NCBI GenBank assembly: GCA_964017235.1
Contig: OZ024934.1
Span: 83,914,706 to 83,978,705 of the forward strand
Direction of reading: 5' to 3'
DNA length: 64,000 bases
DNA from: Sabellastarte sp. h YS-2021
Taxonomy: Eukaryota; Annelida; Polychaeta; Sabellida; Sabellidae
Each line of letters begins with the position of its first letter. The first letter of the stretch is position 1. The position numbers and the translations under genes were made by a program. The notes under the pieces are model-generated. The model ran no database searches and was not told where the DNA came from. It worked only from the letters and a program-made list of their open reading frames with translations. Positions 1 to 64,000 of the stretch are shown one piece after another.

Positions 1-534
1 TCAGTGAATATAGTACCAGTAATTCATCCTGTGTGCAGTGTGTTTAAATATGAGTGAATTGGAAATCATAGAAGATAAACATAAACACGTTTAAAAATAT
101 AGTAAATATTTTTAATAATTTTTACTTCTATAAGAGCAGTGTGAATTATTATTTACTTTGCATAAAATTAAAAGTATTGGAAAATCTCAGACTCTGTTTA
201 TTAAACCTTACTGTCTCTCTCTGCAAGATGTCTTCATAATTCTGTCAAAGTATATTAACTTTATGGAATGCAAGCTTAACTCCAGAAAGAACCACTTATT
301 AATTTGTATGAGTTTTTTTCTACTAAAGAATGTTAATCACACCCTTTTAATAAGTAACTTTCTCATGTATATATAAAAGTTTTAAATGTTGACTGAAGCA
401 TCTCACTTTTGCAACATAATTTCCATTAACAAATTGAAACTTATCCAAACCTTCTTTCGGGGAATGACCGCTTGTCTTAACTTTTCTCCGCTATGTTAAT
501 GCTATTGTCTTGTTTATTCTTATGATTTGTGTAG

Positions 535-570
535 CTCTGAAGAGGAGGAGGAGGAGGAAGATGACACAAA
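535..570 (+). CDS. TNT: Troponin T acidic cassette exon A (36 nt)
   Basis: The exon follows a TAG acceptor and ends at a GTGAGT donor. Its first base completes an upstream codon; it then reads SEEEEEEEDDT and leaves two bases (AA). The glutamate run is the usual hypervariable N-terminus of troponin T. At 36 nt it can be skipped without a frameshift. The initiator exon must lie upstream of the window. Confidence 0.85.
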
Positions 571-3500
571 GTGAGTCTTTTGTGGTGCAAGCAGTAGTAA
601 TAGTAGTCAGTGTTGCCATAGGAAACAAACATATTGAACCATCAATTCATATTTAGTTAGGATAATGCAGTGATTCTATAATCTGAATCTAATCTTGAGT
701 AGACGGTGTACGGACAAAATGCTGGTGGACAAAACACCAGTCAAAATTGCAAGGAAGGACAGTCTTTTCACTGCCATTTGGTGCAAGCAGTAGTAATAGC
801 AGTCAGTGTTGCTGTAAGAAACATCAAAGATATTGAACCATCAGTCAGTGATTTTTAATGTTAGTGACCTTCAATATAGGCAGTATTTCACAAGCTTGGT
901 GCACACATAATTACCTTTTCAAATTGGCATTAGTTTAAGTTTGAATGTTTAAAAGTATATTTCAATGTCATATTATTAACCCAAGAGATAAGAATAAAAG
1001 TATATAAAGTGATTTTATAAGACCAGCATTTTGTCCTCCCTTGCAATTTTGAGCTGCATTTTGTCCAACGGTGTTTTGTCCACCAGTGTTTTGTCCTGGA
1101 TTTATGGTGCTACAGGTGGAAAACTGATAAAAATACCAATCATATAATATTGTTTCTCTTATTAGTAGATCGAAGACTAAGCTTCTTCCAAAGGGTCATG
1201 AATTTATGACAAAATTATTTGATAAACTGCATTTGATCAACTAAATGGTTTAATTGATGTGTTCTGCAGAACACTTATTGATAAGTTTTTCTTTACTTAA
1301 AGATGTGTAGTGACATTTTTTAAATATATAGTCTTGTTGAAGTATTTATATTTTTTAATGCTTGCTCTTTGTTTTCAGTGATGTGTCAATGAAACTTTTC
1401 ATTTTATTTTGTTAGAAATAGCAAATCTATAAAATTAATCTTGAAGAGATGGCTATTTTGCTTATTGGAGATGTACACTTATTTTGGACTTTGGTTTTGG
1501 AATTTATACTCTTTAACCCTGTGTATAAATGATTTAGGCAAGTTATCATTTATTTCAAAAAGCATCTTTTGGGTAATGGGAGACCAAGAACATTTACTTG
1601 ACTGTTATAATTCACTTTATTGTCAACTGTATTATTAGTTTCTATTATTTTTATTATTTAGACATTCTACATATTTATATAATTTTACTGACTTTGCTTG
1701 TTTGATCCTTTTTAACCCTTTTGTTTTGAATTTCAGTTTTTCTTATTTTCCAAGTTACGCTTTTGAATTGTTGTGCATTTATAATGATTTTGTTTTGGGC
1801 TTGCATTGTGTCAGTTGTTTTGCAAAGAAAATATATTTCTGATTCATTTTCTGCCATGGAATTTAATATTATCATTTTGACAGAATTGCATTGCAAGACA
1901 CATAGATTTACTATATTTCAGAAACAAATAGAAATACGCACTGTATGAAATATTCTGTTCCTCTGGATAAAAATTCCAGTTCTAGTATTTTTTATTAGAA
2001 AGCAACCTAAAAAGCAATCTAAGATCAGGAAGCATGATGCTAGAAGATATATAATAAATAAATAAATATAAGTTTCAATAAATATGACATGACAAAGTTG
2101 ACAAGTAAGTGGTTTGGTGCTGTATTTGAATATGGAAAGACTAATGTAACTTTTAGTAGCGAAGACGAGGAATCAGAAAAGGAAGAAGAACAACGTGTGT
2201 AAGTCCAATGAATGTAGTGAAAATATACACAATGTCTGTAATCGCTGTTTGATTCTAATAGAAGCTTTTAGTGTAGTATTCTAAGTCATTGTTGTATGTC
2301 TAGAAACATCAAAGATATATTAATGGAAATATATAAATTTATTTGTCTAACAAGCTTAGAGTACGTACATGGTTACTGACAAATATCTAAAACAATTTGA
2401 TTTACCTTTGAGTCATCCGTCATCATTGTTGTATTAACTTTTAAAAGGTGTATGTTTGACAGGTGTCTATGATTAAGTCAATGTGCAATTTTATACTGCT
2501 ATACTTGATTTATTTTATGAAATTTTTATTTGATGTGTTTGTGTATATCATCTTATTTACTTTATCTTGAACATATGTATGTATCCCTTCAATAAGTCTT
2601 ACATCTATAAAATTTATTTACTAATTCAATTATCAATTAATAGGTATACTTTCATTATCATTGTAGAATTTTGATTTTAGTAACTAACCATGTTCATGTA
2701 TCACATTTGACAAATCCACTCCTTCATGTATGCTCTACTGGGAATTATATTATTTCTCTAAGCTGTAAATGTGATATAACTGAATGAATGAAATAACACT
2801 CAGAATTCATAATCATTGGTATCTGAAGTTTTTAAAATACATTTTTCAGATTGCATGAATTAATTCATTCATCTTTTGAATCTGTTATCACTAATTTGGT
2901 GTCGGTAAAAATATTAATAATTTTTTTTAAGTAGAATTCAAAATGGTGTTACATGGAAGTACATGCTATGGATTGAACTGATTGTAGTATATCTTCTTTA
3001 CATTTACAACATATGTGCATAATAAGTATGTGTTCTGTGTTCATGGAGTAGATTATAAATTTATCCATTTCAGACTTTTAGAAATTTTGGATATACATCA
3101 ATAAATGTTAAAAGTCTTTTCCAGGAGAGTTGGAATTATACTCTATTTTTATAGTTGATGCAGAGTGATATATACCTTACATGAGCAATGACTGGGTTTC
3201 CTTTCTTTGACAGAATAGTGTTATAACTTAATTCAAGGAGGCCTATTTCTAATTCAGCTGTATTAGTCATCTAATGTGAATGCTAAATTAATTTAGACAT
3301 TCTACAGCATTTCATATATTACAAGTGGATTTGCGGCCGATCTTAGAAATGTATAATTACTCATACAGTTCAGTGCTATATTCAGCAAGTACCAGCTTTA
3401 AAAATGTTAGTATTGGCCTAATTTCATGACATTCTTCTCAAGAAGCCAAGGTAGGTAATTAGAATTATATTATTGGTCGGTTGACTCTCACTTCTGTGGT

Positions 3501-6500
3501 CATAGGTTTGAATCTAGCACATGACAACATGAGGGATTTAATGTCCCGGCATGACATTAGCATTTGAATGGGACTTAAAATTCCAACTATGATGTATGTA
3601 CACGGATATATGTTTTCTTCATATTTACATTAAAGTGTACATATGAGGAAAATATTTGTAACGTCGGAAAAACTAAGCATTGATTTAAGTGATCTTTAAA
3701 AATAATAATAATTATGTTAAATTACTATTTTATAAAATAAACTATCAAGTAATATTTCCATTTGTAGACCTGTACATTAGTATTATAATAATAGAATTGA
3801 GCTAAGGAAAATAAAACATATGTAGTTACCTATTCTATCACATATTTTCTGCAAACTATGAAATCAATATTTTTATTCTAAATGACATTTCTAAGTCATT
3901 TATGCTAAAACTACATACAAATTGTAATATATGTATAAGTCTATATCATTAGGTAACAGAAACAGCAGGGTATAAAGGAAATAAATAGTCATAACTAACT
4001 GACTACACTATGTAAATTTTTCTTTTCTAGTGAAGAGCCAAAGAGTCCCACCACAAGGTACAGTATTTCTTAAAAATTATTTTATATTGCCTTTAACACT
4101 TATTTCAATATATTTAGTCAACTAGCTCTACTTTTATCATTTTCTTGTTATTATTAGATATTAATTGCCAATTAACACCATTTTTAAATACTGTATTTCC
4201 AGTGTTGAATAATATATAAATAAAAACAAGTTTTGTTATTCAAAGTTTAACTCCTATTTTGAACTTCTTGTTGAGAAATTAAAATGTTTGAAAAACTTAT
4301 TTCTTTTATTACTTTATCCATTTTAATTTATTTATTTCTTTTTGAGGATGCTAATATGTTTGAAAATAAAACTTTATTATTATCTTATTTAATTTAGTTC
4401 TAAATCATTTTTTATTGTTTTTGTGTTGCAGGGAGTAAGTGGTTGAGTGTTGATTGTGAAGTGAAAAGCTTTCATTACTCTCCCCCTTGCCCTTGAGTGG
4501 ACTCGACCTCTGTTTAGTTAGATAGAGTAGATATTTGTTAAGCAGTTACCTTTAGGCATCTAGTATTTTCACTGTTGTTTGTACTTATGATCATAAACCT
4601 GTAATGATTAGAAAGAAAAAAAACATGTTATTAATTGACCTAGTTGTGCAGAATTGGTTGACAGCTGTGAATGGATAATTGTTCATTAGTTTATAAGTTA
4701 ATGTGGATTTCTTATGTGTCACATGTATAGTAATTGGTGTATGGAAGAATGCCTATCTGGAAGAATGCCTCTCTGGAAGAGAATGCCAATCAGGAACTTT
4801 GCCCATCACCAATTTGTCAGGGGTGGAATTTTGCCCATCAGTTTTTTTTACTCATCATTCAGGCAATTGCTTATGCAGCTGAACAGATGCTAGCCTATTT
4901 CCTTTTTGGTTGTAGCTGGACTTGGGATGCTTGGAGAAGGGCTCTGGAAACTAGACCTTGATCTTTCTTTATTGACTCAAGTGCAATTGTGAAATTTGTT
5001 GTCAACCTTGTAAATTCTAGGGTCCTGCATATCAAAATCATCTGCTTTAGTGTCCATGGGACCTTTACTCGAAAGACAGGAAAAGTTGGGGATGGGCAAT
5101 AAAACGAGCAAACCCGTTAATCCCTGAAAACATGTAAAAGCCACCACATATAAATACATTAAACCGCATTCCTCACAAAATTACAAACAAGTGCATTTAA
5201 ATCAACAATCTATGTCTGAAATCCCATTGTTTGCCTTTATAAAATAAATGTATTACTCACATAAGGACACCCATTCAAATACATTGTACTGGCCACATTC
5301 ATGCTCAGCCAATCAAAACATTTGAAACTTCTCTGTATGGGGAATTGCCACTTTAATGTATGGTTATATTTACATTTTGCAATGGTTAAAATTAGGCAGT
5401 TTTGATGAAATTAAGCATATTTTATTATTATTCTTTAGTTGTTGCAGTCAAGGTCACCTAGTAGGCATTTTTTAAATCTTTAAGGTCTCACTTGAAAAAT
5501 CGAAGGGTAAAAAAATGAAGGGCAAAATTCCACCCCTGATAAAGTGGAGATGGGCATAGTTCCTGATGAGCATTCTTCCTGAAGGCCATTCTTCCTGGAT
5601 TCATAATAATTGCTTTCCGCCAAAGCTTGTATATGTGTGAAGCAGTCACGGACATTCTTTTATTATCACTGGACAGTGAACAAAATTAACAAATGTCTCC
5701 AATTTGCAGAAAAAAAATCAAGAAAAAAAAACATTTGAAAAAAGTACTCTGTTGTTTACTGTAGTTGTAGCAAGTTCAAATTTAGTTAGTTGAGTGTAAA
5801 ATTGTAGTTAATAGATGTTATTTGTTTATTTGTTTCATGGAGTGTCACATGATATATGTGTACAACAATTTTGACAGATAAAGCCTGCCAATGTATAAAG
5901 TCAATTTGTCAAGCATTCTTGTTATATCACTGGAATACAAAAAAAGAAAACTTTAATTTTGTTACACCTGTTCAAATATTACAATTGTATACATATAAAC
6001 TTATATATATTTATACTAAAAAGACGTAATGGCACTGTAGTTAAGCTTAGTGGAATACATCCATAAGTCTGTTTGCTTTATCAGTTGTAGATGTTACGCC
6101 ACTGAGGAGAGGCTGATAGTGTAACGCAACATAAATTAACAATCAAAAGAATACTATTTCATACTAACAATCTCTTGTGTAGTGTCATGCGATTACGAAT
6201 GTATAAATTAAGCAAAAATGTGGACAGCTTTAGCAGAAAAATGTGTGTGATCAAACAAATCACCCTCCTGCACTAAAAATAGTCAAAAACTAAATTCCAT
6301 TTGCATTCAATTATGTGAGAACCAGTTGGCTACATGTGCAAACAGTGACAATATTATAAACCTCCCCCAAAAGACATATTGGGGGCCACGGTGGCAGAGT
6401 GGTAACACTCTCGCCTCCCACCTCTGAGGCCGGGGTTCGATCCCCGTGACGGCCTTAAGTGGGAAAGCTGGTAGTTGCTTGCCGTTGGTCGGCAGTTTAC

Positions 6501-9500
6501 AGTACACAACCCTAGCGAACTGTATGTACTGGTTTCCTCTGCCCTTCCAACTACCCGTCGTGATATGACCTGTACAGTGTTGAAAGCGACGTAAAACCCC
6601 AAATAAACAAATAAACCAAAAGACATATTTACCTGAGAAAAAAAGTAACCTTTTTTAAAACCTGTATATATTGGATTATTTCACTGAAATTTCATGTAAA
6701 AAAGTGGAAGAGAGTACCTATATAAAATATAAACCAGCAATATGTCAGTCAAAAAGAACTTATTATTGGTGATGTTAATGTGTGAAATACATGTATGCCA
6801 TACATGTGGAAGTGTCTGGAAATTTATGTCAGTTAAATGTAGTCAGAAAACCAGTTTTTCAGGGTTTGTTTCATTGTGTACATGTATTTTTTTCTCTCAC
6901 TAAATGAATATTATTTACCAGTGAAGATCTGAGGATATAATTGAGATGGAATGTTTAAACATTTCTCCTTGATATTTTTCTTATAGCTATATATGTTTCA
7001 TATTAAGCATTTTTTCTAAAAAAAATAAACACTTTGTGGATATTTATCATTTAATAAATTTGAGACTTAATATTACAGTGAAAATAACTTATAGGCAAAT
7101 CAATACTATCAGCCTTATATATTTAAACAATATATTTGAAATACTATCATATTCTGTGCCATACAGATTTTTGAGATAACTATTGAAAGTAACTCTGAAC
7201 ATCTGCTATCTGTAAAAACAGTAAGAACATATTTACAATCATTTTCAATGGTTGCCTTCATTCAATATTATTCTTTTTTTCAGAGCTGCTCCTTCTGGCC
7301 CTTCAGAAGCTGAACTGGCAATGCAGGTGGGTGTTATTGAAATGGACATGTGACTTTTTCTGATGGATTTGTTTATTTGGGTTTTAATGTCACTTTCAAC
7401 GCTGAACTAAGGTAATATTGGTAGTTTTATGGGCAGAGGAAACCAGTACATACAGTTGGTCAAGGTTCTCTACTGTAAATGGCTGTCCATCGGTAAGAAA
7501 CTACCATCTTTCCACATAGGGTTTGGGGTTTGAACAGCCGACCTCAGAGGTCATAGGAGAGTTTGTTACCACTGGGCCACCACTTTTTACTGATGGAGAG
7601 AAAGTAAAATTCACCCTTCCTCGTTATGTTATCCAGATTAATGTGAAGCTTAGGTTGGCCATATTTGTACACAAAAGTTAAGCCAAAGATTTAGCCAAGT
7701 CCTTTTATAAATACAGTCCCTGTTTGTTATTATTTAAAATCATATACATGTAAATTTCTTGCAATGGCACTTTTTGAAGAATAATATAAAATATTATTCC
7801 TCTCTATAGAAATGAGAAGTAACTTCTGGCACTTATTTTTTTAATTTCACCTGCATTCACATAGGTATTTGCTATTTAGTTTATATATGTTGAGCAATCT
7901 GTATCAAATACATTTGAAAAGTACCAACTGAGATGTGGAGTGCCATGCTGGAAAAGGTAAAAATCATTTAAAAAGAGAAGTCAAAATAGGCATCAAAATG
8001 TGTATTTGTATTGAATTTTACTGTCCGTTTCAGTAAACCGTCAGAGAAACTAATGTTTATACAGTCACCACAATTGTTCTGATTAATGCACACAACCAGT
8101 AATCTGTACATTATAGTTCCACTGCTAATTCTAAATAGCTCCTGCATGATTTAGTTTTCTCATTGTTATAATTTCCTGTGAAATCAGATCCAATTCTAAG
8201 TGGGTTCATAAATTCATTGACACTTAATCATAATCATAAGGTTGAAATCACAATAAGATTTTTGAAAATTATCAAACATTATAATTCATCTCATTGAACT
8301 CATGCCCAAACCCCCACCCCCCACCCCCACCCCCCCACTTTACTCTGATGTGAATCCCCACCTTACTTAAAGGCTGGATCCGCCCCTGCCATATGAGTAA
8401 CGTGGAATCCAAATTCATCCAAATCTGTCTTTTTTGTGTGTGTATATGTTTATCTGTGGTCGCCATATATATACACATATGGTGCCAATAGAGGCGTCGG
8501 GAGCAGCTTCAGAATTGTGGCATTGATGAGGTCACACTTGATCTACTCGATGCTGCACGTAAGGAACGTGAAAGGCAGGCAGAAGAGATAAGGCAACTTC
8601 GCCTGAAGATAGTGAGTCAGATGCTCGCATTGATACTGGGGGTTGCCATGGCTTCCAAATTTACTGATATCACTGTTGTCTGATGTTGTGACTGCTTTGT
8701 AATGGGGACGTATGAAATGATGTTGCATCTGACCACATTACATGACAAGCAATGTATTCATTGTCATAGGTGTACTGTTTGTGGTAATGTTGCACATATA
8801 TGCTATTAATGTGATTGCTTTGTCTTTTTAGTGGGATAATCTGGTCACATCTCTGAGAGTGTTGACTTTTTAAGCATTTTACTGTTCTTAAATGCTATTT
8901 AAACGAAATGTCCACATGGTATTTTTGATTATTTGGTCATGAAAGAATAGCTGTAAAATTAAGAAATCACTCATCAGAGATGTGATGTGCAGTGATCATA
9001 TTCTCCAAGGAATACAGTTTCAAAATAGAGCAGTTCAAGTAATCTAAAAGAATATTTGGATAAAAATGTAAGCATTTTTTATGAAGCAAATTATACTTCA
9101 TATTGAATATCAGGGAATCGTGTTGATACAAATGACAGATTGAATTTCTTTTGAGAATATGGATTTATTTCTGTCCGTTGATATCACTGGTGTATAACTA
9201 ATTAGTCCTGTGTTTTTATGTCTATGATGTTGATCTATCCATTACAATGTTACTGTGAATAACAGAGGAGGCGTGCTAAAGATCAAATTTCTGCATCGGG
9301 ACTTGATGAAGACTCAAAAGAGATGCTGGCAGCCAACCTTATAGAAAGAGAACAGCTGGCTGAAGAAATAGCACAGATGAAAGCACGCAGCGTAAGACCT
9401 CCATCTCTATGCAATTTTGTGGTTATGTAGTTTCACCGTGTGGAAGTTTGGAACTCAATAACCACATCTTTGTTGTGGTTTTATCCTATTGTGTGAAATG

Positions 9501-12500
9501 CTGTGCATTTCAAGAATTAAAACAGAATGACCTCTCTAACATATGAATTGCAGTTCTCCCTCTATGCATTCATCATCTTATCCTTGTTATTACGAACAGA
9601 TGAACAAATGTAGATCATTTTTGACACATTCTGGAGTGACGGGTAATGCTGTTCTGCAAGATGCAAATTAGTCAGTCGTTACTGCCTCTGTTTGGTAAGA
9701 TGTATCTAATAATCTAACACACAAAACAAATGCATGACACCCAATGATAGATACATAGGGACTGCTGAATGTTGTATCATTAACTGTTCTAACACAACAG
9801 TCATGATTGTTTAATTAATTGTAATTACCTGTACAGAAGAGAATATGTTTTGGCATGCAATTGTTTGTTGTTTGCAAAGTAATTAAGCGTCCCTGAAAAG
9901 GCGCTTATTTGTTTTCGCCTCAGTTTCCTCGCCGCCGTCTCCGCATTATGATCTCTCTTGAATATCTCCCTTATTATTAGAAGGTTTCAAACCATATTTG
10001 GCAGTTATATACCTTGGGCGTGGGAAAATTTTTCTGCATGCTTAAATTTGACCTTTGACCTTTATGAAGGTCACATGATCAAAAACAATTTTTTTGAAGT
10101 ACACCCCCCCGTCATCGCAGTTCAGGAAAAACTACTTGCTACACAGCCTTATAATTTGACACACCTGTTCATACTATCGAAAACGCGAGCTGCTTAGATT
10201 TTGGGAGCAATCCCTTGAAAAATGTCCCATTTATGAGTGATTTTCTGACACCTTCCAATCTGAAAGCCTTAAATTTAGGTCAACCGGCCTATTATCTTCT
10301 TAAGTATTGCATTTAGAGCCATAAAATGTACTGGGAGGTAATAGGAAACCATATGTGGAGAGTCTAAATAGCTGGTCAGTTTTACCCCACGGCCCCCCTT
10401 ATGGGTCAAACTGGGGTCATAAAATAGCTGATTTTGAGTTTTTGCCTTATATCTCCTTTATTGTTGCTTTTATAGCTTCAGAATAATTTTTATTAAAAGG
10501 TATTGGGAAAGCATATGTGGAGAGTCTAAATAGCCGGTCAGTTTTACCCCCCGCCCCCCCCCCCTTATGGGTCAAACTTGGGTCATAAAATAGTTGCTTT
10601 GGAGTTTTGCCTTATATCTCCTTTATTGTTGCTTTTATAGCTTCAGAATGTATTAAGAGGTATTGGGAAAGCATACGGCGCAGCTTTGTGCATTCTTAGC
10701 TTTACAGCATGCTTATAAAACCACAAAGCATTTTAAACTTTCAGGGATGTTTCGCTTTTGTTAGCAAAAGCATTCCTCTAGTTTAAACAGTTATGTATAG
10801 ATTTTGATGAAATTTTCAAGAAATGATGATGCTAGCATGGGGAACAGATTTGATATGGTGGTGATTTGGAGCGCCACCTCAACCCAGAATGTTTGTAAAG
10901 GATTGTTTCTCATGCACTCGTAAGGAATATTTGAGGTGTTGGGCCTCAGCAGAGGTATGAATACCCCTCATAATTATGGCCCTCCTTTCATAACAGCTTT
11001 CAGTGACCAAGTGTCAGAAAAAGATCTAGAAATGAAAAAGTTTGGCTCTTATATATGATAGTACTGCAGCAAAATCTCGGCAAAATATAAACATGGTCAC
11101 TTATATTTTTATAAATAGCTGTACAATATTGAGAATATGCACGATACCTCGCATTATCAATTTTCTCACCAATATTTGTTACCTATAACACCCACACAAA
11201 GTAAGTCAGAAATATACTGAGAGAGAAAAAAAAGGAATCAACTGACACATTTTAAAATAGTTAACTTACATGAAAAATCTTAAACCAGTTGCTTTTGTTT
11301 GTAATAAGAGGCCCCTTTAGGAAAAATGGTGTGACCCCTGGGTGTTGAATGCAAAAATTACAGAATTTAGTAGTTTTAGTATTCTGAAGTTTTGTTTTAT
11401 ACACTTTATATAGAGAAGCATGCAATTGTACACACACATATGTACAGTGCATGTAACCATTATTGTGAAATGCTATGCAGAATGAAGTAGATAGATTTTG
11501 TAATAAGACTAAATTACAGAAAAAAAATTCAAATATTTTCTAGCTGTGATTTTGAAAGAAAAAAATGCTACAACTTAACTGATGTTTTTGTAAATTTGTA
11601 ATTATGCAGATTGGCCAAGACATTAAATAATTACATCACATATTGTCAGCATTTCACATACTTAGCATCATGGCGTTATTATTTCTGAATTGACTGGTCT
11701 CAGCGTCATCTTTTAAACAGAAATAACATCTGGTAATATACTATACTATTCCGTTAATTTACTCTAATTTTGCGAAGTATTGTGTGTAAAAAAAGAATGG
11801 ATCAATGGATACATTTCATGAAAAATTTATGTTACAGTTTCTTTGCATTGTAATCTTCAAAATCCAAAATGTAGAGTAAGAAATCTAAAATTCGCCACCT
11901 CTAAAACCTTAGTTAATTTTATGAAGAAAATGATGTTTTTGTACAAAAATTGGTATTTTTCAGTTCAAAAAGCCTTAATTTACTATACAGTCAACAAATC
12001 TCACAATTCACTTATTTTATTAGTATTTTCACATGTGGCGAATTTCAGATATGTGGCGAATTTTAGATTTCTTACTCTAGTCCTTCGTTTATTTGATAAA
12101 AACATCCCATGGTTCACTTGGCAAAGTAATACATATTACTGTGACAGATACACTGCAGTTATACCACTTCTCTATTATTAGTAAGATTAGCAAACTATGC
12201 AACTTCTTGTCTCATTTTCACTTCAATCAGGAAAAGCGTAAGAAAGAGAGAGAAGCGGAGGAGAGGCGAATGGCTGAGCAGAGAGCAGCTGAAGATAGTA
12301 GAAGAAAGTCTGAAGAGGTGGGTTTCTTGTCCATTATCTGGTAATAGTACTGCCTTGGCCTTAGAGTTGAACAGTTTTGTGAGAAAAATAATAAATAATC
12401 AAAATATAGGTCATGTTGGAACAGTATTTAGCCTTTCCAATAAAGAAAAAAATTGTTTTACACATAGTACAAATATTATTTTTTGTAAGTTTTCAAAATT

Positions 12501-15500
12501 AAGGAATTCATTGAAAAACGGTCAAATCGGAAGAAAACATTGTTCAGTGAGTTGAAGGGTTGCTGTGAAAGGAGAAGGTTCCCAGTGAAAGAAAAATAAT
12601 TTAATGGGAGACAGTTATTTTGGAAATGAAAGCCGACCTTATGTTTTAATTTTGCAATGTCATATTTGTGAGATTTAATTGAAATATATGATGTAGTATG
12701 CAAGAAAAATAATGCAATGTTGAACAGATTCAAATGACAGAATAGTCTTATACTCTGAATACAAAATTATTAAATATTGAGCTTTTTGATAGAAAATTTG
12801 TGGTAGTACGAAAAAATATGTTCCAAAGTATAGCAAGTAAATTAGTTTCCTTTGACAGTTTCTGTGACTCACAAAACAACGGGATAAGATATGTTTTCAA
12901 TATATTAGTATAGGTGCAATGATGCTAGCCCCCAACACTGTTCAACTCTAACGCCATGGTTGTATAACCATGATATCCATTAATTCAACAGCAATTAACT
13001 GACAAATGACGGATAAAATAAAACTCAATTCCCAGCCAGTGACGAGGTGGCTCCTTCTGTGCCTTTAACTTATAAGTTCCTAATCACATGAGAGCTTAGT
13101 CATTATAGTAAGACGTGCCATTCTGATAGGCACAGTGTTATTGTATATTAAGTAGTTATTTAAACAAATAGTACATTTTGAAGTGATTGCCAAAATCCCC
13201 GATTTTCACCCATTTTAACTACTGACTAGTGGCTAGTATGAATCAAGTATAAATTTCTCTACAACCAGTTACTAGATATCCAGCCATGCTTTAAATAATA
13301 AGATAGATGTTGATGATATAACTTTACAAAAGCTTCAGGTGTATTATGATATCTACAAATTCGACCTTGGTCATCAGACGGGCTTGAGACATTAAATATA
13401 TGAATTGTATTTAAATGCCTTTATATATTTTACATTTGTCAGAATTTGTACCTTTTCTTTTGAATAAAGCAAAATTCCAATTTTTCACAAATTCTCTGTT
13501 TGACACTTTTTATGTGTTTTTTTCGATCAATAAGCAGTTGGTTTTCAAAATAAGATTTTAACCATTTGTAAACATAGATTATTTGTTTATAGTTATATAT
13601 TTTTATAGATGTATATATTTTAATGTAATTGTATTTTAACAGTCTAATGATAACCGTAAAATATTATATTCAGAAATTTACAGTAATGGATAAATACAAT
13701 AAGAAGTTTTTTTTTCTAAATGTATGTAACAAAGCCCTTCACGGGACATCTTTGTGAAGTTTTTCATAAAAAGTTAACTGATGATGGACCTTCTGTATGT
13801 ATTGGTCAAGTTAGGATGATGAGACAGGTCAGTCAGCACTCAGTGGACAAATCTACAACATTCAGTGTCTATGTTTTACAACTGTTGTCATTTTACTTAT
13901 ATATATTTCCATTCAACTTAGGAAAATCCCCTTTTTCATCAAAGTGTCAGATTCCAGGTCTAACATGTTTGATTCTCTCAGTGTGGCACTTACGTATGTT
14001 TCATTTTGTAGAGGTTAGCAATCACAAACTATTAAAATGACACTTACAATCATATAACATTGAAGCAAGTCTTGCTTTATTTTAAACAGCAATAATATTC
14101 AGTGATATATTGTTAAAAGAGTCAAGCACACATATAGTTAGTACAGTGTATATTATACTGTGGGCTCTTTTGAATCTATGAATGAGATCTCTGACAACTG
14201 AATCCAACTCTTCCTCGGAGACTAACTTTGTGCTTAAAATGACTTGATTTGTTCAAAGGCTTCCACTTAAAACTCTGCCCTTTGATCTGTGAAATAACCA
14301 TGTTTTCTTGTTTCTGTATGTTACCTTTTTTGAAATCTTCAAAAACTAGTCTTTTCACCAGTACTAATCACCCACCGGTTGTATACCACACTTTGCTTTT
14401 TAAACGTATGGCTTTTGTTTCATGTGTTCTTGCCACATCAAGATTTGATAGGGTGGCACCATTTTGGCTTTCAGTGAAATTTTTTCTTCATTCTGTTGAT
14501 GACTGGCCACTTCTTTTACACCTAACTAATACCAAAAATCATCGAAGTAACAGTCAACCCATGAACTACTCTGTTTCAGTTGTTACTAAGTGCAAAGTTA
14601 CTACAATAGAAAAATATAGAAAGAGAAAACATGCTCATCCACTTTTAAGCTTTTATGATCAAAACCATGGTTTATGAATCTCTGCACACTCTCGCCTCCC
14701 ACTCCACCACTGAGATTGGAGTTCGGTTCCCGGCCCACCCTCAAGTGGGAAAGCTGGTAGTTGCTTGCTGTTGGACAGCAGTTTACAGTACAGAACCTTG
14801 ACCAACTGTGTGTACTGGTTTCCTCTGCCCATAAAACTACCTGTCGTGATATGACCTATACAATGTGTTGAAAGCGACATTAAAAAACCCAAATAAATAA
14901 ATATGAATCTCTGCAGTACTTTTCCATGAGAGGTTGGTATATTAGTGAAAAGAACACCATCGTAGTAATGAAGCTATTTAAGTGTTGTATAGTTTGTGGT
15001 TGCTTCATTTGAGCTACATTCATACTTGTGCATACAATATGCTTCTTAGATGTCAGTATTGAGCCATATATTATAGAAACCAGAACATTTTGTTCGAGCA
15101 TTGTGCCCTGTATATTTAAGTTCATTAGACCTATGCTGGCTATTTTACTTATTTCTTTTGTGCAAGTTTGCTTTTTTAAGTTCCATTTCTCTTTAATTTG
15201 TTTCCTTTAAACTTTATTTCTTTCTAGTAGATTAAGTGGATATGATTTTTTTTTTGAAAATTTAGTTTCTTACTTTTATTTTCGATATGAATGTTGCATC
15301 CTTTCTTGCAATTATTGTATTTTTCTTGGTGTACCTTCTCTGCTTTGTGATGCAAAGGGATCTGAGTAAATCATGTGACCTTATTTTCCCCGTCCTTGCT
15401 ACTTCCAGTGCTGTCATCCCAACCCTCTTAATGCCCAAACATTTTGACACATGCTTCCTAACTTGTATACTGATTTAGCTGCATATACCTAAATAGGATC

Positions 15501-18500
15501 TTCCCAGCACTTTTATCTGTCTGTAAATGATATCAGCCAAATAGCAGGGTGCAGTTAAACAAAACTGAATTTTAAATCTGCAAAGATTTCAACAGTGGTG
15601 CTTTAGTTTGAACAAAGTGTTGACCTATTACAAAGATGATTTTTTTGTCATTCAGTTATCCATACATGTTACAAATAAGACACTGCGACACTTAAAGCCT
15701 CTTTTATCGAACAATATAAAAAACCCCAACTGGGAGAGTTCTTGCACTCAGAGCTAATCGAAATACCAAAGGGATACCACTTAATGCATTAATCCATTTT
15801 ACTTATTGACTGAGCAGTATCAACAGTGCAAACCATTATAAAAAAACATTTACTAATCAACTTTTATATACATGATCTTGTGAAGTTTGAAGGATATTCC
15901 AAAAGGTGACAGGGAAATCCCATTTTGTCTCTACATACAGTACCGTGCCACACTCCATGAAAAAAGGCTTGTGTCTCAAGAATGTACCTGCCATATATGT
16001 GTAAATTGTGAAATGTACTGGGTGCCACACTGTAGGAAAACAGTGCTGTGAATTTAGTTACCATATTGTTGTATTCATACTTTTGTAGGTCTTTGTAGTT
16101 TTACAAAATATGTATATTTATTTATACACATAACATAGTAATGTCTGCTGTAAAATTGAAGAAATTGCTTATTTAGAAGCACTACAAATTTATGATCTAT
16201 ATCATCAAGACAAATGTAATAAAGAATTTCAAAGATGTAAAAGACTACAGCAATAGAGCATATGATGTTTCTCTTGTCTTGTTCTAATTCCTTAAAATAG
16301 ACCATAATTTGACTATTCATATACATACTGATATCTCATTAAATAGTTTTATTTTACATTTGAAATCACTAAAGCTCAAGTAGTAATGTGTATAATTAAT
16401 TATTTTGCTGACAGGTTTTCACATCTGGCAAAAAAATAATTTTTTGAACATGAGGTTTCAAAACTTTAAAAGCCGCAACACTAGATGAAGACACTTTGTT
16501 AAGGATCTGACTTATGAACATTAACACAGAACACTTATCTTGAAAGATTTCAAATTTTTCATAAACCAAACTCTGAACAACTCCAATAATATAAACTCTG
16601 CTCGGCGTCTATTCAGTCAAGTTTTGATTTCTGAATGGAAATGATCATTTAACAATTAGTTAACACAGTTATGTGAACTTAATTGGTCTCTGCATTACCA
16701 ACACACTTGTGCACCATGTCAGTACATTTCTAGGATAATTTGTAAGCACTCACCACAGTTCGGACTTATAAATCCCGAGAAATTTAAAAAAACACACTAG
16801 ATAGAGTAGCCGTCTGGATTTGTCCTCTGACTTCTGCCTGCAATAGTTTACTGCCTGTGGCTGGCTGATTGTTATTTCTTTCTATATGTGTGTGTGTGTG
16901 CCCTACACCTTCTCCTACTAATATCCCGTATTGCAGGAGGAGCGCAAAAAGAAAAAGGAGGAGGAGGAGCGCCAGAGGCGGGAAATGCGTGCCGAGAAAA
17001 TGGCCGAATTCGAGAAGTGGAAGAACCCTCCCAAACCTAATTTTGTGATTCAGAGGAAGGAAAGTCAGGATGTTGTAAGTTTTAAAGAACGGAATGTGTG
17101 TGTATTAGTATCCATTAGTCCATATGGCCCATCTGTGATGGTGTACAAGATTGTTTTCACATGGCAGTGGGGTGATAATACTCTCGTAAAATGAGCACTC
17201 GATTCCTTATGTGTCCACCAGTCATTAAAGCTTGTTGAAGGCCAAAATTGCAGAGGAATTGAATTTTTGGGCTTGGGTTTTGTAGTGAACCCACATTATT
17301 TGTCACACTGATTACAGATAGTTGCCATCGGAGACATCTTTGTGTTTCTACTGCTGCTGCTGCATAAGGCATCTGTTGCTCATCTTAACAAGGAGTTCTG
17401 CATCCTCACATACACAACACTTGAAGGCTGTAAGTGTCAACTGGTATTTTTCTTCTTTTTCTCTTCCTCTCTGTCCCTCTGTCTCTGTGTGTGTGTATGA
17501 CTATAACGTGTCACACACATATATGTGTCTGCACATAACATCACCACAACATCAACATCTCCACAATGCTATAGGAGGAGAAGGCAGCCAAGAGAAAAGC
17601 CCGCACCATGAAGAAGTCATCCGCTCCAGTCAAGGTGAGTATACTTACTGGTGGGCCCCTGATTCTTCAAACTTGCCTCACCCTTGAGCAAAATTAGGGT
17701 AATAACAGTAAGGAGGGTGAATATTGCCACTGTATAACGAAATGTGCCGGTGAGGAAATCCCTATTGTATTTTTTTGACTTGTGAGATTTTTTGTGATTT
17801 GTGAGACCACACGAGGCTTCTGATCTGCCTTGATACAAAAATGATATGGACTTTATTTGATATTCAATCACAAAAATACCCTCTAAATAAAGGGTAAACT
17901 TAAGCCAGGCCACATTTGAGGTTGTTTTTGTGATTGAATCGACAATAAAGTCCGCGCATTCGTAGTTTATTTCTACACAAATTTGATTTAATTTGATTTT
18001 ACTTTTAAACAATATATCCAGTGGTGAATTTTACAAACTGTTGTAAAGTTTCACATTTCTTGCCGCATTGCTCTTTCCAAGGTAAATTAATCAGTTTATC
18101 TTGATTAAAGCTAGTATGAAAGCTTTCATTGTACAGTAAATATCAGTATGAAATTGTTACAAAACATCCAAAATGTAAAACACCTGGAATAAACTTATGT
18201 TTTGTAATAGTATTGTCACCATGACAAGACAAATTCTAACAAAAAGGACCAGTGATATTTTAGTAGCTCAGATACTTTTATTAAAATCAAATAGTAAAAT
18301 ATATTTTCCTAATTATAGAAGGAAGCTAGAGGCTTGCTATAACTTCACTTTTGTTGAAACACAACCAAAATATCTAACATTTGCATTAGAAATGTTTTTG
18401 AAATTTCATTCTGATTGGAAAATTTGAATTAAAAAGAATCATTCATTGGGGTAAGATGGTAATTTGATTTTCTCTGATTTATAAACACATAAAGTTTATA

Positions 18501-21500
18501 GGATGATGCAGTTGAATAAAGCATTATCCAATTGTTTTATTTGAATATATATATATAAATTTCTGCTTATTTTCTATTTTTCAGCAGTTCATTAATATAA
18601 TGTGTCTCTGGAAACAGTGACTCATAAGTATTAAACAATCAACAAGTAACTTCAGTGCAATATTAAAGATGTTCTTGAATATTATCCTACACAGTAGACA
18701 CTGCGCAACTAGAACCTTCAATATCCACATGATTTGGCTCAAGTTATGGATAATTTTTACTTGAACATAAACGGTACAGATGTTTGGATTTCAAAACTGG
18801 TTCCCTTTAAATTCACTTACTGTGGATCTACTTGTGCAGAGTTCACTGTATTTTCTATTTTTACAAGTAGTCGTGATCACTCAGAATCAAACTAAGATGC
18901 TACTTAAATTTTAAGAGAGCTACTTGTGACGGGCATTTTTCAAATCAGAAATCCATATTGTATATAGCAGTTATTGTAGTTTCTATGAATCAATTTCTTA
19001 GATTCATTTGACAGTATTGTAAAGCCTTTATATCTGTGATTTTATGTTTTCTTGAAATTTATCCAATTTTATATGTTAAATTTAAATTAAAAAAGAAAAT
19101 GAAAAATTTCAATTAAAATATATTTGCTTTGACATTTAATGGTTCATCATTTAGGTGGTAATCATAAGATATGACAAGAAAATACTAAATGTTCTGGAGA
19201 TATTGTTGGATTAATTATAGTAATTTTGAACACATGTAAACTATGTTGAATCTAGATTGTGTTCCTTGTGGGGCCACAAACACATATTTTGTCCATATAC
19301 ATTCCATCTATACACCATCACATTTACCTTACACACCTTCAATATGATGGGGAATTTTCAGGTCCTTGGTAAATTGAGTGTGTCAGTCGGTCAAGATTCT
19401 GAAATGTAGCAACTACAGCTCAACAAGTTACTAGTCTTACCACTCAATTTAAGGGATAATAATTGAATTTATATTCTTATGGGTAGAAAGTGTATGTGTT
19501 ATGACTGTGCAAGATTCCCCAATCTGGAGTTTGAATTCATGTCAGCTGGAGCATGCAACCAGTGTGTTGCATCCGTGTGTAACCGACTCGACTTTTAACA
19601 GAACATTATGAGTGCTTTGTTCCGTATAGAATCTCCATTATCCAAACGCGCTGAGTAATATTTGTTGGGTCTTATAACAGAAGTTCTATACTGTGGCAGA
19701 TATTTTAATGTAAAGCTGTAGGAATTGATTAATCTGGTGCAGTTGGAAAAATATTTGTGAAAATAAAACTATGGATCGTAGAATTTCATATGATTTCATA
19801 TGAGGTTTAACTGTACATCCTTATATGCTCACACCTATGAAGATAGGACTGTACTATGCCACTTTGCTGTGCTGTAGTGCTGTACTGTACCTCTGTACTG
19901 TGCCATAGGCCTGTACTATTGCTTCTGGTGTGTACCATTGTTCCCCCTACTCTATTAGTGTAATAGGAAAACATTCTCCCTAGTATGTTGCATACATGTG
20001 CATCTTTGTAAATCAGTAATCCAAGCTTCAGCAGGAAAGATAGAAAGTTGGAACAATTATCTTGTTTTATTCACCTAACTGCTAGAGGAGTTAGTAGGAC
20101 TACTGGTTTTTAAGTTTGACATGTCACAACTTTGCTCTCATTTCTGTGGCCATATGTGTTAGAATCCAACTCACTAAGGTGCAAAAACCCCAACTTTGAC
20201 CTGTGACCTTAGATTCTTCTGGCACAGTGATTTGGTGCCATAAAAGTCAGATTGGTTGAGATTGTGCATTGTGTTTAAGCAGTCCGAGGAAGCAGAGAGT
20301 AGCACCACAGAGAAGAAGTCACGTGAACAGCTGGAAGCTGAGAAGAAAGCCATCCTGAGCCAGAGAATACAACCACTTAATATTGGTGAGTGATTTGTAG
20401 TGATCGCTCACTTATTTTTAATTTATTAATGACAATTAATTGCGATATATGAGAAATTTGTAAAAATAGAAAGCATTCATCTCTGTATAATTCATTATAA
20501 AGACCGGAAATGCACAGTGAACGAAAACTCGTCGCTGCACATCGTTGCTAGCGTACATTATAATTCGAGGGATCTGATTGTAAAAGTAGTTCCACAGGCT
20601 GGTTACTGGTTGTAATTCAGCAAAGATATAATTCCTACAACAACTACATTTATTGACTGAATCAATAGATGTTTTTGTGCTAAAATCATACCGGTCTTTA
20701 TAATAGCAATAAAGGACTTGGTTTGAGTATTGTATTGGCAAATAAATCACAAACATCCGGCCTATAATGGACTCAGCCCTATCGGGCTTTGTCCATTATT
20801 CCGCCCGGAAATTTGTGATTTATTTGCCGATACAATACTCAAACCTCGTCCTTTATTGCTACATTGAATGGCTAATATCTTGGTAAAACTTAAATAGATG
20901 ATTAAGATGAACTCATGAGATGAGTTAATACAAAAAGCATGCAGATGTCAAACAACTGATGGACTCTGACTATCAGCCAACAAGTTTTTTCCAAAAAATG
21001 TTGTCATAAAGTCAAATCAGATAAATAACAATTGCCACTAACATTTTCAAATGTTCTCCCCAGATGGCGCTGATATGTCCAAACTGACGGAGAAGGCCAA
21101 GGAATTACAGGCATTGATCCTCAGACTCGAGAGTGAGAAGTATGACTTGGAAAAACGTTTCAAGAACCAACAACTAGATGTGCGTAATCATTAATCCAAT
21201 TCATGTATATGTCACAGTACATGACATAAAATTAAAAATTAAATGTGAGTTACTTGTGAGTTGGGGCTGTACCTGTTCAGTCGGATTGGTTAAATAGCGC
21301 TTTGAGTCCTGTAGTATATGGAGATATTGCGCTGAGTATAAATACATAATAAAAAAAAATAAATAAATAAAAAGTAATCCTAATTTATGAGAATTTGAAA
21401 CTCCACTAGGGGAAATTTTAATCACTAGTTTAAATCTTGTAACTGGAGTTTCCATTAAGGTGGGATTCCAGTTTCGATCTTCCATTGAGGGAATTGCAAC

Positions 21501-24500
21501 CTCCACTAGCTTTAGGTAAGGAAATAGATTCTAACAGATTACTACTTAAATCAAAGCCGCACAGTTCTGTATTATAAAATATATTGACACAAATTTACAA
21601 ATGGAATACAAAAACTATATAATAAAACTAATTGAGCACAATAAACTAAAATTATTAACAGTATGTATCGGCCTTCTTGTAACTGCTCATGTTGGATAAG
21701 CAGGTCCTTAGGCAGTATAACACTTTCATTGAACCAACCTGCTAAAGTTTGAAGTGTTTAGAAACCCAGTACTATAAGTAACTTCCTTGTGAACAAGAAA
21801 GACCTCCTATCAAGCTGTTTTAGGCAGCTTCAGCTTCATCATACATCTCTTGCTGAATTGTCAATTTGTGTCTTTTAACCTCTATCAGTCCACAAACATG
21901 TTCTTTAAGAAGTCTGAAATGCTCTCTTTATGTTTTGCCATTCTAAACACAATAGTGATTGATAAGATAGGAATTTAGATAAATATGGACTATATTGATA
22001 AAACTTTAGTGTTTTTGGATATTAATGCTATGCAGTAATTTAAATGTCAAGTCCCAGTTGGATTACTCCATATCTTGTAATACAAATTTGCTGCTAAGAA
22101 TACGCCATATGTAATCTGTTTCAGATGATGGAATTAGCAGAGAGAGCTAGGAATATGAACAAAGTTGGGTAAGAAAACCGAGAGTAAATGCTGATGGCTT
22201 TAATTTACAATGTTAAAATCTGATCACATTGGATCCTTTATTTGCCATTATTCATCACAGGTAGTGTGTAGAAACAATGAAGCTATATTAAATCATGTTA
22301 GTTTCACTCTGTCTGTGTTGGAAAAGGGGTTACCGTATTTCACTGTATAAACGCACCCAAGGCAACACTTTTGTAAAAAGATGGGGGCTATAATTACAGA
22401 CAAAAACAAGTCAAGTGTCCAGTGGCAATGTACAGTAGATGTTTTTTTAAAACTGTTTCTTGGTTGTAAACACTTGATTTTAATTGTAGGAGCACTAACA
22501 TGTAAGAATCAAACCTTAAATTTGAAGATGTTATACACCTTTATCGCATATTTTGTAGATTTTAAACCATTCTTGATCAAAACTGCCATGTTTTGTTTTG
22601 ATTTCTTTCATTTCCTGGTGGTAGTTATTCAACTGCGGATGTACTGAAACACTAACATGCATCTTTTTTCGGCATCTTGGAATCATAATGTTGAGAGGGA
22701 GGATGCATTTAATTGGGAGGGAATGTTTATACAGTGAAATACGGTATATATTTCAATATCAGTCGATATATATATAGCTTTCTGAAATTTCATGATCAAT
22801 ATCTGAAGTGCCAATTTTGATATTGTTTCCATCGGCTCACAAATCAGTATTTACCAAATATTCCTTTAGTTTATGAATTTGATATATCTTAAGTATCACT
22901 ATTCATGCATTGAAAGATTAAAATTTGGTAATCTGATATTTTGTGAAATTCAATGCTTTTCACTGATCTTGCCTTAAATTTATCATCAGTTTATGTAGAT
23001 CAGGCCCTGTATTCATGAAAGGTCTTAGACTTAGTCAGGTCTTAGGCTTAAATCCAGTTTTAAAGTTAAGACTTTTGTCTCAGTTAAGTTTTGTCTTAAA
23101 ACCATAATTTCACAAAGGGTGACTTAGCTAACTCCAAGATTATCAAATAACCACAGTGGTTTTCTGTGTCATGTGACCTTTCTTTTCTATTCAAACTATA
23201 CTATTGGTGACATTTTTCCTTCATTTAATGCATTTTATCTAAGGAAAAGTGCTGTTTTGAAATGGAAAACCTTGTTACCACATATAAACTTCCCAAAGAA
23301 TGCTTTAGTGAGGTGTTCTGTATAATTATACTTTATTTACAGCCATTTCACATTTTGAAGTGGAGAAAAGTTTATGGTGGCCATATTTAAGTCCTCTTTA
23401 CAAAATTTAAGCCCACTACCAAGCAGTCTTAAAGTTGAGCCCTTTGCTAAGTCTAAGACCAGTCTTAAATTCTTTGTGAATACCACTAAACCTAAGACAA
23501 AAGTCTTAGCAGTTTTTGGACAGAAACCTGAGACAAAAGTCTCAACTTTAAGCCTAAGCCCTGGCAAAGACCTTTCGGGCCCAGGTGTATATAAAGTTAT
23601 TAAGTGTCGTTGGTAACTGTGTAATGATATTCCTGACCAGGGCCCGGATTCACGAACAATACTTAGATAAGGTGACCTTAGATCTAAGTAAGGGAAGGTT
23701 TTTCACTTGACTAAGTTTTTCTTAGAATTGGTATTCACAAAACAATACTTAGATAAGGTTACCTTAGATTTTAAGTAAGGAAAAAACCTCTCCTAACTCT
23801 TTAGTTACGGTTGTGTCAGTGAATCTGATTGGCCAAGTGGTATGGAAAATTTTGGTCTATACATTGGATTGTTTATGATAATGATCCTCTACAAAAAATT
23901 TTAGTCACAGCTTATTAAAGTGAGATTTTTAATTATTTTAGCTGATGAGCTTGGAGAGTAAAATTAATTCCTAGTGAAAATTTTAATCTGTTCCTTTCAA
24001 GTACAATCTAGCCATTAGTGGAATTATTTCTGAAGAATTAGTTAAAACTTCATCTTACTAAAATTTTGACTTATACACTAACCACGTGGATAAATAAACC
24101 TCCCCATCCAAATACAACACTATTATTGTCCAATGTTTACAAACTAAATCATGTAATATTAACATTGTGTCCTCTCAAGGTAGCTTTCAACTTAACTTAA
24201 AATCTAAGTATGGGTTTTAAGGTCACCTTAGAGTTAGGAACGTTCGTGAATAAGGTTTCATAATTTCTTACTTGAAATCTAAGTAATACTTAAAATCTAA
24301 GTTAGCAATGGTCTAAGTATTGTTCGTGAATCCGGCCCCAGTACTCATCGATACGCTAAGTCAAGTCAGAGGTGGATGTTGATTTTGAAATATTCAGTTC
24401 AAATCCTTTCATTAGTCTTTGCTCTGGATTAAAATGTGCTTCTGAATAAAAATTTTGTGAATTCTTGCAGGATTGATTATAGGCTTTGTCTTTAATTGCG

Positions 24501-27500
24501 GTCAGAAATACTATTCCTCTGTACATCTTTCAAACTCTGGTGTAGCATGCTTACTTATAACATTCAAGAAAAAGTTATTGTTATTCAGGAAAATGACTAG
24601 TTGTACAACATTGCTTTACAGGCAGTTTTCCCAAGTACATTCTCTGGAATAATTCAGTACAACTTAAACGCATGAATATTGCTGGGGTATTTGCGATGTG
24701 AACCAGTTTTATGTACTGAGACCAAAATTGTTGTTTGATAAAATAATACATTGTGAAAAAAGCAGAACTTTTATTTAAAATCGCATAGAATGAAGTCATA
24801 AATGAACTACATACCCGGTATTCCATTCTCTATTAAATTTTGGGCTATAAATTGGCACATATCAAGGAATAAAATGATGAATCTGATTTCTGCTTGATAA
24901 AAAATTGCCTTTTATTACATCGACTTGCTTACATTTGTACTTGATATATGTGGTAATTTTAGGCATGTGCCGAAATACACTGAGAAGCTTTCGTTACACA
25001 AATCCTTTTCAGAAACCACTATGTGACTGTCCTGTAATTATTCCTTTCAAATATGTATTAGTTAAACATTTTAAATTCTACTTAGATACCTAATTTCTTT
25101 TTTGTTAATTTACACAAACAGTTGAACCATCTGAAACTTGTTAACCTTTCTGTTTTAAATTCAAAATTCATAGAAATTTGGCTGGGTTAGATTAGCAGTA
25201 TCATTTGTTACACATATTGAGTACCGACTTGCATAGAAACATGCAAACAAGATGGCTGTCATATTTTTTTTATTTTTTATTATATGGACATAGTTCCAAA
25301 ACTATGATCAACAGTGTTATTACTCTTTGGCTTCTAATTAAATATTTGTGTAAGATTAATCAAGTAACTATCTTAATGCATCGATGAACAGAACAAGTCT
25401 CACAAAGCCCAATATTGACAGATTGTTCAACTGGATAGATTATATTAATCATGACTTGATTAATGTCTGACATGCAAAATCATTGAAACTTGATTTGTTT
25501 GTTATTTCTATCCTTTCATCAGCCGTGGAGGTCAGATCAAGAGACTACAGAATGAGTATGTACAGATTTTTATGATTATTTTTGATGTTTTTTTTTAGAC
25601 TTTTTTAAACGTCACAGACTTAGGCTTATTTTTTGTGTGTTTGTATGAACATTTATCAAAATATGAAGATATTTAAAAATAATAGTATTATAAAAATATC
25701 AAATCTCCCTCAAATATTAAATTGGACCTACACCAATAAATGTAAACGATATGCATGTTTAATCTTACGTCACTATGTGAGATGATATCAAAATTGCAAT
25801 AATGCTGTAAGTGACAACATGATACAGCATGTATCTTTACAGTGGATATAGGGTTCTAATTTATTTTCTAAATAATATTGCAAAAGATACTATTAAACAG
25901 GACACTGATGGTTTTCATCTCATCTTATAACTTACATTTTCTCTAAATTTTCAGAGATGACAAAATGGCGGAGAGATTTGCAGGCTGCCCAGTAAGTATG
26001 CGCACATTATGCTGTTCAAAGTGGTTTTTTGTTTGTTTGTGTGCTTTATCCTCAAAACATACTTCTTGCATGATGTCAACAAGAATATAAAGGATTGTCT
26101 TTGTTAGAATTGTTAAGAATTTGACCAGATAACGTCTGGGATTGCTTGCCTTACTAACAAATGACCACACTGTATTTCACTGCATGTGGGGTCAAAGACA
26201 TTTGCGAGTATGTCATTATTAATAAATGTGAACGTTTGGAATCCCAAGCTAATCGAATCCATGTATGATGTGGACTTTAAACAGGAGCTAAGTGCAAAGT
26301 CCTGCATGGAGTGTGGCTTGTAAGCTACTATACAATAAGTGATTATTCATTTAGTATTTTTGGTATACAATGTTTCTAGTTGATGTAAAAATCTGGTATA
26401 TATCATTCTCTTATTTAATTCAATTAAGAGATTGGCGAAAGGCTGTCGATATACTAGTAACACAGCTGAGAAATATAAACCATTACACAGACATTTAGTG
26501 GTAATTTGCCAGTATTATTCATGGGAAGCTGAACCTTGTACTTGTTACCAGAAGGTGTGGGATTCAATCCCCTGTCAGGTCATGGAGTTGGTACCCTTTA
26601 CACATATATTTCTCCTCATCATTCAGGACACTAAATAATTTTCAAGAGCCATTGAAGAGATACACTTGTGATAGTCTGGTATGCTGTTCAGGGTATTAGA
26701 TCACTTTGCGTCACTTACATGCCCACCCAAAATACTGACATATAGGCATCACCCATATAGTGTGCTAGGCTGACAGAATGACCAGCTTTTCATGTGTACA
26801 CCCTAAAAAAGGCAAAGATGAAACAGAAAGTTTATATTTACATAATACCATATATTATTAAAGTAGCATGTCTGTACATGTCAGTGTCATTTTTAATAAT
26901 GTAGTTTTTGTATGGTTGAGTATTTTAACCATTGTTTTTTCGTAAAGCAGTGGGAAAATGTAAAAATGAGATGGAGTTATGTATATCTTCATTTATGTTT
27001 TTGCAAAACTATGTCATATAAAATGCAACACTTTAAATCACATTAAAGACCATATCATATTGTCAACGTCCACCTTTTTCTTTTTGCCTGGTCTAATATC
27101 ACTCTATAATGCTTTGAGAGTCATATTGAGATTGAATTGCAGTTTAAATATTGATATCGCACTGAAAAATTAGCTTTGCATATTGATCAATGTGACAGCT
27201 ACTGATATTCCATTTTCCAATACCGTGTTATGGAGATATTTAAACTAATATAATAAATTTTAGACATTATGGCCATAAAAGCAATTGTATTCCTGTTTAA
27301 CCAATGCTGATAACAGTAGAACCTCTCTGTTGTCTGAATTTAATGTTTATGAGCCCATTTTCACCCTTCTATTACTCCCTACAATTTTACACAAAAATGC
27401 CAAAGTTAAAGCCTTTAATTACCTTAAACAAATTAACACTGTCCCATTGAGGATTTATAATATAGCTTGTATGTTTCACTAACTGCATGTACCCAAGTGT

Positions 27501-30500
27501 GTTTTTCGACCGTAGCCCAAGATATCCATCACCAACAAGTTTGAACCGGTCAAAGACAGACGTTCCTTTGCAGAGAAAAGGGCCCTGTTTGAAAAGCAAA
27601 TGGGGAAGTGAAGGTGTTTGTAGAAACACATTGGTGGTTAAAGGTAACACACAATAACCAATCTCCAATGCTAAACCAGTAACAGTATGTTTATGAATAA
27701 ATACATTACAATTTGTGGACATTGGTAGTTGTAATTTTAGAGAGTCTGTATTGTATAGATCTATATTGGGGCCCACATAGTTCACACCAATACTTACTCA
27801 TGATTTTACAATGAAATTGCATACATATATTATCCTGAACCTAATTCTAATTGAATCAAAGATTAATAGCAAGCACCATACACTTGGCTGTATATAAAGC
27901 CTCTCTTACATCCCATCATACATGCCCATACATCCTGGTACAGAGAAAAATCGGCTGATTTGGAAAGTACACCAAAGCTACACATGCAAATTTGTAACAG
28001 AATATCAAGGTCGCAGAGATCCCGCAATGAAAATTGGCATGCACATTATTCTCTGCGTATTCTTAGATTTTCAAGAAGTGACACTAATTGTTATGACAAT
28101 ACACCTTGTTTGCACATGCAAATCTCTACTACCCCACTACCAAGCTACACTCCTATTTTTCAACAATATTTGTAGCACACTTGTGTGTGTGTACATGTAC
28201 GATGGGATGTAAGAGAAGCTTTAGTTTAATAGACATTAAAATAACCAGTACTGCCTTGCTACCAATTATCGCCGGTACCAATTACCGCCAGACAGAATTC
28301 AAACAGACATAACTTGTCAAATAGTACCTTCCAAGTCTAGCAAATAAGGTATATAACTGTTTCCAAACTGATTGGAACATGTACACATCAAAAGACTTTG
28401 AATATATTTAGCTGCTAATGAAATATGAACACTTTATTTCTTGGTGGCAGTAATTGGTACCCGGCGATAATTGGTAGCAAGGCAGTAGCAATTTTCAGTT
28501 GAAAACACAAATGCTCTATTTTTGCAAGCATACTGGAAGTTTCGGTTTAAGCCTGTTCCTTAATAGTGTAATTTTCCAATGTTTAAAGTGATAAGGAACT
28601 TATGGGTGGGTGTAAACTGGTCTCTGGGTTTGAACTAGTTCCTGACTATTATGGTCTGACCAAATTCAGCAAATTTCAGTCTATTAGAATTTGTATATGT
28701 CTGTATTACTGGGGCGTCTGATTTCCATCTAATCGAATGAATTGTGCATGATCTGTCAACATTTCTTGCATGTATAATGTATATTAATGATTTAGTGGGT
28801 CAATCCAAAGAACCCTTTTATCTTGTGTAAAAATTTCTAAGATTTTTTTAGTTATTTATGAGCCTGAATTGACTGATTTCCATTAACCTAATTGAATTGC
28901 CTATTGATCAACAATTCATAGAAATGACTAAATCTGTTTTGTATGAAGTAGAGAACAATCTTTAGATATGCTTATTATGTCTCTAAACATCTTCTGACAA
29001 ATAAAATCTATCACAAGATAAATTTCAACACAAATACAATTATCTAGCTTCAGAATCACAGATAAAGTTGCAACAAACTAAAAAAAGTAAAGTAAGAAAT
29101 TTAAAATTTGCCACATATTCGAAATTTGCCACATGTTGAAATACTAATAAAATAAATGGACTGAGGTGAGATTTGTTGAATGTACAGTAAATATAACCTT
29201 TTTGAACTGAAAAATGCCATTTTTAAGACAAAACATCATTTTCTTTGTACAATTACTAAGGTTTTACAGGTGGTGAATTTTTCGATTCCTGGTGAATTTT
29301 AGATTTCTTACTCTACATAATACAGCTGAACCCTTTTAAGTACTACTTTGATAAGTAGAAGTACCATCTGAGTAGAAGTACATCTCTGGGACAATATTCA
29401 CTAACAAGGATTAAGATCAGATCATGATCAGATCAAATTTGAGAAAAAAGTTTAAAACAAACCAGTAGATCAAATATTCATAAACCATGGATCACTTGAG
29501 CTGAAAGATTGAATTTTTTATCTGTTTTTTTCTTATTATTATTATTTCTCACAATTTTTAATGGAGTTATTCATTACTCAGGAGATCTAAAGGGTTTATT
29601 CAGTCATAAAGTACCCTCAGCCTATGTAATGACTTATTAAAACCTTTATCTTCTTCCCTTGGAAATCTTCTATATCTAAGCTACTTTTGATCCATCTTAA
29701 TCCTAAAGTTAATTTATTAAAATACATGGATCAAAGTTAATCCAAAATTTGATCAAAAAATCAAATCAAATGTTTTGCAAATGCCAACCCGAGTTGATCT
29801 TAAAATCCACCCAAAAGTAGATAATTTTTGCTCAAATTTGATCTGATCTTCTCTGATTCATGTTAGTGAATACTGCCCCGGATTATCAGAAGACATTCTG
29901 TAATGATATCCCGTTATATGGAACATTACATGACTACTGTATCTCACTTGTATAAATACTGGGCTGGATAATTTGGCAAACACCTCCAACTGGCATGAAG
30001 AACACAGTCATTGTCTCAAGCCAATCAAAATTGCCGACTGAACAATAGTGATTTGTATTCCAAATACTGAGTGGTCATGTACAAACTTGGGCAATGACTT
30101 CAATGTAAAATATAATATTTTGCCTATACATGTGTTTTGTGTAAATGCATAGATATTTCTGTCAGGAGAAATGCGCTTTAAACTTACACAAATGCACAAT
30201 TTTTTTTTCTATGTGTGCCAGTTTATGGCCTGGAGCTATAGAGTCCCTAAGATTTATCTCAACTGGGTTCACCGGTGAAAAAAAAATGTGTAAATACAAC
30301 ACATAATGAATAACTGATTCAGCACATTCACGCCCATTTAATTGATTCTGTTCCCCCATTTTCAGTCTAAAATCGTGATGTACAGTGAATTTGAGCGTCA
30401 GAAGGACAAGCGCGACTACAATAACCGCCAATCATTGTACAAAGGACCCGTCTATGGCTTCCCTGCAGAGAGGATTATGCCCTCTCGTATTGTAAAGTGG

Positions 30501-30566
30501 GACGAGAGCACTGGCCTGCCTTTGTATGAGAGCCTGGGCCAGTCAAAAGCGGCGGAAGAGGAGTAA
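535..30566 (+). CDS. TNT: Troponin T gene (16 exons visible, 5' end outside window)
   Basis: Troponin T anchors the troponin complex to tropomyosin on the thin filament of muscle. The joined exons give an acidic N-terminus, a long Lys/Glu/Arg-rich tropomyosin-binding helix, a PNF-containing linker, a block with SREQLEAEKK and QRIQPLNI, then a heptad-rich segment (KAKELQ, LESEKYDLEKRF) typical of the TnT/TnI coiled coil, and a KI..FE C-terminal block. This order matches arthropod troponin T as I know it. Exons 535 to 25991 hold 1,012 nt, about 337 codons if all were joined. Using one of the two central exons and one of the two terminal exons gives roughly 326-363 residues plus the missing N-terminus. 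All 13 internal junctions checked have GT-AG sites and compatible phases. Introns carry many SINEs and MITEs. Assignment is firm; exon usage in mRNA is inferred. Confidence 0.93.
587..849 (+). repeat. Direct duplication of about 62 bp in the intron after exon A
   Basis: The block GTGCAAGCAGTAGTAATAG to TTGAACCATCA occurs at 587-648 and again, slightly diverged, at 782-849. The two copies flank the left arm of the foldback element at 711-1098. Confidence 0.75.
711..1098. mobile_element. Foldback element with GGACAAAA motifs
   Basis: The left arm contains GGACAAAATGCTGGTGGACA and CAAAATTGCAAGG. The right arm (about 1032-1098) is its reverse complement with small differences. GGACAAAA recurs inside each arm. 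No coding sequence is seen. Confidence 0.7.
1105..2156 (+). other. Intron of troponin T, no recognised feature
   Basis: AT-rich intron sequence between exons A and B. I see no coding or repeat structure that I can support. Confidence 0.5.
2157..2198 (+). CDS. TNT: Troponin T acidic cassette exon B (42 nt)
   Basis: It reads N-SEDEESEKEEEQR-V across its junctions, with the same entry and exit phases as exon A, and ends at GTAAGT. The acceptor is a tandem TAGTAG. Use of the second AG (exon from 2160) would remove one serine and keep frame. Confidence 0.85.
2199..3470 (+). other. Intron of troponin T, no recognised feature
   Basis: AT-rich intron sequence after exon B up to a SINE-like fragment; nothing else supported. 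Confidence 0.5.
3474..3590 (+). repeat. Degenerate tRNA-derived SINE fragment
   Basis: It has a box-B-like GGTTTGAATCT, then AATGTCCCGGCATGACATT and GGGACTTAAAATTCCAAC, resembling the tRNA-related part and tail of a SINE. Confidence 0.5.
4031..4057 (+). CDS. TNT: Troponin T cassette exon C (27 nt)
   Basis: A TTTTCTAG acceptor precedes the exon, which reads V-EEPKSPTT and leaves AG before a GTACAG donor. It has the same phase class as exons A and B and is a multiple of three, so it is another skippable N-terminal cassette. Confidence 0.8.
4432..4434 (+). CDS. TNT: Possible 3-nt microexon, or start of an alternative terminal exon
   Basis: A T-rich tract ending TTGCAG is followed by GGA and directly by GTAAGT. 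Spliced between exon C and the exon at 7284 it would insert one glutamate in frame (AG|G GA|A). If the donor is not used, the same acceptor reads Arg-Glu-stop and would end the protein very early. Sequence signals are good, but so short an exon can be chance. Confidence 0.3.
4742..5600. mobile_element. Foldback element of about 860 bp
   Basis: Arms of about 100 bp are inverted copies. CAGGGGTGGAATTTTGCCC ends the left arm near 4835, and its complement starts the right arm near 5520. Both arms contain repeated GGAAGAATGCC-like units. The interior has no convincing gene. Confidence 0.75.
5606..6366 (+). other. Intron of troponin T, no recognised feature
   Basis: AT-rich sequence between the foldback element and a SINE; no structure that I can name. 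Confidence 0.5.
6367..6629 (+). mobile_element. Intact tRNA-derived SINE with 14-bp target duplication
   Basis: The tRNA-like head (6381-6455) has box A (GGCAGAGTGGTAACACTC) and box B (GGTTCGATCCC). The body ends in GCGACGTAAAACCCCAAAT and a short A-rich tail. CCAAAAGACATATT occurs on both sides (6367-6380 and 6616-6629), showing LINE-driven insertion. The layout resembles molluscan V-type SINEs, which is a guess from memory. Confidence 0.9.
7284..7326 (+). CDS. TNT: Troponin T exon D (43 nt)
   Basis: A TTTTTTTCAG acceptor leads into R-AAPSGPSEAELAMQ and a GTGGGT donor. It enters with one leftover base and exits in phase 0, so it is the first constitutive-looking exon after the cassettes and sets the frame for both alternative central exons. 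Confidence 0.85.
7352..7597 (-). mobile_element. SINE, same family, minus strand
   Basis: Reverse-orientation copy (7368-7581) with diverged head and the shared tail. ACTTTTT(A)CTGATGGA flanks it on both sides, differing by one base. It lies just after exon D. Confidence 0.85.
8492..8611 (+). CDS. TNT: Troponin T central exon E1 (120 nt), tropomyosin-binding helix
   Basis: This phase 0-0 exon of 40 codons starts RRREQLQ, contains GIDE and ends EEIRQLRLKI, followed by GTGAGT. It is homologous to the next exon: about 17 identities over 40-42 positions, including the RRR start and AEEI. The CAATAG acceptor is preceded by only a weak pyrimidine tract, so inclusion may need help. Probably mutually exclusive with 9266-9391. 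Confidence 0.85.
9266..9391 (+). CDS. TNT: Troponin T central exon E2 (126 nt), duplicate of E1
   Basis: This phase 0-0 exon of 42 codons starts RRRAKDQ, contains GLDE and ends AEEIAQMKARS before GTAAGA. With only one of E1/E2 used, the stretch from RRR to PNF is 105 or 107 residues. By my count the matching stretch of fly troponin T is about 107, whereas using both exons would add about 40 residues. Confidence 0.85.
9884..10785 (+). repeat. Hairpin-headed repeat with internal tandem units
   Basis: The head contains GCGTCCCTGAAAAGGCGC. The interior has two tandem units of about 161 bp starting at 10345 and 10506 (CATATGTGGAGAGTCTAAAT) and a third truncated one at 10666. TTTCAGGGATG near 10740 echoes the head in inverted form. 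Confidence 0.7.
10786..11873 (+). other. Intron of troponin T, no recognised feature
   Basis: AT-rich sequence between two repeats. Nothing supported. Confidence 0.45.
11874..12077. mobile_element. TA-flanked MITE, GAGTAAGAAATC family, copy 1
   Basis: Near-perfect inverted ends of about 25 bp begin GAGTAAGAAATCTAAAATTC and are flanked by TA (11872-73, 12078-79), as for Tc1/mariner-mobilised elements. A second copy lies at 29090-29313. Confidence 0.85.
12231..12317 (+). CDS. TNT: Troponin T exon F (87 nt), charged helix
   Basis: A CAATCAG acceptor and GTGGGT donor bound 29 codons in phase 0, starting EKRKKEREAEERR and ending SRRKSEE. This is the highly charged tropomyosin-binding helix of troponin T. 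Confidence 0.9.
12318..14672 (+). other. Long intron of troponin T, no recognised feature
   Basis: AT-rich sequence. The longest open frames here (for example 14249-14677) have no coding character. Confidence 0.45.
14673..14915 (+). mobile_element. 5'-truncated SINE with 14-bp target duplication
   Basis: The body at 14687-14901 starts inside the tRNA-like head and keeps box B (GGTTCCCGGCC, diverged) and the shared tail. TATGAATCTCTGCA is repeated exactly at both ends (14673-14686 and 14902-14915). Confidence 0.88.
14916..16936 (+). other. Intron of troponin T, no recognised feature
   Basis: AT-rich sequence with a short (TG)n run near 16887. No coding or transposon structure is supported. 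Confidence 0.45.
16937..17074 (+). CDS. TNT: Troponin T exon G (138 nt), helix end and PNF linker
   Basis: A TATTGCAG acceptor leads into 46 codons in phase 0: EERKKKKEEEERQRR, then AEFEKWKNPPKPNFVIQRK and SQDV before GTAAGT. The PNF..I motif corresponds to the linker between the two functional halves of troponin T. Confidence 0.92.
17575..17634 (+). CDS. TNT: Troponin T exon H (60 nt), basic linker
   Basis: Twenty codons in phase 0, EEKAAKRKARTM then KKSSAPVK, lie between a CTATAG acceptor and GTGAGT. As a symmetric exon in a variable linker it could also be skipped without a frameshift. Confidence 0.85.
17848..17953. repeat. Short hairpin element of about 106 bp
   Basis: The arms GGACTTTATTTGATATTCAA and its complement TTGAATCGACAATAAAGTCC surround about 45 bp. 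It is a compact foldback sequence in the intron after exon H. Confidence 0.75.
17954..20282 (+). other. Long intron of troponin T, no recognised feature
   Basis: AT-rich intron sequence. A possible SINE remnant lies near 20140-20200 (AATCCAAC, then AAAAACCCCAACTTTGACCT). Nothing else is supported. Confidence 0.45.
20283..20385 (+). CDS. TNT: Troponin T exon I (103 nt)
   Basis: The exon reads SEEAESSTTEKK, SREQLEAEKKAI and LSQRIQPLNI, and ends one base into the next codon before GTGAGT. The EQLEAEKK..L..RI.PL.I motif is among the best conserved parts of invertebrate troponin T. The pyrimidine tract before the acceptor is weak. Confidence 0.93.
20495..20861. repeat. Foldback region with a strong 158-bp palindrome
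   Basis: Arms of about 65 bp at 20704-20765 and 20795-20861 (TAGCAATAAAGGAC to CAAATAAATCACAAA) fold around a short GC-rich loop with its own CCCTATCGGG stem. An outer inverted pair TTATAAAGACCGG lies at 20495 and 20691. Confidence 0.8.
21064..21179 (+). CDS. TNT: Troponin T exon J (116 nt), TnI-binding coiled coil
   Basis: The acceptor CCCCAG is followed by DGADMSKLTEKAKELQALIL and then RLESEKYDLEKRFKNQQLD, ending at GTGCGT in phase 0. The heptads form the coiled coil with troponin I. Confidence 0.95.
21250..21375 (+). repeat. SINE 3' fragment with A-rich tail
   Basis: TAGCGCTTTGAGTCCTGTAG and GCGCTGAGTATAAATACATA followed by an (A/AATA)-rich tail resemble the 3' end of SINEs common in animal genomes. 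No head is visible. Confidence 0.5.
21376..22124 (+). other. Intron of troponin T, no recognised feature
   Basis: AT-rich sequence before exon K; nothing supported. Confidence 0.4.
22125..22168 (+). CDS. TNT: Troponin T exon K (44 nt)
   Basis: TGTTTCAG is followed by MMELAERARNMNKV and two bases of a glycine codon, then GTAAGA. It continues the coiled coil of exon J. Confidence 0.9.
22333..22744. mobile_element. TA-flanked MITE of 412 bp
   Basis: Inverted ends CCGTATTTCACTGTATAAAC are flanked by TA at 22331-32 and 22745-46. The interior has no transposase. Confidence 0.88.
23003..23586. mobile_element. Foldback element, GGTCTTAGACTTAG family, copy 1
   Basis: Ends read TATTCATGAAAGGTCTTAGA and the complementary CTAAG..AAGACCTTTCG. 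Arms exceed 150 bp and are dense in CTTAG/CTAAG. The right end lacks the TGAATAC seen in other copies. The two short facing open frames here are by-products of the inverted arms. Confidence 0.85.
23639..24339. mobile_element. Foldback element, ACGAACAATACTTAGA family
   Basis: Ends are GGATTCACGAACAATACTTA and its complement TAAGTATTGTTCGTGAATCC, with CTTAG-rich arms. It lies about 50 bp from the previous element and resembles it in ends (TTCACGAA) but not in arm sequence. Confidence 0.85.
24340..25522 (+). other. Intron of troponin T, no recognised feature
   Basis: AT-rich sequence before exon L; nothing supported. Confidence 0.4.
25523..25555 (+). CDS. TNT: Troponin T exon L (33 nt)
   Basis: A TTTCATCAG acceptor leads to G-RGGQIKRLQN and two bases before a GTATGT donor. 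The phases fit exons K and M. It encodes a short basic segment near the end of the helical core. Confidence 0.85.
   Translation, partial: PWRSDQETTE
25955..25991 (+). CDS. TNT: Troponin T exon M (37 nt)
   Basis: TTTTCAG is followed by E-DDKMAERFAGCP and GTAAGT. It exits in phase 0, which suits either downstream terminal exon. Confidence 0.88.
26553..26625 (+). repeat. Short SINE-like fragment
   Basis: A box-B-like GGGATTCAATCCC followed by TGTCAGGTCATGGAG; too short for firm assignment. Confidence 0.35.
27516..27611 (+). CDS. TNT: Troponin T alternative terminal exon N1 (short C-terminus)
   Basis: After a CGTAG acceptor the exon reads PKISITNKFEP, VKDRRSFAEKR and ALFEKQMGK, then TGA. The next GT dinucleotides (27608, 27614) would leave phase 2, which does not fit the phase-0 exon at 30366, so I find no credible way to splice from here to N2. 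A canonical AATAAA lies at 27696, about 85 nt after the stop. It aligns with fly-type troponin T (PKI...K..R.SY..KK.LFE). Confidence 0.85.
   Translation, partial: PKISITNKFEPVKDRRSFAEKRALFEKQMGK
27696..27701 (+). terminator. Poly(A) signal AATAAA for terminal exon N1
   Basis: Canonical hexamer about 85 nt after the TGA of N1, followed by T/GT-rich sequence around 27712-27770. It supports N1 as a true 3' end. Confidence 0.55.
27897..28221. mobile_element. TA-flanked MITE of 325 bp
   Basis: Inverted ends AAGC(C/T)TCTCTTACATCCCATC are flanked by TA (27895-96 and 28222-23). It sits 29 bp from the next MITE, between the two troponin T terminal exons. Confidence 0.85.
28251..28485. mobile_element. 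TA-flanked MITE of 235 bp
   Basis: Inverted ends CTGCCTTGCTACCAATTATC, continuing into CGCCGG, are flanked by TA (28249-50 and 28486-87). Confidence 0.88.
28488..29087 (+). other. Intron sequence between MITEs, no recognised feature
   Basis: AT-rich; nothing supported. Confidence 0.4.
29090..29313. mobile_element. TA-flanked MITE, GAGTAAGAAATC family, copy 2
   Basis: Same ends as the element at 11874 and similar interior (CTGAAAAATGCCATTTTTA region), in the opposite orientation, flanked by TA. Confidence 0.85.
29387..29880. mobile_element. Foldback element, GATCAGATC family
   Basis: Ends TATTCACTAACAAGGATTAA and the complementary TGTTAGTGAATACTGCCCC enclose arms rich in GATCAGATC and GATCAAAT. 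Confidence 0.8.
30366..30566 (+). CDS. TNT: Troponin T alternative terminal exon N2 (long C-terminus)
   Basis: A CCATTTTCAG acceptor starts 66 codons and TAA: SKIVMYSEFERQKDKRDY, NNRQSLYKG, then a Tyr/Pro/Trp-containing extension (VYGFPAERIMPSRIVKWDE) and an acidic end (KAAEEE). The first 28 residues align without gaps with N1 (8 identities: K2, I3, F9, E10, K13, D14, R16, L24). Acidic C-terminal tails are known in other invertebrate troponin T proteins. Its phase-0 acceptor fits the phase-0 end of exon M. Confidence 0.9.
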   Translation, partial: SKIVMYSEFERQKDKRDYNNRQSLYKGPVYGFPAERIMPSRIVKWDESTGLPLYESLGQSKAAEEE

Positions 30567-31480
30567 AGAGACATAGATCAAACACACAGGTGGTTTAACT
30601 TGTAAAAATGTATACCAAATGCAGGTTGTTTGACTTGTAAGAATGTATATCATATAAAGATGGTTGGAATATTAAAACTAAATATCTATCAGGTGTAGGT
30701 GGTTACAGTCATAAATACATCAAATACAGGTGGTTAGGGTTTAAAAACTGCATGAAAAGTAAAACTTAATGCAATAGGTTTATCCGATGCTGATGGTTAG
30801 AATTACAAAGATGTCTCAATGATAACAGTAAATACTATAGATTTGAAAAGATAAAACTAAATGCAACAAATTCAATGCAGGGAATTTAAAAGGAAACATA
30901 TTTAAAGGAGAATACCTTTTCAGCAGACTAAACATATATAGTTAAAATGATTGAACTATAAGCATTAGCAAAGGTCATTTTACAAAGTCAAATAGAGTTA
31001 AGTGGAATATGAAAAAGTAGGGACAATCTGTTTCTTGTGCATGAGAAATTAAGGGATAAATCAAGGGATAAATCAAGGGATAAAATTCTCATGCGGTCTT
31101 GTGATTAAATATTTCATCAGTAAATGCTTTTTTAGATAGTACAGTGATTGCAGTTTATGTGATTTTGGTAATTACTTTTGACAATAATTGCCCCTTTCAC
31201 TAGAAATCACTTCTATTAAATCAAACTTTAAATTTAAATGGAAAACATTTCCCAGAACCATTGCACTTTGAGACTCACTCTTATCCCTACTTTATTCATA
31301 CAACAACAACAAAATCAACATTGTAGATTAAATTTTTCATGGCACTTTGAAAGTCACTTTGATCCGCTCTATATCATTACAAAAAACCAAAATTGTAGAA
31401 TGAGCTTTCCTTCTGCCCATTTTGCCACACTACCACATGACATTATGAAAAGTATAATAAATGTCTAATGTCGAGCAAAG
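30567..31480 (+). other. TNT: Probable 3' UTR of the long troponin T isoform
   Basis: The stretch after the N2 stop is AT-rich with degenerate AGGTGGTT-like repeats about every 50 nt (30590-30800). A hairpin lies at 31039-31094, and a canonical AATAAA at 31456-31461 could end the transcript. Other AATAAA hexamers occur at 33762 and 33912, so the true end is uncertain. Confidence 0.45.
31456..31461 (+). terminator. Candidate poly(A) signal for terminal exon N2
   Basis: First canonical AATAAA after the N2 stop codon, about 890 nt downstream. Confidence 0.35.
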
Positions 31481-31961
31481 AAAGATAAAGTGTGACAAAC
31501 ATGTTATTTATAATGATATTCATCAGGTTGGTTTTCCCCCTCGACAAACACAAATCTACAGAGCTTTCTCAGTATAGTTGTGGTTAATCTTGAGTGATTC
31601 AGTGGTTACAGGTATATAACTTGGCAAATGATAGTATGGGTCTCACATATGATTTTTGGGATGGGGGGTTCCAAGAGAGCTTACCTGACAGCAGTTTGTA
31701 AATGCTTAAGATATGCCCAAATGTGACCTTGATTGTTAAAAGGAACATGAATCACTAACCTTAACTTTCTTTGATTGCTGTCTAGTATACTGGCCAAACT
31801 TCTCACCTGCCACCTCTGCAGTTTAAAACTGAAGTATTAAGCCACAGTTAGCCAAGCCCAGTGATCTATAAGTTTGGGTTTGACGTTTGTTTTAAAGGCC
31901 AGGATCATATGGTAGAATTCTTTTGAAATTCTCATGTACTGTCACTAGTTAGATTAAAACT

Positions 31962-32520
31962 CGGGGGCGTATTTAGTGAAAGGTCTCGTACTTAGCCTAG
32001 TCTCAGGCTGAGCCACTTGCTCAAGTCTGAGTCTTTTGGCCCAGATAAGTCTTTGTCTCAATGGTTTTCACAGGAGGGGACCAAGCTTATCAAATAACCA
32101 CAGTGGTTTCCTGTGTCATGTGACCCTTTTTTGTAGTCAAGATATTCTACTAATGACACATATTATCTCTGGTCAAATGCTATTTTGCAATGAGAAACCT
32201 TGTTAACATTTAGAAACGCCCAAAGACTACTTTAGGCAGATCTTTTGTATACTTGTACCTTATTTTAAATCATTTCAAATTTTGAAGTAGAGAATGAATT
32301 ATGCAACCCATATTTGAGCCACTGTTTACAAAACTTAAGACCACTACCTACCAGTCTCAGCATTTGGGCCAGTGGCTCAGCCACTGCTGAGACTGAGACC
32401 TTTTGTGAAATCCATAAAGACTGAGCCCATGGGCTCAAGAAAAATGTTCCAATAATTTGAGACACAAGTCTCAAGTTTGAGCCTGAGACAGGGCTAAGAC
32501 CTTTCATGAAATCCGCCTCA
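31962..32520. mobile_element. Foldback element, GGTCTTAGACTTAG family, diverged copy 2
   Basis: Ends GTATTTAGTGAAAGGTCT and AAGACCTTTCATGAAAT match the family at 23003 and 43361; arms are CTGAGAC/GTCTCAG-rich here. The core CAAATAACCACAGTGGTTTC is shared with the other copies. Confidence 0.8.
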
Positions 32521-32583
32521 GAATCATAGCTGTGAGAGCCAAACTTGACAACCATCAGGCAACTGAGGTCTAAATGAATTAAG

Positions 32584-32862
32584 CTAGATCAACACCCCAG
32601 AACTGGTTTTCCCTTCTCCTGTGTGACGGGACCTGTACAATGTGTATTCCATAGTAACAATTTTGTGTGTGTCTTTTTCTCTTTTTAGCCCCAGTATAGC
32701 AAGAATCTCCAGATCATCCAATATCCTTGACTTCTCTGCTGGACTTCCTTCAGGTGACCCAGTGTCCTTGACATTTGGGGAAATTCCGCGACTCTTCCAG
32801 ATAATCAAAACAGTACATACTGTATGCGTATTGGTTACACAATTAACCATGGGTGTATACAA
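32584..32862 (-). other. Unassigned open frame of 92 codons
   Basis: Less AT-rich than its surroundings and open on both strands. The minus frame (GSPEGSPAEKSRILDDLEIL) looks protein-like, while the plus strand has a good acceptor (TCTCTTTTTAG at 32689) followed by a short open frame. It may be a repeat relic or a fragment of an exon. I do not recognise it. Confidence 0.2.
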
Positions 32863-33911
32863 ATCAAAATCAAGGACTTTGGATAATCTGTGTGTTGAAT
32901 TGCCTTGTATGTATTAATTTCTGTTTTCGGTCACTCAGTGTAATGAAACGAAAAAAAAAAAAAGATTTTGTTTTCAACTTTGAATTTATGATCCACTGAA
33001 CTGCCTATTTTCATACAACTGATGTCTTTATGAGTTTATAAATTATCTTACAATGCATGTATGTGAAGAAAAACGTGCTTGCGCAAGCACAGACGTCTGA
33101 TAAACCATCTAAATAAGGTGAATACTATCATTTAAAAGATTGGCAACATCTTGGGATCAAAACATCAGAAAACCTGCCTGAGACACCAGTTGTTTGGATA
33201 CAGCAGGGCCTAGTAAACACTGCAGTTAGTAGTTTAGATAATTTCACACTCATGTTAGCTGGGAATTAATATTGATAATGTATTTATTTCAATAATAGGA
33301 AAGAATTGTCTCTCTCTTTTTTTGCCAAAAAATGAAAACCAGAAATACAACATCGTTATTCCAGAAAGAACTGATTTGAAGCAACTGCTCAAATGCATAC
33401 TATGCGTTAGTTGGTGATCACTGTACAGGAAAGCTATTGTTCAGTTTCTTTTGCACTTTTTTTTTCTTTATTATAATAAAGAAACCATCAGGAATTTCAG
33501 GTGTAGCTAGTGTGTTAAGAAAAGGGACAGGAACTACAAGTTTATTTTGAATGTGTAAGCTGAGATAGATAGGTATATATGTATAACAGTTCTGTCTCTT
33601 TTTTATCAAGAAAAGAAGGATTTTTGTAGATCCAGGAATGCCGGGCAAGCCTGTTGAATTTTTTTGTTTCAAAACAATCTCTCCCTGTGTATGTCTGGTA
33701 GTTTTTTTATAACACTATCTCTTTTTCCTCTGTAGCACACTCTTATGTAGAACTTCCTGCTAATAAACTTATTGTTTTGATTCACATCACAGTTTTATTG
33801 CTTTGTTATACGCTATTGCCTTTCACATGAAATTTTTTACCTTTAGTCTTAGGTCACAAAGATAAAATTTTACTCTTGTCACCTGATGTTATGGTGCTTA
33901 GTCCAAAGGGG

Positions 33912-34167
33912 AATAAAACAAATTTATTCATTACTCTATCCATACAACAGAGATCCTTAAACATGAAGATACTAGGTTGGTGTTGGCTGCCTTATACCTA
34001 GATAGGTTTTATTTGTTTTATTTATTTCAATAATAGGAAAGAATTGTCTCTCTTTTTTTGTCAAAAATAAATAAAACAAATTTATTCATTACTCTATCCA
34101 TACAACAGAGATCCTTAAACATGAAGATACTAGGTTGGTGTTGGCTGCCTTATACCTAGATAGGTTT
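33912..34167 (+). repeat. Direct duplication of 98 bp, two copies
   Basis: The block from AATAAAACAAATTTATTC to CTAGATAGGTTT occurs at 33912-34009 and 34070-34167 with no difference that I can see. A linked block (CAATAATAGGAAAGAATTGT) lies before the second copy and also at about 33288. Confidence 0.85.
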
Positions 34168-34382
34168 GGTTTTGCTCTGCACATAGCCACAGGCCCCTGA
34201 CATGCCAAAAGTCCCAGTTCTCAGGATGATTGATTGGTGCAGTATTATTATTATTACACCTTGGGCACCACTTACTCTATTCCTGAAAATAACTTTCTCA
34301 AGAAGCCCATCATAGTATTATTTGAAACACAGGCTGCAAAGTAATGCATCTTATGGAATGCAAGCATTTCCAAAGAAACTGT

Positions 34383-34650
34383 GCCACCTCTTGTACATTT
34401 ATTTATATTTATTTGGGGTTTTACATCCCTTTCAACACTGTACAGGTCATATCACAACGGGTAGTTGGAAGGGCAGAGGAATCCAGTACATACAGTTGGT
34501 CAAGGTTCTGTACTGTAAACTGCCGACCAACGGCAAGCAACTACCAGCTTTCCCACTTGAGGTAGAGCCGTGAACCAAACCCCGGCCTCAGAGGTGGGAG
34601 GCGAGAGTGCTACCACTCTGCCACCGTGGTCCCTCGCCACCTCCTGTACA
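34383..34650 (-). mobile_element. SINE, minus strand, 15-bp target duplication
   Basis: Body 34398-34635 with full tRNA-like head and tail. GCCACCTC(T/C)TGTACA flanks it with one mismatch. Confidence 0.9.
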
Positions 34651-34944
34651 AGCCATATATCTATTCCAACCAAGTGTTCATATGATCAAATCAAACAACT
34701 CTTGTACATGCAGGAGAACAGTTGTTTATGCTTTTCAAACTGTTGCAGCCACTTTTGCAATATAAAATGTTTCCCAACTAGTATTCACTGATTTTTTCCC
34801 TTTTCACAAAGGTTGCTTTTGATCACTTGTGCAGTGTGCCAACATCAATGGCAACATGGCTATGGCACTAGTGTCATATTTTCATTTAATGCTACATTTT
34901 CCTTTTATATTTCTATGAAATACAAAGTTTCAATCAATCGAATT

Positions 34945-36240
34945 TTTACCCCACAGCCTTTACAGGCTGTGAGGGTATTGTTTTCATCCATGCATTTGGC
35001 TGGATGGCAGAAATTTATTTTAACAGGGCTGTATCATACAAACTGTAAGGTGTAGGATGCTGTTACTTGATAGAGATCTTAGCTGGGGGGTGTAGGTGTG
35101 CAGCGTCATGGTGTGACCTTTATTTGACCTCTAACCTAGCTTTAGTGACTTTGATTTTGAAAATCTCATCCGTGTTTATATCTCAGAAACCATAAGGTGT
35201 AGGATGTTGATACTTGGTTGATACATTTGATGGGGGGTGCAGCTGGGCAATGTCATGATATGACCTTGATTTGATATTTGACCTTGCCATAGTTACCTTG
35301 ACCTGTAAAATCTTGTCTGGACTGTATCTCAGAAGTAGGTAGGGACATTGAATGGGGATGTAGGTATGCTACATCATGGACTTGATATGACCTTTCACCT
35401 TACATAGTGACCTTAACCTATCAAATCTTGTCCGGGCTATATCTCTGATATCATAAGGTGTAAGAAGTTGATATTTGGTGTTGACATTGGTTGGGGGGTA
35501 TAGGTGTGAACCGTCATGTTGTCACCTTGATTTGTCATTTGACCTTGCCATAGTTACATTGACCTGTAAAATCTTGTCTGGGCTCTATTTGGGAAACTGT
35601 AAGGTGTAGTATGTTGATATTTGGTAGGGACATTGAATGGGGGGGGGGGGGGGGTGTTGGTGTGCAATGTCATGGCGAGACCTTGATTTGACCTTTGACC
35701 TTGCGGTAGTGACCTTGATCTTAAAATCTTGTCTAGGCTATATATCTAAAACCTTAATGTGTGGAAGGTAGATATGTTCTAGGGTTATGGATGTGGGCAT
35801 GTAGGTGTGCCACATTATGGTGTGACTTTGGTGTAATTTTTGACATAATTTTGCCAAAACATTTTCTGCTGCCATTTTTAAGAAATATTTCTGTCACAAA
35901 GAATTGGATTGCTGGCTGCTGCAACTGATATGATAAAAGTTTTTACCTTATTGTACTATCTCCTTTGACAGCTATACTTCAATTAAGAAATTTAACAGCT
36001 TCATAACTTTTAGTCTACGGTACTTATTAATGCTGTCATCTTGCTATTGAATGGCCTTTTTTGATACTTTGTCTTTACATACATATTTGCCCTCTTTTAT
36101 GTTATTTTCTTTTGCACCTTTTCATAACTTGCACTGTCTATTCTGAATGTTTCCGGTCCTTTATACTCTTTAAAATCTTCTATATTTCACAGTATTCAAC
36201 GCTTTTTCCTCAGACTGGTGTACTGAAATCTCTAATGCTA
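34945..36240 (+). repeat. Hairpin-headed repeat with tandem 150-190 bp units, copy 1
   Basis: It starts with CCCCACAGCC...GGCTGTGAGGG, a head hairpin. Several units follow with AAGGTGTAGGATGTTGATAC, then TCATGGTGTGACC and GACCTTTGACCT. The right end is CTCTAATGCTATTTTTA. A run of about 18 G lies near 35637. Confidence 0.75.
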
Positions 36241-36275
36241 TTTTTATTTTGATGAAATATAAAATTTTTTCCAAT

Positions 36276-36755
36276 AGAATTTTTGCCCCCGCAGCCATAA
36301 AGGCCATGTAGGCATTGTTATCACCAATGGCATCTGGCTGGGCGGATGGGTAAACAGGCTGTTTGGGCTATATCTCATAAACTGTAAAGTGCAGGATGTT
36401 GATACTTGATTGGGGCATTGAGTGGGGGTGGAGGTGTGCAATGTCATGGTGCATCTTTGGTTTGACTGCTAACCTTGCTGTAGTGACTTTGAGTTTGAAC
36501 ATCTTCCGGGCTATATCTTGAACACTGTAATGTGTAAGATGTTTTGTACTTGGTAGAGACATTGGCTTGGGGTATGCAAGTGTGCAATGTCATGGTGTGA
36601 CCTTGATTCGACCTTTGACCTTGCTGTAGTGGCATTGACTTTAAAAATCTTGTCCTGGCTACATCTCAAAAACCGGAAGGTGTAGGAATTTGATAGTATC
36701 TTATATAGTATCTGGTAGGGCCATTGGTTGGAGAGTGTGAAAAGACATTTATATG
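36276..36755 (+). repeat. Hairpin-headed tandem-unit repeat, truncated copy 2
   Basis: Same layout as the element just to the left, starting CCCCGCAGCC...GGCCATGTAGG, with about two and a half units and no typical right end. Confidence 0.7.
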
Positions 36756-36820
36756 ACCTTGGCTTATATATTTATCCTATCATAAACATGTATATGGTTT
36801 GCTGCAAGTGATGATTATTA

Positions 36821-37278
36821 GAGAGGCTTAGTGATGCGTTTGACCGCTACCTAACGTAAAATAATTTCCGTAAGAGATACGTTAAGTTTGAAGAGGATAC
36901 GTTTGTCAAATAAGGGTTTAGCAATACGTCCATATGAACGAGTGCAGGTCAACGTAGTTTCTTTGATGTGATACAAAAGAAGCATCATTTGCAAACAGAC
37001 CTCTGGTATTCATATGGGAAAATATAGTGAACTGAAACCAGACCAAAACATGGTGTACATATTTATCTGCCTATGGGGTTGTGTCATATTTATTTGTAGT
37101 GTGTAGTTTTTAAATAAAATAGATAGGGGTGAGTGAACGTAAGGGAGGCACCCTTTACGTATAAAACGTAACCTAATAAACTGCAAAAACGCTAAAAGTC
37201 ACCTGATACACTTCTACTGTTGACGTAAATAAGTTTGGGTTTACGTTTTCATAACCAAAACGTAACACTAAACCTCTC
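36821..37278. mobile_element. TA-flanked MITE of 458 bp
   Basis: Inverted ends GAGAGG(C/T)TTAGTG flanked by TA (36819-20 and 37279-80). The interior is dotted with AACGTAA and TTACGTT. Confidence 0.8.
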
Positions 37279-37920
37279 TATTATTAGAACTTTTACCTTA
37301 TGTATATTTTTAAAAAGTCCCTACTTTAGCCTTTTTAAATTCTCAATTGATGTTCAAGTTATCACGTCAACAAGGAAAAATGTTTTTGTCAATGTAAACC
37401 TTGCATCAGTAAACCCAAAAATACACAACAAAATGCTGAAGAAGATTTCTGTAGATTTATTTCCATCAAAGGGTGCTTTCTGAAAGTTTAGTTTGGCCAC
37501 AGTATATACAAAAGCTAAAGACAACCTTAAAAATGTCACTTAATCAAAGATTACTATTTGATTGAGAAGAACAAGTAAAATTGTTTTATTGGAGTATATA
37601 TATTTGTGCTTATTTACTGTTACACAATCCAAAAAAATCTAAGGAATGATACAATGAACACCAAGCCTGTGATGCTTACTAGTCACAAAAGATGGAGTAC
37701 TTTTATATATTCTGACATAAATTTTTTTGTAACAAAATAATCTAAAAAACTTTATACACTACAATATTTCATATAAGATCCATTGGTGCCATGAAAATGC
37801 TGAATACAATTTCCCAAAAGTATTGATTGACCAAAAAGTTTTTCCTGGGAGTGGAGGAAAACAGTGTATACTAGTTGGTCAAGAGTCTGTACTGAATCCA
37901 TCAGATACCAGCCTATAGAA
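37279..37920. other. Intergenic, with a possible SINE remnant
   Basis: Mostly unassigned AT-rich sequence. Around 37849-37915 CAGTGTATACTAGTTGGTCA and TCTGTACTG resemble the middle of the local SINE in reverse orientation. Confidence 0.35.
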
Positions 37921-37924
37921 TTAA

Positions 37925-38200
37925 ATATTGTATCAGACAACTACATAAATGTTGTATCCGACCACTTTATGTATGCCGTATCTGAGCATTTTTAAAAGTT
38001 GTATCTAATCAGTGTATGAGTGTTGCATCTGGTCACTTTCTGAAAGTTGTGCCTGATCATTTGTTGAATGTTGTATCTGATCATTTCATGAACGTTTCAT
38101 CGTATAATTTCATGAATGTTATATCTGACTACTTAGTGAATCAGGCCACTCCATGAAGATTGTCTCTGTTCACTTTAGAACGGTTATATTTGACCATTCT
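37925..38200 (+). repeat. Degenerate tandem repeat, about 32-bp unit
   Basis: Around eight imperfect units of the form GTTGTATCTGATCATTTTATGAAT. Confidence 0.65.
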
Positions 38201-38914
38201 GACCACTGAATGAAGGTTTTCTCTTCAATTATAAGTTTTGTAACTGAATTGTAATTGGCTCAAATTTCCATTAAAGCTGGGTTTGTCCAGCCTGTTTGTC
38301 TATTCAATAGAGAAAATAAAACGAATGTATCTGGATAAGTTTGATTTTGTATAAGTCAGTCACTTGACAACTAATGGACATCGCATATTCCACAGTGCTG
38401 TACACAAGTGTGTGCTCTAACTTTGTGAGGATCAACTTACAGGATAAGTACTCAATGACTCAGATGTAATGTCAGAAAGAGAATCATGATGTTGAGTTCG
38501 ATGGGAGGGGCTAAAGCACTGGATCCTAGTTGGTCAAGGCGTGCACCAGACACTACCAGTCACTCATCACTTTTACCTTTCCTATTTCACAACAGTACTA
38601 TTATTTCATCAGTTTGGTTTTACACATTGTTTGTTAGTATTGGGTAATTAGCAATACCCTAGTTCATCCCATCAGAAATACACACACAAAGGTTTTACAC
38701 AAATGATATTACCATGAAAAGAAACATGTTGAATAGATTTTCTACAATTGTACTGTAACATTTGGTATATTTGTAAAACTGACACTGAAAGGAAGACTCC
38801 TGCTTTTCACATGTGACAATTTTTCAAATGGAGGAAATGAGGCTCCAGTGATGACAGTGTTCTGTATTGCAAGCTGTGCAGTATTGTTAGCCTCCAGGGT
38901 AAAACCAAAGTAGC

Positions 38915-39590
38915 TGGTGCTACTCAACCTTTCAGAGGCCTTTGATAAGCTTAACCACAATCTCCTAAGGAGAATGGACTCTAGGTTTGGTATTATTGGG
39001 TCCTGCTAAGCATGGTTCAAAGATTACCTCTCAGATGTCAGATTGATTAGTTAGGTCTCTGAACCAAAGGCTTTGGAGTTCCCCCAGGGTCAGTGCTTGG
39101 GCGATATCACAAGACGCTAAGGTATCGTGCATCATTCCTATGCTGATGACACACATCTGTATGTTACTCTCAATCCAAGGCAGGACTTCAGTACACTGCT
39201 GGAGTCACTAGGCCTGTGCATGGAAGATATCTGCATGTTGATGCGCTTAACCTTGTTAAAACCTAATGATTACCAGACTGAGGTCTCTGTAATTTTGGTT
39301 CCAATAACTCTCTCAGTCACCTGAGCTCAATGTTCATTTAAGTCAGTAATGCCTCAGTAACCTCAAGCTAATTGTTACAAATTTGGGGTACATTTTTACA
39401 GCAGATTGAATATGAATGACTTCATAATAAGAAAATATCAGTCTACCACTCTCCACATTCGTTCACTTTACAGGACTCAAGAATATTTGATCACAGTAGC
39501 AATAAAATCTCTTATCCATGCAATTGTTGCATCGCATTTGGACTATGTCAGTAACCTGATGTGTACAAGAAGCAAAGATGAACAGACTTC
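38915..39590 (+). mobile_element. LINE reverse transcriptase relic, left part
   Basis: Non-LTR reverse transcriptase motifs occur in order across shifting frames: LSEAFDKLNHNLL, the PQG box, the catalytic YADD box (39139-39150; YADDTHLYVT), and TLHIRSLYR...SLIHAIVASHLDY followed by MNRLQ. Stops and frameshifts make it inactive. The right part resumes at about 41505 after nested insertions. Confidence 0.85.
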
Positions 39591-39790
39591 AGGGGACGGT
39601 TTCACAAAAGGACTTAGCCTGGACTTAGGCTTAAAGGTTTTTGTCTTAAAATAAGGCTAAGTTTATGGTCTTAGACTTATAGAGTTTAACAAAGCTGCTA
39701 AGTCTAAGCTTTGGCTTAGTCTACCCGGAAGTGGACTTAACTTTTGTAAATAAAGACTTAAATATGGCTGCCATATATTTTTCTCGTTTC
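39591..39790. mobile_element. Partial foldback element, CTTAG-rich
   Basis: GGTTTCACAAAAGGACTTAG and CTTAGGCTTAAAGG resemble one arm of the GGTCTTAGACTTAG family. It begins exactly where the LINE frame breaks off. Confidence 0.6.
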
Positions 39791-39882
39791 AAAATTTCAA
39801 ATGCCTGAAAATAAGAATAAATATACAGAACACCTCCGTAAATTAGTCCTTGAACATATTTATGTGGTTATAAGGCTTTTCA

Positions 39883-40825
39883 TTTTTTTACCCCACAGCC
39901 CTTAAGGGCTGTTGGGGTATTGTTTTCACCCATGATGTCCGGATGGGCGGGCGGGTGGCGGGAAAAAGTTTGTCCGGGCTGTATCTCAGAAACCGTGAGG
40001 TGTAGGAAGTTGATACTTGGTAGGGACATTGGTTAGGGTGTGTAGGTGTGCAACGTCATGGTCTGACCTTGATTTGACCTTGCCATAGTGACCTTGAGTT
40101 TGAAAATCTTGTCCGGGCTATATCTAGGAAACCGTAAGGTGTAGGAAGTTGATACTTGGTAGGGACATTGGTTAGGGGGTGTAGGTGTGCAGCGTCATGA
40201 TCTGACCTTGATTTGACCTATGACCCTGCCGTAGTGACCTTTACCTATAAAATCTTGTCTGGGCTATATCTCGGAAACAGTAAGGTCTAGGAAGTTGATA
40301 CTTGGTAGGAACGTTGGTTTGGGGGTGTAGGTGTGCAGCATCATGGTGTGACCTTGATTTGACATTTGACCTTGTCGTAGTGACCTTGACCTTTAAAATC
40401 TTGTTGCACCTTTGGGTCTGTCTTTTGATGCAGATTAAGCACCGTTAAAGTCATATTAGAATTCATTAAGAATTTTACTTTTACAACGTCCCATTGTAAC
40501 AGATGGAATTTCATCAAGTGAGCCACAGATTATGCTCCAACACCACACATAAGCATTCATTGAATTTATTGCCACTTCTGTATGCATGGTAATATTTAAA
40601 ACATCTAAACCATAATTCGGCCATGCCGGATGTAAAGAGTACATGCATTATCTTTCTGTTTGACATTATTTTCTCTATTTAAACATTGTTTGGACCTTTA
40701 TATAACTGACAGTGCTCTGAAAGTATCCTGAACTTTGTACTGATACAGTACTTCTATATCACATGGTGTTAAAAATATTTCCCTAGGCTGTGGGGTACGA
40801 GCATCTCTGATGCTATTTTTTCAAA
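39883..40825 (+). repeat. Hairpin-headed tandem-unit repeat, copy 3
   Basis: The head is CCCCACAGCCCTTAAGGGCTGTTGGGG in two arms. Three units of about 150-160 bp follow, with GTAGGAAGTTGATACTTGGT in each. The right end is TCTGATGCTATTTTT, as in copy 1. Confidence 0.8.
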
Positions 40826-40869
40826 GATAAAATGAGTTACAGTTGGGAAAATATCACACATGTTTGATT

Positions 40870-41480
40870 TTTTATAGAGACCACAACAGATCCAGACAGA
40901 TTCGATCAGACAGTCTGGGACTCTACACTTTTAGGAAACCGATTCCCAAAATACCTTAATCGGGAGCCTTAGTCATGTGGTGGAACAGGGGCAATATATT
41001 TCATGACTGTAACCGATCCACTTTTGCCCCTTCTCACAAATTCCCCAGTCTCAGGCTTCCTGAGGCCTCCTCAGACCCAAATTTACACAATCCTATGTTG
41101 TCTGAGGCATCTTGCCACTCTTAACCCCAAGACTCATAGTCCCAGGAGGTCTGCACTAAGTCTCAGACCTTAACAGAAATCGCCAATATCTGTCTTAGGA
41201 AATCTGTTATTAGTCCCAGGAGGCCTGAGGGAGCTTTAGACCAGTCTGAGACCCAGTCGGTACATCCCTTAAAGGATCGGGGTTAAAGCCGATCACATAC
41301 ATAGCTTAATTGCCTCATAGTTGGGGAAAGATCATGACTTGTCTGAGCTTCCTGAGGACAATCTATGCTTGATCCCACACCAGGATCAAGAATCCATTTT
41401 CCTAGCCATTTTTTCATATTTTTTTCACAGACTCTCACGGATTAAGGGTGCCAGGACCAATCAGGGATTAAGCCTTTGGT
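40870..41480. other. Unassigned insertion between LINE halves
   Basis: Contains inverted GGCTTCCTGAGGCCTCCT-like and CCAGGAGGCCTGAGG segments (41050-41230), suggesting another foldback element, but I cannot place its ends. Confidence 0.4.
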
Positions 41481-41504
41481 GCTGCAGGGGGATAAACTAG
41501 ACTC

Positions 41505-41812
41505 ATAGATTTGACCATATTTCAGCTATTCTCGAAGAAATTCATTGGCTTCCCATTTCTAAGAGAGTTTAGTTTAAAATTCTGGTCTACACACTTAACT
41601 GTTACACATACTACTCCATCACACCCAGTAAAAATTAAGTTAAAAACTCAGATCATATGATGACAACCCTTCCTGAGGAACAGACTGCTACCATTCATCA
41701 GGAACTATGATTCTTTGTTGCATTTTAAGAAGCATCTCAAGGCTTATCTTTTAAAATTAGTTTGAAATAGACTTTTTACATAATAATAATAATAATAATA
41801 ATGTATGATTAT
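41505..41812 (+). mobile_element. LINE relic, right part and 3' end
   Basis: HRFDHISAILEEIHWLPISK and FKILVYTLNC are the C-terminal motifs usually following the reverse transcriptase in such LINEs. The sequence then runs to an (AAT)n tail at 41783-41804. It continues the frame interrupted at 39590. Confidence 0.8.
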
Positions 41813-41870
41813 TAGAGTCCAGAGGAGGCTAATGAGATGTAGTGATTAAAACAATATATAACAACAATAT

Positions 41871-41876
41871 TTTATT
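41871..41876 (-). terminator. Poly(A) signal of the secreted Tyr/Cys-rich gene
   Basis: AATAAA on the minus strand, about 115 nt after the TAG stop at 41993-41991. Confidence 0.7.
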
Positions 41877-41990
41877 GCAGATAGATGCTACACCAAAACA
41901 ACCAAAAGAAAACATTTATGCAAATAATCTTCTTATTATTTCTCTCTCAGCAATCAATTTGTTGCTCCATTCTGTTTTCATATCCTGCTA

Positions 41991-44900
41991 CTAGACTTCA
42001 ATGAAGGGTGGCAGGGGTTCTATTGGGCCTATTGGTGGTACTGGGGGAGAGGGAGGGCTAGGTGCTGGGGTTGGCGGGGCTGGCGTGGGGTTCACACAGG
42101 TGTATCTGTAGCAGCAACAGGTGGTGTAGTAGTAGCCATTGTAGTAACAAGGAGGGTAGTAGGGATAGCCATAAGGGATGTGAATGTGGTGGGCACACAC
42201 GTAGGATATTGTATACGTAGGGCATGTCGGGATGTAGTAATCGCACAAGTGATACAGGACTGAGAGGTAGTAACAGTAGAAGAGGCCACTTGCTCGCTTC
42301 TCTCTCACTTCACCCAGCTACAAGAAAATACTTATTAACAGCTTGATTCGGTAAAAGAAATAACCGATTTGGATCACTAATACAAAGACAATGCATTTAT
42401 GAGTTGCATATTAACTAGTTTGAGTATATTCATATTATCGCCCATTCTAAAATGGAAGGCTGTAGGTGCGTCTTTTGTGCAACTCGTGATAGGTAAAGTA
42501 TGAAAGAGTGTGCCTTACTAGGCGTATTTCACAACCGTAATCCGTCGAATCTAGATTCAGATTTGGATTCTTTGGATTAGCTAGATTTGTAAAATACAAT
42601 TTTCTGTAGATCTCAATCCAAATTTAAAACATAACATTAACAAACATAAATATCATATATTATTATAAATTATGATGCAGTAATATAATATTATAATATC
42701 ACAGTATAATAAAAATTTGCCAAATGTTAAAATTTCCTGCCACATGTTGCCGCCATTATTTTTCGAAGAATTATGGGTAATCCGAGCAATCTGAATCCAT
42801 TGATCTACCTCGAGAGGTAGGACAACGGATTTATAATCCGGATTCAGATTCAAGTCACAACACAAGCGAATCTGTTGATCTGACGAATCTAGATTCGACG
42901 GATTACGGTTGTGAAATACATCTACTGGGAAAATAATGCACACTTTACCAGACCCCAAACTTAAAGCTCACACACTTTTGGATACATCCCCCTGAAATAC
43001 CACACTTTTATGGAATTATTTTAAAAACTCTTGATAAACCAATAAACCTAAATCTCAATGATACTTGATTACTGGTTATTTATATATTGGCTTTTATATA
43101 TTGACCCATGTGTTAATATTGGTGTCTGGTATATCTTCTGTTCTGTAGAATTTCTACTCTAAATGGATAGTAGGAATAAAAGTGACAAATAATTTGTTTA
43201 GAACACTTTTTGGGCAAATGAACTGGATAATTCAATTGATATACTAGAATTAAAAACACAATTGCTATGTCATCCTATTGAAGTATTCTTATATTTCAGA
43301 TTTTTTTTTCAATTTAGAGCATTTATCTCATTGTTCTGGCAAAAACCATTTGACTGTTTCAGGGCTGGTATTCACGAAGGGTCTTAGACTTAGCCAGGTC
43401 TTAGGCTTAAATCCAGTCTTTAAGTTGAGACTTTTGTCTCAGCTAAGTTTTGTCTTAAAACCATATTCACAAAGGGTGACTTAGTTAAGTCCAAGATTAT
43501 CAAATAACCACAGTGGTTTTCTGTGTCATGTGACCTTTCTTTTCTATTCAAACTATACTATTGGTGACATATATCCTTCATTTAATGCATTTTATCTAAC
43601 GAAAAGTGCTGTTTTAAAATGGAAAACCTTGTTACCACATATAAACTTCCCAAAGACTGCTTTAGTGAGGTGTTCTGTATAATTATACTTTATTTACAGC
43701 CATTTGAAATTTTGAAGTGGAGAAAAGTTTATGGCGGCCATATTTAAGTCCTCTTTACAAAATTTAAGCCCACTACTAACCAGTCTTAAAGTTGAGCCCT
43801 TGGCTAAGCCTAAGACCAGTCTTAAATTCTTTGTGAATACCACTAAGCCTAAGACAAAAGTCTTAGCAGGTTTTGGGCAGAAACGTGAGACAAAAGTCTC
43901 AACTTTAAGCCTAAGCCCTGGCTAAGACCTTTCGTGAATGTGGGTCCAGGGCCCGTACTCACTAAAGGTCTTAGACATAGCCAGGTCTTAGGCTTAAATC
44001 CAGTCTTAAAGTTAAGACTTTTGTCTCAGCTAAGTTTTGTCTTAAAACTGTATTCACAAAAGGTGACTTAGCTAAGTCCAAGATTATCAAATAACCACAG
44101 TGGTTTTCTGTGTCATGTGACCTTTTTTCCTATTCAAACTATACTATTGGTGACATATATCCTTCATTTAATATATTTTATCTAAGGAAAAGTGCTGTTT
44201 TGAAATGGAAAACCTTGTTACCACATATAAACTTCCAAAGAATGCTTTAGTGAGATGTTCTGTATAATTATACATTATTTACAGCCCTTTCAAATTTTGA
44301 AGTGGAGAAAAGTTTATGGCGGCCATATTTAAGTCCTCTTTAGAAAATTTAAGCCCACTACTAACCAGTCTTAAAGTTTAGCCCTTGGCTAAGCCTAAGA
44401 CCAGTCTTAAATTCTTTGTAAATACCACTAAGCCTAAGACAAAAATCTTTGCAGGTTTTGGGCAGAAACTTGAGACAAAAGTCTCATCTTTAAGCCTAAG
44501 CCCTGGCTAAGACCTTTCGTGAATACGGGCCCTGGTGACTTCTGAAGATCATGCTGTTGCCCCAGAAATTGCTCAGGTAAGACATCACGGAGCTGACAGG
44601 TTAAAAACCAATGTGTCGACATGGGCAAGACATATAACCTTCCAAACTCTGATCACTGACAGTATGATGGTTGTATCAGTTCAGGTTAAGCCAATGAAGG
44701 CATTATTATTGGATTACAATTATTAGAAGAAGCTCATCACTGAAAGTAGTAAATGTATATATTTGAACTAATCAATTGGAGTTACTCGGATCTGCAAGAT
44801 TTCAATGATACATATTTGGTGAAAATTTTTATTCAAATTTAATGTATGCATGTGAAAAAATGTTAAAGCACACTTGTGATATCATTCTGTATTGTTAAAA

Positions 44901-45173
44901 GTGTGCATTATTTTAGGTATTATTATTTTCCCAGTAAGGCACACTTTTTCATACTTTACCTATCGCGTAATAATCAAAGAAAGTGACCACACGGTAACAC
45001 AACAGCTCACACATAAATAAAAAATTAAGGATGATAATAATTTAATGGTTAAGAGTTTCTAGATATATTGCATAACCCACCTGATTGTTTTCTTCATCCA
45101 GAACTTGTTTCTGCAAGGGTCCTGCCTCACACAGCGCAGTCAGCAACAGACACAGTGTACACAGCTTAAGCAT
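41991..45173 (-). CDS. Secreted Tyr/Cys-rich prepropeptide with Pro-rich tail (2 exons: 45173-45081, 42317-41991)
   Basis: I do not recognise the family. Exon 1 encodes 31 residues starting MLKLCTLCLLLTALCEA, a clear signal peptide. Exon 2 (108 codons) follows a TTGTAG acceptor; both junctions are phase 0 and the donor is GTGGGT. Residues 36-39 are REKR, a furin-type site. Cleavage there would leave a 100-residue mature chain with 19 Tyr and 9 Cys in its first 66 residues, including CCC, and 16 Pro in the last 33. A TATA box, short 5' UTR and AATAAA complete the gene. Tyr/Cys/Pro richness suggests a cross-linked extracellular material (shell, periostracum, byssus or mucus) or a defence peptide. 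This is inference only. The 2,763-bp intron is full of nested MITEs. Confidence 0.82.
42521..42922. mobile_element. TA-flanked MITE of 402 bp inside another repeat
   Basis: Inverted ends G(G/A)(C/T)GTATTTCACAACCG, with CGAATCTAGATTCG motifs inside, flanked by TA (or TAC). It interrupts a sequence whose uninterrupted version lies in reverse at about 44905-44965. Confidence 0.85.
43361..43947. mobile_element. Foldback element, GGTCTTAGACTTAG family, copy 3
   Basis: Complete copy with ends GTATTCACGAAGGGTCTTAG and CTAAGACCTTTCGTGAAT, arms of about 150 bp and the shared ACCACAGTGG core. Confidence 0.9.
43948..44534. mobile_element. Foldback element, GGTCTTAGACTTAG family, copy 4 in tandem
   Basis: Directly abuts copy 3 in the same orientation and is closely similar over its length. 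It ends GACCTTTCGTGAATACGGGC. Confidence 0.9.
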
Positions 45174-45214
45174 CTTGTCAGATTCAGTGTATTGCCGTCT
45201 GCAAGCTAACAGTG

Positions 45215-45222
45215 TATTTATA
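45215..45222 (-). promoter_or_regulatory. TATA box of the secreted Tyr/Cys-rich gene
   Basis: TATAAATA on the minus strand, 42-49 bp upstream of the ATG. A start site about 30 bp downstream (near 45188) would give a 5' UTR of roughly 15 nt. Confidence 0.65.
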
Positions 45223-45537
45223 GAGAGAACTTCCGAAACTTGGTACTTATTAACAGAGACACTGAAAACATTTATAGCTGAATGCGTATTGTTTCTACTC
45301 TTTATTTTTGTTTCAATGTCAGACCTTCAAACACAATACTTTCTTTTGTTTTCCATTCTTCTGCGGGATAAAAAACCCAAAGATGTGGCCAACTGGAAAT
45401 TGAACAAGGTCACACTTTGGTACAGTATTTAATTAATTAAGCAGTAGTTAAATTCACCAAATGCCTTGTAAATCTGAATGGTGTGTAATGAATAAGTTTT
45501 CCAAAAATAATATCAATAAAATTTAGTTAATAGCCTT

Positions 45538-46066
45538 CCCAGATAGCATGCTGACGTCGGGCCAATGTCGGGCCAACGTCGGCACATCCGTCGGCCCGAC
45601 GATGGCTGCCGACGTCGGCCCAACGGCTTTTTGACCGGCGGCCCAACGTTGGCCCAACGTCGGCAAGCCACCGAAAAAAATTACTCATTGTATAGCATCA
45701 ACCAATCAAATTGTCCACAAATAGCTTTTTCAGTGTGAATTTATAATGAGAATGTTATTTTTATTTCTAAAATTATGAAATAGTTGGCTAAAATTTGTGG
45801 GCTCACTGAAATATGATTTTTAGATATACCATTATAAATAATTTTTTACTAAGTTTCACAAAATCCCCTATTATTGCCCACCGCCATCTTTAATAAAAAT
45901 CCACCGTTGGCCCAACGTCGGCCCAATGTCGGCAAAATGTATAGACATATAACCAGAGTTGGGGTTGGCAGGCAGCCGTCGGCCCAACGTCGGCCCAACG
46001 TCGGCAAAATCTGCCGACCTTGCGACCAACAGCCAACGTCGGTCCGACGGCGGCATGCTATCTGGG
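45538..46066. mobile_element. GC-rich foldback element of 529 bp (CCCAGATAGCATGC ends)
   Basis: Perfect 14-bp inverted ends CCCAGATAGCATGC. Both flanks of the AT-rich centre carry tandem ACGTCGGCCCAACG-like units, so both strands have open frames rich in VGPTLG or RRPNVGK. These are repeat by-products and not genes. GC content and CpG density are far above the surroundings. Confidence 0.9.
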
Positions 46067-46069
46067 TTG

Positions 46070-46973
46070 GTATAGGCTCCAGTCCAGCTGGTCACAGGTT
46101 ATGGGAGCAATTAGAGGCCTGTCCATATCTGTCCCAGGTTGCTTAATGTGATATAAAAGCTAAACTTACAAGGTTTCATAAGATCTTATTGATTGTGTAT
46201 GTGACAATCTCCAAGTTATAAAACAACACACGATGGTGGCCAGTTTGTGAGAAATGATTTCAATGGGCAAAGGGCGAGTGAGTGTAAGATTTAATCACTG
46301 GATTTTCTCAGTTGTGGTCATGAGTTTAATTCCACTGCTTACTCACATTCACTGATATATGGCTGTTCTGATATGGCGTTAATAAAACATATATTCTATT
46401 AACCAAACCTAGCACGGTATAATATCAACAGATGTAATGGAACCAAGCCTTTCAAGGCATCTGTGTTTACACGTTCAGTCCGCCTCAGTATAATATTAAT
46501 ATATAATATGTTATAGTAATATAATAACCAAACTTCCTGAATGGCATTTGAAAAAATATATGAAAACTGAAGATTGCAATACTATAGGGGTGCATTAGCA
46601 CGAGTATTATATTGTGAATATTAATGAATGAAGGATACATTTCTAGTACATGTCTATTAAGAGATGTCTTAGTTTTATTAGCCACCATTTTATATGAATT
46701 AATAATCAGTGAAAAAAAACTAAATGATGTAAAGAATGATTGAAAAAATGCTTGTATATAAGGGCACAAGTAAATATGAAAACTTTAATATTTAACTTGA
46801 GATTTTTCAATAGATTGTAATGCAAAAAATCTCATTTTTTTAATGAGAAGCAGAAACGTTAATAAAAACTTTCTAGTAAAATATATTTGTAAATGACATA
46901 GTTTCAAAAGTATTAACGAAAAATTTGATGAATTTGTAACACAAAATTTTGCATAGCAATATAGTAAGTCACA
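46070..46973. other. Intergenic, no recognised feature
   Basis: AT-rich. On the minus strand, ATTAAA at 46844-46839 and AATAAA at 46679-46674 could serve the terminal exon at 46974-47079. Confidence 0.4.
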
Positions 46974-47079
46974 CTACAGACGACATTGTCTACGTTGCCT
47001 CTTTCCCTGCTTCACCTGCCAATACACACGGGGGGGATTTGTAATTTCCGCCTCCACTATTTTCAGTGGCTTTGGACTC
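46974..47079 (-). CDS. Probable terminal coding exon of an unidentified gene
   Basis: On the minus strand a TTTTTTTTCTTATAG acceptor precedes one leftover base and 34 codons plus TAG. The peptide begins SPKPLKIVEAEITNPP, continues RVYWQVKQG, and ends in a basic, Cys-containing tail (KRQRRQCRL). Codon content and GC contrast with the flanks. I found no matching upstream exon: the donor at 47707 would create a stop at the junction. The family is unknown. It could be the end of a small secreted or basic protein whose 5' exons lie further right. Confidence 0.4.
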
Positions 47080-47084
47080 CTATA

Positions 47085-48045
47085 AGAAAAAAAAACACAA
47101 TAAAGAAATAAAAATAAAAAGATACATCCTGCAGAGTGATATAAGTGGTGCAGAAAAAAAATGTCCTACACTGTGTATCCCCTTATGGGCTAATGTCGAA
47201 TGTCGAAGGGTCATAGTCACCAAAGGTCTTTGCTGTTTTGTGGTTAGTCTGGTTCCCGACCCTACTCTGCAATATACGGTCAGGTATCACCCACCATCTT
47301 GGGTTCTAGGCTTACGTAGTTACACCTAGCAATGCTCAAGAAGAAATTAAATTAAAAATATTTCCAGTTAACACATTTGGTTCACATTTTGACACAATAT
47401 CTCCCTTTTACTGTGTAATGATATGACATAATAATTCAACGACATTTGTGATAAACAAAAAATGTGCATCAGTTTAAGTGTTGTCGATCCTCTATTATCG
47501 CCCAAAACCATGTATTTGCTTCTAATGATTATTGTCTTCTCAAAATATTTTAAAGTTTAATTGGCATTATTTGATGTTATAAGTCCAATAATACATAGTA
47601 AAAATATTTTGAATGTATACAAAATTCATATAAATAATTAAAATAATCATCGAGATTTCCCGATACATGACAGTGATGCATTCTTTTGGCTATTCAGCAC
47701 TGGTACTTACTAGTTCACATCCCGGAAAAGAACTGTTTTATGGGAGTTGAATACCGCCTCAAGAAGCACAAATGAATGCAGCATTAATAGACAAAGGGCA
47801 TCGTAGGCGATACCAGTCCCTTTATTGTTAAAGGTTGGCTGGTTCCCCGTCTACATATCTTGGAGCAAACAGATTGGGGAATATACTGAACAGTTGGGTA
47901 CAGACACTGGGTTGTTGTTTATTTGATTTTGTTCACATGTTGGAGCATAAATCACAGTGCAGATACTCTGAACATCTAGATACAGACATTTTGCATTAGT
48001 GGAGGCTGAACATATCATTGGACACATTGCTGGAAAGAGTGGACA
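47085..48045. other. Intergenic, no recognised feature
   Basis: AT-rich with a few less AT-rich patches (47190-47330, 47740-47830). No gene is supported. Confidence 0.4.
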
Positions 48046-48291
48046 AGCTGTTAGTTCATTTATTTATTTGGAGTTTAACATCCCTTTCGACACTGTATAT
48101 ATCACGATGGCTAGTTTTATAGGCAGAGGAAACCATTACATACAGTTGGTCATCGTTCTGTACTGTAACTGTCAACCATCGTTAAGCAACTACCAGATTT
48201 CCCACGTAGGGTCTGGGTTTTGAACCGCAGTCCTCAGAGGTGGGAGGCAAGTCTGTAACCACTGTGTCACTGTGGCCCCCAGCTGTTAGTT
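48046..48291 (-). mobile_element. SINE, minus strand, 11-bp target duplication
   Basis: Diverged copy (48057-48280) flanked by AGCTGTTAGTT on both sides. Confidence 0.88.
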
Positions 48292-49340
48292 AGACGGATA
48301 TGGTAGTGGTCAGGTCAGATTGATTTCATTAATGTATTTTGTATGAACTATTTAAAGTATTTCAGTTGACCGTAAATATTATTTTAAATGTTAAATAAAT
48401 TTGTTAAGTAGAACGATTTGAGATATAACATTTATCCTATTTTGATGAAAAAAAACACAAGTTAATTGGTCTCAATATTTTAACAGGTCAAAAATCTGTA
48501 ACCTTGATAGAACAGAATGGGTTTGGTCGCCAATCAATAAATTAATTTAAAATGACACACTGAGAAATAGAGTTTTATTGTTAAAACAATGCTTCAAGAG
48601 ACATAACTCACAGTTTATGATATACTGTACAGTTTATGATATACTGTAAAGTAGGAACTTTAGCCAGAAATAAATCGGCAAAACTAATATATTTAAAAAC
48701 TTTTACTGTAAATTAATTCATCATCTAGATCACTAGTTAAACGATCTCAATATAATACCAAGTGAAAAGATCCACATGTTTGGTTTAGTGGTTTTCAGTT
48801 AAAATCTAGCTCTTGACAATTTTTGCTAGAAAGACTGAAGAACCTAATGTTTAGAACTGTACCACTGGATCTACTTATTAATGTGTATTTTGACTGGATT
48901 CTAGAGCTTCCAGTTGCTGTGGTTTTTGTCATTTCACCACTTGAATCACATTCGTTTTAATTGTTTTTCAACCTATCTCAGGCCTTTTCAACTCAAGTTG
49001 ACATTTTCACAAATACTCTGAATTATGGACCCTCTCTCTGATACAGTGATATCAGTGTCTGACTCACTGCTTTCTCTCATAATTCTGCGTATATCTTCAA
49101 TTGGCAATCTTCATTGTCAAACCATCAAACTGAATTACATCAGAGGTTTGAAACTGGAAAAGAATATCTACATTACAGAAACGTCTTAGGTTCTCAGTGA
49201 CCTTGTGGGTTAGCAAGTTTGACATCAAATCACAGGCTGTCACCTCTGTGTGGGTTCAACTCCCACAAGTAACAATGCTGAGGGTTAGTCCCCGTATGAC
49301 TCTGGCTATTAAACCGACGTAAAACCCCAACTTTGACTTG
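48292..49340. other. Intergenic with SINE fragment at its end
   Basis: Mostly unassigned. At 49250-49345 (GGGTTCAACTCCCACAAG, then CGACGTAAAACCCCAACTTT) lies a SINE-like fragment in plus orientation. Confidence 0.45.
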
Positions 49341-49400
49341 CACTAAAGCTCCAATAGCGACACTATAACATTGTAAGGGAGTCATTGAATTGACTGATAT

Positions 49401-50380
49401 CAGGGGCGTAGGAAGCAATTTTTGGTTGGGGGGGGGGGGGGGGGCGAGAACTATATTGCACCGACTCGACCTCCATATCCCCAGACAGGCCATCCCTCAC
49501 GCCAAAGGCATTCACTGGGTATTTTTAGCACACATTTTGTGTGATTCACAGTTATTAATTATCCCAATTAACTAAATCTTTTGTTAGGATGTTATGATGT
49601 CTAACAATTTTGGTTAATTTTACAGAATGTATTGCATGTAGGCAATATGCAAATTCAAATGGTCCAATTAAAATATTTTTAAGTTCCTTTACCAAAGGAA
49701 ATCTTTGTGACGACAGTGTGACTGACATTAATCCTATGTTTCCCTGACCTTGTCCTGGTATAGAAATACATATAGTCACCTCTGCATTTGAATATTTCTA
49801 ATGTCTTGACTACATGTTTCCAGAACTTGTGACCTTTCCTTCAAGCGCTGAGCCGATACAAGATCTATTTTTAGCAAGGTTAATCCCCAAACTGAGGGGG
49901 ATATATTGACTGGACCGGCTAGGTCATATTAACACAGAGCAAAGAAAGAAGAGTTTTCTTGGAAAAATCTTGTCATCTGACAAATTGCTGTGCTAAACTG
50001 TTGCTCTGTGTGAATTTGAAACTACATGTCTAAATTCTAAATAATTAGCAATATGGTAAATTAAATGTAGAAGATTACTATATGTATGATTTGAGTATGC
50101 ACAAGTGAAACGTTTCACAAAATTTTACAAATCCCATGACAGGTTACCTGAAAAATAATATTCCTTTTACAAATCATAAAAATAAATATTTTATAGTTCA
50201 AATGGTAGCTTACACAATGGTACATGTGAGCTGTGAATAGGGTAAAAGTGTAATTTGACCACATATTATTGAGCTACCTATAAAAATTTACATAAACTTC
50301 AAAATTGGAGTTTAGTTCTTTTGCAAAAAGTTGGGGGGCGAAAAGATATACCCGCTGCCCCCCCAGTTCCTACGCCTATG
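49401..50380. mobile_element. Transposon of 980 bp with GGGGCGTAGGAA ends and TGATAT target duplication
   Basis: Ends CA(GG/TA)GGCGTAGGAA are inverted. Just inside lie a G run (left) and a C-rich stretch (right). TGATAT flanks both sides (49395-49400, 50381-50386). No intact transposase is visible. Confidence 0.8.
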
Positions 50381-50385
50381 TGATA

Positions 50386-50640
50386 TTATGATATTGTATT
50401 GAGGGCATGGTGCTCACTGACACTATAACATTGTACTGAAGTCATGAAATTTACTGACACTGTAATATCATACTGAAGTCATGAAATTCACAACATCGTG
50501 CTGAAGTCATGAAGTTCATTCAAAATCTAACACTGTACTGAGGACATGGCATTCACTGACATTGTAACATTATACTGAAACCATGAAATTAACTGACACT
50601 AATATTGTACGGAATTCAGGGAATTTCATTCAACAACAAC
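50386..50640 (+). repeat. Tandem repeat, about 40-bp unit
   Basis: Imperfect units of the form CTGACACTATAACATTGTAC then TGAAGTCATGAAATT. One further unit lies at 49360-49400, left of the inserted transposon. Confidence 0.75.
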
Positions 50641-51350
50641 ATTTTAAAACCATAACCATGATCATTGACAGGGATTTGATTTCAAATGATGAGATATGCG
50701 CTGATACTTACAAATAGTTGCCTTTTACTGGTGCATCACTGAATAATGTATTGTTACGGTGCAAAGCCACTTATCCAGAGAATCAGAAAGTGTGGATTAC
50801 AACACTGGGGCAAATCCATCACAACATGAAGAGGAATAGCAAACTGCAGGACGTGTAAAGACAGGTATGGACATTATCCTTGCACAAGTTTTGTTAAAAA
50901 CAACTTTTGGACGTAGAACAGAGTATGGTGAATAATTAAAGGGATTCATAACAACTATGAAAATAGCAAACGAAAAGAAATAAAAAGAAGGAACAGCCCA
51001 AGAAAAGAAGACACTGTTTGGGGATTCACTAAAGGAATTCTGGGAGGATACCAAAAGTCACCTAAAGAATAATTATAATGATGCAGCTAAATATCTCTTT
51101 AAGACGCCCATGTACTGACAATTTTAAATGGTGAGTCACTGAATGCCAACACCATGGCAATCCCACAGCTTTGTCATGATGGAGGTAACAAGGCTGAAAA
51201 GTCTTTTGGTCTACATGTGTGCAGCTGCACAACCATCAGAGACACGAGTAGTGCACTAGAATTTATGAAAGTCTGGCGACCCAAAGAAATTCCAACTCAG
51301 ACACATCTCGATCTCAGGCTGTGACTATCAGCATGACTACACCAGGTTCT
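50641..51350. other. Unassigned, probably part of the Harbinger element
   Basis: Less AT-rich than bulk. It flanks the transposase relic, but I can place no ends. Confidence 0.3.
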
Positions 51351-51359
51351 TGCTGCATG

Positions 51360-52195
51360 GTGGTTTGCAGGACCCGAAATTTGCTGGTCAAAATCCCAAA
51401 AGGTTTCTTCACAACCCTTCTCCTGCACGCCTCAGCCAGTAGTTAAATAATCCCTCATTGATATCCAGGCTTCTCCGGGAGTAGGATTTCATTAGCCAGG
51501 TTCATAGGGGGAAAGTATTGTCATCAACAAAGAGGTACTCAGCTTGGGGCACGTGGTCAAAGAGTGATTCTGCTGGAGGAGATCCAATTGTGCTATCCTC
51601 TATCTTTTGCCTTAAAGCACTGTACAAGAAAATCTCGCTGTCAGAACTGGATCCATAGGAGGAGATATCAAAACATATAGACTTATAGTCCACATCCACC
51701 AGGCCAAACATAACAAGTGAGGGGAATCCCTTGTAATGAAGAAGAGACTCCTCCCTTTCAGGAACATCTGATAGGGATGTGTTTCCTTTGTATGACACCA
51801 AGAGCATGGGGAAGGTACCATCTCTCCCGGAATCCCCGCTTGGTCCCCAACCAGTCATCAGGGCAGGTAGGACAACCTCATCACGATAGTATCTGATTAT
51901 GGCATCACACACCTAAGGGACAAAGTGGTTAATGGTTGACCTCCCCACCCTAAAGGTAAAGTGTAGGGATGCATAGATCTCTCCTGTGGCAAGATGTCTC
52001 AATCTTATAGCTAATTTCAGGCATGGGCTGAGCAGCTCCCTGAGAAAGGTTGTCTGGCTCTGGATGTCTGGTGTGAATATCCCAGGAGACATCTGCATGA
52101 AATTGATGAAAGCAAACTGTTTGTAGAGCTCTGCAAGGCGATTATGTTATTGAACCTGGTCCCCACATCTTCTTAGCCACTGCCTGACTCAAGTT
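51360..52195 (-). pseudogene. PIF/Harbinger transposase (HARBI1-like) relic
   Basis: Reading right to left on the minus strand: RQWLRRCGDQVQ, LYKQFAFINFMQMSP, RLRHLATGEIYASLHFTFR then VGRSTINHFVP, an in-frame TAG, VCDAIIRYYRDEVV, then after a frameshift RKHIPIRCS, HYKGFPSLVMFGLVDVDYK, FDISSYGSSSDSEIF, and YLFVDDNTFPL. The order matches DDE_Tnp_4 transposases. The usual first catalytic Asp (in the DGKH motif) reads Q-R-K-H here. Stops and shifts also affect the end (LFNYWL, FGILTSKFRVLQ). Inactive. Confidence 0.85.
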
Positions 52196-52576
52196 ACTGG
52201 GGTCCAACTCGTTCTCTTCTGTGGATTCTTCATCTGAACCTCAAAATCAAGTCAACAAAATCCATCACCCCCTTAACAGTTGGAGAAGTATAACCATGAT
52301 GTATGGCCCTTAAGTTATTACTTGATCCATGTTGCTCAAAGTCCAAATGGTCAATGAATTTGACCTGTCCAGTGACTGCTATCTATAGGAATCCAGGGTG
52401 GATATGAAGGAAATGAGCAAAACCACTAGGGATATGTCATCAAGCAATCTTTTCAATGCATTGTATACCTAATTTGTTTTATTGTATACCCCATCGGGAC
52501 TATCATAAACCTGATTGGGCCTGATGTATTCCTATCATAGATATTGTATAGCAATCGTATACATTTTTGCAAGGTG

Positions 52577-52832
52577 AAAAGAAATTGATTTGTTTATTTG
52601 GGGTTTTACGTCGCTTTCAACACTGTAAAGGTCATATCACGACGGGTAGTTGGAAGGGCAGAGGAAACCAGTACATATAGTTCGCTAGGGTTCTGTACTG
52701 TAAACTGCCGACCAACAGCAAGCAACTACCAGCTTTCCCACTTACGGCCATGACGGGGATCGAACCCCGGCCGCAGAAGGGGGGAGGCGAGAGTGTTACC
52801 ACTCTGCCACCGTGGCCCCAAAAAGAAATTGA
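52577..52832 (-). mobile_element. Well-preserved SINE, minus strand, 12-bp target duplication
   Basis: Body 52589-52820 with intact box A and box B of the tRNA-like head. AAAAGAAATTGA flanks both sides. With 6381-6615 it is the best family reference here. Confidence 0.92.
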
Positions 52833-54900
52833 ACAGTCCAGTAAACAGAAAGCCAGTATCAATTTCTAAACTCTGATGGACAGATGCATAGTTTAGTTTG
52901 GGTAGGGGGTTTCTTCAAAATCAGACCAATATTGATTTTGAATGCTTGCTTGTGTGTACGGCTCCCTTACAGCAGTTTTGTAATAGAAAGGCTTCCTAAG
53001 GATCAAGTATTGTATTTGGAAAAGTTTGTTTCATTGAAGAGAAAATACTTTGAATTAGTGCATCTGTAAAACTCCTTACAATTCATTTGCACATGGAATT
53101 ATAAGTTTAAAGACGTCTGTGTAGAAATAGATTGAAAAACTAACAATAAAAAACATAGAACAAAGACAGATCTCATTTCTTGGAAGTACACTTTGAAGAA
53201 GGAGCCATTCTGTATATCTATCCCCCTTCAAACCCCAGCTTGTAGACTTTAGGACAGCTTGTCAGATGGCATCACAGGTTTTCAAAACACTTTTAAAAGG
53301 TAGCCCTGAAAGCAAAACACATGATCAGTTGTGCCAAATCTCCCCAAATCTATCCTATGCAAATGAGAATTCCACCGAATGCATCTTACCATGGTAAAAA
53401 ATGGACATAACGTGGTCAAACCACAACCAAAGGTGGAAGAGCCTGTTTGTTTGTAGCCAGTCACCCAAACACAGAAAGGTCTGGCCTGGTTGTCTGTTCA
53501 GGTGTGAGGTTTTTATAATATTCCTGTACACATGCATATCATTGGGTCTAGCTGGTCCACTCTGCCTGTGTCTCAAAAAGTAAATTCTTTCTACCATTTT
53601 TCTTTGCTTTCGTTTGTTCTCTTCCAATTTTACCCTTAGCTTTCCAAAACGTTTAAGTGACACCAATAGTTCTCTTTTGGCGTCAAACCCTTAGTTAATT
53701 TGACCTTATAATGCAAGGATGATTATAAGCTCACAAGATACCCCAAAGCCTTCCTAGTAACATGCCAGTCCAAAATTAGAATTTCATTTATATTCATCCC
53801 ACAAGTTTCCATGAGTTCAGTACTGTTGTAGACTTGCTCCAAGTCTGTGTATTTGTATCCACCAGTAACCTGAATAGTTAAATTTAGATTAGAAATTTAA
53901 GGAGTTTATTATACCACAAACATTCTGGAGTAAGGTGGGTAGTCAATAAAAAAAAAAAAATTTTGCCAGGGCTGACTGTTTCTTCAAATACAGTAACTAT
54001 ATATTTCACAAAAGACAAAACGACTTGGTGAAAGTCTAGTACTGTTGTTGTAATTGACCAGCTACATCTGTAGCTGAATATATGAACATTCCATCTAACG
54101 AGAATCTGGGTTGATTGAAAACACATCTTTAGACCCTTCACACCAACTACCCAGGATTACTGTGCCAGAATATCCCTTGACTCTCACTTGTTGTCAATTC
54201 TGTGGTTACAATTTAGTGCACTGAATCCCCCAACCAGACTTGCGGAGACGATAATGTTTTTGCAAAACAACATTTGATTAGATTAAATCTGTTTTCTTGC
54301 AAGTTGGGTGTTTGGTGACTCATGCTTAAAGGAAGGAGTTTGATATACAAGTTCTTTACCTCACATTATCTAAGAAATTACAAATCTGTCTGTGTGGTGC
54401 AGCTTGATCAGTTCCTGACTGATCACTGAAGTTAAACAGTATTTGGCTGGGTAACCGTTTGGGTTCTTGGCCAGATACATAATAACTCAATTCTAATTCT
54501 AATTGGACTTTTATAGCACTTGATCTCCCCAAACAAGAGGACTCTAAGGCGCAACAAAACAAAAGCAGTCATCAAAATTTCTGTGTCCAGGGACTCAAAT
54601 GATCACTTAAATTGCAGTCCCATTACAATATAGCCCAAATTAGGTACTTGGCATGATGTTGAATCAATCAATCAATCAGTCAATCAATCAATCAGCAAGG
54701 GGGGATTTAGTTGTCAAATTCTGCAGATTCAAAGCTAAGTTAGTATGGTCATCGCAAAGACAAACAGTGACCTTGTCAAGGTCACATGCTAGAAACTCAT
54801 TCCATAATGCTGTAGAGGTCTAGTATCCTAGTGACAGGCACGTTTGGCATCTAATGACACGCTATCGCCTCTATATAGCTTCAGTCCTAACAAATGACAA
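52833..54900. other. Intergenic, no recognised gene
   Basis: Contains an (AATC)n microsatellite at 54660-54696. The minus-strand open frame 53355-53666 (103 codons) starts with a basic stretch (KLEENKRKQRKMVERIYF), but nothing supports it as a gene. Confidence 0.35.
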
Positions 54901-54925
54901 AGCTGATGACCTATTCAAATGTGAC

Positions 54926-54965
54926 CCTGGCTGTTGAAAGGGACATAAAACCCCAACGTTGCTCT
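54926..54965 (+). repeat. SINE tail fragment
   Basis: TGTGACCCTGGCTGTTGAAA followed by GGGACATAAAACCCCAAC matches the shared SINE tail. Confidence 0.5.
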
Positions 54966-55102
54966 GTACTGATCTAATCCATAAACAAATACATTAAAAC
55001 ATATGACTGGCAATTTTATATACATGGTTAGTATTTGTAAGATTGCCATAACAGCTTTTAAAATCTAAAGATTTCAAAAAAAAAAGATTTTAAAGTCAAA
55101 GG

Positions 55103-55245
55103 TCAACGTTGGGATTTTACGTCCCATTTAACAGCTAGGGTCATATTGGGACAGGTTCTTACCATTGATTTTTCTGGGACTCGAACCACACATCCTTTGA
55201 TTAGATGCAAAACTTGCTATAACCACTAGACCACTCCGGACTTCA
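55103..55245 (-). mobile_element. SINE of a second subfamily, minus strand
   Basis: Complement of a tRNA-like head (box B near GGTTCGAGTCC) joined to a short body ending GGGACGTAAAATCCCAACG. It lacks the middle of the longer SINE. Confidence 0.65.
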
Positions 55246-55249
55246 AACA

Positions 55250-56030
55250 AAATTTTAAAACACCAAGCCCAAAGATATCATGAAATATAGGCTGAGAGGA
55301 TTGTGGTATTATGGAAAGGGTAACTGAGGGCATTTTGCAAATATGCCCATGCAGATTCACGCTTCTATAATCCGTTGGGCATTATATTTATGACAGATAT
55401 ATTGAGATCAAAGGCAAATCTAGCTGCAGATCTGTAAAAGGTATTCAAACAATGACCAAGAAGAAGGATTTTAATGACCCAATGCCTCCCTTGTGTGTGT
55501 CAACTGGTTGAGAATATGGGGATGATAGTTTGCCTTGTGTGGCAAAGGCCTGGTACGGAGACCATGACAAGGTACAGAAGCACATTAATACTGGTTGAGA
55601 TTTTAATTATGTGATCTGCTGAGTGGTCTGAAGGACCTTTGTCCATTTAATAATCAAATAGGGGCGAAAGCCACAACTTGCCTCAAAAAGGGTTGATTAT
55701 AGTCAAAGGCTCTAGCACTTGGGAGCAAGATTTGACATATTGCAAAAATGTATAGAAAGCCACCAGGAATACTTCCCTAAAAGATGGGGGGGGGGGGGGG
55801 GGGGGGGTCCTGATAATTCGTCACAAGCAAGGTGCTGAGGGGGAAAATACATCTTGGAATGGGCCACACTGACAGTCCATACTGTAGGTCAGCTGTATCC
55901 AGTGCTACACTCAGTCCATTAATTGAGCTGTTTGGGGTAATGAACTTGCAAGTACACATTAATATTCAATAGACATACCTTTTGTGAATTCTGTCCCAAT
56001 AGAATCCAGTGTACAATTAATGTAACAGGT
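55250..56030. other. Unassigned, with a long G run
   Basis: A run of 20 or more G lies at about 55784-55807. The minus strand may belong to the retroelement relic to the right, but I cannot show it. Confidence 0.3.
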
Positions 56031-56034
56031 TTTG

Positions 56035-56960
56035 GTCTATCTAGTAAGAAGAGTAAATTCTAGACAGCAAGTCTGCAATAATGTTTTAAGGCTCCCCACA
56101 AATGTGATGAATAGCTAAGTGAATATCATGAAAGGCTGTCACTAGCCAAATGTTTCTTGGGTACACATCAAATAACAGGTCTCTCATCATAACCTAATCC
56201 AACCGCCTGGACCACTGCCCAGATGTCACAATGAAAAGTAAGACTCAAATGGTTCTTATACTTGTCCCACTCTTTTAAAGCCGACAAAAAAAAATGTCGA
56301 ACATCTCCCAATGAACTATAGAGGTTTCAAAATAATCTATTGGAAAGATGGAAGAAGAGTTAACTCTGTCTCCCTATCGCCCCCTACGGTGGTAAGAGAA
56401 GCATAAAAGACACTTGGTTCAGCCTGAGTCTAATTAATTATTGTTGTTATATTATTACAAGTGGGAGAGGAACTTTAAAACACTACAAGTCCAGAGGGAA
56501 TTGTTTCATGAACAAAATTTTGGACTGCCTTGACAGTATCCCTTGACATTCTTCATAAATGATCACCCATTTGTCTTCATCTTTACTTAAAGTGTTGTTA
56601 TTGAGATATTTGTTCATCCCTAAACATGTATGCCTCTTGGAAGCCTCTTGCAGCTCATGCTATAGTGATAACTATGATTTGAAAGTCTCTTGAGTAGATG
56701 AAAACGAGGCTCCTATGTTGTAATCATTCATATAGGTATGTCTGATGGCTTCTTTCTTCTTAAATGCAACAGGATCACTGAGGATCTGCAATGTTGTGCA
56801 CCCATGGACCCAACCAAATGCCACCACTATGTCCAGGTAGCAGAGCCCCTTCAATTTTATGCCAAATTTGAAAGATGATCTTTTGCTTTTATGATAGTAC
56901 AAGATAAGGCCAGAACAGGATGGGTAAGCACTAAATATCATTGTTCTTGACAATGCAGAT
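56035..56960 (-). pseudogene. DIRS/Ngaro-like retrotransposon relic (reverse transcriptase and RNase H)
   Basis: Minus strand, right to left: IKLKGLCYLDIVVAFGW, TLQILSDPVAFKKK, YMNDYNIGA (the position of the catalytic YxDD-type box, here MNDY), then HCDIWAVVQAV at about 56220 and TAFHDIHLAIHHICGEP then NIIADLLSR at about 56060-56150. These match the reverse transcriptase and C-terminal RNase H of tyrosine-recombinase retrotransposons. Frames are broken and parts are missing. Confidence 0.65.
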
Positions 56961-56999
56961 ATCTTTTCTATCAGTGCTCCACAGTTCTAAGCAGACTCT

Positions 57000-58020
57000 A
57001 TGACGAAACCTAGTTTATTACCTTGAACCTGATAAACCAATACCCAATAGTATTTAGTCTAGTCATTGTACATGTTTCAATTAGTGACTCATTTTCCGCA
57101 TGTAGAAATGGTTTCATTTTATTGTAACTTGGGTTACACAAACCTTAGCAACAAAATACCCAGCTGAAACAGCATTTACAGTTTAATTATTTTAAAAACA
57201 ATCATACAAAACATGCCAGAGTAAGATTTAAGTTGACTTTTTCAATGTTCACCTTCGACTAATCTCAGAGATTTGGTAACTACAAATCAATTTAGTTATT
57301 TTAAAAAAAAAATCATAATCAGACTTTACAACAGTATGTTAATTTCACCCTTTCAGTTCAATTTGTTGCAAACCAGCACAATAATAATGTGCTACCATCA
57401 TTAAAATGCTTTCAAAAATTACACATATTAGACATCTATATGATAGATAGCAAAATTTGGATTATGTGAGAGACTGCAAAGAAGCTGTAAGTCAGTAAGA
57501 AGTAAGCATAAAATTTCAACACCACCAAATTGTCTTGATTATATGAAAACCAGATCATTTATATTTCAACAACAAGCTTCATGCTCATCTGCTCTACTCT
57601 TTAATATAATTTTCGGACTTTTTATTCATCAACTCTCTCTCCAAAAGTATGTCCTTATGTAGAAAATGTTCTACTAGTTTTAGGGCAAGATTGCAAGAAT
57701 TTGCAAGATTGCAGAATTTACGTTGACAAAATTATTGTGTTAAAATAGCTTAGCCCTTCAAATTCTCAGCCTCTGCTATATTAGAGGCTTGCCTCCAGGG
57801 TGGACATCACTTCTACAAAAGAAGAAGTTTGACTACATCCTCACCCGGTGACACCAGATATCACCTCAGAAAAAAACAAACAAACAAGCAATTAGTGCCC
57901 ATGAATGGGCTCTGTGTCAGCTGACTGTGTGTTTTAAGTTTCAGAGTGGAAGTGACAAAATAAAAGGACACAAAAGTTGTTCCCTGCAAATGGTATTCAG
58001 AAGTAAAGTAACAAGGTAAC
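57000..58020. other. Intergenic, no recognised feature
   Basis: AT-rich; nothing supported. Confidence 0.4.
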
Positions 58021-60660
58021 TCTTTAGGTGTAAAAAGTAGGTTAAAATCATATTTAAAGAAAATACTGCACATGCAATACTTTTCGAGTTAAAACTGATT
58101 TACTCGACAGTGAGAATCTCAAAGTAGCTTTTGCTCAGCTATGCAATCAGTTAAAGGATTTCTATTTTAAAATAGTATAGCTCACGCAAAAGTAGGTGAA
58201 TAACATATTTAAAGAAATACTGTAATAGTTTTCAAGTTACCACTGATTTACTTGGCAGTGAGCACCTGAGAATAGCTATTACTCAGCTATGCCATAAGCT
58301 ACATGTCTGCAATTTAACCATGTTATAAATAAATCAAAAGTAGATATATAAGATATTTAAACAACATTCTCTAAATGCAATGGTTTTCAAGTTACAACTG
58401 ATTTACTCAACAATGAGAACTTGAAAGTAGCTATTGCTCAACTATGCCATTACATACAGGTCTGCAATTTCACTATGTTATAGCTGACGCAAAAGGAGGT
58501 GAATAACACGTGTAAACAAAATACTCAAAATGCAATAGTTACAAGTTGATTTACTTAACAGTGAAAACCTGAGAATAGCTATTACTCAGCTATGCCATGA
58601 ACTACATATCTGCAATTTTGTTATGTTATAGCTAATTTAAAGTAGATGAATAACATATTTAAACAAGATTGTCTAAATGCAATAGTTTTCAAGTTACAAC
58701 TGATTTACTTAAAAGAGAAAACCGCAAAGTAGCTATTACTCAGTTACATAATGAGCTACAGGTCTGTAATTTTATGTTATGGCTTACCCAAAAGTAGGTG
58801 AATAACATATTTAAACAAAATACTCTAATTGCAATAGATTTGAAGTTCCAGCTGATTTACTCAACAGTGATACTCTAAAAGTAGCTATAGCTCAGCTAAG
58901 CAATGAGCTTCAGGTCTGCAATTACATTGTATTATAGCTGACCCAAAAGTAGCTGAATAACATATTTAAACAAAGTACAATAGTTTTGAAGTTACAACTA
59001 ATAAGCTCAACAGTGACAACCTCAAAGTAGCTATTGCTCAGCTATGTAATTTCACTATGTTATAGCTGACCCAAAAGTATGTGAACAACTTATTTGAACA
59101 AAATACTGTCAATGCAATAGTTTTCAAGTTACATCTAATTTACTCAACAGTGGGAACCTGAAAATAGCTATTGCTTAGCTATGTAATGAGCTACAGGTCT
59201 GCAAATTTACTGTTATAATTGCCTCAAAAGTAGACGAATAACATGTTTAACCAAAATTCTCTAAATGCAAATCTTTTCAAGATACAACTGATTTACTCAA
59301 CTCTAAAAAGCTCAAAGCTAAGCAATGAGCTTAAGGTATGCAATTACACTTTGTTACGTTAGGTGAATAACATATTTAAACAAAATACACTAAATGCAGT
59401 AGTTTTGAAGTTACAACTCATTTACTCAGTTTTTACCTGAAAAAGCTATTGTTGATCTATGCAATAAGCAACATATCTGCAATTTTACTATGTCATAACT
59501 GACTCAAGTATGTGAATAACACATTTAAAGAAATTACTGTACATGTAATAGTTTTCAAGTTATAACTGATTTACTAAACAGTGATAACCTCAAATTAGTT
59601 ATTACTCAGCTATGCAATAATGTTAAAGGTCTGTAATTTCATTGTGTTATAGAGGACTGTAAAGTAAGTGTAAATGCAATAGTTTTCAAGTTAGAAGCAA
59701 TTTACTCAACAGTGAGAACCTCAAAATAGCTATTGCTCAGCTATGAATTGAACTACAAGTCTGCAATTTTTCTATGTTATAGCTTTCCCAAAAGTAGTTG
59801 AATAACATATTTAAACAAAATACTCTAAATATAATAGATTTGCAACTGATTTACTCAACAATGAGAACCTGAAAGTAGCTATTGCTCACCTATGTAATGA
59901 TGTTACAGGTCTGTAATTTCACTATGTTATAGTTGACCCCAAAGTAGCTGAATTACATATTAATACAAAATTGTCTAAATGCAATAGTTTTCAAGTTACA
60001 ACTAATTTACTCAACACTGCGAACCTCACAGTAGCTATTGCTCAGCTATGCCATGAGCTATATATCTGCAATTTTACTATGTTATAGCTAACCAAAAAGT
60101 AGATAAATAACATATTAAACAAAATTCTCTAAATGCAATAGTTTCCAAGTTACAAGCAATTAATTCCACTGTTAGCAACTCAAGGTAGCTATTACTCAGC
60201 TGTGCAATGAGCTACAGGTCTGGAATTTCACTATGTTATAGCTGACCCCAAAATAAGTGAATAACATGATGAAACAATATACTCTAAATGCAAGTTATAA
60301 GTGATTTACTCAACAGTGATAACCTAACAGTTGAGTAAATAGTGATAACCAAGGTATTACTCAGCTATGCCGGGGGATTGCTGGTGTTTATGGTTGGAGT
60401 TCTCATCTCCAACCTCTCAGGCCGCCGGTTCGAATCTCGGGCCAGGTGCTTCATGTTGGAAAGTTGGTAGTTACTTGCCAATGCCCGGTGGTTTACAGTG
60501 CAGTATGCACTGGTTTTCTCCACCCTTAAACTACCTGTCGCAATATGACCCTGGCTGTTGAACGCCATGTTATAGCTATGAAAAAAGTAGCTGAATAACA
60601 TATTTTAGCAAAATGCTCTAAATGCAATACTTTTCAAGTTATAAGTGATTTAGTGCATGA
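58020..60660 (+). repeat. Satellite array, about 150-bp monomer, 16-17 units
   Basis: Units share CAAGTTACAACTGATTTACT, then CAACAGTGAGAACCT, TAGCTATTGCTCAGCTATG, TACAGGTCTGCAATTT, ACTATGTTATAGCTGACC and GAATAACATATTTAAACAAA. Units diverge by point changes and small indels. A SINE interrupts the array near its right end. Confidence 0.92.
60370..60567 (+). mobile_element. SINE inserted in the satellite array
   Basis: tRNA-like head with box B GGTTCGAATCTC, then AAAGTTGGTAGTTACTTGCC and a tail CAATATGACCCTGGCTGTTG. It belongs to a diverged subfamily. No target duplication is visible, and part of the monomer is missing at the junction. Confidence 0.8.
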
Positions 60661-61304
60661 TTTTATGAATTTTAATGCATTAAATATTGTTTAAAAAATT
60701 CATAAAAAAATAATTAAGAAAGATCCAGGTCTCATACTGACTCAAAGGAGTCTACCTGTGGCCTAGTACACATATGGAAAATAAGAGAGAAATCGCTTCA
60801 ATAGTCAATGAGAAAATTGTGATAAAGTGTTGAAATTTACACACTTTGGGTGGGGGTACCTCACTTCTAATGGCTCTGGGGAACAGAAAACAGACAGATC
60901 TGCATGAATTTTAAGATTTATCATCTTTGATAGTTAAGGTATCTTTTAAAAGTAACAGCATGTCTCTGGGCCTTGTACTTTTGGAGGAGAAGATGTTCAC
61001 TCGGACGCATATGCGGACACAGACACCGCAGAGTGATGCCATAAAAAACCCTATGTATGATGACAGATATTGGCATTAGCCACAATTTTTGTTGAAGCAT
61101 GGATTAAAATCGTGAGAAATTTTTCAAAAGGGAGGTTAATTTGTTCTTTATACTTAAACACAGTTTACTGGTGTTTGGTGTACTGCAGTGGTTTAAAACA
61201 CAACATCTGGAGATGCAGGAGGTTATTGCAGACAAAAGTACTGTTGAAAAACAGTAGATAAAGTTGCTATCATTTGTGGGTCCCAACTGTTATAGTTACA
61301 TTTT
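60661..61304. other. Intergenic, no recognised feature
   Basis: AT-rich; nothing supported. Confidence 0.4.
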
Positions 61305-62345
61305 TATCTCCCACCTGCGGCCGAAGGCTGTGGTCAGGAGATTATAAAACGCCTTCTGTACGTCAGTACATCTGTGCGTGCGTGCGTCCGTCCGTCATGT
61401 TTTTGCATAAACCTTAACATTTCATTCATTTATAAAGATATCTTCATCAAATTTGCAGGGAATGTTTATGGCTACAAAAACCTGTCTCTGCAAAAATTTT
61501 GCTTCATTTCGAAACACAAAATGGCCGCCATAGCCAATTGTTTAAAAATCATAAAGTTGTTCTAAATCTCGAAATATTCCAGCTAGATTCATCAAATTTG
61601 CAAAAAACATATATGGCTGGAAAAGCTACCCTGATAGTAATTTTGACCTAGTTCTAAAAGGAAAATGGCCGTCATATCACATGTTTGATGTCAAACAGGG
61701 CTATTCTATTAAAAAGGCCTTCCCTCTCCCATAATATTGCTCTTAGAGGTTCAGAATGTGAAAACAACTTGTAGGAAGTCATGGCCTGAGAATCTTTTCC
61801 AGGTGTTGCTTTTGTCCTTTGACCCCTGCTTCAAGGTTAAATGGGGTCATCACACTAAAATGTCCTTATTTCACCCTTATTATTGGTACTATGGCTTCAG
61901 AATATAAAGACAGACCATCAAAAGTTCTGGCCTTCAAATGTTTTGCCTGAGAAAACTTTTGGCCTTATTTTGAAAAACAAAATGGCCGCCATAGCCAATC
62001 ATTTAAAAATCATTAAGATGCTCTAAAACTTGAAATATTGCAGCTAGGTTCATCAAACATGCACAAAATATATATGGCTAGGAAAGTTAGGCTGATAGTA
62101 ATTTTGCCTAGTTTCGAAAACAAAATGGCCGTCTTATCACATGTTAAATGGGATTATCCTATTAAATGGGCCTTATATCTCCCTTATCATTGCTACTAGA
62201 GGTTCCAAATGTAAAAACAAAAAGGAAGTAAAGGCCTGAGTCTCTTTTTCAAATTGCTGACTTTTACCTTTGACCCATTCTTCAATGTCAAGTGGGGTTA
62301 TCTTACTACAAAGGCCTTATATCTCCTTTAGTTCTCGATTATTAC
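61305..62345 (+). repeat. Hairpin-headed repeat, copy with AAAATGGCC units
   Basis: The head CCTGCGGCCGAAGGCTGTGG folds with the adjacent CAGG. Repeated blocks follow, with AACAAAATGGCCG(C/T)C, CATCAAA(T/C)(T/A)TGCA and CCTTATATCTCC. The style matches the elements at 9884 and 34945. Confidence 0.7.
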
Positions 62346-62424
62346 TGATTCTAAGGCAGGAGATAATCGCTGTGGCAGTGGCCTTGTGTTCTATATCAAA
62401 CTGTCAGGGTTATTGGGGGAAATT

Positions 62425-64000
62425 AGAGGAGTTGAGACTGAGAGTCAAGATTGGGTTGAATTTGTGGAATGGTTGGAACAGTGTATTGAAGATGCAAAGA
62501 AGAAGGCCATCTTGCTCTCACTTTGTTAACCAAAAACATACACTTTGATAGGAAATACTTTGGCATCCCTGAAACCAAAAGACAAGTCATTTGAAGACAT
62601 ACTTAAATTGGTAAAAGATTTTAAATCTGGCCCCATCGATGATTGCATATTATTTTTAAATTTTGTCAAAGATATCACAGGGAATGAGACAGTGTGATAG
62701 AATACATTTGTACATCAGGAGTTGGCAATAATCTTCTTTTTGGGCTTTTTAGACAATGCCCTTTGTGACAGAATAGTTAGTGGGCTGAGATCACAATGCA
62801 TTAAAAGTTACATTGAAAATAGTACAGGGAACTGCAGTTGGTATGGAAATGGCAGGCTATCAGGTATCTAAAGTAAACCCATATACGATGAATAGTATGA
62901 GATAAGACAAAAAGTAATTGCTGGAGATGGTGAAAAAGACATCTCCCACAAAAAAGTTTTTTCAAGGTCGTGGAATGTCACAACTGTCATAAATGATGAC
63001 ATATTTAAAGCATTATTTGCTGGAAGGAAAAATGAAACCTAACTCCAGCGAAAAACCAGAGAAATGATAAATTTAGTAAACAGTGACCAACTATTTAATT
63101 TGTGGGACAACAGCCAGAAAGACCAGTGTGTTTAGTTAGAAGAACAAAATGAAAAAAAGGAATTTGAATGGCCAGTGGTAGAGTGACATTCAAGAACAGG
63201 TCAGCAATTGTTGTGCTTTTTGAAATTGAAGGTAATCAAGATAGTCAAGATAAAAATTGACATAGGGACTGCATACTATTTTGCATGTACTTTGCAAAAG
63301 TGAATTTAGTAATGTGCATCTATCGATATTGAGATACTGACATCTTAGACATGACACTGATTGGGCACTGTATGTAAAATCTCAGGTAATGTACGATGGC
63401 CTTTATACACAACTACCCCTGACAGTAGGGCAAGGATATGGTCCTGCATTGTTTGGCAAGTTGCTCAAACCATGGCCAGTGCCATATGCTCTAAGGGGAA
63501 AACTATCTGACGAACTGCAATGGTTTGAAGCAGATGGAGTGATTTAAGTAAAGTTTTCTGCGGGGGAAACACCCACTGTTCCACTTATGACATCAAATAA
63601 TAAATAAGCATCATCTGTTCAATTTTACGGTGATGATAATCCACATTTAGTTGTTTCCCAGCATCCATTGCCAAGGGTACAGGATTTACTGACAGAAGTA
63701 AAACTGCATAAAGTTGCCTTTATGACATGCCTACCAAACTGTGCTGTAGGAGAAAATCTGGATTTGTTGCTATTGATACACATCTGGGAATATATCCCTA
63801 TACCAGATTGATTATCCTATCGGGTGATATCTGGTCCAGCAATATGCCAGGGATCTATGAAAAGGTTTTGGAAGGACTCAATGGAGTAGGAGGTATATTA
63901 ACTTAACTGATACTGATAACACTTACACCAAACATCACAAGACCCTAGAGGGAGGACTGGAAAGATTGACACAATACTAATATCAGCTAACTGTGAGCAA
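62425..64000 (+). pseudogene. Degenerate Ty3-type LTR retrotransposon, truncated by window edge
   Basis: Motifs in order across broken frames: a gag-like block (WVEFVEWLEQC, DKSFEDILKLVKDF) at 62450-62625, a pre-RT block near 63385-63545 (YTQLPLTVGQGYGPALFG, KPWPVPYALRGKLSDEL), then reverse transcriptase fragments (HPLPRVQDL, IDTHLGIYPYTRL) and KTLEGGLERL near the right edge. Stops and frameshifts are frequent, so it is inactive. No LTR is visible. Confidence 0.75.

Follow-up and report, generated by a model that had tools for sequence, protein, structure and literature searches.

We identify here a predicted small two-exon gene for a secreted protein, in what appears to be an animal-like genome, on the minus strand of a 64,000-nucleotide stretch of DNA (the window), and from its sequence features this is very probably a real gene. 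Our best reading, which we hold tentatively and at somewhat below even chance, is that it is a working eukaryotic gene encoding a small secreted structural protein, a scaffold that would be hardened by tyrosine oxidation together with thiol chemistry. The product would most likely be a component from which a hardened or adhesive secretion is built.

Gene model and predicted precursor

As read from the sequence with recomputed coordinates, exon 1 and exon 2 splice in frame on the minus strand to encode a precursor of 139 amino acids, with the following features.

45215 to 45222, minus strand: TATA box TATAAATA, starting at 45222, a putative promoter element
45081 to 45173, minus strand: coding part of exon 1, 31 codons (MLKLCTLCLLLTALCEAGPLQKQVLDEENNQ), with the signal-like peptide MLKLCTLCLLLTALCEA and the start of the acidic propeptide
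42318 to 45080, minus strand: intron, GT...AG, phase 0, 2763 bp, filled with nested repeats
42485 to 42522 and 44930 to 44967, in the intron: outer 38-bp inverted repeat, 92% complementary, 2407 bp apart
42519 to 42924, in the intron: inner palindromic element
41991 to 42317, minus strand: coding part of exon 2, 108 codons plus a TAG stop ending at 41991
42294 to 42317, minus strand: end of the propeptide, LGEVREKR, with the furin-type site R-E-K-R, where cleavage is predicted from the consensus
42096 to 42293, minus strand: mature residues 1-66, the Tyr/Cys block, with 19 Tyr, 9 Cys, an HHIH cluster, CCC and YYY
41994 to 42095, minus strand: mature residues 67-100, the Pro tail ending PPFIEV, with 16 Pro in the last 33 residues
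41871 to 41876, minus strand: polyadenylation signal AATAAA, starting at 41876, weak evidence when taken alone

The exon 1 donor reads CAG/GTGGGT and the junction with exon 2 is in phase 0, while the exon 2 acceptor, TTTTCTTGTAG, stands directly before 42317 and has a weak tract with pyrimidines at 9 of 15 positions. Counted from its last base to the A of the start codon (45173), TATAAATA stands 42 positions upstream, and this octamer is rare, occurring 8 times on the minus strand of the 64 kb. At the other end of the gene, AATAAA begins 115 positions past the end of the stop codon; the hexamer occurs 88 times on the minus strand of the window, so that its presence near the gene says little by itself.

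The N-terminus of the precursor is signal-like, with one Lys followed by a Leu/Cys-rich core, and hydropathy taken over 19 residues peaks, for the precursor, at residues 2-20 (1.62). Signal cleavage is predicted near A17/G18 (CEA/GP), and an acidic propeptide of about 22 residues (about residues 18-39) separates the signal-like peptide from the mature chain. The propeptide ends with REKR at residues 36-39. Furin-type proteases recognize the consensus R-X-[KR]-R, and two basic residues stand side by side at one place only in the 139, the KR at 38-39. The mature chain (42293-41994, 100 amino acids, 11.4 kDa) lies wholly on one exon and contains 9% Cys and 19% Tyr, the Tyr content reaching 29% within the Tyr/Cys block. 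It has a pI of 6.0 and a charge of -2.5 at pH 7.4, with one Arg and no Lys, and its best 19-residue hydropathy is only 0.84, at precursor residues 42-60 at the start of the Tyr/Cys block. There is no repeated module in the chain, and the motifs YxxC, YxC, YY and CC are no commoner than in shuffles of its own residues. An AlphaFold2 model of the exon-2 product, made from the single sequence without an alignment, has a mean pLDDT of 52.9 and a pTM of 0.20, with pLDDT below 50 over residues 1-72; this is compatible with a non-globular chain but does not establish one. The initial annotation had described this gene by its coordinates, TATA box, REKR site, 100-residue mature chain, CCC and YYY runs and counts of Tyr, Cys and Pro, and every one of these was verified on the sequence.

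Gene or chance open stretch

The alternative, that this is not a working gene and that the repeat-rich DNA holds here an open stretch, fortuitous or decayed, with only the look of one, is unlikely in our judgement, although several results speak for it. An open frame alone is weak evidence here because the window holds 26 stop-to-stop ORFs of at least 100 amino acids, and one of them (111 amino acids) runs antisense to exon 2, an observation that favours the alternative. We searched both strands mechanically for models consisting of a signal-like ORF, a donor, an acceptor and an open exon of at least 90 codons, by rules that were written with the gene model already in view, and the real window yielded the model at 45173-41991 only. 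Any such model appeared in 152 of 1000 local-composition shuffles, which again lends something to the chance reading when a furin site is not demanded; with a furin site near the junction the number fell to 4 of 1000, which argues against it. Under a looser acceptor rule the corresponding numbers were 229 and 6 of 1000. An acceptor rule of 10 pyrimidines in 15 (200 shuffles run) gave zero models in the real window, and it missed the gene because the acceptor of the gene has 9 in 15; this weak tract is itself a point on the side of chance.

The positional composition of the coding sequence gives a similar picture. The period-3 asymmetry of the Tyr/Cys part was reached in none of 5000 shuffles, that of the Pro tail in 30 of 5000 and that of exon 1 in 58 of 5000. 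In contrast, exon 2 taken whole is not clearly period-3 (309 of 5000), a result on the side of the alternative. The positional biases of the Tyr/Cys part and the Pro tail differ, and they probably cancel each other in the whole-exon score. The base composition of the window, with a mean GC of 0.352, was also compared along its length. In windows of 324 bp, a width picked to fit the exon 2 coding length, the GC maximum of 0.528 is common to 8 starts from 41994 on. At widths of 300 and 400 bp, however, exon 2 ties with a repeat near 45.9 kb, and at 200 and 250 bp that repeat is higher, so that the window has two GC peaks, and exon 2 is only one of them. Such sharing of the peak with a repeat counts in favour of the alternative. 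The 60-bp bins adjoining exon 2 have a GC of 0.25-0.33, rising again to 0.45 near 42440-42499. The content of Tyr plus Cys reaches 23 per 50 residues in the gene; of the 6623 overlapping stop-free windows of that length, the next best at a separate location has 12.

Taken together, the shuffles, the positional composition and the GC disfavour the chance reading. Every signal of the gene is in line and without defect, and the TATA octamer is a rare one, both of which also argue against a chance or decayed stretch.

Search for relatives and the genomic surroundings

The initial annotation had known no family with this layout and had put forward an HMM search of the 139-residue translation as a check. 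Carried out with Pfam-A and NCBIfam, this search returned zero families at E values up to 10, in libraries that are not built for animal orphan proteins, and Pfam searches with the mature chain, with either part of it and with exon 1 likewise returned zero families up to 10, a range in which the filters of HMMER discard most matches above about 0.1. No match was found among PDB sequences at E values up to 10. Pattern searches gave 6 matches in IMG/VR and 51 in GTDB genomes, none of which was confirmed by tblastn, and six peptide strings of the protein had no match in the literature searched. As Pfam, NCBIfam, PDB sequences, IMG/VR and GTDB yielded no homologue, no sign of selection was obtained. 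Within the window, tblastn with the precursor detected only weak matches beyond the gene, the best at 19902-20006 with an E value of 0.002 without composition correction. This best match contains a stop and a gap; a paralogue was considered, and the weak matches were read as chance. No other 50-residue stop-free stretch of the window comes near the Tyr plus Cys content of the gene. The gene is therefore best described as a probable orphan secreted gene with an unusual layout that joins a Tyr/Cys block to a Pro tail, its orphan status being set by non-animal or domain libraries. Invertebrates have orphan secreted genes in numbers, and their secretions draw on such genes.

The intron owes most of its length to repeats. 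Within it are two adjacent direct copies of about 585 bp, 93-95% alike over sub-blocks, and only 113 and 167 intron bases lie outside the outer inverted pair, suggesting that the intron was probably once much shorter. The 585-bp element has relatives elsewhere in the window, one at 23000-23577 with an identity of about 93-95% and one at 31978-32510 with about 68-69%. Upstream of the gene, at about 45850-46100, the other GC peak consists of a repeat of high GC content, built of units like GCCGACGTTGGG. Units of 146-147 bp make up tandem arrays at 39970-40404, 35381-35644 and 35046-35313; the consensus of the first two contains TTGTCCGGGCTATATCTCGGAAACC, and the third looks related elsewhere in its unit. 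Two further arrays, at 58033-59301 and 59671-60293, share a similar unit of about 154 bp in 8.5 and 4.1 copies. Two repeat strings of the window searched in IMG/VR and six in the literature searched gave no match, and Rfam at gathering score gave none over the window.

The neighbourhood is rich in repeats and holds dead copies, which also speaks for the reading that this is not a working gene. By Pfam, there is no other intact gene within 34-64 kb. Six-frame Pfam searches of 34001-48999 at E values up to 0.01 found nothing, and those of 49001-63999 at up to 0.01 and 0.1 found only a stretch like TCTP (translationally controlled tumour protein) and a remnant of a DDE transposase. The TCTP match (50741-51049, plus strand, Pfam E value 7.5e-6, 26.8 bits against a cut-off of 24.3) contains 4 stops in 103 codons and had no phmmer match among PDB sequences at E values up to 0.01; it is probably a decayed copy. 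The transposase remnant (51505-51912 and nearby, minus strand) matches DDE_Tnp_4 at an E value of 0.0006, below the Pfam cut-off, and we take it to be Harbinger-like. In the region 1-34000, where 7 of the 26 ORFs of the window were scanned, one weak match was detected (PH_32, E value 0.03, below the cut-off).

Candidate functions and comparison with known systems

We infer secretion, cleavage, oxidation, cross-linking and tissue from the composition of the product and the anatomy of the gene. On the preferred reading, the signal peptide would direct the chain into the secretory path, and a furin-type protease would cut at REKR and take off the acidic propeptide, leaving a 100-residue, nearly uncharged chain. 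Tyrosines of the released chain could then be oxidised by a tyrosinase or a peroxidase to DOPA-quinone or dityrosine, while cysteines could form disulfides or cysteinyl-DOPA bonds and the HHIH cluster might bind metal. As nine Cys is an odd number, at least one of them cannot pair inside the chain and would be available to a partner molecule or for redox chemistry. The Pro tail would stay unfolded and extended, a spacer that bridges the distance between partners and helps the chain to remain in solution.

Several observations count for this cross-linking scaffold. The spliced model is in frame with all the signals of a gene, few shuffles hold a comparable model, the period-3 and GC signs of coding are present, and the Tyr plus Cys composition is singular within the window. 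There are also points against it. No repeated module and no motif above shuffles was found in the chain, and many cross-linking proteins are repetitive. Lys and Gly are few, and in many DOPA proteins these residues are abundant. The nine Cys could form a compact disulfide fold instead, and the window has a second GC peak besides that of the exon. The initial annotation had considered such a composition suited to oxidative cross-linking in shell, periostracum, byssus or mucus; the composition does fit cross-linking of this kind, and the proposal is an inference from it. Excerpted accounts of mussel systems provide precedents for this chemistry: in byssal proteins, Cys together with DOPA serves both redox and cross-linking (PMC7018715, PMC13208468), and in one mussel 13 of 18 tyrosinases are foot-specific, a finding linked there to Tyr-rich byssal proteins (PMC5549309).

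The main rival is that the product is a soluble, disulfide-folded secreted peptide, activated by furin-type cleavage and acting as a signal, in defence or in a secretory gland, in which Tyr would supply an aromatic core and surface and the Pro tail a stalk. We regard it as possible though unlikely. It would suit the order of signal, propeptide and mature chain with a single basic site and the mature chain on one exon, as well as 9 Cys in 66 residues. However, the number of Cys is odd and includes a CCC run, and the 29% Tyr of the block far exceeds that of ordinary folds. Neither Pfam, NCBIfam nor PDB sequences gave a match at E values up to 10, and the chain is nearly uncharged, which is not typical of a cationic antimicrobial peptide. 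A Pro-rich cationic antimicrobial peptide is unlikely, the chain being without net positive charge (one Arg, no Lys, charge -2.5). Nor is this a usual precursor of several peptide hormones, in which several dibasic or furin-type sites would be present; the only one is KR at 38-39. Both points also count for the preferred scaffold.

A further proposal, to which we give slightly less credence than to the folded peptide, is that the scaffold is the founding member of a new family of latent, protease-triggered glues or scleroproteins, in which a furin-released Tyr/Cys block for redox and cross-linking is joined to a Pro-rich spacer. Within a single segment of 66 residues, such a protein would hold both a reductant, its thiols, and an oxidisable cross-linker, its Tyr residues, perhaps together with a metal site formed by His. 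If the gene is real and its product does cross-link, this would be a natural material protein of very small length (100 residues), easy to make and to test, in which the chemistries of thiol, phenol and imidazole are joined to a Pro spacer and to a protease switch that the precursor itself carries. If the gene is real, it is a further example of the orphan secreted genes in invertebrate secretions; if it encodes merely a lineage-specific secreted peptide, it is ordinary.

It is considerably less likely that the protein acts as a thiol reductant like mussel foot protein 6; its free Cys would then keep the DOPA of partner proteins reduced, with Tyr as an electron relay. In its favour, Mfp6-1 of Mytilus coruscus has, in the excerpted description, 101 mature residues, 11.0% Cys, about 16.5% Tyr and a mass of 12.04 kDa, which are close to the 100 residues, 9%, 19% and 11.4 kDa found here (PMC13208468). 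In contrast, the pI is 9.04 in Mfp6-1 and 6.0 here, Mfp6-1 is described there as a signal peptide and a mature chain only, whereas in the present precursor a propeptide ending in REKR intervenes, and the excerpt mentions no Pro tail for Mfp6-1 (PMC13208468).

Least probable by far is a Shisa/CYYR1-like membrane protein with a Cys/Tyr-rich outer part and a Pro-rich inner tail. In that family a Cys/Tyr-rich part is followed by a membrane span and a Pro-rich tail, and the order of the two parts here agrees with it; the C-terminal FIEV, which we take to be a possible PDZ ligand, could also suit a PDZ domain. However, block and tail are contiguous in exon 2, the top hydropathy of the mature chain leaves no membrane span between them, and there is no Pfam match, so that such an identity is contradicted by the missing span.

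Among known systems, the scaffold that we favour most resembles mussel foot protein 6, as both are small secreted chains of about 100 mature residues without a known domain, in which Cys and Tyr are outstanding; the two are similar, not equal, as far as the excerpt goes (PMC13208468). The chain may work like Mfp6 by analogy. Membership of that family was nevertheless rejected, in a comparison by description and not by alignment, as the chain is not basic and does not pass directly from signal peptide to mature chain in the way described for Mfp6-1 (PMC13208468). The earlier statement that no family has this layout thus holds for the libraries searched, none of them built for animal orphans, and the layout is new in part only, because Mfp6-1 is a Cys/Tyr-rich secreted protein of like mature length in its partial description (PMC13208468). 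The byssal cuticle proteins mfp-16 to mfp-19 also resemble the present protein, by description only and in an excerpted account, in being rich in Cys, putatively secreted and part of a coating that is cross-linked (PMC7018715). Myticalins, in the portion of their report drawn on here, are likewise secreted peptides of small size, made by mussels, which are marine invertebrates, and the term proline-rich is used 12 times there; they differ in being linear and cationic, whereas the present chain is slightly acidic with nine Cys (PMC5577615). Orphans of the shell matrix offer a broader parallel. In the excerpts of these reports, Lottia has a Glycine and tyrosine-rich protein, Uncharacterized shell protein 4 (12% Tyr) and Proline-rich proteins 1-3 (PMC4094399), and Haliotis has Has-tsfgr1 (ORF of 114 amino acids) and Has-vm2 (20 Pro-rich motifs) (PMC2034539). 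Like the present protein, they are secreted, without a clear family and dominated by one or two residues; unlike it, they are described in these excerpts as Gly/Tyr or Pro proteins without a Tyr/Cys block joined to a Pro tail (PMC4094399, PMC2034539).
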